From NCBI RefSeq assembly GCF_009996735.1, contig NZ_JAACYI010000003.1, forward strand, positions 124,001-188,000: DNA of 64,000 nt, read 5' to 3'. Below, piece by piece: positions 1-64,000 of the stretch. Both the position numbers and the translations under genes were made by a program. Position 1 is the stretch's first letter, and every line of letters starts with the position of its first letter. The notes below the pieces were generated by a model. That model did no database searches and had not been told where the DNA came from. It saw only the letters and a program-made list of their open reading frames with translations. Origin of the DNA: Cellulomonas sp. APG4 (lineage in GTDB: Bacteria > Actinomycetota > Actinomycetes > Actinomycetales > Cellulomonadaceae).

Positions 1-142
1 AGCGCTCGGCGCGTTCGTCGCTGCTGCCCGCGTACGCGAGCTGCTCGCCCGAGCGCAGCACGATGCTGCAGAACGTGTCGGGTCCGAGACGCTCGGCGGC
101 TCCACGTGCCGCCGCCGCGAGTGCGTCGGGCTCCTGGATCAT
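1..142 (-). CDS. GAF-domain-like protein, N-terminal fragment (runs off the window)
   Basis: Only the first 47 codons are present; the gene continues past the left edge. The start is the ATG at 142, preceded by a GAGGTG ribosome-binding site. The visible peptide contains ERLGPDTFCSIVLRSGEQ followed by YAGSSDERAE, which resembles the first helix and strands of GAF domains in actinobacterial GAF or GAF-ANTAR signalling proteins. The family call is an inference from a short fragment; everything after residue 47, including any output domain, is unseen. Confidence 0.5.
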   Translation of the reverse strand, partial: MIQEPDALAAAARGAAERLGPDTFCSIVLRSGEQLAYAGSSDERAER

Positions 143-254
143 CACTCACCTCGGGCTCGGGGGCGGGGTCCAGGCTCGCACGCCTCGGCGCCCGGGGCAC
201 GTCGACGCACGGGAGGGCCCAGGAGTGCGGACCCCCGCGTCGCCGGTCGACCCA

Positions 255-294
255 CCCGCACCGCCCAGGGGTCGGGACGACCGGGCGGTGCGGG
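255..294 (-). terminator. Hairpin terminator downstream of the Ig-repeat gene
   Basis: A perfect 12-bp stem (CCCGCACCGCCC at 255-266 with GGGCGGTGCGGG at 283-294) encloses a 16-nt loop. It lies just beyond the stop codon of the leftward Ig-repeat gene and before the GAF gene. No strong U-tract follows, as is usual in this GC range. Confidence 0.55.
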
Positions 295-315
295 CGAACG
301 CAGGAAGCCTGCCGG

Positions 316-2925
316 CTAGGTGAGCCAGTGGCCTGGCCCAGGACGCCGACGTGCTGTGACCAGCGCAGCGGCACCGGCCAGGACGAGGAGCGCGGCCCAG
401 GTGAGCACCGCGCTGGATGCAGCCCCGGTGAGCGCCAACCGCGCGGGGCTGGGCGCTGCGTCCGACGGCGGGCTCGCCGCCGCCCGGACGGTCAGCGGGG
501 TGGACGCCCACCGCTGGGACGTGCCGCCGATCACCTCGAGCGTGTGCCGGCCGGGAGCGGTGCCCGCGGGCAACTCCTCCAGGAGGAGCACGGCCCTGCC
601 CGCGAGGTCGGCCGTGACGGTTCCGAGGACCACCGGTGTCGAGTACATGACGACGACGACGGTCTCTCCGGGCACGAACCCGGACGCCCGGACGGTCAGC
701 GGTTCGGAGGCGGCGACGGAGAGCGCGTCGAGGTCGACCTCGACCCCCGGGGTCGGCGTGCCCCCGTGCGGCGGCACGCCTGCGACGGTGAGTGACACCG
801 TGGCGCGGGCGGGTTGGTACCGAGTGTCGCCCCGGTACCGCAGCTCGAGCACGTGCTCACCGGGGGCCAGCACACGCGTGAGGTGCACCGCTCCCACTCC
901 GCCCGTCAGCTCGCCCGTGCCCACCTCATGGCCTGCGAGCCACACGCCGACCTCTGCCGACTCCACGGCCGGGGCCGGCCCGGTCGCGATCCGCACCGGC
1001 AGCACGCCGAGCGTCCCGACGGGCGTCGTGCTCGGTGGAGCGTCGAGCGTCGTCGGAGCACGAGTGACCTCGACCTCGAGGGTCTCGGCCACCGCGGGTG
1101 CGTACCGGCCGTCGCCGTCGTACCGCGCGGCCACCGTGTACGTGCCCGGCACGAGGGCCGCGAGGTCGACCTCGGCCGCCCCGGGGCCCGCCTCCCGACC
1201 GTGGGGCGTGGGGGTACCGTCGACCGAGAGCGTGACGCGTCCGGTCGGGCCCACGGCTCCGTCGGTGCCCGTGGCCGTGGCGGTGAACCGTGCGGGTGAA
1301 CCGTAGGACCAGGTGGGCGGGCCGGCGAGACGGACGCGCGCCTCGCCGCGCGTGACGAGTACCGCCGCGTCACCCGAGGCGGGGAGGTAGACGTCGTCTC
1401 CGGAGTACCGGGCGACGACCTCGTGCGGCCCCGGGTCGAGCAGGGAAAGGTCCACGCCCACGTCGCCGTGCACGTCGTGGACGTCGCCCACGACGACGCC
1501 GTCGACGAGGTACGTCACCGTGCCCGTGGGCGCCGGCACCGTGGCCCCGCCCGGGAGCGCGGCCCGCAGCGCCACGCTGTCCCCGTAGCCCCACTCGCGC
1601 GGGCCGCCGATCGTGACGACGGTGGTCGTGCGGGCAACCGTGGCGGTCGTGTCCTGGGCGCTGGGCGCGTACGTGCCGTTGCCCAGGTACTCCGCGCGGA
1701 CGGGCAACACCTGACCGGGGTCCCCCGCCAGCACCGCGACCCGAGCGCTACCGGTGGCGTCGAGCGGCACCTCGACGGGTTCCGCCGGGCCGACGGTGAA
1801 CCGAACGGCACCCTCGCCCACGGGCGCTCCGGTACCGGGTCGTGTGACGTTCGCGACCGCCGTCGTGGGCCCGCCCACCCCTGTCACCGCTGCCTCCTCG
1901 ATCACGAGGGAGGTCGTCGTGGCGACGCGCCCCACCTCCACCTGCCGCACCGCCGTCGTGAACGGCAGGTGGTTCGCGTCGCCGGAGTAGGTGGCCGTGA
2001 GGTCGTACCGACCCGGCGGCAGGTCGCTCACGTCGAAGTAGTCGGTCCTCGAGCTCCGCCGGACCGGGGCGCGCTCGACGCCGTCGACCGCGAGCGTCAC
2101 GGCGCCGCCCACCAGGTAGGCCGGCGCCGTCATCTCCACCGTGACCTCGACCGGATCGCCGGCGGACCACGACGTCGGCCCACCGAGGACGATCGTCGTC
2201 GGCGCCTTCTCGACGACGACCTCCACGGTGGCGGAGGTCTCGCCCACGAAGGCGCTGGGGAGCGGGTGCAGCGTGTTGCTCAGCTGGGCGGTGACCGTGT
2301 GCGTCCCCAGGGACGGGGCTCCGAGGAGCGTCGTGCACGTCACCGTCGTTCCCCCGGGAACGTCCGGCTCCAGTCGGCCGCAGCCCGAGAAGTGCGACCC
2401 GTTCACGAGGAAGTAGAGTCCCGCGTTCGTCCCTTCAAAGCCTGCCGCGTCGGCCAGCTCGACGGTCGCGGTCACCATGACATCCTCGCGGTACGCGGAG
2501 GGCACCGGTGCGGCCGAGACCGACACGGTCGCAGCCGCACCGACCAGGAAGGTGCCGGTCGCCTCGGTCGTCACGCCGTGGTTCGTGCAGGAGACCGTCA
2601 TCGGGAGCGTCTCGGGTGCCGCGACGTCCGCCACGAAGAGCCGGTAGGGGGCGACGAGTCGCACCTGGACCGGCGTGAGCGAGCCGGGCGAGCTGCCCGG
2701 GACCGTGATCGCGGTGCTCTCGAAGCCGTCGTCGGGGCAGAACCACTGTGCCTTCGCGGTCACGTTCGGCGCGGCGGCGTAGGGGCTCTGGGACGTGATC
2801 ACGGGCTCGGCGGCTGCCGGTGGTGCCAGGGCCACGACACCCGCGAGCGCCAGCGCGTTGCCCAGCAGCGCGGCCACCGGACGGGACCACCGACGCCGCG
2901 GGACGGACGAGGACTGTGCGGGCAT
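316..2925 (-). CDS. Secreted Ig-like repeat protein with LAxTG wall-sorting signal
   Basis: This 869-aa protein is predicted to be exported and anchored to the cell wall. The ATG at 2925 follows a GGAAGG ribosome-binding site and opens a signal peptide: arginines RRRWSR at 10-15, a hydrophobic core, and a likely cleavage after AAA-39. The body holds about five or six bacterial Ig-like (Big_3-type) modules, each ending in a variant of Y-x-G-D/N-x-x-Y-x-P, for example YSGDANHLPF, YDGDGRYAP and YRGDTRYQP. The C-terminus has LALTG at about 830-834, a hydrophobic helix, then RRRPG, which is the layout of a sortase E-type (LAxTG) substrate. There is no catalytic domain, so an adhesive or structural role is likely. 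It is monocistronic, with a hairpin downstream. An in-frame upstream extension of 96 codons was rejected because it is arginine-rich and lacks a ribosome-binding site. Confidence 0.8.
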   Translation of the reverse strand: MPAQSSSVPRRRWSRPVAALLGNALALAGVVALAPPAAAEPVITSQSPYAAAPNVTAKAQWFCPDDGFESTAITVPGSSPGSLTPVQVRLVAPYRLFVADVAAPETLPMTVSCTNHGVTTEATGTFLVGAAATVSVSAAPVPSAYREDVMVTATVELADAAGFEGTNAGLYFLVNGSHFSGCGRLEPDVPGGTTVTCTTLLGAPSLGTHTVTAQLSNTLHPLPSAFVGETSATVEVVVEKAPTTIVLGGPTSWSAGDPVEVTVEMTAPAYLVGGAVTLAVDGVERAPVRRSSRTDYFDVSDLPPGRYDLTATYSGDANHLPFTTAVRQVEVGRVATTTSLVIEEAAVTGVGGPTTAVANVTRPGTGAPVGEGAVRFTVGPAEPVEVPLDATGSARVAVLAGDPGQVLPVRAEYLGNGTYAPSAQDTTATVARTTTVVTIGGPREWGYGDSVALRAALPGGATVPAPTGTVTYLVDGVVVGDVHDVHGDVGVDLSLLDPGPHEVVARYSGDDVYLPASGDAAVLVTRGEARVRLAGPPTWSYGSPARFTATATGTDGAVGPTGRVTLSVDGTPTPHGREAGPGAAEVDLAALVPGTYTVAARYDGDGRYAPAVAETLEVEVTRAPTTLDAPPSTTPVGTLGVLPVRIATGPAPAVESAEVGVWLAGHEVGTGELTGGVGAVHLTRVLAPGEHVLELRYRGDTRYQPARATVSLTVAGVPPHGGTPTPGVEVDLDALSVAASEPLTVRASGFVPGETVVVVMYSTPVVLGTVTADLAGRAVLLLEELPAGTAPGRHTLEVIGGTSQRWASTPLTVRAAASPPSDAAPSPARLALTGAASSAVLTWAALLVLAGAAALVTARRRPGPGHWLT

Positions 2926-3126
2926 GGAGCAGCCTTCCGAACGGGGGCGGTCGCGGCGGCACGCCCGGAGCGAGCCGACGATCCCGTCGCCGACCACGGG
3001 TCGCCACCTGTCGGGAGGCGGACCCGGGATGCGGCGTCGTCGCCGGCGTCGGTCCGGACCGACTCCTCTAGGACCTTCGGCCCAGAAGAACGTCGCCTTG
3101 ATCATGTCGTGGTGTGATCTCGGCCA

Positions 3127-3148
3127 CGCCGACACCTGCAGGTCGGCG
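3127..3148 (-). terminator. Probable rnpB terminator
   Basis: CGCCGAC at 3127-3133 pairs perfectly with GTCGGCG at 3142-3148 across an 8-nt loop, about 30 nt downstream of the 3' end of rnpB on the minus strand. Confidence 0.45.
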
Positions 3149-3176
3149 CCCGAGGCGCCTCGCGACCCGCGTGGTG

Positions 3177-3570
3177 GATGAGTCGGCCGGTACGCCGGGT
3201 TCTGTCCCCGCACCCGGTTGCCCCGGTGCGGGTGGCGGCCATCCCTCTACGACGTACGTTGCCGCACGCCTCCAGCGGCCTACCCGGGAGCTCGGGCGAG
3301 CAGCCCTCGAACGCTCCCTGTCTGGCCTTGCTCCCGGTGGGGTTTACCTAGCCGTGCCGGTCACCCGGCACGCTGGTGGTCTCTTACACCACCGTTTCAC
3401 CCTTACCCCGTCGCGGGCCGGAGCCCGACGGCGAGGCGGTCTTCTCTCTGTGGCACTGTCCCGCGGGTCACCCCGGGTGGGTGTTACCCACCACCGTGCT
3501 CTGCGGAGCCCGGACGTTCCTCGGCGTCGCCGGCGAACCGACGACGACGCGACCGCCTGGCCGACTCATC
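3177..3570 (-). ncRNA. rnpB: RNase P RNA, bacterial class A
   Basis: This is the catalytic RNA that removes 5' leaders from precursor tRNAs. On the minus strand the 5' end GATGAGTCGGCC pairs perfectly with GGCCGACTCATC at the 3' end, forming helix P1. Conserved blocks are visible: GAGGAACGTCCGGGCTCC, a near match to the GAGGAAAGTCCGGGC core, then CAGAGCACGGTG, GGGTAAGGGTGAAACGG, and ACAGAACCCGGCGTACCGGC just before the 3' end. The length of about 394 nt and the arrangement are those of class A actinobacterial RNase P RNA. The exact ends are inferred from P1 and may be off by a few bases. Confidence 0.95.
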
Positions 3571-3626
3571 CGTACACCACTGTAGTGCGAGGGGGCGGCG
3601 CGCCACCGAACGCCGTCGGGCACCGG

Positions 3627-4013
3627 TCACACGTCGACGCGGTAGTCCAGGGCCAGTTCGTCCCCGGCGCGGCCGCGGATGGCCCAGTGCGTCGCGGGCA
3701 CCTCGAGCACCACGGCCTCGACGTCCTGCTCGTCGACCCCCAGCGCGGCCGGGAGCTCGCGCGCGAGGCCGTGGACCAGGCGCCGGACGGCGTGCTCGCT
3801 CCGGCCCGCGAACGCGACCACCTCGACCACCAGGTAGGCAGGCCCGCGCCCGGGTGCGACGAGCTCGTCGTCCGCGAGCAGGAGGAACCGGTGGAACCGC
3901 TTCTCGGCCGGGAGGGCCCACGCGTCGACGACGATCCGGTGGATCGCGTCGGACACCTCGGCGGTGCGCCCCTGCCAGATCGACCTGCGCCCGTACACCT
4001 TGACCTGCGCCAT
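3627..4013 (-). CDS. Tautomerase-family protein (MSAD/Tautomerase_2-like)
   Basis: This 128-aa protein begins MAQVKVYGRRSIW and continues VSDAIHRIVVDAWALPAEKRFHRFLLL, a pattern typical of small tautomerase-superfamily proteins related to the malonate-semialdehyde decarboxylase-like and Tautomerase_2 groups. These usually act on keto-enol substrates. The catalytic N-terminal proline of 4-oxalocrotonate tautomerase is not at residue 2, so if it is an enzyme the mechanism or substrate differs. The start is the ATG at 4013; the open frame continues upstream antisense to yaaA without coding character. It is convergent with nothing and divergent from yaaA. Confidence 0.6.
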   Translation of the reverse strand: MAQVKVYGRRSIWQGRTAEVSDAIHRIVVDAWALPAEKRFHRFLLLADDELVAPGRGPAYLVVEVVAFAGRSEHAVRRLVHGLARELPAALGVDEQDVEAVVLEVPATHWAIRGRAGDELALDYRVDV

Positions 4014-4094
4014 CGCGCACCGTCCCCTCGCTCGACGGGACCACCCTAGGGCTGGCGGCCACGCCCACCGCCGTGCCCCGACTACCCTGCTCCG

Positions 4095-4895
4095 GTGCTC
4101 GTGCTGCTGCCGCCCTCCGAGGGCAAGACCTCCCCCGCCGGCGGCGCCCCCGTCGATCTCGACCTGTTGACCGCGCCCGTGCTGCGGCCGGCGCGTGAGC
4201 AGGTGCTCGACGCGCTCGCCGAGGTCAGCGCCCTGGACGACGCACCCGCGCGCCTGGGGGTCGGGGCCACGCTCGCGGACGAGGTCGCCCGGAACACGAC
4301 GCTGCGCAGCGCACCCGCGGGCCCGGCCCGCGCGGTCTACACCGGGGTGCTCTACGCCGCGGCGGGCCTCGGGGACCTGGACGGCGCGGCCCTCGAGCGG
4401 GCGCGGGAGTCGCTGCGGGTGGTCTCGGCGCTCTGGGGCGTCGTCGGGCCCGAGGACCGCATCCCGGCCTACCGCCTCTCGATGGGCACGGACCTCCCCG
4501 GTGTGGGGCCGCTCGCCGGGTTCTGGCGCCCGAGGCTCGAACCCGTGCTCGCGCCCGTCGACCTGGTGGTGGACCTGCGCTCGACCGCCTACGCAGCGGC
4601 CTGGGTGCCACCCGCGTCGGCGCAGCTCACCGTGCGTGTCGAGCGTGAGGTGGAGGGGCGGCGCACCGTGGTCTCGCACTGGGCCAAGCACGCGCGCGGT
4701 GCGCTCACCGGGCACCTGCTCATGCGCGGCGACCTGCCACGCACACCGGCCGAGGTGCTCGCGGCGGCCCTGGAGCTGGTCGGGACGGGGCCCATCGGCC
4801 GCACGGCGCCCGGCCTGATGACGAGCGAGCTGCGCACGGCCGAGCTGGCACGTGGGCCGCGGGGCACCCACGTCCTCACGCTCGTCGTGGGCTGA
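4095..4895 (+). CDS. yaaA: Peroxide stress protein YaaA (DUF328)
   Basis: This 266-aa protein starts with GTG at 4095 and opens LVLLPPSEGKTSP, the signature N-terminus of the YaaA/DUF328 family. Later conserved blocks include YTGVLYAAAGLGDLD, LWGVVGPEDRIPAYRLSMG and the C-terminal SHWAKHARGALTGHLL. In Escherichia coli YaaA limits DNA damage during H2O2 stress by lowering free iron. The gene is divergent from the tautomerase-like gene and convergent with the histidine phosphatase; only 18 bp, containing a short hairpin, separates the two stop codons. Confidence 0.9.
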   Translation: MLVLLPPSEGKTSPAGGAPVDLDLLTAPVLRPAREQVLDALAEVSALDDAPARLGVGATLADEVARNTTLRSAPAGPARAVYTGVLYAAAGLGDLDGAALERARESLRVVSALWGVVGPEDRIPAYRLSMGTDLPGVGPLAGFWRPRLEPVLAPVDLVVDLRSTAYAAAWVPPASAQLTVRVEREVEGRRTVVSHWAKHARGALTGHLLMRGDLPRTPAEVLAAALELVGTGPIGRTAPGLMTSELRTAELARGPRGTHVLTLVVG

Positions 4896-4910
4896 GCCCC
4901 GGACCGGGGC
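4896..4910. terminator. Short bidirectional terminator hairpin
   Basis: GCCCCG and CGGGGC form a 6-bp all-GC stem with a 3-nt loop in the 18-bp gap between two convergent stop codons. It could serve both transcripts, though the stem is short. Confidence 0.35.
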
Positions 4911-4913
4911 CGG

Positions 4914-5648
4914 TCAGAGGTCCGTCGGCATCCCCACGACGACGGCCTCGCGTGAGCCGTCCGCCCACCACCGCAGCGCGGTCACCGAACCGGGGAGCAC
5001 GCGCACCCAGCCCCAGTGCTCGGCGGGCACCCCGAGGGTCACCCCCACCGCCGCCCGGATCGCCATCGCGTGGCTGACCAGCACGACGGTGCGGCCCACT
5101 CCCCCGTCCAGCAGCCCCTCGAGGCCGGCTCCGACGCGTCGACCGACGTCGAGCAGCGCCTCGCCGCCCGGTGCGGCGACCGACGGCGTCTCGTAGAACT
5201 CCCGGAGCGTCCCCGGGGCATCGGCCTCGATCTCCGCGGCCGTGCGACCCTCCCACGCACCGAAGTCGCACTCGGCGAACGCTGCGTCCGTCACGACGTG
5301 CAGCCCGAGCCGGCGCCCGACGGCGGCCGCGGTCTCCTGGGTGCGCACCATGGGCGAGGCGAGCAGCGCGCTGGGGTGGTGCACGTCGGGCCAGACGGAG
5401 CGGCCGACCCGGAACACCAGGTCGGCCGCCTTGGCCGCCTGGATCCGCCCTGCAGGCGCGAGCGGCGGACCGGGGACGGACGAGCCCGACATCGCCTTGC
5501 TCTGGGTGTGCGCGGTCTCGCCGTGCCGCACCAGCAGCACCGTCAGCGACTCGGCCGCGTCGAAGCGCATCGCGGCGCCCGAGGGTCTGGGCGCGCGCGG
5601 GGGCCCCGGGGCCGGCGGCGCGTCGTCCGCGGCGTCGGGTCCCGTCAT
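4914..5648 (-). CDS. Histidine phosphatase family protein (phosphoglycerate-mutase-like)
   Basis: A 244-aa member of the histidine phosphatase superfamily. LLVRHGETAHTQ near residue 40 carries the phospho-accepting His, ASPMVRTQETA supplies the second arginine region, ECDFGAWEG holds the acidic residue, and LVSHAMAIRA carries the second catalytic His. The family includes phosphoglycerate mutases, cobalamin phosphatases and MSMEG_4193-like proteins; the substrate cannot be read here. The ATG at 5648 overlaps the stop of the upstream zinc-ribbon gene (ATGA), which favours it over a longer frame. A proline/alanine-rich leader of about 26 residues precedes an alternative MRFDAAESL start. It is the last gene of a nif3/zinc-ribbon/phosphatase operon. 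Confidence 0.85.
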   Translation of the reverse strand: MTGPDAADDAPPAPGPPRAPRPSGAAMRFDAAESLTVLLVRHGETAHTQSKAMSGSSVPGPPLAPAGRIQAAKAADLVFRVGRSVWPDVHHPSALLASPMVRTQETAAAVGRRLGLHVVTDAAFAECDFGAWEGRTAAEIEADAPGTLREFYETPSVAAPGGEALLDVGRRVGAGLEGLLDGGVGRTVVLVSHAMAIRAAVGVTLGVPAEHWGWVRVLPGSVTALRWWADGSREAVVVGMPTDL

Positions 5649-6388
5649 CGCGGCTGCTCGGCGCCGCGCACCAGGATGCGACCGCACTCCTCGCAACGGA
5701 TCACCTCGTCCTGCGGCGCGGCCGAGATGCGTGCGAGGTCGTGCGGGTTGAGCTCGAGCCGGCATCCCTCGCAGCGACGTCCGCGGAGCGCGGCCACGCC
5801 GAGCCCACCGAGCTGCTCGCGCAAGCGGTCGTAGAGCTTCACGAGGCCCGCGTCGAGGCCCTCGGCGCGGGCCTCGCGCTGCTGCGTCACGTCGGCGGCC
5901 TCCGCGTCGAGGTCCGCGAGCGCGCGCTCGAGCACGCCCGCCGCCTCCGTCTGCTGCGCGAGCAGGTCGTCACGCGCGGACGTGAGGTCACCGAGGGCCT
6001 TCTCGTGCGCCTCGAGCCGCTCCATGACCTCGAGCTCGACCTCCTCGAGGTCGCCCTGCCGGCGAGCGAGGGCCTCGAGCTCGCTGGTGAGCGCCTGGGC
6101 GTCCTTGGCGCTCACGGCCGCGGACTCGAGGCGCGCCTGGTCACGTGCCGCACGCGCACGCACCTGCTCGACGTCGCCCTCCGCCTTGGTGAGCTCACGG
6201 CGCAGGTCGGTCACGGCCGTGCGCGAGGTGACCACGGCGGACTCGACGTCGGCGAGCCGCGTGCTCAGCTCCTGGGCACGCGCGTGCGCCGGGTGGGACG
6301 CGCGCTGGTGCGCGATCTGGGCAAGGCGCGTGTCGAGCGCCTGCACCTCGAGGAGCCGGTGCTGGTCGGTGACGGGGGCAGTGGTCAC
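5645..6388 (-). CDS. Coiled-coil protein with C-terminal C4 zinc ribbon (CdsZ-like)
   Basis: This 247-aa protein begins with GTG at 6388, whose bases overlap the nif3 stop (GTGA). Residues from about 10 to 180 are long charged helices rich in Ala, Glu, Arg and Leu, predicted to form a coiled coil. The C-terminus has CEGCRLELNP and, about 18 residues later, CEECGRIL, two CxxC knuckles forming a C4 zinc ribbon. The architecture matches the conserved actinobacterial C4-type zinc-ribbon family usually found next to nif3-like genes. Its role is unsettled; RNA or nucleic-acid binding is a common guess. Confidence 0.85.
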   Translation of the reverse strand: MTTAPVTDQHRLLEVQALDTRLAQIAHQRASHPAHARAQELSTRLADVESAVVTSRTAVTDLRRELTKAEGDVEQVRARAARDQARLESAAVSAKDAQALTSELEALARRQGDLEEVELEVMERLEAHEKALGDLTSARDDLLAQQTEAAGVLERALADLDAEAADVTQQREARAEGLDAGLVKLYDRLREQLGGLGVAALRGRRCEGCRLELNPHDLARISAAPQDEVIRCEECGRILVRGAEQPR

Positions 6389-7644
6389 GGGTGGGTCCCT
6401 CCGGACGGTTCGGCGGCGGTGGCTGGGTCCGGGCCGGGCGACGCGACGCGCCCTGTCCACGGGTCGGTCCGCAACGTGCTGACGCGGGTCTCCACCGTAG
6501 TGGCAGCCGCGGCGCCCAGATCGGCCTCGAGGGCGGCCGCCGCACGTCGCAGCCACGGCCACTCGCTCGCGGAGTGCGCGACGTCGACGAGGAACGGCGT
6601 CCCCGCGGCCGCGGGCCGGCCCGCGCGACGCGCCTCGAACTCGGCCCGCTCGCGCAGCTCGGACGCGGGGTGGTGGCGCAGGTCAGCGGTGACGTACGCA
6701 TCGACCCCCGCGCGGCGCACCGCGTCGAACAGCGAGTCGCCCGAGCCGCCGACGACGGCGACCGTCCGCACCGGGGCGTCGAGGTCACCCGCGAGCCGCA
6801 CGCCCTGCTCGGTGGCCGGGAGCCGTGCGGCGACCCGCTCGCCGAACGCGCGCAGCGTCATCGGCTCGTCGAGCCGCCCAACCCGGCCGATTCCGGTCGA
6901 GCCGTCCAGCTCGGCCTGCGCGAGCACGTCGAACGCCGGCTCCTCGTAGGGGTGCGCGGCGCGCACTGCCCTCACCACGACGGCGCGCAGCCGACGCGGC
7001 GCGACCATCTCGACCCTTGCCTCGGGCACGTGCGTGCGCTCACCCACGCGGCCGACGGACGGCCGGGCACCCTCGAGGGGCTCGAACGTTCCCGTGCCCG
7101 TGGTGGTCCAGGCACAGCGCCGGTAGTCGCCCAACGCACCCGCGCCGGCAGCCGCCATGGCGTCCACGAGCCGCTCGGCGTGATCGACAGGCACCATCAC
7201 CACGTGCTTGTCGAGCGCCTCGCCGGGCACGGGCACCAGAGGCTCGAGGTCGACCACGCCCAGCAGCTCGGCGAGCGCCTCGGCGACTCCCCCGCGCGCG
7301 GCGTCGGCGTTCGTGTGCGCGACGTGCAGGGCACATCCCCCGCGCACGAGCCGGTGCACCAGCTCGCCCTTGAACGTGGTCGCCGCGACCGAGTGGACCG
7401 CACGCAGCAGCAGGGGGTGGTGGGTGACGAGCAGGTCGGCGCCCCACGCGAGGGCCTCGTCGACCACGGCCGAGGTCGGGTCGACGGCGAGCAGCACCTT
7501 CCGCACAGGTGCGCCCGGGTCACCGCACACGGTGCCGACGGCGTCCCAGGACTCCGCGGACGACGGCGGATACCTCCGGTCGAGCGCCGAGACGACGTCG
7601 GCGAGGGTCGGGGCCGGCACGTCGGGGGCGTGGTCTGCAGTCAC
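6385..7644 (-). CDS. Nif3-like dinuclear metal centre protein (DUF34 family)
   Basis: This 419-aa protein starts with GTG at 7644. The N-terminal part has AESWDAVGTVCGDP and LLVTHHPLLLRAV with its paired histidines; ALHVAHTNAD supplies further metal ligands, and the C-terminal VDVAHSASEWP the last ones. These are hallmark blocks of the Nif3/YbgI family, whose hexamers carry a two-metal site. The middle of about 120 residues is the inserted CutA-like domain seen in longer members. It heads the operon with the zinc-ribbon and phosphatase genes. The biochemical function of the family remains uncertain. Confidence 0.9.
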   Translation of the reverse strand: MTADHAPDVPAPTLADVVSALDRRYPPSSAESWDAVGTVCGDPGAPVRKVLLAVDPTSAVVDEALAWGADLLVTHHPLLLRAVHSVAATTFKGELVHRLVRGGCALHVAHTNADAARGGVAEALAELLGVVDLEPLVPVPGEALDKHVVMVPVDHAERLVDAMAAAGAGALGDYRRCAWTTTGTGTFEPLEGARPSVGRVGERTHVPEARVEMVAPRRLRAVVVRAVRAAHPYEEPAFDVLAQAELDGSTGIGRVGRLDEPMTLRAFGERVAARLPATEQGVRLAGDLDAPVRTVAVVGGSGDSLFDAVRRAGVDAYVTADLRHHPASELRERAEFEARRAGRPAAAGTPFLVDVAHSASEWPWLRRAAAALEADLGAAAATTVETRVSTLRTDPWTGRVASPGPDPATAAEPSGGTHP

Positions 7645-7671
7645 GACGGCGACGCTACCGGCAGCGGTCCG

Positions 7672-8523
7672 TCACGGTGCGCTCATGGCGGTCACGGCGT
7701 CACCGACAGCGAGACGGCCCGTGGCCTCGGGCACGAGCCGCACCCCGAACCAGGTCCGCCCGTCACGGCGCCGGTGCCGTGCGAGCGCGCGCAGGGGCTC
7801 GGCCGTCACCTGGCGGGTCTCCGGGTCGATGCCCGGGATCGGGCACCGGTCGCAGAGCTCGGACACCCGGAAGCCCAGCGCACCGATCGTCACGTGCGTC
7901 CAGCCGTCCTCCACGAACGGCTCGAGCCCTCCGTCCACGACCACGTTGGCCCGGAAGCGCTCCATCGCGAGCGGTGCGGGCCGGGGACCCGCCTCACGTC
8001 CGCACGCTGCGTACCGCTCGGCGTAGCGCTCGCGCCCCCACTGCTCGAGCCGCCGCAGCGAGGGAACGGTGGTGAGCAGCAGCGGCGCGGTGTCGGCGAG
8101 GCTCAGCACCTCTCCGGAGCGCCCGCCGTGCGACGGCGAGACCGACCGGCGCGTCGGGTCGTCGAGCCACACGAGCCGGACGTCACGGCCGACGACGTCG
8201 CTCAGCAGGGCGTGGGCCTCGGAAGCCGCGAGGCGGGCCGTCCCGACGCGGGAGAGGCTCACGGGCACGACCTCGCCGTCCGTGGGCGGTGCGACGCCCA
8301 CGCGGTCACCTCCCCGCACCAGCTCGATCCCGCCGTCGGCCGCGGGCCGTGCGGTCACGGAGAGCAGCCGCGGATGGTGCTCGAGCCGGATCTTGTCCCC
8401 CGCGGCGTCGACGACCATCCAGCGCCTGTCGTGCCGCAGGCCCTGGGGCTCGACGTCGGCCTCGCGCGGGCTGGTCCCGCGCAACGACTTGACCGGGTAG
8501 ACGGCGAGCTCGGTCACGTGCAC
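7672..8523 (-). CDS. MOSC domain-containing protein
   Basis: A 283-aa protein beginning with GTG at 8523. It opens VTELAVYPVKSLRGTSPREADVE and GLRHDRRWMVVD, which is the MOSC N-terminal beta-barrel. The second half has ERFRANVVVDG and ELCDRCPIPGIDPET, the MOSC core with the conserved cysteine region. MOSC proteins handle the molybdenum cofactor or sulfur, as in mARC and YcbX. It stands alone between nif3 and ndh, so no substrate is suggested by context. A second in-frame GTG two codons downstream is possible. Confidence 0.88.
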   Translation of the reverse strand: MHVTELAVYPVKSLRGTSPREADVEPQGLRHDRRWMVVDAAGDKIRLEHHPRLLSVTARPAADGGIELVRGGDRVGVAPPTDGEVVPVSLSRVGTARLAASEAHALLSDVVGRDVRLVWLDDPTRRSVSPSHGGRSGEVLSLADTAPLLLTTVPSLRRLEQWGRERYAERYAACGREAGPRPAPLAMERFRANVVVDGGLEPFVEDGWTHVTIGALGFRVSELCDRCPIPGIDPETRQVTAEPLRALARHRRRDGRTWFGVRLVPEATGRLAVGDAVTAMSAP

Positions 8524-8570
8524 GGGCGGACCCTAGCAGCGGCCACCGCGCGCGCTGACGGGCCGGGCGG

Positions 8571-9956
8571 TCAGGCGTCGGCGGCAGCCGGGTGGGCCGC
8601 CGCGCGCGCTCTCTCCTCCTGCGCAGCGAGGGCCTGGCGCGCACGCACCTGCTGCAGGGTCGCCGTCCGCTCGGACCGCCCACGGCCGATGAAGCTCACG
8701 GCCCAGTGCAGCAGCGTCGTGACCCGGTTCTTGAAGCCGATCAGGTAGAACACGTGCACGCCGAGCCACAGCACCCATGCCGCGAACCCGGCGACCTCAC
8801 GGCCACCGACGAGCGCGATCGCGTGGAAGCGCGAGACCGTGGCCATGCTGCCCTTGTCATGGAAGACGAAGCGCTCCCGCCCCGTCTCGCCACGCAGGCG
8901 GCGGGCGATCTGCCGGACCGCGTGCACACCGCTCTGCATCGCGACCTGCGCCACTCCCGGAAGGTCGTCGAGGGCCATCATGTCCCCGATGACGAACACC
9001 TCGGGGTGCCCGGGCAGCGTGCAGTCGGCCTCGACCTTCACCCTGCCGGCCCGGTCGGTCTCGGCCCCGGCGCGCTCGGCGAGCCGCGCCCCCAGCGGCG
9101 AGGCCGCGACCCCCGCGGCCCAGACCTTGCACCGGCTGTCGATGCGCCGCGTGCTGCCGTCGCGCGCGCGCAGCTCGAGCCCGTCGGCGTCGACGGCCGT
9201 GACCATCTCGCCCAGCCGTACCTCGACCCCGAGCCGCCCGAGCTGGTCCTGGGCCGCCCGGGACAGGTCCTGGCCGAACGAGCCGAGCATCTCGGGAGAG
9301 GCGTCGACGAGCACGATGCGGCTGGTCCGCGGGTCGATCCGGCGGAAGTTGCCGCGCAGGGCGCGGTGCGCGAGCTCGGCGATCTGCCCGGCCATCTCGA
9401 CGCCCGTGGGCCCGGCGCCCACGACCACGAACGTCAGCAGCCGCTCGATCTCCTCGGGGTCGTCGCTGAGCTCGGCGAGCTCGAACGCGCCGAAGATCCG
9501 CCCCCGCAGCTCGAGCGCGTCGTCGATGCTCTTCATCCCCGGCGCGTACCGCGCGAAGTGGTCGTTGCCGAAGTAGGACTGCCCGGCGCCCGCGGCGACG
9601 ACGAGCGAGTCGTAGGGCACCTCGTACTCGCCCGACGGCGACGTGGCGGTGACGGCGCGCCGCTCGACGTCGACGTCGGTCACGGTCCCGAGCAGCACGC
9701 GCGCGTTGCGTTGGCGGCGCAGCACGTCACGCGTCGCGGGAGCGACCTCGCCCTCGGAGAGGATTCCGGTCGCGACCTGGTAGAGCAGTGGCTGGAACAG
9801 GTGGTGGCCCGTCGCGGCGACCACGGTCACGGCCACGCCGGGCACCCGGGCGAGCTCGCGCGTCGCGAAGAGCCCGCCGAAGCCCGAGCCGATGACGACG
9901 ACGTGGTGGTGACCAGGCCCCGGTCCGTCGAGGCGGGGCGGGTGGGCGTGGGACAT
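8571..9956 (-). CDS. ndh: NAD(P)/FAD-dependent oxidoreductase, type II NADH dehydrogenase-like
   Basis: This 461-aa protein starts at the ATG 9956 behind a strong GGAGGAGG site. VVVIGSGFGGLFATREL is the FAD-binding Rossmann motif, HLFQPLLYQVATGILSEGEVAP is the type II NADH dehydrogenase signature, VVVGAGPTGVEMAGQIAEL is the NADH-binding motif, and FVIGDMM closes the FAD site. A hydrophobic C-terminal stretch, VLWLGVHVFYLIGFKN, probably anchors it peripherally to the membrane. Such enzymes pass electrons from NADH to quinone without pumping protons. It is divergent from manganese catalase, giving a redox-themed pair. Confidence 0.9.
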   Translation of the reverse strand: MSHAHPPRLDGPGPGHHHVVVIGSGFGGLFATRELARVPGVAVTVVAATGHHLFQPLLYQVATGILSEGEVAPATRDVLRRQRNARVLLGTVTDVDVERRAVTATSPSGEYEVPYDSLVVAAGAGQSYFGNDHFARYAPGMKSIDDALELRGRIFGAFELAELSDDPEEIERLLTFVVVGAGPTGVEMAGQIAELAHRALRGNFRRIDPRTSRIVLVDASPEMLGSFGQDLSRAAQDQLGRLGVEVRLGEMVTAVDADGLELRARDGSTRRIDSRCKVWAAGVAASPLGARLAERAGAETDRAGRVKVEADCTLPGHPEVFVIGDMMALDDLPGVAQVAMQSGVHAVRQIARRLRGETGRERFVFHDKGSMATVSRFHAIALVGGREVAGFAAWVLWLGVHVFYLIGFKNRVTTLLHWAVSFIGRGRSERTATLQQVRARQALAAQEERARAAAHPAAADA

Positions 9957-10246
9957 GCGCTCCTCCTCCGTCGGTCCCTCGACCGTACGGGCGGGCTGCC
10001 CGGCACGCGCGTCGAGCACCCATCCGGTGCGCGAGCCCACCGCCCCACCGGTCGCGGTTCGCGCACGCACGTGCCTAGCGTGGGAGCGCCGCAGGGCGCG
10101 CAGCCCCGCGGGGAAGAAGCACCGACGCAGGAAGGCCGTCGGCGCCATCTCGAGGTCGAGCTGGTGTGCCGCGGCTGCCGCGCGCCTCCGCGATCCCGAG
10201 CCACCGCAGGACCCACCGGCCCGCGGGCCGTGACCCGGAGGTTCAG

Positions 10247-11128
10247 ATGTTCTTCCACCGCCAGGAGCTCCAGCACAAGGCGAGCCCCGACCGTCCCGAC
10301 GCCGTCTACGCCCGCAAGCTGCAGGAGGTGCTCGGGGGCCAGTACGGCGAGATCACCGTGGCCATGCAGTACGGCTTCCAGTCCTGGAACGCTCACCTGC
10401 CGGGCAAGTACCGCGACCTGCTCTTCGGCATCGGTGCCGAGGAGATGGGGCACGTCGAGATGCTCGCGACGATGATCGCGCAGCTGCTCGAGAAGGCGCC
10501 CCTCGGCGTGACCGAGGAGGCCGTCCAGGACGACCCGACCGTCGCCGCCGTCGTGGGCGGGACGGACCTGCAGCACGCGATCGTCGCGGGGGCCGGCGCA
10601 CGACCCGTCGACAGCATGGGCAACCCGTGGTCGGCCTCGTACGTGACCGCGAGCGGCAACCTGCTCGCCGACTTCACCGCCAATGCCAACGCCGAGATGC
10701 AGGGGCGGCTGCAGGTCTCCCGGCTCTACCACATGACGGACGACGCGGGCGTGCGCGACCTGCTCTCGTTCCTGCTGGCGCGCGACACCATGCACCAGAA
10801 CCAGTGGATCGCGGCGGCCCGCGAGCTGCAGGAGGAGGGCTACGAGCAGCTGCCGGTGCCGAGCAACTTCCCGCAGAAGAAGGAGGAGACCTCGGTGTCG
10901 TACGACTACCTCAACTTCTCCGACGGCGCGCACGCCTCCGAGGGCTCGTGGGCGAGCGGCCCCACCCCCGACGGTAACGGCGAGTTCGCCTACCACGAGG
11001 CGCCCGAGCGCGGCGTGCCGATGCCACCTCCCACGCGCCCCGACAGCCGCTTCTACGGCACGACCGACCTCCCGAACGCGGTCGAGAAGGTCGCGGGCGC
11101 GGTGCAGGACAAGCTCACCAAGGAGTGA
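10247..11128 (+). CDS. Manganese catalase
   Basis: A 293-aa non-haem catalase that dismutates H2O2. The ATG at 10247 follows GGAGG and begins MFFHRQELQH. The dimanganese ligands are all present at the expected spacing: E35 in GQYGEITVAMQY, E66 and H69 in GAEEMGHVEML, E150 in ANANAEMQGRL, and H183 in ARDTMHQNQW. The C-terminal tail is long and acidic with a final helical KVAGAVQDKLTKE. An earlier in-frame ATG would add an arginine/proline-rich leader without a ribosome-binding site, so it was not used. The gene is divergent from ndh and followed by a hairpin. Confidence 0.95.
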   Translation: MFFHRQELQHKASPDRPDAVYARKLQEVLGGQYGEITVAMQYGFQSWNAHLPGKYRDLLFGIGAEEMGHVEMLATMIAQLLEKAPLGVTEEAVQDDPTVAAVVGGTDLQHAIVAGAGARPVDSMGNPWSASYVTASGNLLADFTANANAEMQGRLQVSRLYHMTDDAGVRDLLSFLLARDTMHQNQWIAAARELQEEGYEQLPVPSNFPQKKEETSVSYDYLNFSDGAHASEGSWASGPTPDGNGEFAYHEAPERGVPMPPPTRPDSRFYGTTDLPNAVEKVAGAVQDKLTKE

Positions 11129-11133
11129 GGGGA

Positions 11134-11148
11134 CGCCCGTGACGGGCG
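11134..11148 (+). terminator. Hairpin after manganese catalase
   Basis: CGCCCG at 11134-11139 pairs with CGGGCG at 11143-11148 around a TGA triloop, a few bases past the catalase stop. Confidence 0.35.
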
Positions 11149-11187
11149 CCCGGCGCGTGCCGGGGCCCCGTCACGGTCGCGTGCACG

Positions 11188-11261
11188 TGGGCCCGGCCGG
11201 TCTCGAACCGACGACCTCCGCGGTGTAAGCGCGGCGCTCTGACCAACTGAGCTACAGGCCC
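11188..11261 (-). tRNA. tRNA-Val (anticodon TAC)
   Basis: On the minus strand a full cloverleaf is present: acceptor GGGCCTG paired with CGGGCCC, D-arm GCTCAGTTGGTCAGAGC, anticodon stem CCGCG/CGCGG around loop CTTACAC, and T-loop GTTCGAG. TAC at the anticodon reads valine codons. The discriminator base is A and the CCA end is not encoded. Confidence 0.95.
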
Positions 11262-11304
11262 GACGACGGGCGCACACACTACCGCCGCACAGCCCCGGAT
11301 GGGC

Positions 11305-11775
11305 TCAGCTCAGCGCTGCCAGGGCCGCCCGGTAGTCGCCGAGGGCGCGCGCCTGCCCGGGCGGGTTGACGACGCTCCACCGGACGATGCCGTCGGCGTC
11401 GATCAGGAAGCTGCCGCGCACCGCAAGGCCCTTCTGCTCGTCGAACACCCCGTAGGCGCGGGCGGCCTGGCCGTGCGGCCAGAAGTCCGAGAGCAGGTCG
11501 AAGCCGAACCCCTGCTGCTCGGACCACGCCCGCAGCGCTGGCACCGGGTCGCACGAGACGGCGAGCAGGCGCGCGCCCGCGGCCTCGAAGTCCTCGAGGG
11601 AGTCACGGAGCTCGCACAGCTCACCCGTGCAGATGCCCGAGAACGCGAACGGGTAGAACACGAGCGTGACGGGCGTGCCTCGCAGGTCCGCGAGCGACAC
11701 GGGCGTGCCGTGCACGTCCGGGAGCGTCAGGTCCGGGGCGACGTCGCCGGGGCGCGGAGCACCGGCAGCCGCCAT
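11305..11775 (-). CDS. Peroxiredoxin, AhpE type
   Basis: A 156-aa thiol peroxidase. LVFYPFAFSGICTGELCELR carries the peroxidatic Cys at about residue 49, with an additional Cys five residues later that could resolve it. LLSDFWPHGQAARAYGVF and RGSFLIDADGIVR match AhpE, the one-Cys type peroxiredoxin of mycobacteria and relatives. The ATG at 11775 shares one base with the TGA of the upstream DUF3052 gene (TGATG), so the two are translationally coupled. This order next to aceE is common in actinobacteria. Confidence 0.92.
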   Translation of the reverse strand: MAAAGAPRPGDVAPDLTLPDVHGTPVSLADLRGTPVTLVFYPFAFSGICTGELCELRDSLEDFEAAGARLLAVSCDPVPALRAWSEQQGFGFDLLSDFWPHGQAARAYGVFDEQKGLAVRGSFLIDADGIVRWSVVNPPGQARALGDYRAALAALS

Positions 11776-12212
11776 CAGCGACCCCGCCCGCGCGTGCCCA
11801 GGCGCGTGCCCGACCAGTCCGAGCCCACGGGGAGCGTGCTCGTGGCGTGCAGGCCGGCCGTGGTCGCGGCCTCCTCGATGTCGCTGTGGCCCACGTGACC
11901 GCCACGCCCGGCCTTGGGTGTGAGCAGCCACACGGTGCCACCGTCGTCGAGCGCCGTCCGCGCGTCGACGAGGGTGTCGGTGAGGTCCGTGACGTCGCCG
12001 TCGTCCTGGCGCCACCACACGATCACGCCGTCGCACACGTCGTCGTAGTCCTCGTCGACCAGCTCGCCGCCGAGGACACCCTCGAGATCGGCCCGCAGGT
12101 CCTGGTCGACGTCGTCGCCGTAGCCGAACTCCTGGACCACCTGACCGGCCGAGTAGCCGAGGCGTGCAGCCTCGGTGCCCTGGCCGCCCGCAGCCTCCGC
12201 GGTCGATCCCAC
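11775..12212 (-). CDS. DUF3052 family protein
   Basis: A 145-aa acidic protein starting with GTG at 12212. ARLGYSAGQVVQEFGYGDDVD and the following DGVIVWWRQDDGD are typical of the actinobacterial DUF3052 family, which is found beside aceE. The last 15 residues are arginine/glycine-rich. Its function is unknown. It is cotranscribed with the peroxiredoxin and divergent from aceE, with a 300-bp shared regulatory region. Confidence 0.85.
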   Translation of the reverse strand: MGSTAEAAGGQGTEAARLGYSAGQVVQEFGYGDDVDQDLRADLEGVLGGELVDEDYDDVCDGVIVWWRQDDGDVTDLTDTLVDARTALDDGGTVWLLTPKAGRGGHVGHSDIEEAATTAGLHATSTLPVGSDWSGTRLGTRGRGR

Positions 12213-12290
12213 TGGTGTGCCGTCCCCTTCGTCGTTCGCCGTCGCCCGGTGGCGACGGCTGCCTCACGGTAGCCCACAGCATCCACCCGC

Positions 12291-12310
12291 CCTGTGGCAA
12301 GCGCCACAGG
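12291..12310. promoter_or_regulatory. Palindrome in the DUF3052/aceE divergent promoter region
   Basis: CCTGTGGC and GCCACAGG form perfect 8-bp arms around AAGC. It lies about 80 bp upstream of the DUF3052 start, so it could be an operator or a 5'-UTR hairpin of that transcript. No regulator can be named. Confidence 0.35.
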
Positions 12311-12397
12311 TCCGCAGGTGCACGACGGCGTGTCATGCACGTCACGTCCGTCCGCACGGTGACCCGGTGTGACTTTCCACCCCCGCTACCACGAGAA

Positions 12398-12411
12398 TGG
12401 TCGGACGACCG
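12398..12411. promoter_or_regulatory. GntR/FadR-type operator candidate upstream of aceE
   Basis: TGGTCGGACGACC contains arms GGTCG/CGACC and fits the FadR-subfamily GntR consensus TNGTNNNACNA exactly. It lies about 100 bp upstream of the aceE GTG. PdhR-like GntR repressors control aceE in other bacteria, so a pyruvate-responsive operator is plausible. The regulator gene is not in this window. Confidence 0.4.
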
Positions 12412-12512
12412 AGGCTCGTCGGCGTCACCTCGCCGCCCGGCCCGGGACGAACCGTGCACCGCACCGTGGCCGATCGGGTCCCGGACGGTGCGGACGAGAG
12501 GTGAGGTGTGCA

Positions 12513-15254
12513 GTGGCTGCACGTGACACGACAGGCCCTCTGATCAACGGGCTTCTCAGCCAGGTCCCGGACATCGACCCGGAGGAGACCGACGAGTGGA
12601 TCGAGTCGTTCGACGGGCTGGTGGACGAGCGCGGCGGTCCGCGTGCGCGCTACGTGCTGCTCAACCTCCTCAAGCGCGCGCGCGAGCGCAACGTCGCCGT
12701 GCCCAGCTCGCTCACCACGCCGTACGTCAACACGATCGGCGTGCACGAGGAGCCCTACTTCCCGGGTGACGAGGCCGTCGAGCGCCGCTACCGCTCGTGG
12801 CTGCGCTGGAACGCCGCCGTCATGGTCACGCGTGCGCAGCGCCCCGAGGTGAGCGTGGGCGGCCACATCTCGTCCTACGCCTCGGTCGCGACGCTGTACG
12901 AGGTCGGCCTCAACCACTTCTTCCGCGGCAAGGACCACCCCGGCGGTGGCGACCAGGTCTACTTCCAGGGCCACGCCTCCCCCGGCGTGTACGCACGCGC
13001 GTTCCTCGAGGGCCGCCTCTCGGCCGACCAGCTCGACGCGTTCCGCCAGGAGGTCTCGGTGCCCGGCGGCGGCTTGTCGAGCTACCCGCACCCGCGCCTC
13101 ATGCCCGACTTCTGGGAGTTCCCGACCGTCTCCATGGGCCTGGGCCCCGCCTCGGCGATCTACCAGGCCTGGGTCAACCGCTACGTGCACAACCGCGGGA
13201 TCAAGGACACGAGCCAGCAGAACGTCTGGGCCTTCCTGGGCGACGGCGAGATGGACGAGCCCGAGAGCCGCGGCATGCTCCAGCTCGCGGGTCAGCAGGG
13301 CCTCGACAACCTCAACTTCGTCGTCAACTGCAACCTCCAGCGCCTCGACGGCCCGGTGCGTGGCAACGGCAAGATCATCCAGGAGCTCGAGGCGTTCTTC
13401 CGCGGTGCGGGCTGGAACGTCATCAAGGTGATCTGGGGCCGCGAGTGGGACGCGCTGCTCAACGCCGACAAGGACCGCGCGCTCGTCAACCTGATGAACA
13501 CCACGCCCGACGGCGACTTCCAGACCTACCGGGCCGAGGACGGCGCGTTCATCCGCGAGCACTTCTTCGGGCGCGACCCGCGCACCAAGGCCCTCGTCGA
13601 GAAGATGACCGACGACGAGATCTGGGCGCTCAAGCGTGGTGGCCACGACTACCGCAAGATCTACGCCGCGTACTCCGCGGCCGTGGCGCACACCGGGCAG
13701 CCGACCGTGATCCTCGCGCACACGATCAAGGGCTACGGCCTGGGCACCAACTTCGCGGGTCGCAACTCGACCCACCAGATGAAGAAGCTCAAGGTCGACG
13801 ACCTCAAGACCCTCCGCGACTCGCTGCGCATCCCCGTCACGGACGACCAGATCGAGGACCCGTACCAGGCGCCGTACTTCCACCCCGGGCCCGAGTCGCC
13901 CGAGATCCAGTACATGATCGAGCGCCGTCGTGCCCTGGGTGGGTTCGTCCCCGAGCGGCGGTCGAAGTTCACCGAGGTGACCCTGCCTCCGGAGAAGACC
14001 TACGAGGTGCTCGCCAAGGGTTCCGGCACCCAGCAGGTCGCCTCGACCATGGCGTTCGTCCGGCTCCTCAAGGACCTGATGAAGGACAAGGAGTTCGGGC
14101 ACCGGATCGTCCCGATCATCCCCGACGAGGCACGCACCTTCGGCCTCGACGCGATCTTCCCGAGCGCCAAGATCTTCAACACCCAGGGCCAGAACTACCT
14201 CGCCGTGGACCGCGAGCTCATGCTCTCGTACAAGGAGTCCGAGGCGGGGCAGATCCTGCACACGGGCATCAACGAGGCCGGCTCGGCCGCCGCGTTCCAG
14301 TCGGTGGGCACGTCCTACGCGACGCAGGGCGAGGCACTCGTGCCGGTCTACATCTTCTACTCGATGTTCGGCTTCCAGCGCACGGGCGACCAGTTCTGGG
14401 CCGCAGCGGACCAGATGACCCGCGGGTTCATCATCGGCGCCACCGCGGGCCGCACCACGCTCACCGGCGAGGGCCTGCAGCACGCCGACGGCCACTCACC
14501 GGTCCTCGCGGCGACCAACCCCGCCGTGCTGCACTACGACCCGGCGTACGGGTACGAGATCCGGCACATCGTGCGGGACGGCCTGCAACGCATGTACGGC
14601 GAGGACGACGGCCGGGACAAGAACGTCATGTACTACCTGACGGTCTACAACGAGCCCATGGTCCAGCCGGCCGAGCCGGAGGACGTGGACGTCGAGGGCA
14701 TCCTGCGCGGCATCCACCGCGTGCACACCACCGAGGGTGACGGGCCGAGGGCCCAGATCCTGGCCTCGGGCGTCGGGGTGCCGTGGGCGCTCGAGGCGGC
14801 CGAGCTGCTCGCCGAGGACTGGGGCGTGCGCGCCGACGTCTGGTCCGTGACGAGCTGGAACGAGCTGCGTCGCGACGGCCTCGCCGCCGACGAGCACAAC
14901 TTCCTGCACCCCGAGGAGGAGCCGCGCACGGCCTACCTCACGCAGAAGCTCGCCGACGCGCAGGGCCCCTTCGTCGCCACGAGCGACTACAACCACATGG
15001 TCCCGGACCAGGTGCGCACGTGGATCCCGGGCGAGTACGCGACGCTCGGGGCGGACGGCTTCGGCTTCTCCGACACGCGGCAGGCCGCGCGCCGCCACTT
15101 CAAGATCGACGGCCCCTCGACCGTGGTCAAGGTGCTCCAGCTGCTCGCCCGCCGCGGCGAGGTGCCCGCCGAGGCACCCGCGCAGGCGATCGAGCGGTAC
15201 CAGATCCACGACGTGCGGGCCGGCAGCTCGGGCGTCGCGGGCGGCGACTCCTGA
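12513..15254 (+). CDS. aceE: Pyruvate dehydrogenase E1 component, homodimeric type
   Basis: This 913-aa thiamine-diphosphate enzyme decarboxylates pyruvate and acetylates the lipoyl group of E2. It starts with GTG at 12513 behind GAGAGGTGAGG. The ThDP motif is [14 protein letters not shown] through [33 protein letters not shown] and SHPHP-like [24 protein letters not shown] are typical of AceE rather than the alpha/beta heterotetramer. [14 protein letters not shown] and [15 protein letters not shown] mark the second half. No E2 or E3 gene follows, which is usual in actinobacteria. A strong terminator lies directly downstream, so it is probably monocistronic, with the GntR-type site upstream as a candidate control. 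Confidence 0.97.
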
Positions 15255-15271
15255 CCCAGGATCCCGGGACG

Positions 15272-15308
15272 ACGAGACCCCGCCGGCCGCTGGCCGACGG
15301 GGTCTCGT
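15272..15308 (+). terminator. Terminator of aceE
   Basis: ACGAGACCCCG at 15272-15282 pairs perfectly with CGGGGTCTCGT at 15298-15308, with further GC pairing possible inside the loop. It sits 18 bp after the aceE stop. Confidence 0.8.
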
Positions 15309-15336
15309 GCTGAGCAGCGGGTGAGACGCTCTCGGC

Positions 15337-16020
15337 TCAGGTACCCGGGATGCGCTGCTCGGCCTCGGCGACCACCTGCTCGAGCTCGGTGCGCAGCCGC
15401 GCCGCCGCGGCGTGGTCCGGGTGCATGTCGAGCGCCCGCAGGTGGTGACGCGCCTCGAGCGGACGGTCGGCCTCGATCGCGGCGAGCACGAGGTGCCGTG
15501 CGACCTCGGGCGTGTGCTCACGGACGCGCCAGTGACCGACGCCCAGACCGAGCGCCTCGACGGGCAGGCCGGACTCTCGCAGCATCGCGAGGCCCTCGAC
15601 GAGCGCGTGCCCGTCGGGGTCACGCTCGGCCGCAGTGGTGAGTCGGCGCAGGGCGCCCTCGTGGTCGTCGTGCACCGACAGCCGTGCGAGCTCGATGAGC
15701 GGGTACCACGCCCGCGGGTGCCCGGCGAGCTCCTCGGCCAGGGCCCAGACCGCGAGGTCGGCCGCACGCTGCTTCTCGACGTCGTCCTGCGGGGCGGTCA
15801 ACGGGTCGCCGTCGGGCCCGACCTCGGCCGCACGCCGTCGGACGATCTCGGCGAGCGCACGGAACGCGCGCACGTCGTTCGGGTCCTCCGTGAGCACCGA
15901 GCGCACCGCGTCCTCGTGGATCGTGTCCCTCCGACGGGCCGACGTGGGCCGGCGGAGGCCGACACGCGTCGCCGAGACCGGACGGCGCAGCAGACGACGG
16001 AGGCGTGGGAGCAGTGCCAT
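15337..16020 (-). CDS. TPR-like helical protein of unknown function
   Basis: This 227-aa protein starts MALLPRLRRLLRRPV at 16020. After a very basic N-terminus it consists of repeated alanine/leucine helices with tetratricopeptide-like spacing, such as PNDVRAFRALAEIVRR, HPRAWYPLIELARLSV, DPDGHALVEGLAMLRESG and RPLEARHHLRALDMHP. No catalytic motif is visible. It lies on the opposite strand between aceE and fasR. An upstream in-frame ATG adds 18 residues but has no better ribosome-binding site. Confidence 0.65.
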   Translation of the reverse strand: MALLPRLRRLLRRPVSATRVGLRRPTSARRRDTIHEDAVRSVLTEDPNDVRAFRALAEIVRRRAAEVGPDGDPLTAPQDDVEKQRAADLAVWALAEELAGHPRAWYPLIELARLSVHDDHEGALRRLTTAAERDPDGHALVEGLAMLRESGLPVEALGLGVGHWRVREHTPEVARHLVLAAIEADRPLEARHHLRALDMHPDHAAAARLRTELEQVVAEAEQRIPGT

Positions 16021-16140
16021 GCTCCGACCATAGCCGCACAGGCCCCGACGCACCGGTCGAGCACGCGCCGCCACCGGCAGCGAGGACGCGTTGTACGGTC
16101 CCTACAAGCACGGACCCGCACGGCATGCCGAGCGACCTCT

Positions 16141-17313
16141 ATGCTCCGTGGCATGGGCGGCTCCTCGCGCGAGAACGCGCACACCCTGCGGCGGCTCCAC
16201 GACGGCAGCGGGCTGCTCTCCGCGGCGGCCATGCGCAAGCTCGACGAGACCCTCCCGTGGTACCGCGCACTGCCCGCGGAGGACCGCTCGTGGGTCAACC
16301 TGGTGGCGCAGGCCGGCATCTCGAGCTTCATCTCGTGGTTCTCCGACCCTTCGGTGCCGCCCCACGGCGCGAGCGAGATCTTCGCGGCGGCGCCGCCCGA
16401 GCTCACGCGTTCCATCTCGCTCCAGCACACGCTGCAGCTGGTCCGCCTCATCGTCGAGGTGGTCGAGGACCACAGCGACCGTCTCGCGGCCCCCGGCGCC
16501 GAACGTGACCTGCGTGAGGCAGTGCTGCGCTACTCGCGCGAGGTCGCGTTCTCGGCGGCCGAGGTCTACGCGCGGGCGGCCGAGGTACGCGGGGCCTGGG
16601 ACGCGCGCCTCGAGGCCCTGGTGGTCGACGCACTCGTGCGCGGCGACGCCGACGACGCCCTGCGCTCACGTGTCGCAGCCCTGGGCTGGAGCGGGCACGG
16701 CAAGGCCCTCGTCCTCGTCGGCACGACGTCCGCCCCGCTCGACGACGTGCGAGCGGCCGAGCTGCGCCGGGCCACCCGGCGCGCCGCCGACGACGCGCTC
16801 GTGGGCATCCAGGGCGAACGCCTCGTGGTCGTGCTCGGCGGCGAGGGCGACCTACGCGCGGGCGCCGAGCTGCTCCTCGCGCGCTTCGGTCCGGGGCCCG
16901 TGGTGATCGGGCCGAGCGTCGCGAGCCTCGACGAGGCGGGCCGCTCGGCGGCGGCGGCGCTCGCGGGCCTCTCGGCCGCGCGCGCCTGGCCCACGGCACC
17001 GCGGCCGGTCGCGGCCGACGACCTGCTGCCCGAGCGCGTGCTCGTGGGCGACGAGGTCGCGCGACGCACCCTCGTCGAGCAGGCCTACCGGCCCCTCGTC
17101 GCCGCCGGCGGGTCGCTGCTCGACACGCTCGCGGCGCACGTCGAGCACGGGCGCTCGCTCGAAGCCGCCGCCCGAGTCCTGTACGTGCACCCGAACACGG
17201 TCCGCTACCGCCTGCGCAAGGTCGCCGAGGTCACGGGGTGGGACCCGCTCGACGCGCGCGAGGCCTACGTCCTGCAGACGGCCCTCGCCCTGGGCCGGCT
17301 CGACGAGACCTGA
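16141..17313 (+). CDS. fasR: PucR-type transcriptional regulator, FasR-like
   Basis: This regulator of about 390 aa sits directly upstream of fabD-fabH-acpP-fabF, the position of FasR, the activator of fatty-acid synthesis genes in Streptomyces coelicolor. The C-terminus holds the PucR helix-turn-helix: TLAAHVEHGRSLEAAARVLYVHPNTVRYRLRKV. The N-terminal half is all helical with RSWVNLVAQAGISSFISWF, typical of this family. ATG 16141 was chosen; ATG 16153 is an alternative, and neither has a clear ribosome-binding site. The preceding TACGGT-like box suggests a short or leaderless 5' end. Confidence 0.82.
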   Translation: MLRGMGGSSRENAHTLRRLHDGSGLLSAAAMRKLDETLPWYRALPAEDRSWVNLVAQAGISSFISWFSDPSVPPHGASEIFAAAPPELTRSISLQHTLQLVRLIVEVVEDHSDRLAAPGAERDLREAVLRYSREVAFSAAEVYARAAEVRGAWDARLEALVVDALVRGDADDALRSRVAALGWSGHGKALVLVGTTSAPLDDVRAAELRRATRRAADDALVGIQGERLVVVLGGEGDLRAGAELLLARFGPGPVVIGPSVASLDEAGRSAAAALAGLSAARAWPTAPRPVAADDLLPERVLVGDEVARRTLVEQAYRPLVAAGGSLLDTLAAHVEHGRSLEAAARVLYVHPNTVRYRLRKVAEVTGWDPLDAREAYVLQTALALGRLDET

Positions 17314-17437
17314 GCGGCGCACGGCGAGCCGCGCATGCCACGCCGGCACACCTTTGTCGGGTTCGCACAACGAGCCGGTGCGAGGTTGGTGCCCGTCGTA
17401 GCCCTGCACGTGCGTGCGGTTCGGCCAGAGTTGTCGG

Positions 17438-18430
17438 GTGCTCGCCATCGTGTGCCCCGGTCAGGGCTCCCAGTCCCCCGGCCTGCTCGCCCCCTGGCTC
17501 GAGCTGGACGGGGCTGCCGAGCAGGTCGCCACCCACTCCGAGGCCGCAGGTCTCGATCTCGCCGCGCACGGCACCACGTCGGACGCGGAGACGATCCGTG
17601 ACACGGCCGTCGCGCAGCCGCTGATCGTCTCCACCTCGCTCGTCGCGCTGCGCGCCCTGCTCGACGGGCGACCCGCGGAGGACGTGGCCGACGTCACCGC
17701 CGGCCACTCGGTGGGCGAGCTCGCGGCCGCTGCCGTCGCCGGGGTGCTCGACGACGCGGGCGCCGTGGGCCTCGTGAGCGCCCGCGCCCGCTTCATGGCC
17801 GACGCGGCTGCCGCCGCGCCGTCGGGCATGGCGGCCGTCGTGGGCGGCGACCCGGACGAGGTGCTCACCGCGATCGAGGCAGCCGGGCTGTGGCCCGCGA
17901 ACGTCAACGGCGGCGGTCAGGTGGTCGCGGCGGGTGCCCACGACGCGCTCGAGCGGCTCGCGGCGGCACCGCCCGCACGAGCCCGCGTGATCCCGCTCCA
18001 GGTGGCCGGCGCCTTCCACACCCCGTTCATGCAGCCCGCCATGGAGCGCTTCGCGCCCGTCGCCCAGGACTGGGTTGCGCAGGACCCGCGGCTCACGCTC
18101 CTGTCGAACGCCGACGGCGCCCCCTATGCGCGGATCACCGGCGACGCCGGCCTCGAGCACGGTGCCGCCACCGACGTGCTCGCCCGCCTGGGCGCCCAGG
18201 TGGTCGCGCCCGTGCGATGGGACCTCTGCCAGCAGACGTTGGTCGAGCTCGGCGTGACCGGGCTGGTCGAGCTCGCACCCGCGGGTGTCCTCACCGGCCT
18301 GGCCCGGCGTAGCCTGCCCGGGGTGGAGACCGTCGCGGTCAAGACGCCGGAGGACCTCACCGCAGCCCGGGACCTGATCAGCAGGCACGCCGGAACCCGC
18401 CCCGTCGACCCGGAGGAGACCCCGGCGTGA
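17438..18430 (+). CDS. fabD: Malonyl-CoA:ACP transacylase
   Basis: This 330-aa enzyme loads malonyl groups onto ACP. It starts with GTG at 17438 and reads VLAIVCPGQGSQSPG, the family N-terminus. The nucleophile is in TAGHSVGELAA, the arginine region is SARARFMADAA, and the catalytic His lies in VAGAFHTPFMQPAM. Its stop overlaps the fabH start (GTGA). It is the first gene of the fab operon after fasR, with a 124-bp intergenic region that includes TTGT and ACAA half-sites nine bases apart. Confidence 0.96.
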   Translation: MLAIVCPGQGSQSPGLLAPWLELDGAAEQVATHSEAAGLDLAAHGTTSDAETIRDTAVAQPLIVSTSLVALRALLDGRPAEDVADVTAGHSVGELAAAAVAGVLDDAGAVGLVSARARFMADAAAAAPSGMAAVVGGDPDEVLTAIEAAGLWPANVNGGGQVVAAGAHDALERLAAAPPARARVIPLQVAGAFHTPFMQPAMERFAPVAQDWVAQDPRLTLLSNADGAPYARITGDAGLEHGAATDVLARLGAQVVAPVRWDLCQQTLVELGVTGLVELAPAGVLTGLARRSLPGVETVAVKTPEDLTAARDLISRHAGTRPVDPEETPA

Positions 18431-19428
18431 CCCGTCCCGTCCTGACCCAGGCCACCGGCCCGGCCCACTCGCGCATCCTCGGCATCGGCGCGGTGCGCGG
18501 CGAGAACGTCGTGACGAACGACGACGTCGCCGGCCCGATCGACTCGTCCGACGAGTGGATCCGCCAGCGCACCGGCATCGCGACGCGTCGTCGTGCCGGA
18601 GCCGGCACCGACGTGCTCGACCTCTCGGAGGCCGCCGCCCGGGCCGCGCTCGACCACGCCGGGCTGACGGGCGCGGACATCGACGCCGTGATCCTGTCGA
18701 CCGTCACGTACTTCCACCAGACGCCCGCGGGCGCCGCGGTGGTTGCCGACCGCATCGGCGCGACCCCCGCAGCCGCCTACGACATCTCGGCGGCCTGCGC
18801 GGGCTACACCTACGGCATCGGCCAGGCCGACGCCCTCGTCCGCTCGGGCAACGCACGCAACGTGCTCGTGATCGGTGCCGAGAAGATGAGCGACTTCATC
18901 GACCCCACCGACCGCTCGATCTCGTTCCTCCTGGGCGACGGGGCCGGCGCCGTCGTCGTGGGTCCGTCGGACACACCCGGCATCGGACCGACGATCTGGG
19001 GCTCGGACGGCTCGATGGCCCACACGATCGGCCAGACCGAGTCGTGGCAGCAGGCCCACCGCAGCGGGGCCTGGCCCACGCTGCGCCAGGAGGGCCAGAG
19101 CGTCTTCAAGTGGGCCGTGTGGCAGATGGCGCCCGTCGCCGAGAAGGCCCTGGCCGCGGCCGGGGTGACGGCGCAGGACATCGACGCGTTCATCCCGCAC
19201 CAGGCGAACATGCGGATCATCGACCAGATGATCAAGCAGCTGAAGCTGCCCGAGGGCGTCGTCGTGGGACGTGACATCGTCGACACGGGCAACACCTCGG
19301 CGGCCTCGATCCCGCTCGCGACCGAGCGGCTGCTGCGGGAGGGGCAGGTGAGCAGCGGCGCGCTGGCGCTGCAGATCGGCTTCGGCGCGGGGCTCGTCTA
19401 CGCGGCCCAGGTCGTCGTCCTGCCCTGA
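18427..19428 (+). CDS. fabH: Beta-ketoacyl-ACP synthase III
   Basis: This 333-aa initiating condensing enzyme joins a starter acyl-CoA to malonyl-ACP. The catalytic triad is intact: Cys124 in DISAACAGYTYG, His258 in FIPHQANMRII and Asn289 in DTGNTSAASIP. In actinobacteria FabH commonly prefers branched starters; substrate choice cannot be read here. The GTG start at 18427 overlaps the fabD stop by four bases. Confidence 0.97.
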   Translation: MTRPVLTQATGPAHSRILGIGAVRGENVVTNDDVAGPIDSSDEWIRQRTGIATRRRAGAGTDVLDLSEAAARAALDHAGLTGADIDAVILSTVTYFHQTPAGAAVVADRIGATPAAAYDISAACAGYTYGIGQADALVRSGNARNVLVIGAEKMSDFIDPTDRSISFLLGDGAGAVVVGPSDTPGIGPTIWGSDGSMAHTIGQTESWQQAHRSGAWPTLRQEGQSVFKWAVWQMAPVAEKALAAAGVTAQDIDAFIPHQANMRIIDQMIKQLKLPEGVVVGRDIVDTGNTSAASIPLATERLLREGQVSSGALALQIGFGAGLVYAAQVVVLP

Positions 19429-19543
19429 CGGTCTCGGCCCGCACCGGCGGGTCCCACCCACCGCGCACCGCGTGCGCACCACAATCGTCAGCGCCCCGCG
19501 GGGCGACGACCACGAGAGCACGACCGACACGAGGAGACGCACG

Positions 19544-19792
19544 ATGGCATTCAGCGAGCAGGACATCCTGGCCGGGCTGGCCGAGATCGTCAGCGAGGAG
19601 ACGGGCCTGCCCGCGGACTCGGTGACGTCGGAGAAGTCGTTCACGGACGACCTGGACATCGACTCGCTGTCGATGATGACGATCGTCACGCTCGCCGAGG
19701 AGAAGTTCTCGGTGCGCATCCCCGACGACGAGGTCAAGAACCTCACCACCGTGGGCGACGCCGTCAGCTACATCAACGGCGCCCAGGGCTGA
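19544..19792 (+). CDS. acpP: Acyl carrier protein
   Basis: An 82-aa acidic four-helix carrier. The phosphopantetheine attachment serine is S41 in DDLDIDSLSMMTIV. ATG 19544 follows GAGGAGA. It is separated from fabH by about 115 bp, which could hold its own promoter, consistent with the need for high ACP levels, and from fabF by about 140 bp containing a long hairpin. Confidence 0.97.
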   Translation: MAFSEQDILAGLAEIVSEETGLPADSVTSEKSFTDDLDIDSLSMMTIVTLAEEKFSVRIPDDEVKNLTTVGDAVSYINGAQG

Positions 19793-19810
19793 GACCGCCC
19801 GTCCGCCCTG

Positions 19811-19845
19811 CCCAGGGGCCTGCCGCACGACGGCGGGTCCCTGGG
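19811..19845 (+). terminator. Stem-loop between acpP and fabF
   Basis: A 15-bp stem, including a few G-U pairs, runs from CCCAGGGGCCTGCCG (19811-19825) to CGGCGGGTCCCTGGG (19831-19845) with a 5-nt loop. It starts 19 bp after the acpP stop, so it could terminate part of the acpP transcripts before fabF and lower the FabF to ACP ratio. Confidence 0.55.
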
Positions 19846-19934
19846 GCGGGGTGAGGCCCCACCGCTCCACCCGTCCCGGCAGCGACCGCGACGACCGTCC
19901 GCCCGCGCGACCGAGCGCACGCCCTGGAGGAACC

Positions 19935-21179
<1,245 letters not shown>

Positions 21180-21292
21180 GCGCCCCGACCCGTTCCGACG
21201 AGGTCGTGAGGCAGGTGTCGAGATCGGCAGGCAGGTCCCCCGATCCCGACACGGGAGTCACGATGCCGCGGGAAGGCTGGGGTCGGTTGCTG

Positions 21293-21793
21293 TCAGCCGA
21301 CGCGGTGGAGCCAGCGGACGGGTGCGCCCGCGCCCGCGTAGCGGAACGGCTCGAGCTCGTCGTCCCAGGCCTGGCCGAGCGCAAGGTCGAGCTCGCGACG
21401 CATGCGGGCCGGGTCGCCGGCGTGCTCGAGCGCGGCGCGCACCCTGTCCTCCGGGACCATCGTGTTGCCGTGCACGTCCGTGGTCGCGTGGAAGATGCCG
21501 AGCTCGGGGGTGTGGCTCCAGCGCGCGCCGTCGGCGCCGTGGCTCGCCTCCTCCGTCACCTCGTAGCGCAGGTGCGTCCAGCCGCGCAGCGCGGACGTGA
21601 GCCGGGCGCCCGTGCCCTGGGCCCCCTGCCACGAGTACTCGGTGCGGAACATCCCCGGCGCCGCGGGCTGCTCGGTCCAGTCCATGTGCAGGCGCACGCC
21701 CAGGGCCCCGCCGGCTGCCCACTCGATGTGAGGGCACAGCGCTCGCGGGGCTGAGTGCACGAAAAGGACACCGCGGGTGATGGCACCAGCCAT
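21293..21793 (-). CDS. DUF3145 family protein
   Basis: A 166-aa protein opening TRGVLFVHSAPRALCPHIEWA with HMDWTEQPAAPGMFRTEYSW, diagnostic of the actinobacterial DUF3145 family that is almost always next to fabF. The ATG at 21793 follows AGGAGGG. Its role is unknown; the conserved neighbourhood suggests a link to lipid synthesis. It is convergent with fabF. Confidence 0.88.
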   Translation of the reverse strand: MAGAITRGVLFVHSAPRALCPHIEWAAGGALGVRLHMDWTEQPAAPGMFRTEYSWQGAQGTGARLTSALRGWTHLRYEVTEEASHGADGARWSHTPELGIFHATTDVHGNTMVPEDRVRAALEHAGDPARMRRELDLALGQAWDDELEPFRYAGAGAPVRWLHRVG

Positions 21794-21940
21794 GTCGGCC
21801 CTCCTGTCGGGTTCGAGGTACGTCTTCCCCTACGACCTCGTCCCCCGCGCGGGAGGCGGCACGGACTCGCGGCGTGCTGGCGCCAGCATGCCCGACGCAC
21901 CCCGTGCTTGACCAGCCCACGCGCCGACGCGTGTGCGGGA

Positions 21941-22432
21941 TCAGGCGAGCTGCTCCCGCAGGGCCCGCATCGCCTTCTTGCGCACCGACCGGTCCAGCCG
22001 GTCGAGGTAGAGCATCCCGTCGAGGTGGTCGACCTCGTGCTGCAGGCAGCGCGCCATGAGCTCCACGCCCTCGACCACGACCTTCTTCCCGTCGAGGTCC
22101 TCGCCCTCGACCCTCGCGTACCAGGAGCGCGTGGTCGGGTACCACAGGCCGGGCACCGAGAGGCAACCCTCGTCGCCGTCCTGGTACTCGTCCTGCGACA
22201 GCTCGACGATGCGCGGGTTGAGCACGTAGCCCAGGTCGTCGTCGACGTTCCACGAGAACGCGCGCAGGCCCACGCCGATCTGGTTCGCCGCGAGTCCGGC
22301 CCTGCCCTCGTGGTCGACGGTCTCGAGCAGGTCCTCGACCAGCGAGCGCACGCGCGCGTCGATCTCGGTCACGGGTTCGCACGGGGTCCGCAGCACCGGG
22401 TCGCCGATCACCCGGATCTCTCTCATGGCCAT
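21941..22432 (-). CDS. def: Peptide deformylase
   Basis: This 163-aa metallo-hydrolase removes the formyl group from nascent proteins. The three family motifs are present: [11 protein letters not shown] (GxGLAAxQ), DEGCLSVPG (EGCLS, with the metal-binding Cys), and [10 protein letters not shown] (HEXXH). Three in-frame ATGs lie close together at 22441, 22432 and 22426; 22432 ([10 protein letters not shown]) has a GGGAG at good spacing and is preferred. It is divergent from the YtxH-like gene. Confidence 0.95.
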
Positions 22433-22538
22433 GCCGCCCATGCTCCCACGCCGCGCGTGCTCCGCGGATGCGACCTACGCTCGACGGCAGGGACGCCGCG
22501 CCGGTCGGCCGGCGCGACCACGGACGAAGGAGGACCAC

Positions 22539-22868
22539 ATGCGCACCAAGGCAGCATTCCTGATCGGCGGCGCCGTCGGGTACGTGCTCGGCACGCGCGC
22601 CGGACGCGAGCAGTTCGAGAAGATCCGGCTCCAGGCGCAGAAGGTCTGGGAGAACCCGCAGGTCCAGGAGAAGGTCTCCGAGGTCGAGCACCGTGTGTCC
22701 GACCTCGCACGCGACACCGCCCCCGTCGTGAAGGAGAAGGTCGGCGAGGCCGTGCGCACCGCCACCGACACCGTCCGCAGCAGGACGGACGGCGGCTCGA
22801 CCGGCTCGACGGGATCGTCGACCACCAGCACCTCCCCCTCGGGCTCGTCCGTCAACGGCACAGCCTGA
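22539..22868 (+). CDS. YtxH-like small membrane-associated protein
   Basis: A 109-aa protein with ATG 22539 after GAAGGAGG. It begins with a short hydrophobic glycine-rich segment, AAFLIGGAVGYVLGTRAGRE, then a charged helix (FEKIRLQAQKVWENPQVQEKV) and a Ser/Thr/Gly-rich tail. The GxxxGYxxGxxAG pattern resembles YtxH-domain stress-associated proteins. Function unknown. A strong terminator follows. Confidence 0.7.
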   Translation: MRTKAAFLIGGAVGYVLGTRAGREQFEKIRLQAQKVWENPQVQEKVSEVEHRVSDLARDTAPVVKEKVGEAVRTATDTVRSRTDGGSTGSTGSSTTSTSPSGSSVNGTA

Positions 22869-22882
22869 GCACCCTCGCACCA

Positions 22883-22921
22883 CCGGTGGCCACGGACGTC
22901 CTCGGACTCCGTGGCCACCGG
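22883..22921 (+). terminator. Terminator after the YtxH-like gene
   Basis: CCGGTGGCCACGGA (22883-22896) and TCCGTGGCCACCGG (22908-22921) form a perfect 14-bp stem with an 11-nt loop, 14 bp after the stop. Confidence 0.8.
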
Positions 22922-22986
22922 TCTGTCCGCACCCGCCGCGGCATGTCCCGCGGCGGCCTCGCGCGCCCACCCGGCAGACTGACCGC

Positions 22987-23190
22987 GTGACCGAGCTCCT
23001 GACGACCGTGGCCGTGGTGCTGGGCGGGCTGCTGACGCTCGGCGGAGCAGCGCTGCTCGTGCTGGCCTTCCGGCACGGGCAGGCGGGCCGGGCCGACGAC
23101 GAGCGGCGCGTGTTCCGTCTCGCGGTCGCCGCGCTCGCCGTCGGGTCGCTGGGCTTCCTCGCGTCGGCCATGCTCTCCGGTCCCGCCTGA
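22987..23190 (+). CDS. Small two-TM membrane protein, unknown
   Basis: A 67-aa protein starting with GTG at 22987. It has two hydrophobic segments, LLTTVAVVLGGLLTLGGAALLVLAF and LAVAALAVGSLGFLASAML, separated by a charged loop. No family is recognised. High GC at third positions and the position between a terminator and the next gene support it as coding. Confidence 0.5.
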   Translation: MTELLTTVAVVLGGLLTLGGAALLVLAFRHGQAGRADDERRVFRLAVAALAVGSLGFLASAMLSGPA

Positions 23191-24184
23191 CCTGTCCTGC
23201 GCCCTCGTCGCGCGCCGCGGCCTCGGGCCTGCGGCCCACGTCGACGCGACCGGGCTGTCACGCCCACGTACTGGGGGGCGTCCCCTAGAGTCAGGCGTCC
23301 GGCGGGTGACCGCCCGGTGACGGCCAGGTGTCCAGGGGGTGGCGTGGGGTCCGACCGTGCCGAACGACGGCCTGTCGTCGCGCTGCCACGCCACGACGAC
23401 GCGTCACCGACGCCACCCACCCCTCCGCGCGGCGCCTCCGGCCGCTTCGCCGACGAAGGAGTCACGTGACTGACCGCACCTTCGACCGCGTGCCCGACGA
23501 ACGCCTGGACCTGCGTCCGTTCATCGGGTTCCTCGCGGCCGTCACCGGCGCGCTGCTGACCGTCAACGTCATCGCCAAGCTCGTGTACGACCCGCTCGAA
23601 CGGAACTTCTGGACCGGCAACTTCGACGTGAACCGTGAGGCGAACGCACCCACGCTGTGGAACGCCTCGCTGCTGCTCGCGATCGCGCTCACGTGCGTCG
23701 CGCTCGGGGCTCTGGGGCCGCGTACGGGCCGTCTGCGGTGGGTCGTCGCTGCGCTCGCGGCGTCGGCCATGGCCGCCGACGAGCTGCTGGGCTGGCACGA
23801 GAAGCTCCGCACCGTCGGCGTCGTGATGTCGGACGCGACCGGGCTCGATCTGCCGACCTACGCATGGCTCATGCCCGGAGCACTGCTGGCCCTCGGCCTC
23901 GTGGTGGCCGTCGTGCTGTGGGTCCGCGGCCTGCCCGGGCGTGCGCGCGTCGGTGTGATCGTCGGAGCCGCCCTCTACGTCGCAGGCGCGCTGGGCGTCG
24001 AGGCGATCTCGGGCTGGGTCGCACGCGAGGACGGCATCGCGCTCGCGTACAACCTGGTCACGGCCGGCGAGGAGGGCCTCGAGATGACCGGGTGCCTGGT
24101 CGTCCTCGCAGTCCTCCTCGGGATGCTGCGCCTCACGCTCGACGGCGGTGGACGGCGCGCGGTGGTGCTCAGCCACGACGTCGC

Positions 24185-24224
24185 GGGTGCGTCCGTCCCG
24201 CCCCACCGCGGGACGGACGCACCC
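24185..24224. terminator. 17-bp bidirectional hairpin inside a coding sequence
   Basis: GGGTGCGTCCGTCCCGC at 24185-24201 pairs perfectly with GCGGGACGGACGCACCC at 24208-24224, loop CCCACC. It lies within the last 40 codons of the membrane-protein gene and about 20 bp beyond the aceB stop. It probably terminates aceB and perhaps the converging transcript. Confidence 0.7.
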
Positions 24225-24246
24225 GAGGCCGCCGAGCCGGGAGAGC

Positions 24247-25920
<1,674 letters not shown>

Positions 25921-25937
25921 CGTCGTCCCGTCCTTCC

Positions 25938-27299
<1,362 letters not shown>

Positions 27300-27402
27300 G
27301 GCGTGTCCTCCTGGGTTCCCGGACCGGCAGGTGCCGGTCGCGACGGACGGTGCACCTCCACCGTGGGGGAACCCTGAGCGCTCTTCATGGGCCGGATCGC
27401 GT

Positions 27403-27433
27403 GAAGAATCGGGATTCTTCTTCTGCGCAGAAG
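27403..27433. promoter_or_regulatory. Two abutting palindromes in the aceA/ramB divergent promoter
   Basis: GAAGAAT-CGGG-ATTCTTC (27403-27420) is followed with a one-base overlap by the perfect 14-mer CTTCTGCGCAGAAG (27420-27433). They lie 37 bp before the ramB start and about 105 bp before aceA. RamB/ScfR regulators bind TTTGCAAA-like sites, and TTCTGCGCAGAA is a loose relative, so RamB autoregulation and aceA control is a reasonable guess. Confidence 0.5.
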
Positions 27434-27469
27434 GTGGGCGGCCGAGCGAGGCCCTGGCAGCGTGGACGC

Positions 27470-28966
27470 ATGGCACTCACCGACCGCGTCCCGCGCCCCA
27501 CGGGGGCCGAGGCCGACACGCCCGAGCTCGCCGACGCGCTCGTCCTGGGTCGACGCATCCGCCACCTACGCACCGCACGCGGACTCACCCTCGAGGAGCT
27601 CGGCGCCGCCGTCGGGCGCGCGCCGTCCCAGATCTCGATGCTCGAGAACGGTCACCGCGAGGCGAAGGTCTCGGTGCTGCGGCGTCTCGCGGGGGCGCTC
27701 GGGGTCCCGCTCACCGAGCTGCTCGCCCCCGAGCCACCGTCGCGCCGGGCGGCGCTCGAGGTCGCGCTCGAGCGTGCGCAGCGCGGCCCCCTCTACTCGG
27801 CCCTCGGGCTGCCGTCGGTCAAGGTGGGGCGGTCGCTGCCCACCGACGCGCTCGAGGCGCTCGTGCGACTCGGCGACGAGCTGCAGCGACTGCTCACCGA
27901 GAAGGCCGCGACACCCGAGGAGGCTCGCCGCGCGAACGCCGAGCTGCGCGCGACCATGCGCGCCCAGGACAACTACTTCCCCGACCTCGAGGAGCATGCG
28001 CGGCACCTGCTGGCCGCCGTCGGGCACCCTGGTGGCCCGCTGTCCCAGCGCGGGACCGCCGAGATCGCCGCTCACCTGGGCTTCACGCTGCACTACGTGC
28101 ACGACCTGCCGCACTCGACGCGCTCGGTGACGGACCTCGAGCACCGGCGCATCTACCTGCCGCACGCCCTGAGCCCGGGCGGCGACCCGCGCTCGCCGCT
28201 GCTGCAGGCCCTCGCGAGCCACGTGCTGGGGCACCGCGAACCCCGCGACTACGGCGACTTCCTGCGGCAGCGTGTCGAGACCAACTACCTGGCGGCCGCC
28301 CTCATGCTGCCCGAGGAGGGCGCCGTCGCGATGCTCGCCGAGGCGAAGGCCGCGCGGCGGCTCTCGGTCGAGGACCTCCGCGACGCCTTCGCCGTCACCT
28401 ACGAGACCGCGGCGCACCGGTTCACCAACCTCGCGACGCGGCACCTCGACATCCCGGTGCACTTCATGAAGGTCCACGAGAGCGGCACGCTCCACAAGGC
28501 CTACGAGAACGACGGCGTGAGCTTCCCGAGCGATCCGCTGGGCGCGATCGAGGGTCAGCCCGTGTGCCGGCGCTGGACGGCGCGCGTGGTCTTCGACATC
28601 GAGGACCGGTTCTCGCCCTACTACCAGTACACGGACACGCCGTCGGGCACGTTCTGGTGCACGTCACGTGTGCAGGGCTCGGCCGACGGCGAGTTCTCGG
28701 TGAGCGTGGGAGTGCCGTTCGCGCAGGTGCGCTGGTTCCAGGGGCGCGAGACCACCGAGCGCGCGCAGTCGCGCTGCCCCGAGCCCGACTGCTGCCGGCG
28801 TCCGCCCGTCGCCCTGGCCGACCGCTGGCAGGGGCGCGCCTGGCCGAGCGCGCGACCGCACGCGAGCATGCTCGCGGCGCTGCCCACGGGTGCGTTCCCG
28901 GGCGTCGACGAGACCGAGGTCTTCACCTTCCTCGACCGCCACTCCCCCGTGCGACCGACGGACTGA
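27470..28966 (+). CDS. ramB: Short-chain fatty-acyl transcriptional regulator, RamB-like
   Basis: A 498-aa regulator starting at ATG 27470. An XRE helix-turn-helix occupies about residues 25-85 ([24 protein letters not shown]). The middle and C-terminal part is the ScfR/RamB family: an ImmA/IrrE-like segment with [33 protein letters not shown], then a DUF2083-type region with cysteines CRRW and CPEPDCCRR. The expected HExxH is degenerate (SHVLGH), as in this regulator family. RamB homologues sense acetate or propionate metabolism and control aceA and aceB, which fits the divergent arrangement here. Confidence 0.88.
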
Positions 28967-28983
28967 TGCGGCGAAGCGCCGGG

Positions 28984-29583
28984 TCAGAGCTCGGTGGTGA
29001 CGCTCGGCGACGGTGTCGGCGTGGGACCGCCACCCGAGCCGTCCCCGGCGGCACCCGTCCCCGCGACCCCACCAGCCACGGCGGCGACGGCGAGCAGGAA
29101 CGCTCCGGCGAACACGAGTGCTCGCGCCGCCGTCAGTCCCTTGAGCCCTTCACCCAGGGACGTCAAGGCACCTTCGAGGAAGGACCCGCTCACCGTGGCG
29201 TCGTCGGAGAGGGCGCGGACCCTGACGTCGGCGTCGGGGACCCTGGCGACCACCTTCTCCGCACGCAACGCCTCGCCGGCCATCAGGCCCACGCCGGCGC
29301 CGAGCAGCAGCAGGCCGGCCGCCACAGCGCCCGCCACGGCGAGGATCCCCAGCTCGTGACCGTCACCCACGGGCAGCACCGCCATGAGCGCCGCGAGCAG
29401 GGCCACGGCCCCAGCCGCCCAGCCTCCGACCCGGCGCCAGGTGGAGATCTGCCCCTCGACCCCCGCCTTGTCGTAGACGGGCACCCACTCCACGCCCTCG
29501 ACCTTCTGGTACCCCCCGCCCGCGTCCTGCGCCTCGAGCAGGGCTCGCACCTTCGCGACCTCGTCGTCAGTGAGTCCCGCCAT
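28984..29583 (-). CDS. Membrane protein of unknown function with three hydrophobic segments
   Basis: This 199-aa protein starts at ATG 29583 behind GGGAGGTGGG. Residues 1-55 are soluble (TDDEVAKVRALLEAQDAGGG, then EWVPVYDKAGVEGQISTWRRV), followed by AAGAVALLAALMAVLPV, LAVAGAVAAGLLLLGAGVGLMAG and, after a charged region, ALVFAGAFLLAVAAVAGG. The C-terminus is Gly/Pro/Thr-rich. No family is recognised. It is the last core gene before element 1; an apparent N-terminal extension runs into the tRNA remnant and is spurious. Confidence 0.65.
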   Translation of the reverse strand: MAGLTDDEVAKVRALLEAQDAGGGYQKVEGVEWVPVYDKAGVEGQISTWRRVGGWAAGAVALLAALMAVLPVGDGHELGILAVAGAVAAGLLLLGAGVGLMAGEALRAEKVVARVPDADVRVRALSDDATVSGSFLEGALTSLGEGLKGLTAARALVFAGAFLLAVAAVAGGVAGTGAAGDGSGGGPTPTPSPSVTTEL

Positions 29584-29702
29584 CGCACCCACCTCCCTCG
29601 CATGCACGGTAGACCCGGACATCTCGGGCGCACCAGGGGCGTGTGCGGCATGCGTCGGACACGAGCTGCAGGTGTCAAGGATCAACCGACGCAGGAGAAA
29701 GC

Positions 29703-29758
29703 ACGGTGGGCCAGGTGGGGCTTGAACCCACGACCGACGGATTATGAGTCCGCTGCTC
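29703..29758 (-). repeat. att direct repeat, displaced tRNA 3' fragment
   Basis: This is identical over 56 bp to 41603-41658. It contains the tRNA 3' portion from the anticodon stem to the acceptor end but lacks the 5' part, so it is not a functional tRNA. It marks the far end of element 1. Confidence 0.9.
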
Positions 29759-29870
29759 ACGTGATCTGGGGCACCCGACTGGCCTGCTCGCTCACAGCGT
29801 AACCGCAGGTCATCGAGACCTTCTTGCTACTCAGCGGCACTCAGGGCTTGTCAGCCCTGAGCAGGCTGCG

Positions 29871-29892
29871 GCGGTCCCCAAGTGGTCCCGAG
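29871..29892. promoter_or_regulatory. Putative integrase arm site, left
   Basis: GGTCCCCAAGTGGTCCCGAG contains two GGTCCC units ten bases apart. A near-identical block (GGTCCCCGAGCGGTCCCGGA) lies at 41529-41550 near the other att copy. The matching pair just inside both ends suggests arm-type binding sites for the integrase or excisionase. Confidence 0.5.
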
Positions 29893-30074
29893 ACGCGATC
29901 CGGGGCGATGCACACAGCCCGATTGCCCTCAGGGCTGATCTGCCCGTAGCGTTGCGGCCACAACCAGGGGCGGCAGCCGAGAGGCTGACCCGCCCCGCTA
30001 GGTGGCCGTGAGAGGCGCTCGACGCGCACGGTGTCCCGGTCAGGTCCTGAACCTGAGCCCGCCTGCATCCCTGG

Positions 30075-30117
30075 AAGCCCAGGACCCCACCCCAATGAGG
30101 GGGCTGGTCCTGGGCTT
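30075..30117 (+). terminator. 12-bp hairpin upstream of the excisionase-like gene
   Basis: AAGCCCAGGACC (30075-30086) pairs perfectly with GGTCCTGGGCTT (30106-30117) and a short T-rich stretch follows. It may insulate the element from transcription entering across the att site. The rest of 29760-30157 shows no gene that I can support. Confidence 0.55.
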
Positions 30118-30157
30118 CGTTGTTCCTGGGCCAGCTCTCTGAGCCCCAGGAGCCGAG

Positions 30158-30364
30158 ATGCCTCGCAAGATCACCAGCCGCCCCGTGGAGGGCGACGTCC
30201 TCCTCGATGACCGCGCCGTCTGCCAGCGCCTCGGCGTGAGCATCGCGACCGCCCGACGCCTGCGCTACCGAGGAGAGCTCACCAGCGTTCGCATCGGCGG
30301 GGCTGTCCGAGTAACCGCCAGCTCTCTCGACGCGCTCATCGCTCGCGGGACTGTGCAGCGATGA
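30158..30364 (+). CDS. Excisionase-like MerR/HTH_17 DNA-binding protein
   Basis: A 68-aa protein, ATG 30158 after AGGAG. LLDDRAVCQRLGVSIATARRLRYRGELTSVRIGGAVRV is a winged helix-turn-helix of the excisionase/HTH_17 class, with the typical R-x-G wing. Its place beside the att site supports a role as recombination directionality factor for the integrase at 36036, although that gene is 6 kb away. It overlaps the next, broken gene as ATGA. Confidence 0.75.
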   Translation: MPRKITSRPVEGDVLLDDRAVCQRLGVSIATARRLRYRGELTSVRIGGAVRVTASSLDALIARGTVQR

Positions 30365-30608
30365 AGCGCCGCGAGGCGAGCGAGCCGACCCCAGCTTCGA
30401 CGACGCACTGCTGCGGTTCTCAACCGACGCCCCGCTGGAGGAGGTCAACGCCCTCGGCGGCCTCGACCTCGCCCTCCGCGGCTGCGAGGTCGAGGAGTCG
30501 GCCATTGGAAGCAGGTCGATGATGACCCGCCGAACCTCTCGAACCCATTTCCTCCTCCACGGTAAGGGAATGCGTCGCCCAGACGCATTAGCAGAAGTGC
30601 CAAACTGA
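30361..30608 (+). pseudogene. Frameshifted small gene downstream of the excisionase
   Basis: ATG at 30361 overlaps the excisionase stop and reads MKRREASEPTP, then leaves coding character. From about 30393 the neighbouring frame reads SFDDALLRFSTDAPLEEVNA and LGGLDLALRGCEVEES with near-perfect GC third positions, down to a TGA at 30606, but has no start of its own. Adding one C to the CCCC run at 30390-30392 joins both parts into one protein of about 82 aa. A one-base deletion, or a sequencing error, is the likely cause. Family not recognised. Confidence 0.45.
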
Positions 30609-30653
30609 AGGTGTGCGGCAATGCGCGCAAACTCAGCCCAAGGAGGAATGGGA

Positions 30654-30932
30654 ATGGCTCGACCTCGAAAGCCAAACGGTCCCGAGTATCCCGTGATGAA
30701 GACGGTGTACCTCAGCCACGAGACGCACGACGCTCTGACCACGATGGCGAAGCTGCTCGGGGTCTCGTGGGCGTCATTCGCTCGCAGCATTCTCGACGCA
30801 TTTGTGAACCAGACCGTCGAGCAGGCCGAGAACGCCGCGATGCTCGACGTCAACGACGAGATCAACAGCGACGACGAGGCGACCGAACCCGACGACGAGA
30901 TCAACGACGAGAAGCAGGAGGACGAGGACTGA
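30654..30932 (+). CDS. Ribbon-helix-helix (CopG-like) regulator
   Basis: A 92-aa protein. ATG 30654 is 7 nt after AGGAGG; the ATG at 30648 is too close to the site. Residues 10-50 (MKTVYLSHETHDALTTMAKL and LGVSWASFARSILDAFV) match a ribbon-helix-helix fold, and the tail is strongly acidic (DDEATEPDDEINDEKQEDED). It probably represses an early operon. Its TGA shares a base with the next ATG. Confidence 0.65.
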   Translation: MARPRKPNGPEYPVMKTVYLSHETHDALTTMAKLLGVSWASFARSILDAFVNQTVEQAENAAMLDVNDEINSDDEATEPDDEINDEKQEDED

Positions 30933-31162
30933 TGCTGACCGACAAGAACCACAAGCCCGAGTGGGCTCCCGTTCCGAACGACCGACTGGAGGGGACGCTT
31001 GCGCGGCTGAACAAGGAGATGGCCGAGGCGGAGGACACGCTCCTCGCCGCTGCTGAGCGCGGGCAGAAGCTGGACGCGCTGAACCAGCGCGCTTCGGCCG
31101 CCGACGAGGCCACCCTGCGTCAGCGGTACCCGGCGCTCGACGGCAGGGTGGGTGAGCTCTGA
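30932..31162 (+). CDS. Small coiled-coil protein with RYPAL motif
   Basis: A 76-aa protein, translationally coupled on both sides (TGATG). The centre is a charged heptad-like helix (LEGTLARLNKEMAEAEDTLL) and the C-terminus reads LRQRYPALDGRVGEL. The same RYPAL segment ends the next protein, so both may bind a shared partner. No family recognised. Confidence 0.6.
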   Translation: MLTDKNHKPEWAPVPNDRLEGTLARLNKEMAEAEDTLLAAAERGQKLDALNQRASAADEATLRQRYPALDGRVGEL

Positions 31163-31599
31163 TGACATACCACTACGACGAAGAGCTCGCCCAGCAGATG
31201 CAGCGGCCCGACATCTCTCCTGCCGAGGTCAAGCGGCTCGAGAACCGCTGCGACTACCTGCTGCAGAAGGACGCCCAGATCATCATGGAGGGCACTGCCT
31301 CGGCTCGCGCTCGGACGGCGCAGCGGGCAAACGAGGTGATCGACGAGGCGGAGACCCTCAGCTCCCAGGTCCGCGAGACCGAGCGGCGGTTGCTGAGCTA
31401 CGGCGCGACGACCGACGAGGTTCAGAAGACCCTCGCCTCGTCTCGGAAGCGCCTCCGCGAGCTGACGCAGCTCGCCGTCGACCTGCGGAAGCAGACGGCC
31501 AACCAGGACCGCATCGCGGCCGACCCCAACGCGGAGGCCGACGCGATCTTCCAGCGGTACCCGGCCCTCCAGGCCGACCGCCCCGGCCTCTACGGGTGA
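31162..31599 (+). CDS. Coiled-coil protein with RYPAL motif
   Basis: A 145-aa protein with nearly continuous amphipathic helices (AEVKRLENRCDYLLQKDAQI; RANEVIDEAETLSSQVRETE) ending in IFQRYPALQADRPGLYG. It is the third gene of a coupled RHH/coiled-coil/coiled-coil operon closed by a strong terminator. A structural or assembly-interfering role is conceivable in a satellite, but no homology was recognised. Confidence 0.6.
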   Translation: MTYHYDEELAQQMQRPDISPAEVKRLENRCDYLLQKDAQIIMEGTASARARTAQRANEVIDEAETLSSQVRETERRLLSYGATTDEVQKTLASSRKRLRELTQLAVDLRKQTANQDRIAADPNAEADAIFQRYPALQADRPGLYG

Positions 31600-31603
31600 C
31601 GTC

Positions 31604-31643
31604 GGTGAGCCCCGGCTGAGGAAGCTCTCAGTCGGGGCTCACC
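31604..31643 (+). terminator. Strong terminator of the RHH/coiled-coil operon
   Basis: GGTGAGCCCCGGCTGAG and CTCAGTCGGGGCTCACC form a 17-bp stem with one G-U pair, loop GAAGCT, followed by TTTAG. It begins five bases after the stop. Confidence 0.85.
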
Positions 31644-31691
31644 TTTAGCGCGACAAGCGAGGACAAGCCAGACCGTGGGAGGTCTACAGCA

Positions 31692-32108
31692 ATGGTAGGG
31701 AACGCTTCAGGGCTGGCACTAGGACAAGCCCCTCTTCCCATCGCTATCCGATGGGACTTTCACTTCTCGAAGGAATGGCCCGAGCCGAAGCCGTGCTGCC
31801 TGGTCTCCAAGACCGCAGCGTGTCGCGGTCTGGTGGCACTTCGGGCAGCGCTCTACAGCGCGTCGCGACACGTGCAGACCTTGACCGTCGTTCTCGACCG
31901 GATGGGTGAAGAGATAGAGCGGTACGGGGACTTCCCCTTCCTGCCACGCGAGCAGGCGCGACCCTGGCTCTTCATGGCGCTGCTCCACTCCCACGCTGGC
32001 GAGTTCAGATTCGGCCGCATGACGCGGCTTCACGAGTTCGTCGAAGTAGAGGCCGGCGAGCTCGGCCAGCTCTTCAGCCTCGACGCGTACCGAGGCGGTG
32101 AGGGCTGA
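31692..32108 (+). CDS. Hypothetical protein upstream of the primase-helicase
   Basis: A 138-aa protein, ATG 31692 with GGGAGGT upstream, overlapping the primase-helicase start by one base. It has a helical centre (LVALRAALYSASRHVQTLTV, MGEEIERYGDFPFLP) and an acidic C-terminus (LHEFVEVEAGELGQLF). No motif or family recognised; coupling suggests a replication-associated role. Confidence 0.55.
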   Translation: MVGNASGLALGQAPLPIAIRWDFHFSKEWPEPKPCCLVSKTAACRGLVALRAALYSASRHVQTLTVVLDRMGEEIERYGDFPFLPREQARPWLFMALLHSHAGEFRFGRMTRLHEFVEVEAGELGQLFSLDAYRGGEG

Positions 32109-33970
32109 TGGCTCGCGCGACGGCGATGGAGAAGGTCGCTGGCGCGCTGGATCGGCTGGGCATCGAGCACGGCGAAGACATCGGCAAGGTCCTTTGCCCC
32201 GCGCATGAGGACGTCAAGCCCTCACTGAGCGTGGCACAGGGCGAGAAGGGCGTCGTCATGGCGTGCTTCGCAGGTTGTGCGACGGAGGCTGTCGTGAAGG
32301 CCCTCGGCCTGAAGATGAGCGACCTCTATGACCGCAAGAAGGGCGAGACGAGAGTCACCGGTCGGTACGAGTACCGCTCCCCGACGAAGCCCGACCGGGT
32401 GCTCTTCACCCAAGTCCGCCGTGAAGAGAGCGGCGTCCCCGGCAAGCGCTACACCTGTACGCCGCAGGGTGCGCAGGACCGCATCCTGCGGAAGCTCGGT
32501 GCGCTCCCTCTCTACAACGAGCACCTTCTGCTTGAGCGTCCCGACGACAAGGTCTATCTGGTCGAAGGTGAGGGGAACGCCGACCGGCTCAACGCGTGGC
32601 TGCGCGAACGTGGCAAGCGCGGGGTCGCGGTGTCGCACTGCAACGGCGCAGCGAACTGGCGACCGTGCTACGCCGACCCTCTGGCTCGTCGTGACGTGGT
32701 GGTGGTCGTAGACCGCGACGAAGCTGGCGAGGACTGGGCCGCGAAGGTTGCCGCCGACGTGGCCCCCGTCGCCAAGCGCCTCCGCTTCGTGCAGTCCGCC
32801 ACGACGGGCGAGAAGGACGACGTAGTTGACCACCTGGATGCCGGGTACGGGCTCAAGGCCCTGGTGCCGTACGAGCCCGCAGATCCGCCGCGTGCGCCTA
32901 CGGGCCGACCGCGCTTCGTTGTGGTGTCTGCGGCCGACCTGGCTGCCCCTGTGCCGCCGATGGAGTGGCTGGTCAAGGGCGTCTGGCCGACGACTGGCTT
33001 CGGGGTGCTGGGCGGGGAGAAGAAGACCCTCAAGACGTACAACCTGATGCACATGGCTCTCGCCGTGGCGAGCGGCACACCGATGTTCGATCAGTTCTCC
33101 GTCCCCGCTCCACGAACCGTGCTCTACCTGCTGGGGGAAGGCGGGCAAGGTCCGTCGGCTCGTCGTCTGCAGCGCATCGCAGAGGCGATGGGTCTGCCGC
33201 TCGAAGACCTGCCGTTGTTCATGACGTTCGACCCGGCCCCGGCGGATACGCCCGAATGGCAGGACGCCGTCAGCGCGGCCCTCGACACCTTCCAGCCCGG
33301 CCTCGTGATGCTTGACCCGCTCTACGCCTTCCACCCGCACGACATCGAGGCGCAGAACCTCTACTCCCGGGGCCAGATGCTCACGGAGCTCAATGGGCTG
33401 CTGGGCCGCGAAGCTGCGTTCGTCGTGGCGGACCACTTCAAGAAGACGGGCTCCGGTGCCCTCGATCTGGACTCCATTGCCCAGGTCGGCATGAGCCAGT
33501 GGGCCGACTCGTGGATTCTCCAGCGGCACCGCTCGCCGGCTCAGGTCGAACAAGGCGACTTCTACCTCGAAGTGGAGTTCGGCTCGCGGCAATGGGGCGG
33601 ACGCACCTGGGAAGTCGACTGGCACCTGGGCGCGTTCGATGACGACACCGGCGAGCACGACGGCGTCGTGAAGTGGGACGTGCGCCCGTCGAATGGTGGC
33701 GGGGCTGGAACGGCCCGGCGTGACGCATCGAGCCAGGAGGCCAAGGCGCTCCAAATCCTCAAGGACAAGCCGGAAGGGCTGACCCGGACAGACCTACGGA
33801 AGCTCATGACCGGTCGCCAGGAGAAGCGCGAGGACGCCATCAACGCCCTGCTCGACAAGGGCTGGATCGTGCCGAACAACGTCGAGGGCAAGGACTCCTC
33901 GGGCCGCAAGCGAACGACGACGGTGCTCGTCGCGGACGTCGAGAAGATCACCGGGCACGCCGATGTGTAG
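32108..33970 (+). CDS. Primase-helicase: zinc finger, TOPRIM and RepA-like AAA ATPase
   Basis: A 620-aa replication protein. Residues 25-60 hold a zinc-finger-like segment (CPAHEDVKPSLSV, then CFAGC). The TOPRIM domain is at about 145-215, with VYLVEGEGNADRLNAW (catalytic Glu) and VVVVDRDEAGEDWA (DxD). A RecA/RepA-type ATPase starts near 300: GVLGGEKKTLKTYNL is the P-loop, with Leu where Gly is usual before KT, and LVMLDPLYAFHPHD is Walker B. A C-terminal winged helix (LTRTDLRKLMTGRQEKREDAINALLD) completes it. It resembles the replication proteins of actinobacterial phages and satellites. The repeat array immediately downstream is a candidate origin. Confidence 0.85.
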   Translation: MARATAMEKVAGALDRLGIEHGEDIGKVLCPAHEDVKPSLSVAQGEKGVVMACFAGCATEAVVKALGLKMSDLYDRKKGETRVTGRYEYRSPTKPDRVLFTQVRREESGVPGKRYTCTPQGAQDRILRKLGALPLYNEHLLLERPDDKVYLVEGEGNADRLNAWLRERGKRGVAVSHCNGAANWRPCYADPLARRDVVVVVDRDEAGEDWAAKVAADVAPVAKRLRFVQSATTGEKDDVVDHLDAGYGLKALVPYEPADPPRAPTGRPRFVVVSAADLAAPVPPMEWLVKGVWPTTGFGVLGGEKKTLKTYNLMHMALAVASGTPMFDQFSVPAPRTVLYLLGEGGQGPSARRLQRIAEAMGLPLEDLPLFMTFDPAPADTPEWQDAVSAALDTFQPGLVMLDPLYAFHPHDIEAQNLYSRGQMLTELNGLLGREAAFVVADHFKKTGSGALDLDSIAQVGMSQWADSWILQRHRSPAQVEQGDFYLEVEFGSRQWGGRTWEVDWHLGAFDDDTGEHDGVVKWDVRPSNGGGAGTARRDASSQEAKALQILKDKPEGLTRTDLRKLMTGRQEKREDAINALLDKGWIVPNNVEGKDSSGRKRTTTVLVADVEKITGHADV

Positions 33971-33986
33971 GCCCCTGCGGCGGGGA

Positions 33987-34188
33987 CCCGATGCCCCGGC
34001 GGGGCGTTGTGTGGCGGCCCGATGCCCCACATGGGACGCGGGTCCCCGGGGCGTCCGGCCGATTCTGCCTTCTACCAGGGGAAAGACCCGATGCCCCGCA
34101 TGGGCGTCCCACGGGGCGTCCGGTGCCCCTGGGCAGGCATTTGGGGGCACGCAGTGCCCCAATGCCCCAGCCCTATAGGGGCATCGGG
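33987..34188. repeat. Iteron-like array, candidate replication origin of element 1
   Basis: The 11-mer CCCGATGCCCC occurs at 33987-33997, 34018-34028 and 34087-34097, and inverted as GGGGCATCGGG at 34178-34188. Between them are partial relatives (GGGGCGTCCGG twice, AATGCCCC, GTGCCCC). The block fills the 280-bp non-coding gap after the primase-helicase gene. This arrangement is typical of iteron origins or of a cooperative operator. Confidence 0.6.
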
Positions 34189-34253
34189 TCTGGGGCGTCG
34201 GGTGCCATCGGCCCACAGAGCAGCTTCAAGCAGCAGTCGAGAGGAGAGAAGTG

Positions 34254-34556
34254 ATGAGTAGCTACGACCAGAAGAACGCCTTCGTCCTGAGAAGGGTCCT
34301 CAGGACAGAGCCCGTGTGCGGACGATGCACGGAGAGGGCAGGGGCGGACCACGACAAGTGCCTGAACCGCTCGCTCTCAGTTCTTGGAGTCGCAGAGCGG
34401 TTCACAACGGCGGACGTCGCCTGCGGGTGCCCGTGCCAGGTCCCGTCCGTGGCGGGGTCTTTCGTGCCGTCGCTCGCGGAGAACCGGCACCACGAGGCCC
34501 GGTGGGTCGAGTACGTGGCAGATCGTGAGTTCGTCGAGGAAGGGGCCGAGCGATGA
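34254..34556 (+). CDS. Small cysteine-rich protein
   Basis: A 100-aa protein; ATG 34254 follows AGGAGAG, with a GTG one codon earlier as an alternative. It contains VCGRCTERAGADHDKCLNRS and later VACGCPCQVPS, giving seven cysteines that could bind zinc. Its stop overlaps the next ATG. No family recognised. Confidence 0.55.
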   Translation: MSSYDQKNAFVLRRVLRTEPVCGRCTERAGADHDKCLNRSLSVLGVAERFTTADVACGCPCQVPSVAGSFVPSLAENRHHEARWVEYVADREFVEEGAER

Positions 34557-35134
34557 GCAAGGGGAACAGGAAGCGGCGTCAAGAGAAGGGTCTCCTGCCG
34601 TCGCCGCAGAAGTGCGCTGCTCGAAGCGTGCGGACAGGAGAGCCATGCAACAACTCACCCGTACAGGGAGCTGCGGTCTGTCGGATGCACGGCGGAGCCG
34701 CCCCACAGGTGATCGCCAAGGCCAAGGAGCGCCTCGCTCTCGCCGCCGACGACGCCGTGTCGACCCTCATCAGGATCATGACCGACGACCGCATCTCCCC
34801 GTCGGACAGGCGGCAGGCTGCCACCGCCATCCTCGACCGCGCGGGTATCGGCACCAAGTCCGAGCTCGACGTGACGGTGGCTCCCTGGGTCGGCGTTCTC
34901 GAAGGCGTGGTGGCCGAGGACGCCGACGGCCAGGAGGTCACACGCAGGCACGACTACAGCACCCGGCTCGGCACGGTGCCGGAGCTGACGAACCAGGCTT
35001 CCGCTCCCGTCGAGGACATCGTTGACGCCGAGGTGATTGACGAGCCCAGCCCTCCCGTCGTTGGTGCGGTGCCCGTCGACGCCAGGCGTTCCGACCGGCC
35101 TCGTGCTCGTGCGGCGCGGATCGTTCGCGACTAG
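34553..35134 (+). CDS. Small-terminase-like protein with CxHGG zinc motif
   Basis: A 193-aa protein. The N-terminus has CAARSVRTGEPCNNSP, then AAVCRMHGGAAPQ, a C..C..C..H zinc motif common in actinophage and satellite proteins annotated as small terminases or packaging-associated DNA-binding proteins. It is followed by a helical segment (RISPSDRRQAATAILDRAGI) of the sort found in TerS proteins. The C-terminal half is acidic and low in structure. A packaging role is inferred; a purely regulatory role is possible. Confidence 0.5.
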   Translation: MSKGNRKRRQEKGLLPSPQKCAARSVRTGEPCNNSPVQGAAVCRMHGGAAPQVIAKAKERLALAADDAVSTLIRIMTDDRISPSDRRQAATAILDRAGIGTKSELDVTVAPWVGVLEGVVAEDADGQEVTRRHDYSTRLGTVPELTNQASAPVEDIVDAEVIDEPSPPVVGAVPVDARRSDRPRARAARIVRD

Positions 35135-35136
35135 CG

Positions 35137-35158
35137 GCGCGAAGCCACCCCTTCGCGC
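35137..35158 (+). terminator. Terminator before the recombinase pair
   Basis: GCGCGAAG and CTTCGCGC form an 8-bp stem with a CCACCC loop, three bases after the small-terminase-like stop. Confidence 0.6.
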
Positions 35159-35224
35159 TGAACTTCTCGCTCGATCTTCTAGAGCCTGAGGTCATCAGGA
35201 GCCCAAGCACTACGGGAGGCCAGC

Positions 35225-36034
35225 ATGACCAGCACCACTGCCACGGGCCAGCGGCGCGGCACACGCGCTCACGGCCCCAGCGCCCGACGCACAGCGCGCA
35301 AGACCGCGCCAGCCGCCCCAGCGGCCGAGGCCGGGTCTACGACGGCTCAGCGGGTGATCGGCTACCTACGGGTGTCGACGGCCGAGCAGGCCGACAGCGG
35401 CCTCGGCGTCGCGGCTCAGCGCGCCCGCATCTCGGACGAGGCGGCACGGCAGGGTTGGGAGGTCGAGTGGATTGCCGACGAAGGCTACAGCGCCAAGAAC
35501 CTCGACCGTCCGGGCCTGCGCCTTGCGCTCGAGAAGCTGGCGCGCGGGGAGGCGAGTGCCCTCGTCAGCTCCAAGCTCGACCGGCTGAGCCGTTCCGTCG
35601 TTGACTTCTCAAACACGCTCGCTATCGCGGCGAAGCAGGGTTGGGCCGTTGTGCTCCTTGACCTCGGGGTCGACACCGGCACTCCCACAGGACGCCTTGT
35701 CGCGGGGCTCGTCGCCCAGATTGCTCAGTTCGAACGGGAGATGATCGGCAGCCGCACGAAGGACGCCCTCGCCGCTGCCAAGGCACGAGGCCAGCGCCTC
35801 GGTCGCCCCCGCGCCACACCTGACGCCGTGGTCGCCCGCGTGGTGGCCCTCAGCGCCGATCTGAGCCCTCTACAGGTGGCTCGCGCCCTCACGGCCGACG
35901 GCGTGCCCACGACGCGCGGTGCGGCTGCCTGGTCGGCCAGCAGCGTTCGCCGCATCCTGCACGGCCACGCGCTCGACCAGCTCGCCAGCACCGCATCCAC
36001 CGAACCGGACGTATCGCACGAGAGGACCGCCTGA
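35225..36034 (+). CDS. Serine recombinase (resolvase/invertase family)
   Basis: A 269-aa protein. After a basic, Ala/Pro-rich leader of about 40 residues, VIGYLRVSTAEQADSGLGV carries the catalytic Ser; ALVSSKLDRLSRSVVDF and QFEREMIGSRTKDALAAAKA complete the resolvase catalytic domain, and GRPRATPDAVVARVVAL begins a C-terminal helix-turn-helix. The size is that of small resolvases, not large phage integrases. It ends one base before the tyrosine integrase gene, so both are expected from one transcript. Confidence 0.88.
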   Translation: MTSTTATGQRRGTRAHGPSARRTARKTAPAAPAAEAGSTTAQRVIGYLRVSTAEQADSGLGVAAQRARISDEAARQGWEVEWIADEGYSAKNLDRPGLRLALEKLARGEASALVSSKLDRLSRSVVDFSNTLAIAAKQGWAVVLLDLGVDTGTPTGRLVAGLVAQIAQFEREMIGSRTKDALAAAKARGQRLGRPRATPDAVVARVVALSADLSPLQVARALTADGVPTTRGAAAWSASSVRRILHGHALDQLASTASTEPDVSHERTA

Positions 36035-36035
36035 G

Positions 36036-37259
36036 ATGGCCCGCCCCAAGGTCACCAAGACCGCCGTCAAGAACGCTCCCGGCATCCGCCGCATCACCCG
36101 GAGCTACGAGGACGGGCGCAAGGTCGAGAAGTACGAGGTTCGGGTCAAGGACGCGCTCGGCAAGGACGTGAGCCTCGGCATGTTCGCCACCCTGACCGAA
36201 GCCCGCGCGGCTCAGGTCAATGCGAAGAGCGCGCAGCAGAAGGGCAGCTTCGTCGCGCCGAGTGCCGGTAAGGCGACGTTCCTCAGCGTGGCCGAGGACT
36301 GGCTCGCGAGCCCGCAGGTCGTGCAGACCAAGCCGCGCACTCGTCGCGGGTACGAGCTGCTGGTGCACGGGCGACTCCGGCCTCTCCACGGCGTCAACGT
36401 CAACCGCCTGACGCACAAGGAGCTGAGCCGCTTCGTCGCGAGCCTCACCGCCGACGGCCTGGCACCCGCCACGGTGCGGCACGTCACGTTCGTCCTGCGG
36501 CGGGTACTCGACGAAGCCGTGAGCCAGCAGCTCGTCGCGTCGAACCCGATGGCGTCGGTCAGGCCGCCCAAGCTCCGCACCGTGCAGCCGTACGTCCTCA
36601 CCGAAGGCGACGTGGGTCGCCTCATCGACCACCTGCGCACGCACGACGACCAGCGCTGGTGGCTCCTCGTCATGTTCGCCGCCTACACCGGCTGCCGTGC
36701 CGGGGAGATCGCTGGCCTTCGAGTGAGGCACCTGAACCTCCTCAGCCGAACCGTGCGTATCGAGTCGGTCGTGCACGAGATGGGTGGGCGGCAGATCGCC
36801 GGCTCTCCGAAGACCGACGCGGGGCTCCGCACAATCAGCGGCCTGCCACGCGCGCTCTGCGACGGCCTGGGAGCGCACGTCGCCCAGCTTCGCCCGGACG
36901 ACTACGTGTTCGGCTGGCTCGACGCCGCTGGCACGTCGCACCCGTACCGCCACGCCAACTTCCTGCGGCGCGTGTTCACGCCTGCGGTCGAGGCCGTGGG
37001 CCTCCCGACCCACCGCACGAGGGGCGGCATCGGCCTCCACGACCTGCGGCACTTTCACGCCTCCCTCTGCATCGAGCGCGGCATGACCCCGGTACAGGTT
37101 GCCAAGCGCCTCGGGCACGTCAACGCGACGCTCGTCCTCCGCACCTACGCCCACGCCTGGCAGCAGGACGACAGCAAGTGGGGCGACGTGTTCGACGCGT
37201 CGTTGGCAGCCGCCCAGGAAGCTGCCTCGCCGTCGAACGTCGTGCCGCTGGCGCGGTGA
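36036..37259 (+). CDS. Tyrosine integrase of element 1
   Basis: A 407-aa site-specific recombinase. An N-terminal AP2-like arm-binding part (YEVRVKDALGKDVSLGMFAT) and SAM-like core-binding part (DWLASPQVVQTKPRTRRGYE) precede the catalytic domain. The catalytic residues are Arg in AAYTGCRAGEIAGLR, HDLRHFHAS (H-x-x-R), GHVNATLVLRTYAH with the nucleophilic Tyr. It is expected to have recombined the tRNA 3' end. The integrase is internal, with 4.3 kb of cargo between it and the tRNA-side att. Confidence 0.93.
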   Translation: MARPKVTKTAVKNAPGIRRITRSYEDGRKVEKYEVRVKDALGKDVSLGMFATLTEARAAQVNAKSAQQKGSFVAPSAGKATFLSVAEDWLASPQVVQTKPRTRRGYELLVHGRLRPLHGVNVNRLTHKELSRFVASLTADGLAPATVRHVTFVLRRVLDEAVSQQLVASNPMASVRPPKLRTVQPYVLTEGDVGRLIDHLRTHDDQRWWLLVMFAAYTGCRAGEIAGLRVRHLNLLSRTVRIESVVHEMGGRQIAGSPKTDAGLRTISGLPRALCDGLGAHVAQLRPDDYVFGWLDAAGTSHPYRHANFLRRVFTPAVEAVGLPTHRTRGGIGLHDLRHFHASLCIERGMTPVQVAKRLGHVNATLVLRTYAHAWQQDDSKWGDVFDASLAAAQEAASPSNVVPLAR

Positions 37260-37308
37260 TCTACAGCGCGCCTACCGAACGACGTGCGGCTGTGCTCGAC
37301 TCGTACTC

Positions 37309-37806
37309 GTGACCGTGCGCATCAACCGCAAGCAGATCATTGCCGCGTCCCTCGACGGCTTCGACCAGGCCCTAGAGAGGCACAAGCCAGCCCAGGGGCT
37401 TCGTCCGAGCTACATCTCCCTCGCCGAGTGCGTCTACTGGCTCGCGACGGTCGACGAGCTGCTCCGCCCGGAGGCTTGGTACGAGACCGAACGCTCGCGC
37501 CACTCTGATGGCGGGCTTCTACCTGGCCTGCGCTACGCACGGAACTTCGCGACGCACCAAGCGGTCGCCTTGGCGCAGGCTGGCCCCTCCTACCTCACGT
37601 TCCCCCTGTACGAGAGCGGCAGTCTCTATCGCACGTTCACCGAGTGGGTCGCCTTCGAAGACCTGCCCGAACCGACGAAGACCACGAAGTACACGCCCGA
37701 CCAGCAGGCCAGCTACAGGGAGCACCTGGGAGGTGAGCTCACCGTTCGTACTCTCGAACGCGCGCAGGAGTGGCTGAGAGCTGTCCGCGCGATTGCACTC
37801 GTGTAG
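37309..37806 (+). CDS. Cargo protein with RN-x3-H motif, HEPN-like candidate
   Basis: A 165-aa, mostly helical protein starting with GTG at 37309. LPGLRYARNFATHQAVAL contains R78-N79-x3-H83, the active-site pattern of HEPN ribonucleases. Upstream is the helix SLAECVYWLATVDELLR and downstream RTLERAQEWLRAVRAIAL. HEPN proteins are common toxins and effectors in anti-phage defence. The call rests on one short motif and fold guess; the protein may instead be unrelated. Less GC-biased codon use than core genes suggests recent transfer. Confidence 0.4.
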   Translation: MTVRINRKQIIAASLDGFDQALERHKPAQGLRPSYISLAECVYWLATVDELLRPEAWYETERSRHSDGGLLPGLRYARNFATHQAVALAQAGPSYLTFPLYESGSLYRTFTEWVAFEDLPEPTKTTKYTPDQQASYREHLGGELTVRTLERAQEWLRAVRAIALV

Positions 37807-37884
37807 CCGCCCGCCCTCGCCCGATCCCGACGCGCGGCCCGAAGCGCCCTGATCGCGTCGGAGAGCGCAGCTAGTCTCACTGAC

Positions 37885-38325
37885 GTGAAGGCCTGGGTCC
37901 GAAAGCCGACGACGCAGGCGGGTGCGCTCGTAGCGCTCGCCTTCGCCCTTACCCTCGCCATCGCTCTGCTCGGCGGAACCGCCGACACCCTGGTCCTGCT
38001 GCTGCTTACGCTCCTGGCTGGCGTGTTCCAGTTCTTCGGTGCGTCGAGGTTCCACAGCGCTGGTCGCGCAGACCCATCGCTCGCGAGGGCGTCCGTTCGC
38101 CGGCTCTTCAGCATGGCGGGGCGCGCATACGAGACGAGACTCTCCGTGGAGCAGTGCTACGAGACCGGCACGCCAGGCGATGCCAAGAAGCAACTCGGAG
38201 TGGTCAGCGCGCAGCTCAGCTTCATCGAGGAGGGCGCAGTGCAAGCCATCGAGGACTGGCGAGAATTTCACGACGAGGCTCTGGCGGATATAGAGGAGAA
38301 GCGCGATGACAGACACGAGGATTGA
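37885..38325 (+). CDS. Two-TM protein with cytoplasmic helical tail
   Basis: A 146-aa protein, GTG 37885. Two adjacent hydrophobic helices (AGALVALAFALTLAIALLGG; DTLVLLLLTLLAGVFQFFGA) occupy the first 55 residues, followed by about 90 residues of charged helices. The layout recalls small two-TM effectors of conflict systems such as SLATT-type proteins, but no direct match is claimed. It overlaps the next gene by 20 bp, so the two are coupled. Confidence 0.55.
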   Translation: MKAWVRKPTTQAGALVALAFALTLAIALLGGTADTLVLLLLTLLAGVFQFFGASRFHSAGRADPSLARASVRRLFSMAGRAYETRLSVEQCYETGTPGDAKKQLGVVSAQLSFIEEGAVQAIEDWREFHDEALADIEEKRDDRHED

Positions 38326-38758
38326 GGCGAAGGTCGCGCGGATCCTGACAGCGCGTGAACTGGTACTGAATCGTGGCTCCGACGCAGGCGTCGAGGTCGG
38401 TATGCGCTTCGCCATCCTCAACCGGCGCGGGAACGAGATCATCGACCCCGAGACGAAAGAGGTTCTCGGATCCGTAGAGCTACCCAAGACCTTCGTCAAG
38501 GTAATCTCCGTGGACGCCCGGCTCTGCGTCGCTCGAACCTTCCGCGAGTTCTATCACCCGGGCCAGAGAGGCGCTCTCGACTTCACGTCCTCCCTTTCCA
38601 CTCTGATGGCTTCGATCCCGGAAAGGACGGAGGTGGAGACCCTCAAGACCGACGAGACACGAATGAAGGACGAGATGGATGAGGCCGATTCCTTCGTCAA
38701 GACTGGGGATCCGGCCGTGCAGGTTATCGGCAACGAGTACGCCGGGATGCTCGGATAG
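38306..38758 (+). CDS. Partner of the two-TM protein, FlgT_C-like beta domain
   Basis: A 150-aa protein, ATG 38306. Residues 5-75 (EAKVARILTARELVLNRGSD; GVEVGMRFAIL) form an RGSxxGVxxGMxF pattern with alternating beta strands, similar to the FlgT C-terminal domain and related small barrels; the C-terminal half is acidic and helical. It overlaps the two-TM gene and is followed by a hairpin, so the pair is a self-contained unit. Function unknown. Confidence 0.5.
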   Translation: MTDTRIEAKVARILTARELVLNRGSDAGVEVGMRFAILNRRGNEIIDPETKEVLGSVELPKTFVKVISVDARLCVARTFREFYHPGQRGALDFTSSLSTLMASIPERTEVETLKTDETRMKDEMDEADSFVKTGDPAVQVIGNEYAGMLG

Positions 38759-38760
38759 CT

Positions 38761-38784
38761 CGGAGCGATTTTCCTAGATCGCCC
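38761..38784 (+). terminator. Hairpin after the two-TM operon
   Basis: GGAGCGAT pairs with ATCGCCCC (one A-C mismatch) around TTTCCTAG, directly after the stop at 38758. Confidence 0.4.
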
Positions 38785-38826
38785 CAGGCGACGCGGCTCC
38801 TCAACTTATTCGTAGCGGCTAGTCGA

Positions 38827-38848
38827 ACCTCGCGCGCGCGCGCGAGGT
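38827..38848. repeat. Alternating CG palindrome in a gene-free stretch
   Basis: A 22-bp perfect palindrome has seven CG dinucleotides in a row flanked by ACCT and AGGT. It lies in the 437-bp gap 38759-39195, which has no gene that I can support and is less GC-rich than its surroundings. The gap probably carries the promoter of the toxin-antitoxin operon; the palindrome could be an operator or a hairpin. Confidence 0.45.
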
Positions 38849-39195
38849 AGCGCACTCTGCATTGTGGCTGTATAGCCGACTACAACCTGGGTACGGCCCG
38901 AGGCAGAATCGAAATCGACGCCTCGGGTGCGGAGAAGGGTGCCCAGGACGCAGGAAAGGCGGTCGACGGGCCGGGCACGTCTCCTCAACCAACGGCCGAG
39001 GCGGTTCCGTCAGCCGGTCGAAGTGACATCGACCGCACCGTTCAGCTGCCGGGAAGGCGTCAGCCGCTCCGGCTACAGTCGAGCCGAGCCGACGGCCGAC
39101 GCCGCCCGGTCGGTAGGGTCGCCCTCAGTGCGCTCAGGTCCGCGCCCGAAGCTGCCGACACAGTTCGTAGAGCCCGATACCGAGAGGGTGGAGTC

Positions 39196-40311
39196 ATGGC
39201 AGTACGCGTCCCTGTGGTGCCTGCGACCCTTGCCTGGGCTCGACAAGCACTCCACGTCTCCCTCGATGACCTGGCACGAGCCGCCGGAACGAAGCCCGCT
39301 CAGGTGGCGGCTTGGGAAGCTGGCGACCAGCAGCCGACCATGAACCAGCTCCGCAGTACGGCGAAGAGACTCGACCGGACCGTGGCGTTCTTCTTCCTGC
39401 CCCCGCCGGAGCAAGTAGACATCCCAAGGGCTCCCGACTTTCGAGGACGAGACGAGGATGCGGAGCAGTCGCCCGGAGTCCTTCGCGAACTGAAGAGAGC
39501 CGAGGGGCGACGACAGAACTACCTCGACGTGGTCGGCCTCCAAGACGCACCATTCGCTCTACCGGAGTTCACGTGGAGCACAATCCCCCAGAGGACAGCC
39601 GAGCTCCGGCGCGCCCTTGCACCGCTCCTGCCAGAGGCCACCCACACTCCGGGCCTCAACGACTGGATCGCTGCTCTCGAGAGCTTCGGAGTGCTGGTCT
39701 TTCAGTCCAGCGGCGTCGCGCTGGCCGAATTCCGCGCCGTCTCGGTGTTTCACGAGCGCCTGCCCTTTGTCGTTCTGAATGGCGCGGACTCCCAGACGGC
39801 GCGCATTTTCTCGCTATTCCACGAGGTTGGCCACCTTGCGAATAGGACCGGCGGGGTGTGCCTCACCCTCGAAACGACCGAACAAGAGATTCTGTGCAAC
39901 CGGTTTAGCGCAGAGTTCTTGATGCCGCGCGACCGGGTGCTCTCCGTCGTTCGCAGGTCCCAGCCCGGAGACCTCGTCGGCGACGTCGAGAGACACTTCG
40001 GGGTGAGCAGCCTCGCGGCTGCCGTGCGACTGCGCGCGCTCGACCTCATCTCCGACGACGCGCTCGAAGCTGTCAGACGTGCATCTGACGCACGCTGGGC
40101 CGAAGAGCGACGGCGTCAGGCCGACAGGGAGGGCTTCGCCCCGCAGTGGCAGCTCGCGTACCGCAACCTCGGTCAGAAGTACATGCGCGGGGTCCTGCAC
40201 GCCCTCGAAGACTCGCGCATCGACCGGCTCGACGCGTCCTACCTCCTCGACGCGCGCGTACCTATGGTCGAGAAGCTGCTGAGCGAGATGGATCGGCGGG
40301 GTGAGCTGTGA
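39196..40311 (+). CDS. XRE-ImmA/IrrE metallopeptidase, antitoxin of a PIN pair
   Basis: A 371-aa protein, ATG 39196 after GGTGGAG. Residues 10-65 are an XRE helix-turn-helix (SLDDLARAAGTKPAQVAAWEAG). The ImmA/IrrE domain has HExxH at 209-213 (LFHEVGHLANR) and the third-ligand region EILCNRFSAEFLMPRD. Such proteins act as antitoxins or as proteases that cleave phage-type repressors. The overlap with a DUF4411 PIN gene (GTGA) is the standard arrangement of this toxin-antitoxin family. Confidence 0.85.
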   Translation: MAVRVPVVPATLAWARQALHVSLDDLARAAGTKPAQVAAWEAGDQQPTMNQLRSTAKRLDRTVAFFFLPPPEQVDIPRAPDFRGRDEDAEQSPGVLRELKRAEGRRQNYLDVVGLQDAPFALPEFTWSTIPQRTAELRRALAPLLPEATHTPGLNDWIAALESFGVLVFQSSGVALAEFRAVSVFHERLPFVVLNGADSQTARIFSLFHEVGHLANRTGGVCLTLETTEQEILCNRFSAEFLMPRDRVLSVVRRSQPGDLVGDVERHFGVSSLAAAVRLRALDLISDDALEAVRRASDARWAEERRRQADREGFAPQWQLAYRNLGQKYMRGVLHALEDSRIDRLDASYLLDARVPMVEKLLSEMDRRGEL

Positions 40312-40775
40312 GCAACGGGTACACGCTCGACACGAACATCCTGATCAACCTGAACCGCCTGTACCCACGGGACATCTTCCCGACCCTCTGGGAGTACCTA
40401 GAGATGCTGGTCGACGTGGAGTGGGCGTGCATCTGCTCCGAGGTACTCGTCGAAGTCAAGCGCGGCGGAGATGAGCTGCACACGTGGGCGAAGGACCTGC
40501 CCGGCTTCGTCTGCGACCTGACCGCTGGCGAGCCCGCCACAGTCGCCGCAATCTCGGCGGAGCACCCTGGCTGGGTCCGCGAGACGCAGAACGCCGCCGA
40601 CCCGTGGCTCATCGCCCACGCCATCGCGCACGACCGCACGATCGTCTCCGAGGAGCGTCAGGCAGGGCCCGGCGTCGAGGACCGGAATCAGAAGGTGCCG
40701 AACGTCGCGGCCGAGCACAGCGTCGAGTGCATCAAGTTCTTCGAGCTGGCACGGCGTCAGAGCTGGCGGTTCTAG
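40308..40775 (+). CDS. PIN-domain toxin, DUF4411 family
   Basis: A 155-aa predicted ribonuclease starting with GTG at 40308. YTLDTNILINLNRLYP carries the first catalytic Asp, ICSEVLVEVKRGGDELHTW the Glu, and AADPWLIAHAIAHDRTIVSEE the later acidic residues, in the PIN order. NVAAEHSVECIKFFELARR is the DUF4411 C-terminus. Its toxicity would be held in check by the preceding XRE-ImmA/IrrE protein. Confidence 0.85.
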   Translation: MSNGYTLDTNILINLNRLYPRDIFPTLWEYLEMLVDVEWACICSEVLVEVKRGGDELHTWAKDLPGFVCDLTAGEPATVAAISAEHPGWVRETQNAADPWLIAHAIAHDRTIVSEERQAGPGVEDRNQKVPNVAAEHSVECIKFFELARRQSWRF

Positions 40776-40850
40776 GGACCGCAGGCGCGCTCGTGTGCGC
40801 CTAGATTCGGCACGGCCCGACCGGGCTACCCACACCCACGTCCGACGGTC

Positions 40851-41135
40851 TCAGTCGGCGTTGCCCCGACCTACTCGGGTGATGCGCTCGCGCTCCCAGG
40901 GCAGCTCGCCGCCCCAGATGCCCCAGCGCGGCCACGCGCCCTCCGTCGCCACAGCGAAGTCGAGGCACGCCTCCCGCACGGGGCAGCTCTCGCACACCGC
41001 CAGCGCGAGGACGTTCGCCGGCGACGGGTGCCCCTTGGGTTCGATGTCCCAGTCACCGTCTGCGTCGCGGCAGGCTGCTCGAAGCTGCCACGTCGTCGCG
41101 ACGAACGGCGTGGTCGCGGCGCTCTTCGACGGCAT
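40851..41135 (-). CDS. WhiB-family iron-sulfur regulator in element 1
   Basis: A 94-aa protein with the four cysteines of WhiB proteins: one in LRAACRDADGDWD, then VCESCPVREACLDFA (C-x2-C-x5-C), followed by the WGIWGG turn and a basic ERERITRVGRG tail. Such proteins bind a 4Fe-4S cluster and the main sigma factor. It is on the minus strand, convergent with the toxin-antitoxin pair, at the tRNA side of the element. Confidence 0.88.
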   Translation of the reverse strand: MPSKSAATTPFVATTWQLRAACRDADGDWDIEPKGHPSPANVLALAVCESCPVREACLDFAVATEGAWPRWGIWGGELPWERERITRVGRGNAD

Positions 41136-41136
41136 G

Positions 41137-41373
41137 TCAGGCCGCAGGCGTCACGTCGGCCGGGTCGACGCCGGGGAGCCAGAAGTCCGCGTTGCCGTTG
41201 AGGAAGACCTTGAGGTTCACCGTCGCCCCGTTGTCGGCCACGACGAGCACCGGCAGAACGTCGCCGGGCTTCGGGTTCGTGCCGGTGCCGGGTCCGGTGA
41301 TGAGCCACTTGCGGTAGACCAGATCCGCGTCTGCGGCGGTCATCGTGTAGGTGCCAAGCGTGCCGACGTCCAT
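41137..41373 (-). CDS. Small conserved-looking phage/satellite protein, unknown
   Basis: A 78-aa protein starting at ATG 41373. It reads as a beta-rich domain (YTMTAADADLVYRKWLITGP; DVLPVLVVADNGATVNLKVF) and lies one base upstream of the whiB-like gene, so both share a transcript. Function not recognised. The 230 bp beyond it toward the att copy hold the arm-like site and no gene. Confidence 0.55.
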   Translation of the reverse strand: MDVGTLGTYTMTAADADLVYRKWLITGPGTGTNPKPGDVLPVLVVADNGATVNLKVFLNGNADFWLPGVDPADVTPAA

Positions 41374-41528
41374 GGTGCTGCCTTTCGGTTCCCCCGCTCA
41401 CTCCCGCGCGGGGCTAGGCACCAGCACACAGAACGGGACGCCTGCCGCGCACGGGAGGCAGAGGGCGGCGCGAGGCGTCGGCGCAGCTTCGATGCTCAGC
41501 ACTGCTACGGGCTGCTAACACCTGCCAA

Positions 41529-41550
41529 GCGGTCCCCGAGCGGTCCCGGA
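41529..41550. promoter_or_regulatory. Putative integrase arm site, right
   Basis: GGTCCCCGAGCGGTCCCGGA matches the left site at 29871-29892 at all but a few positions, again with two GGTCCC units ten bases apart, about 55 bp from the att repeat. Confidence 0.5.
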
Positions 41551-41602
41551 GGGTGCGCCCCGACGCACTAGCGGGCAGAATCGGGCGCTGACCTGCGGCT
41601 TT

Positions 41603-41658
41603 ACGGTGGGCCAGGTGGGGCTTGAACCCACGACCGACGGATTATGAGTCCGCTGCTC
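41603..41658 (-). repeat. att direct repeat within the intact tRNA
   Basis: This 56-bp sequence is identical to 29703-29758 and supplies the 3' part of the tRNA at 41607-41680, so integration restored a complete tRNA. Confidence 0.92.
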
Positions 41659-41680
41659 TGACCGGCTGAGCTACTGGCCC
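41607..41680 (-). tRNA. tRNA with CAT anticodon (Met or lysidine-modified Ile2)
   Basis: On the minus strand, acceptor GGGCCAG pairs with CTGGCCC, the D-arm is GCTCAGCCGGTCAGAGC, the anticodon stem GCGGA/TCCGT encloses CTCATAA, and the T-arm is GTGGG-TTCAAGC-CCCAC. The discriminator is A. CAT fits elongator Met or Ile2, which sequence alone does not separate with certainty. It is the integration target of element 1. Confidence 0.93.
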
Positions 41681-41768
41681 GCGGGCGTCAGGCTACCGGC
41701 AGCTCCGCGCGCCCCGATCCCGTGGCCGCGACGCCGCCCGGCCGCCGCCGACCGGCTACGTTCGAGGC

Positions 41769-42269
41769 ATGCCCCTGCGACGTACCCGCCTGCCCGACGA
41801 CGCCCGGACCGAGCTCGGCCTGGACACACGCAGCCGGGTGCTCGCGGCCGCGCGGCTGACCGACGGCTGGGCGGCGGCCACCTCGCAGCAGCTCCTCGTG
41901 CTGCGGGACGGTGCCGTGGTGGCCCGCCCCTGGCACCTGGTGGACGGCGCGCGCCTGGACGCCGAGTCGGCGACACTCACCGTCACATGGGTCGACGGTC
42001 ACCACGCCACAGAGCTGCCCCTCGCCGACGATCGCGACGTGCGGCTCGCGCGCGTGCTGCACGGTCAGGTGCAGGCGTCCGTCGTGCACCGGGAGAACGT
42101 CGCCCTCCCCGGTGGCCGCACGGTGCGGGTGGCCCTGCGCCGCACGCCCGCAGGTGAGCTCCTCACGCAGGTGATCGGCACGGGCGACGTCGACCTCGCC
42201 GACCCGGCGACCTCGGCCGCGGTCGACGCCGCCGAGGCACGCGTCCGAGAGGCGGCCGGCCTGCGCTGA
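41769..42269 (+). CDS. Conserved-looking actinobacterial hypothetical protein
   Basis: A 166-aa protein, ATG 41769. It is a beta-rich protein of the pattern DSRVLAAARLTDGWAAATSQ / LLVLRDGAVVARPWHLVDGA, ending in an alanine-rich helix. It is the only host gene between the two integrated tRNA loci. Very high GC third positions mark it as core. No function recognised. Confidence 0.7.
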   Translation: MPLRRTRLPDDARTELGLDTRSRVLAAARLTDGWAAATSQQLLVLRDGAVVARPWHLVDGARLDAESATLTVTWVDGHHATELPLADDRDVRLARVLHGQVQASVVHRENVALPGGRTVRVALRRTPAGELLTQVIGTGDVDLADPATSAAVDAAEARVREAAGLR

Positions 42270-42362
42270 CGGGCTCCGGGACGGCCCTGACCGGTGGGTG
42301 ACGGACCGCCCGCGACGGTGTGCGAGGCACCCCCGTGCATCGGGTAGCATTGCGACCCGCGA

Positions 42363-42437
<75 letters not shown>

Positions 42438-42439
42438 AG

Positions 42440-42488
42440 CGAGTCGGGCCCCTCACCAGCGGAAACGCTAACTGAGGGGCCCGAGTCG
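42440..42488 (+). terminator. Element-borne terminator of tRNA-Asn
   Basis: CGAGTCGGGCCCCTCA and TGAGGGGCCCGAGTCG form a 16-bp stem with one mismatch, topped by a second stem AGCG-GAAA-CGCT with a GNRA tetraloop. It begins three bases inside the element and so replaces the host terminator displaced to 51246. Confidence 0.8.
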
Positions 42489-42546
42489 TTCCCAGCGTGC
42501 ACTACACGTGCACCACGACGGGCCTCCCGCACCGGGAGGAACCACC

Positions 42547-42825
42547 ATGAGCACCACCACAGCCACTGTCGAGGCACTCGCCGACGCGGCGGTCAACGCC
42601 GCGGCCGCACGCGCCATCCGAGACGTGCTCCGTGAGCTCGGCGTGCGTCAGAACGAGTGCGCGATCGCCGCGGGCTTCGGCCCTGACGAGCTCTCGCAGC
42701 GCATGACGGGCAAGCGCTCGTTCAGCCTCGCCGAGTTCGTCGACATCGCGTCTGCGCTCGGTGTCCGCGCGCCCGACCTCATGGACCGTGTCCTGTCGAT
42801 CCTGGACGAGGAGGCCGGACGATGA
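42547..42825 (+). CDS. XRE-type helix-turn-helix regulator of element 2
   Basis: A 92-aa protein, ATG 42547 after GGGAGGAA. RDVLRELGVRQNECAIAAGF and GPDELSQRMTGKRSFSLAEFVDIASALGV form an XRE-like HTH with its C-terminal helices. As the first gene beside tRNA-Asn and transcribed away from it, it is the likely master regulator. Its stop overlaps the next ATG (ATGA). Confidence 0.75.
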   Translation: MSTTTATVEALADAAVNAAAARAIRDVLRELGVRQNECAIAAGFGPDELSQRMTGKRSFSLAEFVDIASALGVRAPDLMDRVLSILDEEAGR

Positions 42826-43115
42826 CCGTCACCACGGAGACGACCGCGTCACACCCCACCTGATGCGACGCAGCGGACTGCGACTACCTCGACGGAGGGG
42901 TCCACTGGGGCCCCGCGAGCGAGTACAAGATCGGGGAGGGCAGCGTCACCCTCGAGCTGTCCCAGTCCGAGGACGACACGAGCCCGCTTCCCTGGCTCAC
43001 GCTCAACCTTTCGAGCCAGGGTGTGCCGATCGACCAGATCGAGGCCCTGGCAGCGTGGCTGACAGCGCGGGCAGCGGAGTACCGCTCTGCGACGGCCGTC
43101 ACGGCAGGTGCGTGA
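42822..43115 (+). pseudogene. DUF6907-like gene interrupted by an in-frame TGA
   Basis: ATG 42822 reads MTVTTETTASHPT, then TGA at 42861-42863, then in the same frame CDAADCDYLDGGVHWGP, SVTLELSQSEDDTSPLPWLT and QIEALAAWLTARAAEY to a TGA at 43113. DUF6907-type proteins carry a P-x-W-C motif followed by a second Cys; the TGA falls exactly at the expected Trp. A TGG-to-TGA nonsense change, or a sequencing error, is the simplest reading. No alternative start is obvious downstream. Confidence 0.6.
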
Positions 43116-43300
43116 TGGACGAGGACTTCGTCGTGGTTGAGGCGATGGGCACCCGGGTTGTGCGGGTCTCAGACCTGCCGAGACCGGTCCTGTACCTGCC
43201 GGAGTACGGGATGGCGCTCGTTGACGACTCCCTAGACGACCACACCCTCTCGTGGGCGCAGGACTACCTACTGATCCGGACGTGCGAGGCGTCCGCTTGA
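43115..43300 (+). CDS. Small hypothetical protein
   Basis: A 61-aa acidic protein, ATG 43115 sharing a base with the preceding stop (TGATG). DEDFVVVEAMGTRVVRVSDL and PEYGMALVDDSLDDHTLSWA suggest a small beta-rich domain. No family recognised. Confidence 0.5.
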   Translation: MDEDFVVVEAMGTRVVRVSDLPRPVLYLPEYGMALVDDSLDDHTLSWAQDYLLIRTCEASA

Positions 43301-43436
43301 GGACAAGCAAGAGGGCTCACACTGGCGCCGCCTGTCGCCCCCTGCCTCACGATGGGGGGCGGCGCTCTGCGCGTTATGCCGGGACTCATGCCCAGCTTCA
43401 ATCGGAATGTCGGAGCCCCGGCGTACCGTGGCGCTT

Positions 43437-43637
43437 ATGGACCTTGACTTCAAGTTCGACTGCCCTGAGTGCGGGCGCTCGGTGAAGGCGACGGTCGCCG
43501 AGGTCGGGCGGCAGGCCACCAAGCGCTGCCCCAACGGTCACTCCATCAAGCTCGTGGACAAGGGCGGCGACGCACGCCGTGCACAGAGCGCGATGGACGA
43601 CCTCGAGCGTTCGCTGAAGCGGTTCGGTAGGAGGTAG
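43437..43637 (+). CDS. Small zinc-ribbon protein
   Basis: A 66-aa protein. FDCPECGRSVKATVAEVG and KRCPNGHSIKLVD give a CxxC...CxxGH zinc ribbon, followed by a basic helix. ATG 43437 is taken; ATG 43407 would add ten residues and neither has a clear ribosome-binding site. Probably nucleic-acid or protein binding. Confidence 0.6.
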   Translation: MDLDFKFDCPECGRSVKATVAEVGRQATKRCPNGHSIKLVDKGGDARRAQSAMDDLERSLKRFGRR

Positions 43638-43684
43638 GTCACCGCACCTCGCCAGGCCGCACGCAGGATCGGTACCTTGCTGTC

Positions 43685-43846
43685 ATGGCTCCCACCGAAG
43701 GGTGGCGCGAGGAGCGCTACTGCGCAGCGTGCGACGAGGAAGTGACCGTCCACTTCACGCGCATCTACCAGAAGAACGCCGCTGGCGATCTCGCCGTGGA
43801 CTACACGAGTGCTAAGTGCGCCCGTGGCCACGAGTTTCAGGTCTAG
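43685..43846 (+). CDS. Very small zinc-ribbon protein
   Basis: A 53-aa reading frame from ATG 43685 to TAG 43844-43846. RYCAACDEEVTVHFTRIY and AKCARGHEFQV repeat the CxxC...CxxGH pattern of the preceding protein with a different sequence, so it is probably a distant paralogue. It is short but has strong coding character. Confidence 0.55.
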   Translation: MAPTEGWREERYCAACDEEVTVHFTRIYQKNAAGDLAVDYTSAKCARGHEFQV

Positions 43847-43849
43847 GAC

Positions 43850-44260
43850 ATGGATCTTGCGGCGCTGATCATCGCCGGGCTCGCCCTCCTGACGGCAGCG
43901 CTCTCAGCCGTATACACGAAGCGGCAGGCGGATGCTGCTGAGGAAGCGCTGGCACTCGCTCGGCAGGAAGCGGCTCGATACCCGGCGCCTTGGAACCTCG
44001 TGTGGGTCAAGGGGGACACGTACGGTCTCGTCAACGGTGGTGACGAGACCGTGTACGACGTGACGATCGAGTTCCCACCCCACACCTTCACCCGCGGCGA
44101 TGTCGACTCGGTCGACCGCCTGTCGGCCGGATCGACACACACGTTCCTAGCGGCCATGAGTTCGGCGACACCGCACCGCAATGTCACCGTGTCATGGTCT
44201 CGCCAGTCCGATAGCGACGAGCGTCACGACTGGACGGCGCCTCTGCCCGCAAAACGCTGA
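43850..44260 (+). CDS. Membrane-anchored protein with beta domain, unknown
   Basis: A 136-aa protein, ATG 43850, three bases after the previous stop. One N-terminal transmembrane helix (LAALIIAGLALLTAALSAVY) and a short coiled segment (KRQADAAEEALALARQEA) precede an Ig-like beta region (YGLVNGGDETVYDVTIEFPP). The 3' 77 bp overlap the end of the converging small membrane gene. Function unknown. Confidence 0.6.
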   Translation: MDLAALIIAGLALLTAALSAVYTKRQADAAEEALALARQEAARYPAPWNLVWVKGDTYGLVNGGDETVYDVTIEFPPHTFTRGDVDSVDRLSAGSTHTFLAAMSSATPHRNVTVSWSRQSDSDERHDWTAPLPAKR

Positions 44261-44360
44261 GTTTGATGAGAGCCAGTCGCGCCCGCTGAGCGTTCCGCAC
44301 ACTCTCGGCGGCCACGACCAGCGCGAGAATCGCCATCGCAAGCGCAATCACGTCGATCAC
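44184..44360 (-). CDS. Small single-TM protein at the end of the leftward operon
   Basis: A 58-aa protein with a GTG start at 44360 overlapping the previous stop (GTGA). DVIALAMAILALVVAAESV is a transmembrane helix followed by a basic tail. It mirrors the N-terminal anchor of the converging 43850 gene and overlaps that gene's 3' end. Confidence 0.4.
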   Translation of the reverse strand: MIDVIALAMAILALVVAAESVRNAQRARLALIKLSVLRAEAPSSRDARRYRTGETMTR

Positions 44361-44707
44361 AGCGGCTCCCATCGTCCGGTGCTGAGGTCGTACGTCCCGC
44401 GCCCGGCAGGCTCGAACGGGACGCTCGGCAGGTGGCGGAGGCGCCCGTGCTCGTCCTCCCAGGCGAACAGGGCGGCCCGCCACTCGTCCGGGGTCGCCCA
44501 GCGCTCCGGGTGCCAGCTCCACTCCTCGGCAAGATCCGCGTCGTCCGAGCCGACGCGGGAGGGGAGCTCGACGCCGCGCTCGCTCGCCCACTTCCGGCGC
44601 TCGTCCCACCACTCGTTGTGCGTCATGCCCTCCGGCCACTCCTCGGCCCGGAACGTCTGCAAGCGCAACGGGATCGCGCTCCGCTCATCGACCCGGCGGC
44701 GCCTCAC
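44357..44707 (-). CDS. Small hypothetical protein with TFxAEEW motif (paralogue 2)
   Basis: A 116-aa protein starting with GTG at 44707, overlapping the preceding stop (GTGA). It opens RRRRVDERSAIPLRLQTFRA followed by EEWPEGMTHNEWWDERRKWA, rich in Trp, Glu and Arg. The first 25 residues resemble the preceding 75-aa protein (LLTFHAEDWQGS). No family recognised; adjacency to the small terminase suggests a packaging-related or DNA-binding role. Confidence 0.5.
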   Translation of the reverse strand: MRRRRVDERSAIPLRLQTFRAEEWPEGMTHNEWWDERRKWASERGVELPSRVGSDDADLAEEWSWHPERWATPDEWRAALFAWEDEHGRLRHLPSVPFEPAGRGTYDLSTGRWEPL

Positions 44708-44931
44708 CGCTGCCTCCGGTACACGTCAGGCAACAGTGACCGACGTACCGCGTAGGACTCCACCATGAGAGCGACGAGGTCCGACCAGGCGCCCGGCGAG
44801 GCGGCGAAGTGGTCCTTGCGGGCATCGTGCCAGGCGCGCCACCGTTCCGCGGTCGACCCCTGCCAGTCCTCCGCGTGAAATGTGAGCAGGTGCCGTGGGA
44901 CGTCCGCCAGAGCCTCGCGCCGGCGCCTCAC
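44704..44931 (-). CDS. Small hypothetical protein with TFxAEDW motif (paralogue 1)
   Basis: A 75-aa protein starting with GTG at 44931 and overlapping both neighbours by four bases. RRRREALADVPRHLLTFHAE is followed by DWQGSTAERWRAWHDARKDH. It is a likely tandem paralogue of the next gene, lying directly downstream of the small terminase. Confidence 0.5.
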   Translation of the reverse strand: MRRRREALADVPRHLLTFHAEDWQGSTAERWRAWHDARKDHFAASPGAWSDLVALMVESYAVRRSLLPDVYRRQR

Positions 44932-45278
44932 CGTCGCCCCCTGCCGGTGTAGACACCCCGAGCGGGGCGTGCCGGCGGCAGGTCCTCGTCGAGCCCTGGC
45001 ACGCCCAGCGTCGCCAGGATGCGCGCCAGGGCCAGGCGCTGCGCTCGGGCCTCCGCGACGCCAGGGTGCAGGCGCGCGCCCTGTGAGCTCGGGATCATCA
45101 GGCCGTCCTTGGCCACGGCGGCGTCGAGCTGCTTGATCCGGTCGCGCGTGCGGCACGCCTCCTCGAGCTGGGCAGCCTCCGCAGCGGCCATGTCGAAGTC
45201 GGCGGTGATCGCATCCCACAGGGCGCGGCCCGGTGCGCGCAGGCCAGACGGGCGCTTGGGACGGTTCTCGGTGGTCAT
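44928..45278 (-). CDS. P27-family phage small terminase subunit
   Basis: A 116-aa protein, ATG 45278 after GAGGAGG. LRAPGRALWDAITADFDMAA, LEEACRTRDRIKQLDAAVAK and HPGVAEARAQRLALARILAT match P27-like small terminases, which recognise the packaging site on phage DNA. No large terminase follows. In satellites a lone TerS redirects the helper's large terminase to satellite DNA. The 237 bp upstream of it (45279-45515) show no gene I can support. Confidence 0.78.
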   Translation of the reverse strand: MTTENRPKRPSGLRAPGRALWDAITADFDMAAAEAAQLEEACRTRDRIKQLDAAVAKDGLMIPSSQGARLHPGVAEARAQRLALARILATLGVPGLDEDLPPARPARGVYTGRGRR

Positions 45279-45515
45279 GGCTCCTCCTCAGGGGGCCGAT
45301 CGTTTGGGTGCAGCGGAGGTATCTCGCTATGCCTCCGGGGGCGGGCGACCGAGGGGACGAGGGCCACCCCCCACCCCCTCGGTTGCTGTCAGGCGGGGTC
45401 GGGGCGCTGCCGAGGTCTACGGGAGGAAAGGAGGACTCGACCTCGCTCGGCATCGCTCCGGTTGGCGCGCGCTCACACGTCTGCCCGGTGACGTTCACGC
45501 CCCGACCCCTGGTCA

Positions 45516-46253
45516 TCAGAGCGCCATCTGCCGGACGGCCTGCTCGCGCTGGCGCGTGGCCTGGGCGGCTTCGGTGTCCTGCCGCTCGAGCTGGTCGACC
45601 ATGCGGAGGGCCTGGTCCCAGGTGGGCCACCACGGTTCGGCGCCGGCCTGGGCGGCTTCGATGTGCAGGGCCAGGCCTGTGGCCTTGGTCGCGGGGACCT
45701 TGTCGGGGTGTGCCCAGGACAGTCGCTCCCACGGGAACTGGCGGGGGCTGATCTCGCGGCGGACCTTGCGCAGGTGGAGCAGCTGGGCGTGGTGGAGCTC
45801 GATTGCTGCCGCGCGCTGGGCGTCCTTGGTCTTGCCGTCGCGCAGCAGCGTGGTGGTGTCGGGCGCTCCCGCGTCGGCGTACCAGGCGAGCTCCGCCAGG
45901 GCCTTCTCGGCTTCAGGCCGCAGATGCTCGATGACGTCGGCCACGTGCATCTCGATCTCGCGGTTGAGAGCGATGGCGAGGTCCGTGCGGGCCTTGGACC
46001 AGGCGTCGATGGCGATGCGTTCGGCCGCGACTCGGGCGGCGTGGGCCTCGAGCTCGGCCTGGTCGGCGGTGCCGGAGGCGTAGGCCGCGCGCAGGGTCTG
46101 GGTGGTGGCCTCGCGGGGCTTGAGGCTCTCGAGCCGGTTGAGGCGGTCGAGTGCTGCGGTGACGGTGTCGGGCAGCTCGTAGCCGGTGCTGGTGAGCAGG
46201 GCCAGGGTGGCGCGGACGGTGTTGTGGGCGTTGGCGCGGTGGTAGGTGTTCAT
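45516..46253 (-). CDS. Long helical protein of element 2, unknown
   Basis: A 245-aa, nearly all-helical protein, ATG 46253 after AAGGAG. Segments such as NTVRATLALLTSTGYELPDT, LNREIEMHVADVIEHLRPEA and ALRMVDQLERQDTEAAQATR are charged and amphipathic. No family recognised. Its position between a tail-like gene and the small terminase would suit a scaffold or capsid-interfering protein, but this is speculation. Confidence 0.55.
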   Translation of the reverse strand: MNTYHRANAHNTVRATLALLTSTGYELPDTVTAALDRLNRLESLKPREATTQTLRAAYASGTADQAELEAHAARVAAERIAIDAWSKARTDLAIALNREIEMHVADVIEHLRPEAEKALAELAWYADAGAPDTTTLLRDGKTKDAQRAAAIELHHAQLLHLRKVRREISPRQFPWERLSWAHPDKVPATKATGLALHIEAAQAGAEPWWPTWDQALRMVDQLERQDTEAAQATRQREQAVRQMAL

Positions 46254-46256
46254 GGG

Positions 46257-46586
46257 TCACTGCTCCTTATTGGTGAGGTTGACGACGCCGGTTGCGCCGT
46301 CGAGTCGGTCGGGGGTGCGCAGCGCGTTGAGCAGTGCGCCGCGTCGGGTGCGGATGGTCTCGACGTCGCGGGCCTGGGCTTGCTGCCGTTCGGCTTCGGC
46401 GTGGTGCCGGTCGCGGATGTTGGTCGCGAAGCGGCCGAGGGTTGCCGCCGCACCGGGGCTACCGGCGAGGCCGCTGGTCCGGCTGCGCGGTGGGCGCAGC
46501 TGGTCGCGGTCGATCAGTCCCGTGGTGTCGCCGTGGTGGTGGTCGGGGGTGAACAGTCGGGCGATGCGGACGTGGATCTCAGCCAC
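46257..46586 (-). CDS. Hypothetical protein of element 2
   Basis: A 109-aa protein; GTG 46586 overlaps the upstream stop by eight bases (GTGGCTGA). It starts AEIHVRIARLFTPDHHHGDT and ends in charged helices (RDRHHAEAERQQAQARDVET). The same AEIH/AEMH start follows the same eight-base overlap in the preceding gene. No function recognised. Confidence 0.5.
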   Translation of the reverse strand: MAEIHVRIARLFTPDHHHGDTTGLIDRDQLRPPRSRTSGLAGSPGAAATLGRFATNIRDRHHAEAERQQAQARDVETIRTRRGALLNALRTPDRLDGATGVVNLTNKEQ

Positions 46587-46755
46587 CCTGGTTCTCCTGT
46601 CGTAGTTCGACGGCGCCGCAGCCACGGCACCGGGCCACGGTCACGCCGCGGACGCTTCGTGAGGGCGTGACGTCCCACCCGGGCCGCTCGCAGCGCGACC
46701 GGTGTGTGGTCGTTGTCGCCGCAGTGATCGGAGTGCCGGCGTGCATCTCAGCCAC
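46579..46755 (-). CDS. Small zinc-binding protein, tandem paralogue B
   Basis: A 58-aa protein, GTG 46755 in a GTGGCTGA overlap. RCERPGWDVTPSRSVRGVTV and ARCRGCGAVELRQE align with the next-upstream protein (CDQPGWDLDP; ARCRGCGATVEIRQE), indicating tandem duplication. The cysteines form a small C-x(n)-C-x2-C knuckle. Confidence 0.55.
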   Translation of the reverse strand: MAEMHAGTPITAATTTTHRSRCERPGWDVTPSRSVRGVTVARCRGCGAVELRQENQGG

Positions 46756-46897
46756 GAGGGCGCTCCTGTCGGATCTCGACGGTGGCGCCACACCCGCGAC
46801 AGCGCGCAGTCGTGACGCCGTGGGCGGAGCCGGCCGGGTCGAGGTCCCACCCGGGCTGGTCGCAGTCGGGCTGATGCATCGGAGTTCTCTCGGTCAT
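46748..46897 (-). CDS. Small zinc-binding protein, tandem paralogue A
   Basis: A 49-aa protein, ATG 46897 overlapping the upstream stop (ATGA). DCDQPGWDLDPAGSAHGVTT then ARCRGCGATVEIRQERPRG. It is a close paralogue of the following 58-aa protein; both are short knuckle proteins of unknown role. Confidence 0.55.
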   Translation of the reverse strand: MTERTPMHQPDCDQPGWDLDPAGSAHGVTTARCRGCGATVEIRQERPRG

Positions 46898-47568
46898 CGC
46901 CCGAACACTCCGATCACGACGAGCTGAGCCGACCCCGTCGGAACGGTGCCCTGCCACTGGAGGCTCACTGGGACCGTCGTGCCCGACGGGGCGAGAGTGC
47001 GCTGGTGCAGCACGGGCCGGGCCTCATTCGTCGAGGGCTCAATGTTCTCCGTCGAGGCCGGCCCCATCTCACCTGCGATGTTGATGCGCCCGGAGATCGA
47101 CCCGCCCGAGAGGCCCGCGGCGCCTGCGACGAAGCCCGAGGCCATGACGACGCCCGTGCTCGCCCACGCCGGGATCGTGAGGTTCGCGCTGACGGCGACA
47201 CCGAACGTTGCCGGCGGGGACGCTGCGCTGATCGAGCCGGTGTTGCCCGCGAACGTGACGGGGTTGGCGAGCGCGTCGTTGCTGATCGACCCGTTCGGTA
47301 CGGCGAGATCGCCGGAGAACACCGCGTCACCTCCGACGTTCATCGCCCCGTCGAACCGGGCGTTGCCTTCGCCGTCGAGCTCCCACGTGTCGGCCTCGGA
47401 CGCCAGGCGACCCGACGTGACCCGTAGGACGCCCTCAGCGACGCTCAGGCCCGCGTTCTTCAGCAGGTAGTTCACCCGCTGCCGGGTCTCCTCACGCACC
47501 TTCTTGACCTCGGACCACACCCGCGCGAACGGGTCGGTCTCCTGGCGCCGCCACTCACTGCTGCTCAT
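46894..47568 (-). CDS. Phage tail-fibre-like protein
   Basis: A 224-aa protein, ATG 47568 after AGAGGAGA. A helical N-terminus (FARVWSEVKKVREETRQRV) leads into repetitive beta-rich sequence (SVAEGVLRVTSGRLASEADT; GDAVFSGDLAVPNGSISNDA) and a Gly/Ser/Ala-rich C-terminal domain. The style is that of actinophage minor tail or fibre proteins. In an element without other virion genes it could modify a helper virion, but the call is structural analogy only. Confidence 0.5.
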   Translation of the reverse strand: MSSSEWRRQETDPFARVWSEVKKVREETRQRVNYLLKNAGLSVAEGVLRVTSGRLASEADTWELDGEGNARFDGAMNVGGDAVFSGDLAVPNGSISNDALANPVTFAGNTGSISAASPPATFGVAVSANLTIPAWASTGVVMASGFVAGAAGLSGGSISGRINIAGEMGPASTENIEPSTNEARPVLHQRTLAPSGTTVPVSLQWQGTVPTGSAQLVVIGVFGR

Positions 47569-47579
47569 GCCGTCTCCTC

Positions 47580-47840
47580 TCACGCGCCGCTGCGGCGCTG
47601 GGTCTCTGTCAGGCCGCCGAGGACACCAGCGACCTCTCTCGGGTCGGTGGTGGTCCCGTACTCGCGGCAGGCGCCCAGCGCCGGGCAGCCCCAGCACAGG
47701 CGGGCCGCGACACGCTGCTCAGCAGTGCTCTCCGAGGTCCACAAGCCCCGGTCGGGCATGGGGAGGGTCCAGCACGTCGGCGGGCTGCCCGCCTCGGTCA
47801 GCACGTCCAGGTGGGCCAGGAACTCGGCGCGGGCGGTCAT
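47580..47840 (-). CDS. WhiB-like protein in element 2
   Basis: An 86-aa protein, ATG 47840 in an ATGA overlap with the helicase gene. Cysteines are in PTCWTLPMPDRG and ARLCWGCPALGACREYG (C-x2-C-x5-C), followed by EVAGVLGGLTETQRR, where the usual WGG turn is VLGG. Such phage-borne WhiB-like proteins can compete with host WhiB proteins for sigma factor. Confidence 0.78.
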   Translation of the reverse strand: MTARAEFLAHLDVLTEAGSPPTCWTLPMPDRGLWTSESTAEQRVAARLCWGCPALGACREYGTTTDPREVAGVLGGLTETQRRSGA

Positions 47841-48949
47841 GCGGCCACCTCGCAGCCGACGTGCGCGGTCTCGCCGCTGTCGACCAGCCACGGATCGAGC
47901 TGTTCACCGCAGCCCCTACAGGTGGTGTAGGAAGCGTCGGATGTGTAGGAGGTTCCTACGCTTCCTACGGTTCCTACAGGGGTGCTGAGAGGCCCGTAGA
48001 GCCCCCGGCCGAGCCTGACAATCCGCCCGGCTCGCTCAGCTCGGAGCAGGTAAGTCCCCGCATCCTTCTCGGTGAGGCTCAGGGTGTCGGCCACCTCCTT
48101 GGCCCTGACGCCCTCCGGCCGCTCCGTGACGTGTGCAACGACGCGAGCCGACGTGTCGCCCAGCCCTTCGGTCACCTTCGTCTGCTGTGCTGCCCGCGCC
48201 GCGTCGGCGAGTGAGGACCCGCGCAGCGTCCACGCACCGTCCGCCACTGTGATCGCGTACTCGCACTCAGGAACATCACGGCCGGTGACCCTCAGAACGC
48301 CGTCAGCCTCGTTGCGGGGCCGAGACAGGGACACGGTGAAGTCAGCGGCTCCGTTGAGGCCGTTGGTGCCACTGGTGCTGTCCATCCAGTCCTCGGACGC
48401 GGCCTTGCGGACGTGGTGCACCACCAGCAGCGTCGTCCCCGGGTGATCGTCGGACAGCGCCTTGAGATGGCCGCCGATGCGGTAGTCACGTGCGTAGGCA
48501 GACTCGCCGGGCAACGACGGCGGGGTGACCTTGCCGAGGGTGTCGAGCACCACGAGCGGACGGCGGTCGCCGTGCTGCTCGAGCCACGCCCGAGTCAGGT
48601 CGAGCACGTCGGCCGGGGTAGCCCTGGTCGTGTAGTGGAGCCCGGTAGGGATCGGCTCCTCGCCGAGCAGCCGACGGCACCGGTCCTGCAAACGGCGGTC
48701 GCCGTCCTCGAGCGCTAGCAGCAGCACGGGCCGCGCCTCGCCCACTGGAACCTTGCCGAACGCGCGCCCGCCGGCTGCGACGGCCAGGACGATGCCGAGG
48801 GTGGCCCAGGACTTGCCTGCCTTCGGAGGGCCGGTGAACAGGCCGAAGCCCTCGGGCACGATGCCCGGGACGGCCCAGGACAGCGGCGGGAAGCTCTGCG
48901 CGTCGAGCCAGTCGCCGGTACGAATGCGGTTGAGGATCTCGCCACTCAT
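47837..48949 (-). CDS. RepA-like AAA replicative helicase
   Basis: A 370-aa protein; ATG 48949 overlaps the preceding stop. Walker A is GLFTGPPKAGKSWATLGI, Walker B is PLVVLDTLGKVTP, and LLVVHHVRKAASEDWMDSTS is the following RecA-core motif, typical of RepA/AAA_25 hexameric helicases in phages and satellites. A winged helix (VRAKEVADTLSLTEKDAGTY) follows. The C-terminus has a low-complexity VGTVGSVGTSYTSDASYTT linker before a CRGC knuckle. It would drive autonomous replication of the element. Confidence 0.82.
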   Translation of the reverse strand: MSGEILNRIRTGDWLDAQSFPPLSWAVPGIVPEGFGLFTGPPKAGKSWATLGIVLAVAAGGRAFGKVPVGEARPVLLLALEDGDRRLQDRCRRLLGEEPIPTGLHYTTRATPADVLDLTRAWLEQHGDRRPLVVLDTLGKVTPPSLPGESAYARDYRIGGHLKALSDDHPGTTLLVVHHVRKAASEDWMDSTSGTNGLNGAADFTVSLSRPRNEADGVLRVTGRDVPECEYAITVADGAWTLRGSSLADAARAAQQTKVTEGLGDTSARVVAHVTERPEGVRAKEVADTLSLTEKDAGTYLLRAERAGRIVRLGRGLYGPLSTPVGTVGSVGTSYTSDASYTTCRGCGEQLDPWLVDSGETAHVGCEVAA

Positions 48950-49299
48950 GCGACACCTCGCTTCCGCCAAAGCCGCCGAGCCGCGGCCGCGCGCTCTGGC
49001 TGGCCCCGTCGCTCCGCCATCACGGCGACGTCGTCTGCGAGGGCCGAAGGCATCACGGCCGCCCTAATCGCAGCCCACTCGGCCGCGAGCTCGGCGTCGT
49101 AGCGGCGCCGCTCCATCTCGGCCCCTGCGATGCACCCAGCCTCGTAGTAGGCCGTGGCGACCTCGCGGCCCCGGGGTGTCATCTCGTGGAGTGCTGGCAC
49201 CCGCCGTGGGAGACTGGTTCCAGCTGAGGCGCCCACCTGAGCATCTGAGAGGCGGTCCGTTGCCCGCGGGCCGCTTTCTCGCTGTCTGGGGTCCGTCAT
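48946..49299 (-). CDS. Hypothetical helical protein upstream of the helicase
   Basis: A 117-aa protein, coupled on both sides by ATGA overlaps. The N-terminal 35 residues look disordered, followed by helices (GREVATAYYEAGCIAGAEME; ELAAEWAAIRAAVMPSALAD) and a basic end. No family recognised; possibly a helicase accessory factor by position. Confidence 0.5.
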   Translation of the reverse strand: MTDPRQRESGPRATDRLSDAQVGASAGTSLPRRVPALHEMTPRGREVATAYYEAGCIAGAEMERRRYDAELAAEWAAIRAAVMPSALADDVAVMAERRGQPERAAAARRLWRKRGVA

Positions 49300-49487
49300 G
49301 CCGCACCCGCCGGGATGGGGCGCAGCAGGGCCTCGTCAGCCTCGTTGAGGTCGACCTTGACCAGGCGGCCGACGCGGTAGGCCCTGAGGGTGCCGTCAGC
49401 GATACGTCGACGGATCGTGCGGGGGTGGACGTCGTAGCGCTTGGCTGCGGCGGAGACGCTGACCAAGGCGAGCGTCGATCGGTTCAC
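49296..49487 (-). CDS. Excisionase-like HTH protein of element 2
   Basis: A 63-aa protein starting with GTG at 49487 after GGGAGG. LVSVSAAAKRYDVHPRTIRR and RIADGTLRAYRVGRLVKVDL form a MerR/HTH_17 winged helix with the wing R-x-G-R, typical of excisionases. It starts the long leftward operon and probably also sets integration direction with the neighbouring integrase. Confidence 0.75.
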   Translation of the reverse strand: MNRSTLALVSVSAAAKRYDVHPRTIRRRIADGTLRAYRVGRLVKVDLNEADEALLRPIPAGAA

Positions 49488-49537
49488 GGGGAGCCTCCCG
49501 GGGCATTCGAAAATGCCCGGGGCTGCCCGGATGTCAA

Positions 49538-49942
49538 CTAGAGTCTGTCAGCGATCCCCGCGAGAGTCACACGCGCCACGCCGTGCACCCTCAGGGTTTC
49601 CAGGATTGGGTCAAGCTTCCGCGCATTGACGGGCACGGTCTCCCCGCAGGTCTGGCACTCGAAGCGGTAGCGATGGCCGTAGTCCATGCCGGGCACTAGG
49701 TCTACTGGGGCGTGAGTTAGGCCCGAGCGTCCCAGCCTGCGGGCTTCGCCGAAGTAGGTCTGCAAGGCCTGCGAGCCCGCAGCGTCGATCCATGCCAAGA
49801 ATCCATGTCGGGTCGACCCTGGCTCGCCATTCGGCCGGGCACGATGCGCCAGCCGCGCGACCATCTCCGGCGGCGCGGCCACGTCCTTGCCTCGGTGGTG
49901 ACACTCGACCTCGAGCGTGAAGTCGACCACTGGATCGTTCAC
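49538..49942 (-). CDS. Hypothetical protein cotranscribed with the integrase
   Basis: A 134-aa protein with GTG 49942 overlapping the integrase stop (GTGA). VVDFTLEVECHHRGKDVAAP and later YRFECQTCGETVPVNARKLD (CxxC) suggest a small zinc-containing domain reminiscent of ribbon proteins in actinobacterial islands. No function recognised. Confidence 0.55.
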   Translation of the reverse strand: MNDPVVDFTLEVECHHRGKDVAAPPEMVARLAHRARPNGEPGSTRHGFLAWIDAAGSQALQTYFGEARRLGRSGLTHAPVDLVPGMDYGHRYRFECQTCGETVPVNARKLDPILETLRVHGVARVTLAGIADRL

Positions 49943-51063
49943 TGTCCACCCCCGACCATCGCGGATAGGGCTTCGGCGATCTGCGCGTCCCTGCCCTTCG
50001 CGGCGTGCTGGTAGCGCATCGCCGCCGACGGAGTCGAGTGGCCGAGCCGGGCCATGAGCTCGGCCAGCGTCGCGCCCGTGTGAGCGGCGAGGACGGCACC
50101 TGTGTGCCGCAGGACGTGCGGGGTGAGGTCTGGGCGCCCGATCGAGGCCCGAGCGCGGTTGAAGTGCCACAGGAAGGACGAGTGGGCCAGGTGGTCGCCG
50201 TCAGCGGCTGGGAACAGCAGGCCGTCCCTCCCCCAGGCGGCGTGCGTCGCGATGTGGTCGCGCAGCAGAGGCACCACGTGCGGCGGGATCGCGATGTCAC
50301 GGCGTCCGGCGTCGGACTTGGTTTCCCCCACCACGAGCGCCCCGTTGGTGCGCACGACCGCACGTCGCACCTTGAGCACGCCGTTCTTGAGGTCGACGTC
50401 CTTGCGTCGCAGCTCGGCCGCCTCACCGAACCGCAGCGCACACCACGCCATGAGGACGACCATCGCGCGCAGACGCTCGGGCATCTCCGCGGCCAGCGCG
50501 GTCAGATCCTCGAGGGATGCTGGCTCGATCTTCTTCGCCCGCTTGGTCGCGCCGGCGCCCTTGACCCGGCACGGGCTCTTGACGACCTTGTCGCGGCGCT
50601 CGGCGTCACGGTAGATCGTCCGCAGCAGGGCGTAGGCGTGGGCACGGTAGGTGGGCCCGGTCTGCTCGTGCAGCGCGTCGTGCCAGTCCTCGACGTCGTC
50701 GAGCGTGACAGCGGTCAGCGGTCGCGTGCCGAACGTCGGGAGGATGAAGCGCTCGAGGAGACGCTCGTAGTGCTCGAGGGTGCGGGGCTTGAGCGGCTTC
50801 TCTGCGTGCTGGCGCCTGCGCAACCACCCGGCCGCGTACTCCCCGAACGTCGTGACCGCCTTGGCGCGGCGGCGCTCGGCAGGCGCGACCCACGTGCCCT
50901 CAGAGATCATGCGCCGCTCGAGAGCCAGCCACGCCTCTCCGTCGAGCTGCGTGTCGAAGGTCGAGGTGGCCGTGTGCCGGGCGAGGTCCGGGCCGATGTA
51001 GGACGCCTGCCATCGCTTGCTCGGCAGCCTGCGGAGCTTGCCGAATCCTCGTCGCGCTGCCAC
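49939..51063 (-). CDS. Tyrosine integrase of element 2
   Basis: A 374-aa recombinase. GTG 51063 has AGAGGTGG upstream; the open frame further upstream runs through the tRNA remnant (giving the tell-tale ATGLEPVT peptide) and is not coding. The N-terminal arm-binding region is basic; FGEYAAGWLRRRQHAEKPLK begins the core-binding domain. Catalytic residues are Arg in WCALRFGEAAELRR, Lys in GETKSDAGRRDI, HVLRHTGAV (H-x-x-R), GHSTPSAAMRYQHA with Tyr. It lies next to the att copy, the usual satellite arrangement. Confidence 0.93.
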   Translation of the reverse strand: MAARRGFGKLRRLPSKRWQASYIGPDLARHTATSTFDTQLDGEAWLALERRMISEGTWVAPAERRRAKAVTTFGEYAAGWLRRRQHAEKPLKPRTLEHYERLLERFILPTFGTRPLTAVTLDDVEDWHDALHEQTGPTYRAHAYALLRTIYRDAERRDKVVKSPCRVKGAGATKRAKKIEPASLEDLTALAAEMPERLRAMVVLMAWCALRFGEAAELRRKDVDLKNGVLKVRRAVVRTNGALVVGETKSDAGRRDIAIPPHVVPLLRDHIATHAAWGRDGLLFPAADGDHLAHSSFLWHFNRARASIGRPDLTPHVLRHTGAVLAAHTGATLAELMARLGHSTPSAAMRYQHAAKGRDAQIAEALSAMVGGGQ

Positions 51064-51211
51064 CCGTGACCACCTCTCGTGCACCCTGCGTGCACTAACA
51101 GAGTACCCCCGTGTCCTCTTGTGTCCACGTCCGACACTCGTTACTGTGAGCCGTATTCGCAGGTGAGAGGCCCGTATCCGCAGGTCGGTCCAGTCACGAC
51201 GATGGGCCGGT

Positions 51212-51241
51212 GTTACTGGTTCGAGTCCAGTCGCGGGAGCA
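51212..51241 (+). repeat. att direct repeat, displaced tRNA-Asn 3' end
   Basis: Thirty bases identical to 42408-42437. Only the T-arm and acceptor strand are present, so this is not a tRNA gene. Confidence 0.92.
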
Positions 51242-51245
51242 CCCG

Positions 51246-51270
51246 AGGGCCCCACCCGTGGTGGGGCCCT
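51246..51270 (+). terminator. Original tRNA-Asn terminator, displaced by element 2
   Basis: AGGGCCCCAC and GTGGGGCCCT form a perfect 10-bp stem with loop CCGTG, followed by TCGTC. It sits five bases after the displaced tRNA end, where the host terminator would have been before integration. Confidence 0.75.
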
Positions 51271-51373
51271 TCGTCATCCTGGGGTTCGCCTCCGTCGCGA
51301 GCGGGAGGTGGCCGTCCACGGCTCCACCGTGCGGCCGAGGCCCGCCGACGCCGGCGCACCTAACGTCGTCCTC

Positions 51374-51586
51374 ATGGAGAACGACGAGACCGGCCCCGCG
51401 CCCGAAGCGTCCCAGGGACGGCCGCAGATGCTCGGTGTCGGCATCGCCCTCGGCGTCGCCGTCGGGACGGCGATCGGCGTCGCGACCGACAACGTCGGCC
51501 TCTGGCTGCCCATCGGTGTGGCGCTGGGCGTCGCGATCGGCTCGGCTCTCGGCGCCGGACGCGACGGCGACCGCCCGACCGGCTGA
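51374..51586 (+). CDS. Small glycine-zipper membrane protein
   Basis: A 70-aa protein, ATG 51374. Two hydrophobic glycine-rich helices (MLGVGIALGVAVGTAIGVAT and LPIGVALGVAIGSALGAG) with small-xxx-small spacing form a glycine zipper; both ends are charged. No function recognised. First core gene after element 2. Confidence 0.6.
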   Translation: MENDETGPAPEASQGRPQMLGVGIALGVAVGTAIGVATDNVGLWLPIGVALGVAIGSALGAGRDGDRPTG

Positions 51587-51713
51587 GGGCCAGGACCTCA
51601 GACCCTGGTGAGTGTCCGTCGCCCGGCGTACGACGGGAGGAAGGGCGGGTACCGCCGGTCCCTGCACAAGAACGTGGAGCGACGGCGTCCCGCGCGGTGG
51701 CGAGGAGGACGAG

Positions 51714-51992
51714 ATGGCTCACGACTGGCATGCAACCCTCCACCTGTCGGACGCCGACGACCCGAGGGCGGACACGGCGATGACCACGGCGCACGTGGTG
51801 CTGACGACGCGCGACACCACGCTGCACGGGTACGGCTACGCGCGCCGCAACCCCGGCGACGTCGACGTGCCTGAGGTGGGCGAGGAGCTCGCTGCGGCTC
51901 GCGCGCTGCGTGACCTTGCCGACCGCCTGCTCAAGGCGACGTCCGACGACATCTCCGAGATCGAGCACCGCGCGATCCACCTCGGTCGCTGA
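51714..51992 (+). CDS. DUF1876 (dsRBD-like) family protein
   Basis: A 92-aa protein, ATG 51714 after GAGGAGG. WHATLHLSDADDPRADTAMT and TTLHGYGYARRNPGDVDVPE with a C-terminal LADRLLKATSDDISEIEHRA helix are typical of the actinobacterial DUF1876 family. Function unknown. It is convergent with dnaG. Confidence 0.82.
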   Translation: MAHDWHATLHLSDADDPRADTAMTTAHVVLTTRDTTLHGYGYARRNPGDVDVPEVGEELAAARALRDLADRLLKATSDDISEIEHRAIHLGR

Positions 51993-52015
51993 GATCGGCG
52001 CCGACGGCCCGCAGT

Positions 52016-53965
52016 TCAGTCTCGCTCGCGCAGCGCCCGACGGCGTCCCTCGAGCCCCACGAGGTCAGCGAACGCGGCCTGGTACGCGTCGGGCTCGGCC
52101 GTCGCGTCCATGCGCTGCAGCCGTCCCCGCGCCTCGGCGATCTGCCGCGTGAGGCCGAGGTCGACGAGCGCGTCGACGACGCCGCGCACGTAGTCGTCGA
52201 TCACGTCGGGCCGGTCCTCGGGCAGGGGTGCGACCGCGAGCTCGGTCACCAGCCCGGCGACGGGGCTCGCGGCCTCGTCGCGGACGCGCTCGACCCAGCC
52301 GGAGGGCTGCGCTGCGGCCGCGGCGAGCCCACCGGCCGCGCGGATCGCCTCGTGGACCGCGCGCAGCGCGGGCACTGTGAAGGCGTCACCGGGCAGCGCG
52401 TCGAACTCCGCCGGGTCGACCGTCCCGGGGTGCTGCAGCACCGCCTCGAGCGCGTTGCGCTCGAGGCGCGCGACGGGGTCCGTGCGGTCGGGGGCAGCAG
52501 GGCGCGTGGGGGCCTCGCGACCGCCCGGGCCAGGGCCTCGCGCGCCCGGCATCGTCGGATCGTCCCGGCGCGCGGTGTCCCGCTGTGCCACCGGCGCGTT
52601 GCGCTGCCGCCCTGCCGTGGTGACCGCGGAACGCACCGAGTCGAGCTCCATCCCGAGCCACCCCGCGAGCATGCGCGCGTACTCGGGCTGCAGCGCCGCG
52701 TCCCGGATGCCCGCCACCACGGGCGCGGTCGCGCGCAGCGCGGCAACCCGCCCCTCGGCGGTCTCGAGGTCATGCGCGCGCAGGGTCGAGCGGAGGACGA
52801 ACTCGAACAGCGGCTGGCGTGCGGCGACGAGGGCCCGCACGGCCTCCGGCCCGCGTGCCTGTCGCAGCTCGCACGGGTCCATCCCGCTCTGCTCGACCGC
52901 GACGAACGTCTGCGCGTAGAAGCGCTGGTCCTCGCCGAACGCGCGCAGCGCGGCCTTCTGCCCGGCCGCGTCGCCGTCGAACGTGAAGATGATCTCGCCG
53001 CCCACCGAGGTGCCCGAGGACAGCTGCACGCCCGCGCCCGCCGAGGTGTCGCCCACCAGACGGCGGACCACCCGTGCGTGGTCGGGGCCGAACGCCGTGC
53101 CGCACGTCGCGACCGCCGTCGGCACCCCGGACAGGTGAGCGGCCATCACGTCGGTGTACCCCTCGACCACCACCACCTGCTTGGCCTTCGCGATCTCGCG
53201 CTTGGCCAGGTCGATGCCGTAGAGCACCTGGGCCTTCTTGTAGAGCGCCGTCTCGGGGCTGTTGAGGTACTTGGGGCCCTGGTCGTCGTCGAAGATCTTG
53301 CGTGCGCCGAAGCCGACGACGTCTCCCGTCACGTCGCGGATGGGCCACACGAGGCGTCCGCGGAACCGGTCGTACAGGCCCCGGTTGCCCTGGCTCATGA
53401 GCCCGCTCGCCGTGAGCTCGGCCTCGGTGAACCCCTTGCCGCGCAGGTGCCGCAGCAGGTGGTCCCAGCCCTGCGGGGCGAAGCCGACGCCGAAGTGCTC
53501 GGCTGCCGAGCGGTCGAAGCCGCGCTCGGCGAGGAAGGTGCGGCCGGCGGCGGCCCCGGGGGTCAGGAGCTGCTCGGCGTAGAACGCGGCGGCGTAGCGG
53601 TGCGCCTCGAGCAGACGCTGGCGCCGCCCGGGCTCCTCGCCAGGCCGCACCGCGCCGCCGTCCTCGTAGCGCAGCTGGATGCCCACGCGGCCCGCGAGGT
53701 GCTCGACCGCCTCGGTGAACGGCAGCCCGTCGATCTTCTGCAGGAACGAGATGACGTCCCCGCCCTCGCCGCAGCCGAAGCAGTGCCACAGGCCCACCTG
53801 AGGACGCACGTGGAACGACGGCGAGCGCTCGTCGTGGAAGGGGCACAGCCCCTTCATCGAGCCCACGCCGGCGGGCTTGAGCGTCACGTGCTCGCCCACG
53901 ACCTCCTCGATCCGGGCGCGCTCGCGGACGGCCGCCACGTCCTCGCGTCTGATCCGGCCGGCCAC
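52016..53965 (-). CDS. dnaG: DNA primase
   Basis: This 649-aa enzyme makes RNA primers for replication. GTG 53965 starts it. The N-terminal CHC2 zinc finger is GLCPFHDERSPSFHV with WHCFGCGEGGDVISF; the TOPRIM core has VVVEGYTDVMAAHLSGVPTA and IIFTFDGDAAGQKAALRAF, followed by FVAVEQSGMDPCELR. Between the TOPRIM motifs the segment VGDTSAGAGVQLSSGTSVGG is about a dozen residues longer than in mycobacterial DnaG. A low-complexity Pro/Arg/Gly linker separates the C-terminal helicase-binding domain. Confidence 0.96.
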   Translation of the reverse strand: MAGRIRREDVAAVRERARIEEVVGEHVTLKPAGVGSMKGLCPFHDERSPSFHVRPQVGLWHCFGCGEGGDVISFLQKIDGLPFTEAVEHLAGRVGIQLRYEDGGAVRPGEEPGRRQRLLEAHRYAAAFYAEQLLTPGAAAGRTFLAERGFDRSAAEHFGVGFAPQGWDHLLRHLRGKGFTEAELTASGLMSQGNRGLYDRFRGRLVWPIRDVTGDVVGFGARKIFDDDQGPKYLNSPETALYKKAQVLYGIDLAKREIAKAKQVVVVEGYTDVMAAHLSGVPTAVATCGTAFGPDHARVVRRLVGDTSAGAGVQLSSGTSVGGEIIFTFDGDAAGQKAALRAFGEDQRFYAQTFVAVEQSGMDPCELRQARGPEAVRALVAARQPLFEFVLRSTLRAHDLETAEGRVAALRATAPVVAGIRDAALQPEYARMLAGWLGMELDSVRSAVTTAGRQRNAPVAQRDTARRDDPTMPGARGPGPGGREAPTRPAAPDRTDPVARLERNALEAVLQHPGTVDPAEFDALPGDAFTVPALRAVHEAIRAAGGLAAAAAQPSGWVERVRDEAASPVAGLVTELAVAPLPEDRPDVIDDYVRGVVDALVDLGLTRQIAEARGRLQRMDATAEPDAYQAAFADLVGLEGRRRALRERD

Positions 53966-54042
53966 GGCGTGAGTCTAGGTGCTGGCCGGCGCCCCGACGT
54001 CGCCGCTCCACCGCGGCGACGTCCGCGGACCGCGGCACGCGG

Positions 54043-55581
54043 TCAGGTCGGGGCGTCGCGCGAGAGCGGGTCGAGCGCGCTCGAGAACCGCCGCGGCTTC
54101 AGTCCCCCGAACCGCGCGCTGTCCGCGAGGACGTCGAGCCCCACAGGTCTCCCGAGGAGGCGTTCGAGCGCCTGGCCCGCCTGCCGGGCGGCGGTGAGGC
54201 CTGCAGGTGTACCGGGCGAGGCGGGCAGCGCCGTGAGGTGGACGGCGCCAGCCGCGTCCTGGTGCAGCTCCCAGGCCGCGAGCCCGTGCCCCTGGAGCAC
54301 CTGCGTCGCGTCGACCGAGGGACGCCAGCTCCCGTCGGCGTGCTGATAGCGGACCGGTGCCCGTCCCTCGAGGCCGTGCACCTCGACCGTGCCGTCGGCC
54401 CGACGCCGCAGCGACCCGTGGTCGCCGGTCCGGTAGCGCAGCAGCGGCAGGTAGGGGTTCTCGTCGGTGGTCACGGCGATCTCCCCGCGCACGCCGTCGG
54501 GGCAGGGCACGCCGTCGGCGTCGAGCACCTCGACCCACACCCGGCGCGGCAGGACCACGTGCGGACCGTCGTCCCAGCGCGCCGCCACCGGACCCGTCTC
54601 GCGCAGCCCGTACAGGTCCAGCAGCGGGACGTCCCACGTCTCCCCGACCAGGGCCCGGACCGCGGGGGTCAGGTGCGCGGCACCGCTGACGAGGGCGAGG
54701 GGGTGCAGCACGAGCCCTGCTCGCACCAGCTCGACCAGGCGGACCAGCGGCAGCGGCGAGGTGCTGACCACCTGGGGGTCCCAGGCGGCGAGGAAGCGCT
54801 CACGGTCACCCGGAGCGTTCCACGCGGCGTCGTCCAGGTTGACCCGGGCCATCACCGGTGCCGCAACCTCGTCCGGTCGCGGGAACGCCGTCATCGCCGA
54901 GGCGTAGGTGAAGGCGGCCCGCTGGTCCACGAGGTTGACCAGGCCGAGGCGGTCGGGCTCGGCGTGCCACGCGACGCCCGCGTCGCCCATCAGGCGGTGC
55001 AGCAGCAGCAGGTCGGCCGCGACCGTCACGGGGTGCAGCGGGATGCGCAGCGCCGCGCCGGTGGACCCCGAGCTCGTTCCCTCGAGCACGCGGTCGAGAG
55101 CGACGTCGAGCGGGACCAGGTCGGCGACGCCGCCGCGAAGGTCGTCCCGGTCGAGCGTGGGGAGCGCCGTGAGCGGGGTCGTGCCCGACGACCGTCCCTC
55201 ACGTGCGCGGCGGCGGTAGCGCGGCACCTGCTCGTGGGCGCGCGCGACGAGCGCGTCCACCCACGCCGGGGGTGCGCCAGCGTCGGGGCCGGGGGCCGCC
55301 GCGTGTCGACGGGGTGCGCCGCGCAGGGCCGCGAGATCGTCCGACGTGAGCCGGTCCCCGGTGCGGTGCACCCAGGTGGGGGCCGACGGGTCCGACGTCA
55401 CGGCGGTCAGCACGCGGGCTCCGGCGGTGTCGAGGGTCGGCCACCGGGCGACATCGTCGAGGGCGAGCGCGGACATCGGCTGGTACTCGTCGAGCACGTG
55501 CTCGACGGGCGCGCGCTCGGGTGGCGCCTGGTCGGCCGGCGGCTGCTCGCTCGCCCCGCGGGCGTGGGTGGGCTCGGTCAT
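54043..55581 (-). CDS. Adenylate-forming ligase, phenylacetate-CoA-ligase-like
   Basis: A 512-aa protein; ATG 55581 shares a base with the upstream stop. About 100 residues of N-terminal extension precede an ANL-type core: the phosphate loop VLEGTSSGSTGAALRIPLHP, adenine-site LLDLYGLRETGPVAARW, LLRYRTGDHGSLRR with the ribose-binding Asp, and a C-terminal domain ending FGGLKPRRFSSAL. Such enzymes adenylate a carboxylate and often pass it to CoA; the substrate cannot be read. It ends a five-gene coupled operon with MoxR and vWA proteins, an unusual setting that argues against simple aromatic catabolism. Confidence 0.72.
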   Translation of the reverse strand: MTEPTHARGASEQPPADQAPPERAPVEHVLDEYQPMSALALDDVARWPTLDTAGARVLTAVTSDPSAPTWVHRTGDRLTSDDLAALRGAPRRHAAAPGPDAGAPPAWVDALVARAHEQVPRYRRRAREGRSSGTTPLTALPTLDRDDLRGGVADLVPLDVALDRVLEGTSSGSTGAALRIPLHPVTVAADLLLLHRLMGDAGVAWHAEPDRLGLVNLVDQRAAFTYASAMTAFPRPDEVAAPVMARVNLDDAAWNAPGDRERFLAAWDPQVVSTSPLPLVRLVELVRAGLVLHPLALVSGAAHLTPAVRALVGETWDVPLLDLYGLRETGPVAARWDDGPHVVLPRRVWVEVLDADGVPCPDGVRGEIAVTTDENPYLPLLRYRTGDHGSLRRRADGTVEVHGLEGRAPVRYQHADGSWRPSVDATQVLQGHGLAAWELHQDAAGAVHLTALPASPGTPAGLTAARQAGQALERLLGRPVGLDVLADSARFGGLKPRRFSSALDPLSRDAPT

Positions 55582-56189
55582 CAGTAGTTGGCGTACTGGG
55601 CCGCCGCCTCCTTCGCCTTCTTCTCGGCGAGGGCGCGCGCGAGCTCCTCGGCGCGACGCACCTCGAGAGCCATCGCACGTGAGGCGGCCTCACGGTGCTC
55701 GGTGCTCACCGCGAGCCACCTGTCGGCCGCGTGCTCGGCGGACTCGCCCGCGGGCAGGAGCCCACCCGCGGCGAGCGCCGCACGCGCAGCCTCCTCGCGA
55801 CCCGACGGCTCGTGCACCCACGTGCGCGGGTCGCGCACCGGCGCGAGACCGTGCGCGAGCCTCTCGATCACGCGCAGGGCCCAGCGCGCGAGGTCACCCG
55901 TCTCCTGCACCGCCTCCCGGACGCCCGCGTGGACGTGCAGCGCCGGGTCCAGCACGAGCCAGCACGCGACGCCGGCGCCCGCGCGCACCACGCGCGGGGC
56001 GTCGACCCCCAGCGACGTGTCGAGGCGCGTGAGCGCCCGTGCGTCGAGGACGGTGCCGTCGAGCACGACGAGCACGTCGCAGACGAGTGCCGGGATGTCC
56101 GCCGCGCGGTCGAGCAGGTCGGGCGGGGTCCGCGCGAGGCGTTGCCGCAGGCTGGCCAGCGCCGGGCCCGGGCGGAGCTCCTCAGCCAC
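55581..56189 (-). CDS. Unknown protein of the MoxR/vWA/ligase operon (202 aa)
   Basis: A 202-aa protein; GTG 56189 overlaps the vWA stop by eight bases (GTGGCTGA). The first half alternates strands and helices (DIPALVCDVLVVLDGTVLDA; VVRAGAGVACWLVLDPALHV), the second is helical and ends in a charged EELARALAEKKAKEAAAQYA coiled tail. No motif or family recognised. Coupling to both neighbours suggests a stoichiometric partner of the vWA protein or of the ligase. Confidence 0.65.
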   Translation of the reverse strand: MAEELRPGPALASLRQRLARTPPDLLDRAADIPALVCDVLVVLDGTVLDARALTRLDTSLGVDAPRVVRAGAGVACWLVLDPALHVHAGVREAVQETGDLARWALRVIERLAHGLAPVRDPRTWVHEPSGREEAARAALAAGGLLPAGESAEHAADRWLAVSTEHREAASRAMALEVRRAEELARALAEKKAKEAAAQYANY

Positions 56190-57993
56190 GGGCCGCCTCC
56201 CCGGCGGACCGGGCCCACAGGCGGCGCGCGAAGGCGCGCGCGAACCGGACGAGGTCCTCGTCGCCGTCGACCAGGTGCACGTCGTAACCGAGGGCGACCG
56301 CCGCGATGCGGTCGGCGTACGCAGCCGCGCCCCGCAGCACGAGGGTGCCGCCCCCGCCGGCCGCGTCGACCGCACGCGCCGCGATCCCGGTGCTCGGGTC
56401 CCCGCGCCGGTCCTTGTCGGCGTCCTCGGCCCGACGGTAGAGGCTGAACGGGTCGACGACGTCCTCGAACATCGAGATCACCCCGGCGTCGGAGATCACG
56501 GCGACGTGCGTCGCGCGCTCCCCCGTCCGGAGCGCCGGCCGCGGCGTCAGGTGGGTGCGTTCGAGCAGCGGGAGCGGGAAGGACGTGCCACCACCGAAGT
56601 GCGCGACGACGGCGGCGAGGACGGCGTCGGCATCACGGGTGAACCCGTCGGTCCCCGCCACCTGCCCCCGACCGCTCCAGGTGGTGGCCTGCACGCGGGC
56701 GCCGGCCCGCAGGGCGGACAGCGCGAGGACGGCGCCGGCGAGCGCGATCGGCGCACGCGCGACCTTCGGGTCGGGCATCGAGCCGGACGAGTCGAGGTAC
56801 AGGTCCAGGTCGACCGGACGCGACTCGGGGCGGCTCGGGTCCTCGCGGTGCACGTCCCGGCGCACCGTCGTCAGGCCGGGCACGACGACGGGTGACGCGC
56901 TCACCGTGGCCGTCCAGTCGACGTCGGCCAGGTCGTCGCCGAGCTCCCACGCCTCGAGGCCGCCGAGCAGCTCCTCACGCGGCTGAGGCACCGGGACCGG
57001 CGGGAAGGGGACCAGGTGCGGGGTCGCGTGCTCGCGGTACCAGGCGGCCGCGACCTGCGCCGAGTCGACCGTGAGCCCGAGCGCCCGCACGGCCGCGAGG
57101 GCGTCGGCCGGCGCGAAGCCCTGGCCGTGCCCCGAGCCGGCCCCACCCCCGCCCGGGTCGGGACCGAAGGCTTCCCCGCCCGTGCCGTCGGCGTCCCCCG
57201 CGGCCCCGTCGGACGTGGCCGCGTCGCCGACGACGGCGGGATCGAGGGCCGGGTGCACCACCGGCTCGCCGAGGGACGGGTCCCCCGCGAGGCCCGCCGG
57301 GACCTGGTCGCCGCCCTCCCGGTGGCGGCAGGTCGCCAGGCGGCGGTCGGGCTCCCAGCTCTCGAGCTCCTCGGCGAGCGTGGTGCGCACGAGGGCCGCG
57401 AAGCCGCCCGCCCCCGCGACGGGGTCGCGCGCGTACACCCGCACCAGCCGCGCGCACAGGTGAGCCGCGTCCTCGGGCACCGCGCCGTCGGGGTTGGTGA
57501 GCGTCCCACGCGACGTCTCCCAGAGCAGCTCGTAGGTGCGGGCCACCAGCTGGAACAACCGGTCGTCCGGTCGGGGGCGCCCGAGCGCGGCGTACAGCTC
57601 GAGCACGGGCACGTCCGCGGCGCGCTGGAGCCTGTCGTTGATCAGCAGGTCGGCCCACAGGTTCGCGACCGTGCCCACGAGCCGGTCGGCATCGACGAGG
57701 CCCGTGCGCACGCGGGCGGCGGTGCGGGCGGCGGTGAGCAGGTCGCCAGGTGCGAGCACGTGGTGGCCCACCTCGTGGGCGAGCGCCGCGAGCGCGTGCC
57801 CCTCGATCCGCCGGGCACGCACCTGCGCGAGGTCGATGTGCACCTCGACGTCGGTGCACGAGAACCAGGCGAACGAGCCGGCGTCCGGCACCGGTTCCTC
57901 GTGCAGGGTCGGTCGGTGCATGCGGGTGGGCCGCCCCCACGCCGCGAGGGCGCGGGGCCACACCTCGAGCCACTGCTCGGCGAGGGCGTTCAT
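56182..57993 (-). CDS. HExxH metallopeptidase-like domain fused to vWA domain
   Basis: A 603-aa protein with ATG 57993 overlapping the preceding stop (ATGA). The N-terminal part has ALAALAHEVGHHVLAPGD, with HExxH at 73-77, as in the predicted metallopeptidases of the DUF2201 type. A Gly/Asp-rich linker (about 270-310) leads to a C-terminal vWA domain with an intact MIDAS: VDLDLYLDSSGSMPD (DxSxS), FGGGTSFPLP (Thr), HVAVISDAGVISM (Asp). vWA proteins of this kind work with MoxR ATPases, the next gene but one. An intact protease site and MIDAS argue for an active enzyme. Confidence 0.8.
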   Translation of the reverse strand: MNALAEQWLEVWPRALAAWGRPTRMHRPTLHEEPVPDAGSFAWFSCTDVEVHIDLAQVRARRIEGHALAALAHEVGHHVLAPGDLLTAARTAARVRTGLVDADRLVGTVANLWADLLINDRLQRAADVPVLELYAALGRPRPDDRLFQLVARTYELLWETSRGTLTNPDGAVPEDAAHLCARLVRVYARDPVAGAGGFAALVRTTLAEELESWEPDRRLATCRHREGGDQVPAGLAGDPSLGEPVVHPALDPAVVGDAATSDGAAGDADGTGGEAFGPDPGGGGAGSGHGQGFAPADALAAVRALGLTVDSAQVAAAWYREHATPHLVPFPPVPVPQPREELLGGLEAWELGDDLADVDWTATVSASPVVVPGLTTVRRDVHREDPSRPESRPVDLDLYLDSSGSMPDPKVARAPIALAGAVLALSALRAGARVQATTWSGRGQVAGTDGFTRDADAVLAAVVAHFGGGTSFPLPLLERTHLTPRPALRTGERATHVAVISDAGVISMFEDVVDPFSLYRRAEDADKDRRGDPSTGIAARAVDAAGGGGTLVLRGAAAYADRIAAVALGYDVHLVDGDEDLVRFARAFARRLWARSAGEAARG

Positions 57994-59069
57994 GCCGCGA
58001 CCCGTCGCGGAAGCCGCACGACGTCGACGCAGTACGAGTGGGCGCGGCTCACGAGGGCCACGGGGCCCGGCCACGCCGGGGCGTCGACGGCGACGAGCCC
58101 CGTGACCTCGTCGGTCCAGGGGACGACGCCCACGTGGGGCGCGCCGTGCGCGGGCGGGCGGGGCCGCCCGGTGACGCCGTCGGCGGCCGCGTCACCGAAC
58201 CGCGTGATCGCACTTCCGTGGACGTCGGCCACGACCAGCCACGCGACGTCGTCGGCCTCGACGAGCCACCCCGGTCCACCCTCGGCGGGGCCGACCCAGC
58301 CCAGCACGACCGGCCGCCTCAGCCACGGGCCGCCGAGGCCACGGAACCCCCCGTGGCGTGCGAGCACCCCCGGAGCGGTGCGGCTCCCGGGCCACCACCA
58401 ACGGTCGGCCCGGTGCGGCGTGAGCACGGCCTCCCCGAGACGGGACGGATCGGCGGCGAGCTCGGCGGGCAGGTCGAGCGCGGCGACCGCGACCGCCCGG
58501 GGCAGCTCGTCGACGGCGGCCAGCGCGGCGTCACGGAAGCGCGCGAGGCCGCTGCGCCAGGCGGCCACGACGACGACCGACCGCACCCGAGCGGCGAGGT
58601 CGGCACCGGCCGTCACGCCCTGCTCGGCCGTGGCCGCCGCTGCGACGCGCCTCAGCCAGGCGTCCAGGTCTCCCTGGCGCGCGACCGTCGGTGCCGCCGC
58701 GACCATCGCCCCGACCACGGGGCGTGGGTCGACCGCGAGCCACGGGACCGCCGTCGCCGCGACTGCGAGGGCCCGGTGCTCGGGTCCGTGCGCGCCCGCG
58801 CGCCCCTGGGCGCACAGGGCGGCCGCGGACCCGACGAGCGCCTCGAGCGTCGCGTCGAACCGGTCCTCCGGCAGTGCGACCTCGAGCCCCCGCACGAGCC
58901 CGGCCACCTCGGCCGTGGTGCGCAGCAGGTCCTCGGGTGCCGCGCCCTGGGCGGCAGCGCGACGCAGCACCTCGTTGAGCGCGGCCCGACGCCGTCGCAC
59001 CGCCGCCCCCGCGGGCGAGGCGGGGTCGAGCAGCGGCACCTGCACCTGCACCTGCGGGTCCGACGTCAT
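57990..59069 (-). CDS. Unknown protein of the MoxR/vWA/ligase operon (359 aa)
   Basis: A 359-aa protein between the MoxR and vWA genes, ATGA-coupled to both. The first 190 residues are alanine-rich helices (LNEVLRRAAAQGAAPEDLLR; DAWLRRVAAAATAEQGVTAG) and the last 150 are tryptophan-rich beta sequence (RPVVLGWVGPAEGGPGWLVE; AYSYC-like HSYCVDVVRLP). No catalytic motif recognised. In ternary MoxR/vWA systems the middle gene often encodes the effector or substrate adaptor. Confidence 0.65.
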   Translation of the reverse strand: MTSDPQVQVQVPLLDPASPAGAAVRRRRAALNEVLRRAAAQGAAPEDLLRTTAEVAGLVRGLEVALPEDRFDATLEALVGSAAALCAQGRAGAHGPEHRALAVAATAVPWLAVDPRPVVGAMVAAAPTVARQGDLDAWLRRVAAAATAEQGVTAGADLAARVRSVVVVAAWRSGLARFRDAALAAVDELPRAVAVAALDLPAELAADPSRLGEAVLTPHRADRWWWPGSRTAPGVLARHGGFRGLGGPWLRRPVVLGWVGPAEGGPGWLVEADDVAWLVVADVHGSAITRFGDAAADGVTGRPRPPAHGAPHVGVVPWTDEVTGLVAVDAPAWPGPVALVSRAHSYCVDVVRLPRRVAA

Positions 59070-60652
59070 CCGCCGCTCCAGCGCAACCAGGCCAGGTAGC
59101 TCGAGTAGCGCTGGTGGGCGTACTTGAGCGCGAGCGCGTCGTCGTAGACGCTCCCGTAGAGCTTGATCGCGTCCTGCCAGAGGGCGAGGAGCTCCTCGAT
59201 CCGGGCGGTACGGCGCAGCACCTCCTGCTCGGTGAGGCCGTGCGTCCCGCGATCGAGCTCGGCGAGGATCTCGCCCACCGGGTCCTGCGAGTCGAGGCCC
59301 TCGGCGTCGTACTGGCGGCACGTCGTGTCGAAGAGGTCGCGGATCCACGACACCCGGTCGCTGCGCAAGGCCTCCCGGTCCGCCTGCTCGAAGCTCGGCG
59401 CCTGCAGGTCGGGCTGGAGCTTGTCGTGCAGCACGAAGGGCAGCACCGCCCGCAGGTCCTCGAGAGTCACCTCTGCGTTGCCCCGGAAGTAGGCCATCGC
59501 CTTGGCGTAGAGGATGAGCGACTGCAGGGCACGGACGGACAGGCCGTTGAGCGTCTGTGCGCCCACATCGGCGAGGCGGTCCTTGCCCGTGTCGGCCGCG
59601 GTCAGCAGGTGCGGGTCCACCCCGGCCAGCCGGGCCGTGTCCTTGGTCCGGTACTCGAGCTGCCAGGCCGCGCGCTCGAGCACCTCGAGCTGGGAGCTGA
59701 AGTACTCGAGCCGACGGCGCACCGGGGCCGGCAGCGCGACCGCGAGCACCTCCGCGTGCACACGGTCGTGCTCCTCGGCCGAGAAGACGATCTCGGGCGG
59801 GACGTTCTCCTCGGGCCGCAGCCCGCGCTCGGCACGCGTGACGAGGTCGCCGAGGAACCGGCTGTTGAAGGCGAGCGCCTTCACGACGACGTCGATCCGG
59901 TCACGCAGGGCGTCGACCACCTGGAACGTGCCGCCGCCGGCGTCGTCGTTGGCCGTGAGGTACCAGGCCGAGGCGCCCGTCTCGTAGATCTGGTCGAACA
60001 CCTCGACGTACCCGTCGGCGAGCACCGTGAGCAGCGCCGACTGCGTCTTGGTCGGGATCCGGTTGTACTCGTCGACGATCTTGACCCGCATGCCGAGCCA
60101 GGTGCGCCACGCGACGTCGATGTCCGAGAGCCGCTCGGCGGCGACGAGGTCGCGCGGCAGCGGGGTGCCGAAGAGGTCGCTCACCGTCAGCTGCGGGTGG
60201 CCGTGCTGCATGGCCCGACGCACGTCCCGCACCGGGTAGCCGGCGAGCACACCCATGAGAACCGCACTGGCCGTCTTGCCCCGGCCTGGGCCCCCGACGA
60301 GCAGGCAGCGGCCTCGCACAGCGAACGTGAGCAGCGGGAGCAGGACGAAGCTCGAGTACGACTGGTCGGTGGGCAGCTCGACGACCGCACGGGTGTCCCC
60401 GAGCCGGTAGGCGGTGCGGGCGACCGACGGGTCGGAGAACTCGACGTCGTAGTGGGGGCTGATGATCGCGTGGTTGACCATCCAGAAGTACGCCTGGCGC
60501 AGCTTCTCGTCGAGGGCGGGGCCGGCACCGGAGCCGGCGTCCGCGCTCGCGGCGGGACCCGCGGCGAACAGCCTGTCCACGTCGAGCTGCGCTCCGGGCC
60601 GTGCGGCGGGGTGGCTCGACGGCCGGGTCGGTGCGCGCGACACCTGGTCCAT
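59066..60652 (-). CDS. MoxR-like AAA+ ATPase
   Basis: A protein of about 528 aa. Walker A is CLLVGGPGRGKTASAVLMG (near residues 117-130), Walker B VKIVDEYNRIPTKTQ, sensor 1 SAWYLTANDDAGGGTFQ, arginine finger ALRDRIDVVV: the MoxR order. The C-terminal 150 residues are helical. MoxR ATPases remodel or activate targets together with vWA proteins. ATG 60652 is used; a GTG at 60700 adds 16 proline-rich residues and could be a leaderless start. It is the first of five overlapping genes. Confidence 0.85.
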   Translation of the reverse strand: MDQVSRAPTRPSSHPAARPGAQLDVDRLFAAGPAASADAGSGAGPALDEKLRQAYFWMVNHAIISPHYDVEFSDPSVARTAYRLGDTRAVVELPTDQSYSSFVLLPLLTFAVRGRCLLVGGPGRGKTASAVLMGVLAGYPVRDVRRAMQHGHPQLTVSDLFGTPLPRDLVAAERLSDIDVAWRTWLGMRVKIVDEYNRIPTKTQSALLTVLADGYVEVFDQIYETGASAWYLTANDDAGGGTFQVVDALRDRIDVVVKALAFNSRFLGDLVTRAERGLRPEENVPPEIVFSAEEHDRVHAEVLAVALPAPVRRRLEYFSSQLEVLERAAWQLEYRTKDTARLAGVDPHLLTAADTGKDRLADVGAQTLNGLSVRALQSLILYAKAMAYFRGNAEVTLEDLRAVLPFVLHDKLQPDLQAPSFEQADREALRSDRVSWIRDLFDTTCRQYDAEGLDSQDPVGEILAELDRGTHGLTEQEVLRRTARIEELLALWQDAIKLYGSVYDDALALKYAHQRYSSYLAWLRWSGG

Positions 60653-60762
60653 CTCGCGGGTGCCCGCGGGCGCGGGCGTGGGCGGGTCGGGCTGCGGCAC
60701 GGGGCGAGTCTGGCACGGCGGGTCGTCGTCGCGACGTTGCGGACCACGCTGCGAGCCGGGGT

Positions 60763-61833
60763 TCAGTGCACCTCGTGCACCTCGTGCACCTCGGCGCCAC
60801 GCTGCGGCAGCGGCTCGGACATGTGCCGGGGCGTGGCCACGAGCGGCTCGACCAGCGCGAGGGCCGCCTCGAGCCGCGCGGCGCGCGAGCCGCGCAGCTC
60901 GTGCCACGGGGCCCCGCCGGCCGCCGCCTGGGTCGCGAGGACCTCGCGGAACCTCTGCTGCATCGCGTGACGCACGTGCTCGCCGTCGCGCAGCCCGTCC
61001 TGGACGAAGTCGATCTCGTCACCCGTGAGGAGGTAGAGGTCGGGGACGCGCCGGGCCGCGAGCGCCTCGACCGACGGCGACCGGGTGCCCACGTAGCGCT
61101 CGTGCCAGACGGTGGTCGCGAGCACGTCCGTGTCGCACACGACGAGCGGCAGCGGGGTGGTCGCCGCCGCGGCGTCCTCCCGTCGCGCCTGCTCGCGCGC
61201 GACGAGGTCGAACTCGGCGCTGTGCCAGGGCGCTGCGAGGCCGCCGGGACGGTCGACGCTCCACTCGCGGCCGAACTCGAGCACCGGTGCGATCCCGTGG
61301 TGGCGCGCGAGGTCGGTGGCGAGGGTCGTGGTCCCCGTCGACTCGGCCCCCAGCACCACGACCCGCCGGGCGAACCACGCGCGGACGGCCGCGGGCAGCG
61401 CCCACCAGTGGCCCGCCGGGTCGGCCCGCACCGCCGAGCCGGAGACCGGGACGGCGACGCGGCCGGGGTCCACCTGCACCCAGCGGGCGTCGAGGCGGCG
61501 CGCGAGCTCGCGGCCGTAGGCGTCCGACGTCAGCACCGCGTCGACCGGGGCGTCCAGCAGCGAGCGCATGAGCGCGACGTGCAGGTCCCACAGGTGCGGG
61601 TCGGCGTAGTCGACGGGCGTGTCGTCGACGGCCGTCACGACCCGTGCGCCGGGCACCTCGCTGCGCAGCCAGTCCGCCCGCGTGCCGACGGGTACGGACT
61701 CGGCCGTGGACCCGAGCACCTGGACGGTCACGCGTGCGCAGCGCGACAAGGCCGTGCGGACGAGGTTCAGGTGCCCCGCGTGCAACGGGTAGAACTTCCC
61801 GATCACGAGGCCGTGGGCGTGGCGGGCGGTCAT
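60763..61833 (-). CDS. nadR: NadR-like nucleotidyltransferase/ribosylnicotinamide kinase
   Basis: A 356-aa bifunctional protein; ATG 61833 overlaps the pnuC stop (ATGA). The N-terminal adenylyltransferase has LVIGKFYPLHAGHLNLV (GxFxPxHxGH) and VPVSGSAVRADP; the kinase part has VVVLGAESTGTTTLATDLA (P-loop) and LVVCDTDVLATTVW. It would convert nicotinamide riboside to NMN and NAD. The C-terminus repeats HEV. With PnuC it forms a salvage pair directly upstream of the MoxR operon. Confidence 0.88.
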   Translation of the reverse strand: MTARHAHGLVIGKFYPLHAGHLNLVRTALSRCARVTVQVLGSTAESVPVGTRADWLRSEVPGARVVTAVDDTPVDYADPHLWDLHVALMRSLLDAPVDAVLTSDAYGRELARRLDARWVQVDPGRVAVPVSGSAVRADPAGHWWALPAAVRAWFARRVVVLGAESTGTTTLATDLARHHGIAPVLEFGREWSVDRPGGLAAPWHSAEFDLVAREQARREDAAAATTPLPLVVCDTDVLATTVWHERYVGTRSPSVEALAARRVPDLYLLTGDEIDFVQDGLRDGEHVRHAMQQRFREVLATQAAAGGAPWHELRGSRAARLEAALALVEPLVATPRHMSEPLPQRGAEVHEVHEVH

Positions 61834-62459
61834 GCGGGCCCGACGCCGGCGTCCGCGTGGGCCGACGGCGGCGTACCGGCGGGGGTCGCGTCCGCCGCGG
61901 CACCCACGGCGGCGGCCCGTCGCCACGTCCGCAGGCCGTGCACGCACAACCCGATGAAGAGGAGGTAGAGGGCCGCGGTGACGTAGAGCCCCAGGCCGAC
62001 GTACAGGCCGACCAGGAGCACGTCGGTGAGGATCCACACGTACCACGTGCCGATCCACTTCCGGTTCAGCATCAGCTGGGCCACCAGGCTGAGCCCGGTG
62101 GTCAGGCCGTCCCAGAACGGGACGGTCGAGTCGGTCCACGTCCCGAGCACCCAGGTCAGGACGGCGGTCGCGGTGAGGGCGGCCACGACGGCCACGGGCC
62201 AGGCCCAGCGCGGCGCCGTGCGGACCGTCAGCGGCCCGCGGTCCTCTCCGCCGCGCACCCACCACCACCAGCCGAGCACCCCGAGCACGAGGTACACCAC
62301 CTGGAGCGCGGCGCCCGCGTACAGGCCGCTGCCGACGAACAGCACGGCGAAGACGACGTTGTTGGCGATGCCGACGGGGAAGGTCCACACGTTCTCGCGC
62401 GCTGCGAGCCACACGCACACCGCACCGGTGACGAATCCGAGGATCTCGAGGGGGTCCAC
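61830..62459 (-). CDS. pnuC: PnuC-family nicotinamide riboside transporter
   Basis: A 209-aa membrane protein starting with GTG at 62459. It has about seven hydrophobic helices (EILGFVTGAVCVWLAARENV; WTFPVGIANNVVFAVLFVGS) and the PnuC signature LGWWWWVRGG plus LMLNRKWIGTWYVWI. PnuC imports nicotinamide riboside, and NadR traps it by phosphorylation, which fits the coupled order. Confidence 0.9.
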   Translation of the reverse strand: MDPLEILGFVTGAVCVWLAARENVWTFPVGIANNVVFAVLFVGSGLYAGAALQVVYLVLGVLGWWWWVRGGEDRGPLTVRTAPRWAWPVAVVAALTATAVLTWVLGTWTDSTVPFWDGLTTGLSLVAQLMLNRKWIGTWYVWILTDVLLVGLYVGLGLYVTAALYLLFIGLCVHGLRTWRRAAAVGAAADATPAGTPPSAHADAGVGPA

Positions 62460-62487
62460 GGCGGAACCCTAGGGCGACCGGCCGCGC

Positions 62488-63765
62488 TCAGGTGGTTCGT
62501 CCGAGGGACGGGCGCGCCAGGCGTGCGTGCCACTCGGCCGCGCTCACGTCCGTGAGCGAGGCGACCTGGTCCACGACCACGCGCAGCCGCGCCGCGTCGT
62601 CGGGCGCCTGCGCCCAGTCGGCCGCGAAGGGTGGCTCGAGGGCGTCCGGGCCGCGCGCCGTGAGCTCTGCGACGAGGTCCGCGACCAGCTCACGCTGACG
62701 TCGGTAGAGCGGCTCGGCCTCCCGCGGTGCCATGACGTAGGTCACCGCGAGGCCCTTGAGCACGAGGATCTCGGCGAGCGTCGACGACGGCACCACGAGC
62801 TCGGCCGCGTAGCGCGTGAGCGGCCCGGGCCCGTACCGCTCACGGGTCGCGTCGATCGCGGCACCGGCGAACCGTCCGATGAGCTGGCTCGTCATGTCCT
62901 TGAGCGCCGCGAGCGCGCGCCGCGACCCGTCGTGGCCCCGCACCCAGGGGTCCAGGCCCGGCAGCCGCTCCATCGCTGCCTCGAGCTCGCCGTCGGGCAC
63001 CGCACCGCCGTACCAGGCACGCACCTCCGCGAGCACGCGGGCGCGCTCGTCGCCGTGGTCGAGCACCGCGAGGTCGAGGCGGCCGCCCACCACCGCGTCC
63101 TCGACGTCGTGCACCGAGTAGGAGATGTCGTCGGCGAGGTCCATCACCTGCGCCTCGAGGCACCGCACGGCCGCGGGCGCCCCCGAACGCAGCCAGGTGA
63201 AGACGGCGACGTCGTCCGCGTAGACCCCGAACTTGGGCGAGATGCGCCCACCGTGGCGCGCCGGGGCCTCGTGCGCGGGCCACGGGTACTTGACCGACGC
63301 GTCGAGGCTCGCGCGGGTGAGGTTGAGGCCCACGCCGCGCCCGCCGGGGCCCGTGACCTTGGGCTCGAGACGCGTGAGCAGGCGCAGCGTCTGCGCGTTG
63401 CCCTCGAAGCCGCCGACGGCGGCGCTCACCTCGGCCAGGGCGCGCTCACCGTTGTGCCCGAACGGCGGGTGGCCGAGGTCGTGCGCGAGGCAGGCCGTGT
63501 CGACCACGTCGGGGTCGCAGCCCAGCGCCTTGCCGAGCTCGCGCCCCACCTGGGCGACCTCGAGCGTGTGCGTGAGCCGCGTGCGCACGAAGTCGTCGGT
63601 CGCCGGGCCCAGCACCTGGGTCTTGGCGCCCAGTCGGCGCAGCGCCGAGGAGTGCACGAGCCGAGCGCGGTCGCGCTCGAACGGCGTGCGCTGCTTGCTC
63701 TTGGGTGCCTCGTCGACCCAGCGTTCGCGATCGGCGTCGGTGTAGCCACCCTGGTCAGCGTGCAC
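62488..63765 (-). CDS. dgt: Deoxyguanosinetriphosphate triphosphohydrolase (HD superfamily)
   Basis: A 425-aa dNTP hydrolase starting with GTG at 63765. The HD-domain metal ligands are in RTRLTHTLEVAQVGRELG and CLAHDLGHPPFGHNGE; later MDLADDISYSVHDVEDAVVG supplies the last Asp. The short Dgt-like type is common in actinobacteria, often near dnaG; here 8.5 kb of MoxR/NAD genes separates the two. Confidence 0.94.
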   Translation of the reverse strand: MHADQGGYTDADRERWVDEAPKSKQRTPFERDRARLVHSSALRRLGAKTQVLGPATDDFVRTRLTHTLEVAQVGRELGKALGCDPDVVDTACLAHDLGHPPFGHNGERALAEVSAAVGGFEGNAQTLRLLTRLEPKVTGPGGRGVGLNLTRASLDASVKYPWPAHEAPARHGGRISPKFGVYADDVAVFTWLRSGAPAAVRCLEAQVMDLADDISYSVHDVEDAVVGGRLDLAVLDHGDERARVLAEVRAWYGGAVPDGELEAAMERLPGLDPWVRGHDGSRRALAALKDMTSQLIGRFAGAAIDATRERYGPGPLTRYAAELVVPSSTLAEILVLKGLAVTYVMAPREAEPLYRRQRELVADLVAELTARGPDALEPPFAADWAQAPDDAARLRVVVDQVASLTDVSAAEWHARLARPSLGRTT

Positions 63766-63843
63766 ACCCGCACCCTAGCCAGCGAGCCGGGGAGCACGCG
63801 GGACCTGGGGCCGCTGGCCGCACCCGAGCGCGGCCGCGCACCG

Positions 63844-64000
63844 CTACCGCAGGCGCCAGATGCCCACGGAAGGTCCCGTGCCGGGCACACGCAGCGCGCC
63901 GCCACGGCGCTCGACGTCCGGACCGTGGAGCGTGCTCACGTCGGCCGCGAGGTGACCCGGCAGGTCGACGCCGTCCCACGGGGCACGTGCGACCGCGACC
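63844..64000 (-). CDS. C-terminal fragment of an unrecognised gene (runs off the window)
   Basis: The frame is open from the right edge to a TAG at 63844-63846 and ends VARAPWDGVDLPGHLAADVS and VPGTGPSVGIWRLR. The closing GIWRL resembles the C-termini of some glycoside hydrolases, but 51 residues are too few for a call. Confidence 0.4.
   Translation of the reverse strand, partial: VAVARAPWDGVDLPGHLAADVSTLHGPDVERRGGALRVPGTGPSVGIWRLR

Follow-up and report, generated by a model that had tools for sequence, protein, structure and literature searches.

A MoxR ATPase, a metallopeptidase-like vWA protein and a PaaK-like adenylating ligase are encoded as a recurring gene unit in two bacterial phyla

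Introduction

MoxR-vWA machines are widespread and few of their clients are known. In the NorQ/NorD, CbbQ/CbbO, RavA/ViaA and CoxD/CoxE systems, the gene for a MoxR ATPase lies beside that for a vWA protein with an intact MIDAS, and we know of no HExxH domain in a vWA partner of the NorD or CoxE kind. A second group, the MoxR-vWA ternary conflict systems, combines MoxR and vWA with further proteins (VMAP, iSTAND, FtsH or beta-propeller) and, according to the main text of Kaur et al. (PMC7159879), occurs in actinobacteria and deltaproteobacteria, with a radical SAM gene, and no ligase, as the neighbour in one FtsH subtype. Nowhere does that main text use the terms HEXXH, AMP-ligase, acyl-CoA or phenylacetate.

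Here we analyse a 64,000-nucleotide stretch of the genome of Cellulomonas sp. APG4 (contig NZ_JAACYI010000003.1), hereafter the window. It encodes a MoxR-vWA pair that, unlike NorQ/NorD and the other pairs, has a vWA partner with an N-terminal HExxH...D zincin-like domain and, as regular extra members, an adenylating ligase and two proteins that we call U359 and U202. In contrast to the ternary systems, as far as the main text of PMC7159879 describes them, this ligase takes the place of variable effectors. The locus looks like an uncharacterised, ATP-driven machine that changes some molecule and recurs as a unit of five to seven genes in two phyla.

Results

Five overlapping genes on the minus strand lie between dgt and dnaG, names that we take from a preliminary description in which they were assigned by reading the sequence. 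They encode, in order, a MoxR-type AAA+ ATPase (59066..60700, starting at GTG 60700 or ATG 60652), U359 (57990..59069), the HExxH-vWA protein (56182..57993, 603 aa), U202 (55581..56189) and a PaaK-like ANL adenylating ligase (54043..55581, 512 aa). Each gene overlaps the next, by 4, 4, 8 and 1 nt, in agreement with the preliminary description. The span given there for the set, 54043-62459, does contain the five genes, but it also holds two that had not been counted, both on the minus strand: pnuC (61830..62459), which encodes a nicotinamide riboside transporter of 209 aa and is the first gene of the actinobacterial unit, and a nadR-like gene (60763..61833) for an NMN adenylyltransferase/ribosylnicotinamide kinase of 356 aa, joined to pnuC by an ATGA overlap.

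The MoxR protein matches AAA_lid_2 over the Pfam cut-off (E 2e-8) and AAA_3 at E 1e-5 (25.6 bits in the Pfam scan vs a cut-off of 27; 28.9 bits in the genome search). It is 51% identical to its homologue in locus L012, and the P-loop GGPGxGKTA, GTPLP and DEYNRIPT are invariant in the six MoxR sequences compared. A profile of the family found one PDB match at E ≤ 0.001 (2r44, 3e-7). The locus thus has two sequence hallmarks of the MoxR-vWA chaperone pairs, a MoxR-clade AAA+ domain with a P-loop and an adjoining vWA protein with the MIDAS residues. The fusion of an HExxH domain to a vWA domain with intact MIDAS, previously proposed for the third protein, was confirmed: H73, E74, H77 and D115 as well as MIDAS residues D401, S403, S405 and D502 are invariant in 39 members (alignment A6; 39 of 44 family sequences, after incomplete, odd or redundant rows were dropped). 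The conservation of D115 downstream of HExxH suggests that it is the third zinc ligand, so that the motif and third residue resemble those of zinc metallopeptidases and the protein is a putative, motif-based candidate for peptidase activity. The window protein gave no Pfam hit at E ≤ 1, neither to Peptidase_M48 nor to VWA_2; across the family, Peptidase_M48 matched 13 of the 39 members (best 2e-5) and VWA_2 matched 5 (best 3e-4).

The ligase carries the ANL core motifs SSGSTG, YGLRETG, RYRTGD and GR and a C-terminal lysine. This lysine is catalytic in ANL enzymes, and K occupies its alignment column in 22 of the 26 ligases, the exceptions being L015, L067, L099 and L100 (shifted by one in L100). 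The window protein matches AMP-binding at E 5e-7 (29.4 bits vs a Pfam cut-off of 29.9), and a profile of the 26 ligases (A3; 26 of the 29 found, incomplete, odd or redundant rows being dropped) matches phenylacetate-CoA ligase structures, at best with E 3e-28. Motifs and homology to PaaK structures therefore place it with the PaaK and DVU_1553-family AMP-dependent CoA ligases, yet it scores far below the curated PaaK model cut-offs, and its best NCBIfam match, the DVU_1553 family (E 2e-18), reaches 66.7 bits vs a cut-off of 300. Unlike those enzymes, it is encoded with a chaperone machine.

Profile searches and AF2 models gave no convincing relative of U359 or U202, in keeping with their earlier description as unrecognised. 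U359 likewise lacked a Pfam hit at E ≤ 1, and its family (A4; 37 of 44 sequences, trimmed as above) had none better than E 0.003 and no convincing PDB relative. The AF2 model (mean pLDDT 64, with blocks averaging 71-90 across residues 21-210) predicts a helical N-terminal domain and a beta-rich C-terminal part that is poorly modelled. U202 had a single Pfam match (E 0.03), and its family (A5; 38 of 41 sequences, likewise trimmed) had none better than E 0.009 and no PDB relative; D38, E132, E133 and R136 are invariant in the 38 members. Its weak model (mean pLDDT 58) predicts an all-helical protein with a long C-terminal helix. Foldseek searches with the two weak models, each made from three sequence rows, were uninformative (best E 0.71 and 0.97). 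Relatives share 13-58% identity with the window U359 and 12-67% with U202. Both proteins nonetheless belong to the unit, as had been proposed, since their position recurs across loci: among the 43 loci with both MoxR and vWA, trimmed profiles placed a U359-family gene between the two in 42 and detected none in L102.

Genome surveys, which scored the top 3-4 candidates per genome, found the MoxR family in 15/396 genomes of the order (the source genome included), 2/396 genomes of the phylum and 31/377 genomes of a Deltaproteobacteria-MAG phylum. In the latter, with a ligase cut-off of E ≤ 1e-60 that was chosen after the results were seen, 25 genomes had both MoxR and ligase, 6 had MoxR only, 1 had the ligase only and 345 had neither; the preset cut-off of 1e-50 gave 25/6/3/343, adding G619 and G728, both MoxR-negative. 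Of the 25 genomes with both, 11 supplied ligases to the profile itself, as did four genomes of the order, and these match by construction; the other 14 of the 25 lie outside the profile. In the sole ligase-only genome, a U359-family gene, vWA, U202, ligase and nadR are present and the contig ends inside the U359-family gene, before MoxR would be reached. The six genomes with the lowest MoxR scores (6/31) form a clade with no ligase match at E ≤ 1e-60, which indicates that this ligase is not always part of the machine. In G841, G845, G871 and G873 there are ligase-like matches of lower significance (3e-48 to 6e-41), and at least five genomes (L109, L110, L112, L116 and L119) have the ligase at a distance from MoxR.

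The core order is kept in all 17 actinobacterial loci, whose flanks differ, and recurs across the phyla; one of the 17 had no detected member of the U359 family, the other 16 did. Taking the in-frame start nearest the previous stop, the 4-nt overlap of MoxR with U359 is present in 12 of 16 actinobacterial loci and that of U359 with vWA in all 16. Two relatives have dgt directly before dnaG, so the insertion site, although correctly located in the preliminary description, is incidental: the unit recurs in two phyla with different flanks. The view that the ligase is a fixed member also stands, with a qualification: it is present in 17/17 actinobacterial loci, and 25 of the 26 ligase-positive deltaproteobacterial-phylum genomes are MoxR-positive, yet 6 of the 31 MoxR-positive genomes are without it. 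Independence of the ligase in most relatives, which had been named beforehand as evidence that would count against the proposal, was not observed. Co-occurrence and fixed order rule out chance clustering of the genes. Between the trees of MoxR, vWA, U202 and the ligase, distances over 28 loci correlate at 0.89-0.94, values that linked descent predicts, and the tree pattern suggests module transfer between phyla. A plasmid or viral origin was rejected, since MoxR matched none of 72,556 plasmid records at E ≤ 1e-30 and no MoxR relative was confirmed in viral contigs by a two-pattern scan.

In actinobacteria pnuC-nadR lies upstream in 14 of 17 loci, and we therefore count the pair in the actinobacterial unit; together with the radical SAM association and the two-phylum spread, it had been missed in the five-gene interpretation. 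PnuC matches PF04973 (E 3e-49) and TIGR01528 (87 bits, over the cut-off). A separate threshold used for PnuC, above 80 bits, was set after the results had been seen. NadR, scanned as the frame from 61869 with the gene start set at 61833, matches PF13521 (E 1e-24) and TIGR01526, the latter with 177 bits where the curated cut-off is 341. Whereas nadR stops 62 nt short of MoxR here, it overlaps MoxR by 4 nt in six other loci (L013, L014, L015, L093, L094 and L062); in one further locus its 4-nt overlap is with the ligase. The same two genes form pnuC-nadR(-nrtR) salvage clusters in three genomes that do not have the module, by themselves (L104) or followed by a third gene (L105 and L106; in L105 it encodes NUDIX plus NrtR_WHD); unlike in these clusters, nadR of the module abuts MoxR or the ligase, several times with 4-nt overlaps. 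In the stretches read from 32 deltaproteobacterial-phylum genomes, radical SAM genes adjoin the ligase in 7, being fused to it as a single open frame in 2, and lie elsewhere in the cluster in 4; nadR is found in 4 others. Because nadR occurs in just 4 of these 32, NAD is not essential to the core.

Discussion

The genes form a self-contained functional unit that moved between genomes, and we consider it almost certain that the unit is one functional whole with the ligase as a partner. As to what it does, we tentatively favour a MoxR/vWA remodelling machine dedicated to adenylation-dependent modification or maturation. MoxR would assemble as an AAA+ ring and exert a pull on the vWA protein, and the latter would grip a client through its MIDAS, by analogy with proposals for other MoxR-vWA pairs, while its HExxH domain might cleave the client or hold it with zinc. 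The ANL ligase would adenylate a carboxyl, either on a small acid or on a client protein or peptide, and pass the acyl group on; U359 and U202 could be adaptors linking machine, ligase and client, and NadR or radical SAM enzymes may supply or tailor the group concerned. The preliminary description's own idea, that the ATPase might drive the vWA-protease onto targets modified or primed by the ligase, is a conjecture. It is possible, if still rather doubtful, that this constitutes a previously undescribed class, in which the MoxR/vWA-metallopeptidase presents the client to a PaaK-type protein- or peptide-modifying ligase and the nicotinamide-nucleotide and radical SAM enzymes are interchangeable third steps.

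The client is probably encoded elsewhere. No client is conserved in the unit, which counts against the mechanism, as do the MoxR clade with no ligase match, the ligases found apart from MoxR and the four ligases whose C-terminal column holds no lysine. In a search for a conserved precursor or client gene among 618 other called genes (≥45 aa) in 62 loci, seven clusters were present in at least four loci: three are flanks within one genus, one comes from two genomes read twice, and the remaining three, inspected by eye, resemble general families (ABC ATPases, sensor/regulator proteins and kinases).

A different reading, which we think doubtful but worth weighing, is that the unit serves in biological conflict (defence) as a relative of the MoxR-vWA ternary systems, detecting invasion and then producing or releasing an effector, with the ligase, radical SAM or NAD enzymes making or controlling a toxic or protective small molecule. 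The patchy distribution, the varied insertion sites, the tree pattern suggesting inter-phylum transfer and the divergence of U359 and U202 are consistent with this, as are two features reported in the main text of PMC7159879, the enrichment of ternary systems in multicellular bacteria and the radical SAM neighbour of the FtsH subtype. However, the seven genes had no meaningful PADLOC match (the best, at E 0.017, spans 22 residues of MoxR), and the results for plasmids and viral contigs argue the other way. Pfam searches of the seven genes and of the U359 and U202 families recognised no VMAP, iSTAND, tandem FtsH or beta-propeller as third component, the U359 model being weak, and there is no slot for variable effector domains in actinobacteria, where the ligase is constant.

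Alternatively, the unit could be a cofactor-insertion chaperone like NorQ/NorD or CoxD/CoxE, in which the ligase and NadR or radical SAM enzymes assist in making a special metalloenzyme cofactor or in loading it; we regard this as unlikely. Known MoxR-vWA pairs do insert cofactors, according to PMC13036017 and PMC7159879. The best NCBIfam match of the ligase, the DVU_1553 family, fits this reading, and in three related genomes, G650, G717 and G800 (loci L116, L109 and L110), the separated ligase lies ~3-8 kb from genes of a molybdenum hydroxylase (MoCoBD and/or Fer2_2), the client type of CoxD/CoxE. These neighbours slightly lowered our confidence in the remodelling mechanism. However, they occur in 3 of 65 loci, within one MoxR subclade and with a helicase and other genes in between, and among the minority of MoxR-locus neighbours that were scanned, none was recognised as an oxidoreductase. 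That the ligase is an ordinary catabolic phenylacetate-CoA-type enzyme in the operon by chance is highly improbable, because, although its closest solved relatives are PaaK ligases, its co-occurrence with MoxR, its fixed place, its scores against the PaaK models and the lack of any other phenylacetate-pathway gene among the seven all speak against it.

Since the proposed remodelling machine is genetically tied to a ligase, its chemistry is approachable through an enzyme assay. The MoxR machine is here also linked to NAD salvage genes, a link not announced in the titles and abstract beginnings of the open-licence literature searched. The P-loop lysine of the NadR kinase is missing in the module (GTTT); we rejected this as a module trait, as it is also missing in three non-module actinobacterial NadR proteins.

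Gene content and distribution of the module

The five minus-strand genes claimed in the preliminary description, which encode MoxR, U359, an HExxH-vWA protein, U202 and a PaaK-like ANL ligase, are real and positioned as described, with junction offsets of -4, -4, -8 and -1 nt. Upstream of this module an ATGA overlap joins the NAD salvage genes pnuC and nadR; nadR starts at 61833 and its end lies 62 nt from MoxR, and the row is separated by 28 nt from the end of dgt (to pnuC) and by 77 nt, after the ligase gene, from dnaG. Single-sequence Pfam scans gave weak matches for MoxR and the ligase, one match for U202 (E 0.03) and none up to E 1 for U359 and the vWA protein; the window MoxR is the weakest of five AAA_3 matches in its own genome. 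Structure models of U359 and U202 were built from three sequences each, and sequence and fold comparisons gave no trustworthy relatives of either protein. Among 39 vWA proteins, H73, E74, G76, H77, D115 and the MIDAS residues D401, S403, S405 and D502 are all invariant, and Pfam recognised Peptidase_M48 in 13 and VWA_2 in five. The ligase motifs are mostly conserved, with the C-terminal lysine present in 22 of 26.

Of 119 genomes from the order, 4 were positive in a search with the vWA protein, its own included, and a scan of genome contigs found two loci, in Actinotalea solisilvae (71%, L011) and in a Deltaproteobacteria MAG (28%, L012). The row in the MAG runs MoxR, 317-aa protein, HExxH-vWA, U202 homologue, an additional 209-aa gene, ligase. 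At E ≤ 1e-50, a MoxR profile matched 2/396 genomes in the window organism's phylum and 15/396 (9/109 genera) in its order, its own included in both, and 31/377 in the MAG's phylum. MoxR, vWA, U202 and the ligase are present in all 17 actinobacterial loci compared (the window, L011, L013-L015, L019 and L093-L103); the U359 family was detected in 16, with a 0.9-kb gap at its place in L102. In the 31 loci of the deltaproteobacterial phylum (L012 and L049-L078), a vWA gene lies near MoxR in 26, and four of the other five hit contig ends. The vWA gene was not found in the 9.5 kb read downstream in L049, and that genome carries vWA and ligase genes on a separate contig (L113).

In G511 (L059, 15652-18092) the ligase is followed by another vWA and U202 pair, which is divergent, and in G566 (L055, 9157-13003; L120, 1158-5004) a 736-aa protein without a Pfam match and a protein kinase lie between vWA and U202.

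Association of the ligase with MoxR

The module is a real, mobile and uncharacterised functional unit, and the ligase is a regular partner in it. The ligase fell inside the MoxR locus as initially fetched in 12 of the 31 deltaproteobacterial-phylum loci; genome-wide, a ligase match at E ≤ 1e-60 was found in 25 of the 31 MoxR-positive genomes, and 25 of the 26 ligase-positive genomes among the 377 were also MoxR-positive. The counts (both/MoxR only/ligase only/neither) are 25/6/1/345, with a Fisher p of 2.6e-32 that overstates independence because the genomes are related; at the preset 1e-50 they are 25/6/3/343. In the ligase-positive exception, G692, a U359-family gene, vWA, U202, ligase and nadR are consecutive and the contig ends inside the first gene. 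The six genomes with MoxR only account for the six lowest MoxR scores and fall into one clade. In the 119-genome order sample, the ligases of the four module genomes, which belong to the profile, matched at 1e-167 to 4e-184, and outside the module genomes no match was better than 1.9e-63 (G033).

The ligase stands apart from MoxR in L109, L110, L112, L116 and L119; in other genomes it adjoins U202 or vWA, or its placement is obscured where a contig stops.

Evolution and insertion site

Distances for MoxR, vWA, U202 and the ligase correlate at 0.89-0.94 over 28 loci. With midpoint rooting, the MoxR tree places the actinobacterial sequences in a single clade nested in deltaproteobacterial diversity, which suggests transfer of the module towards actinobacteria, a direction that depends on a root not independently fixed. 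In same-family relatives, dgt is followed by dnaG with a gap of at most about 0.1 kb (L121 and L123) or with 0.7-7.8 kb of other DNA between them (L122 and L124-L126), in which the module genes had no matches; the L126 genome has the module at a different site.

A tyrosine integrase (49939-51255, minus strand; phrog_1, E 2e-63) is encoded a short distance downstream of dnaG. Beyond it, within 32108-40308, lie primase-like (32108), serine-recombinase-like (35225) and regulator/metalloprotease-like (39196) genes, and from the eight proteins scanned these genes and the integrase probably belong to a mobile element that integrated close to the module.

NAD salvage genes

In 14 of the 17 actinobacterial loci the pnuC-nadR pair precedes the module on its strand; L019, L096 and L097 lack it there. 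Four of the 14 (L098-L101) have 0.4-3.4 kb between the pair and the module, and nadR overlaps MoxR by 4 nt in five actinobacterial loci (L013, L014, L015, L093 and L094). PnuC (TIGR01528) occurs in 56 of the 119 order genomes and exceeds 80 bits in seven, including all four module genomes, where pnuC adjoins the module; in the other three of the seven, pnuC-nadR either has no further partner (L104) or is followed by a third gene (L105 and L106), which in L105 encodes a NUDIX/NrtR protein. PnuC was present in 10 of the 31 MoxR-positive deltaproteobacterial-phylum genomes and adjoins the module in three: upstream in G790, where nadR overlaps MoxR, and at the far end on the opposite strand in G611 and G511. 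The nadR gene of G692 has a 4-nt overlap with the ligase gene.

The kinase P-loop of the window NadR (60763-61833, minus strand) reads GAESTGTTTL, missing the usual lysine. GTTT or GSTT is found in all 14 actinobacterial module NadR proteins and all three non-module ones, and the lysine is kept in four deltaproteobacterial NadR proteins (L052, L059, L062 and L107).

Possible functions

Among the open-licence papers that literature searches listed, none, by title and start of abstract, links an ANL ligase or pnuC-nadR with a MoxR-vWA pair. The mechanism that we infer for the module is patterned on NorQ/NorD and MIDAS peptide capture. A defence role is less likely than this mechanism, and a role in cofactor insertion a little less likely again. 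The lead for cofactor insertion comes from G650, G717 and G800 (L116, 3036-5866; L109, 61-1047; and L110), whose separated ligases have genes of a molybdenum hydroxylase in their vicinity. MoCoBD domains occur in L116 and L109; Fer2_2 was seen in L116, and L109 and L110 carry homologues of it. BLAST with the two L116 proteins matched these three of 65 loci only. A molybdenum hydroxylase is a possible client of a MoxR-vWA machine; because the MoxR tree shows these three to be closely related, this vicinity may be an inherited neighbourhood.

Radical SAM and other added genes

Counting the 31 genomes and G692, a radical SAM gene adjoins the ligase in 7 of 32 (G681, G646, G824, G716, G561, G541 and G571), in one open frame with it in G716 and G561. 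In four more it lies within the cluster: one gene from U202 (G786 and G654), beside vWA (G711) or several genes off (G599). G711 and G599 also have an added glycosyltransferase and PIG-L-type gene. The radical SAM proteins scanned match PF04055 or radical SAM models, with none over an NCBIfam cut-off, and within the stretches read no genome combined nadR with these radical SAM genes. A twelfth case, left out of the counts, lies in L012 (787-3090), 4.4 kb upstream of MoxR on the same strand, and resembles the tetraether lipid synthase Tes (E 4e-104, 349 bits versus a cut-off of 450). In L077 (3426-4463) and L076 (2851-3912) the next gene after the radical SAM gene is an unknown one, and the two look alike by eye over their N-terminal stretches.
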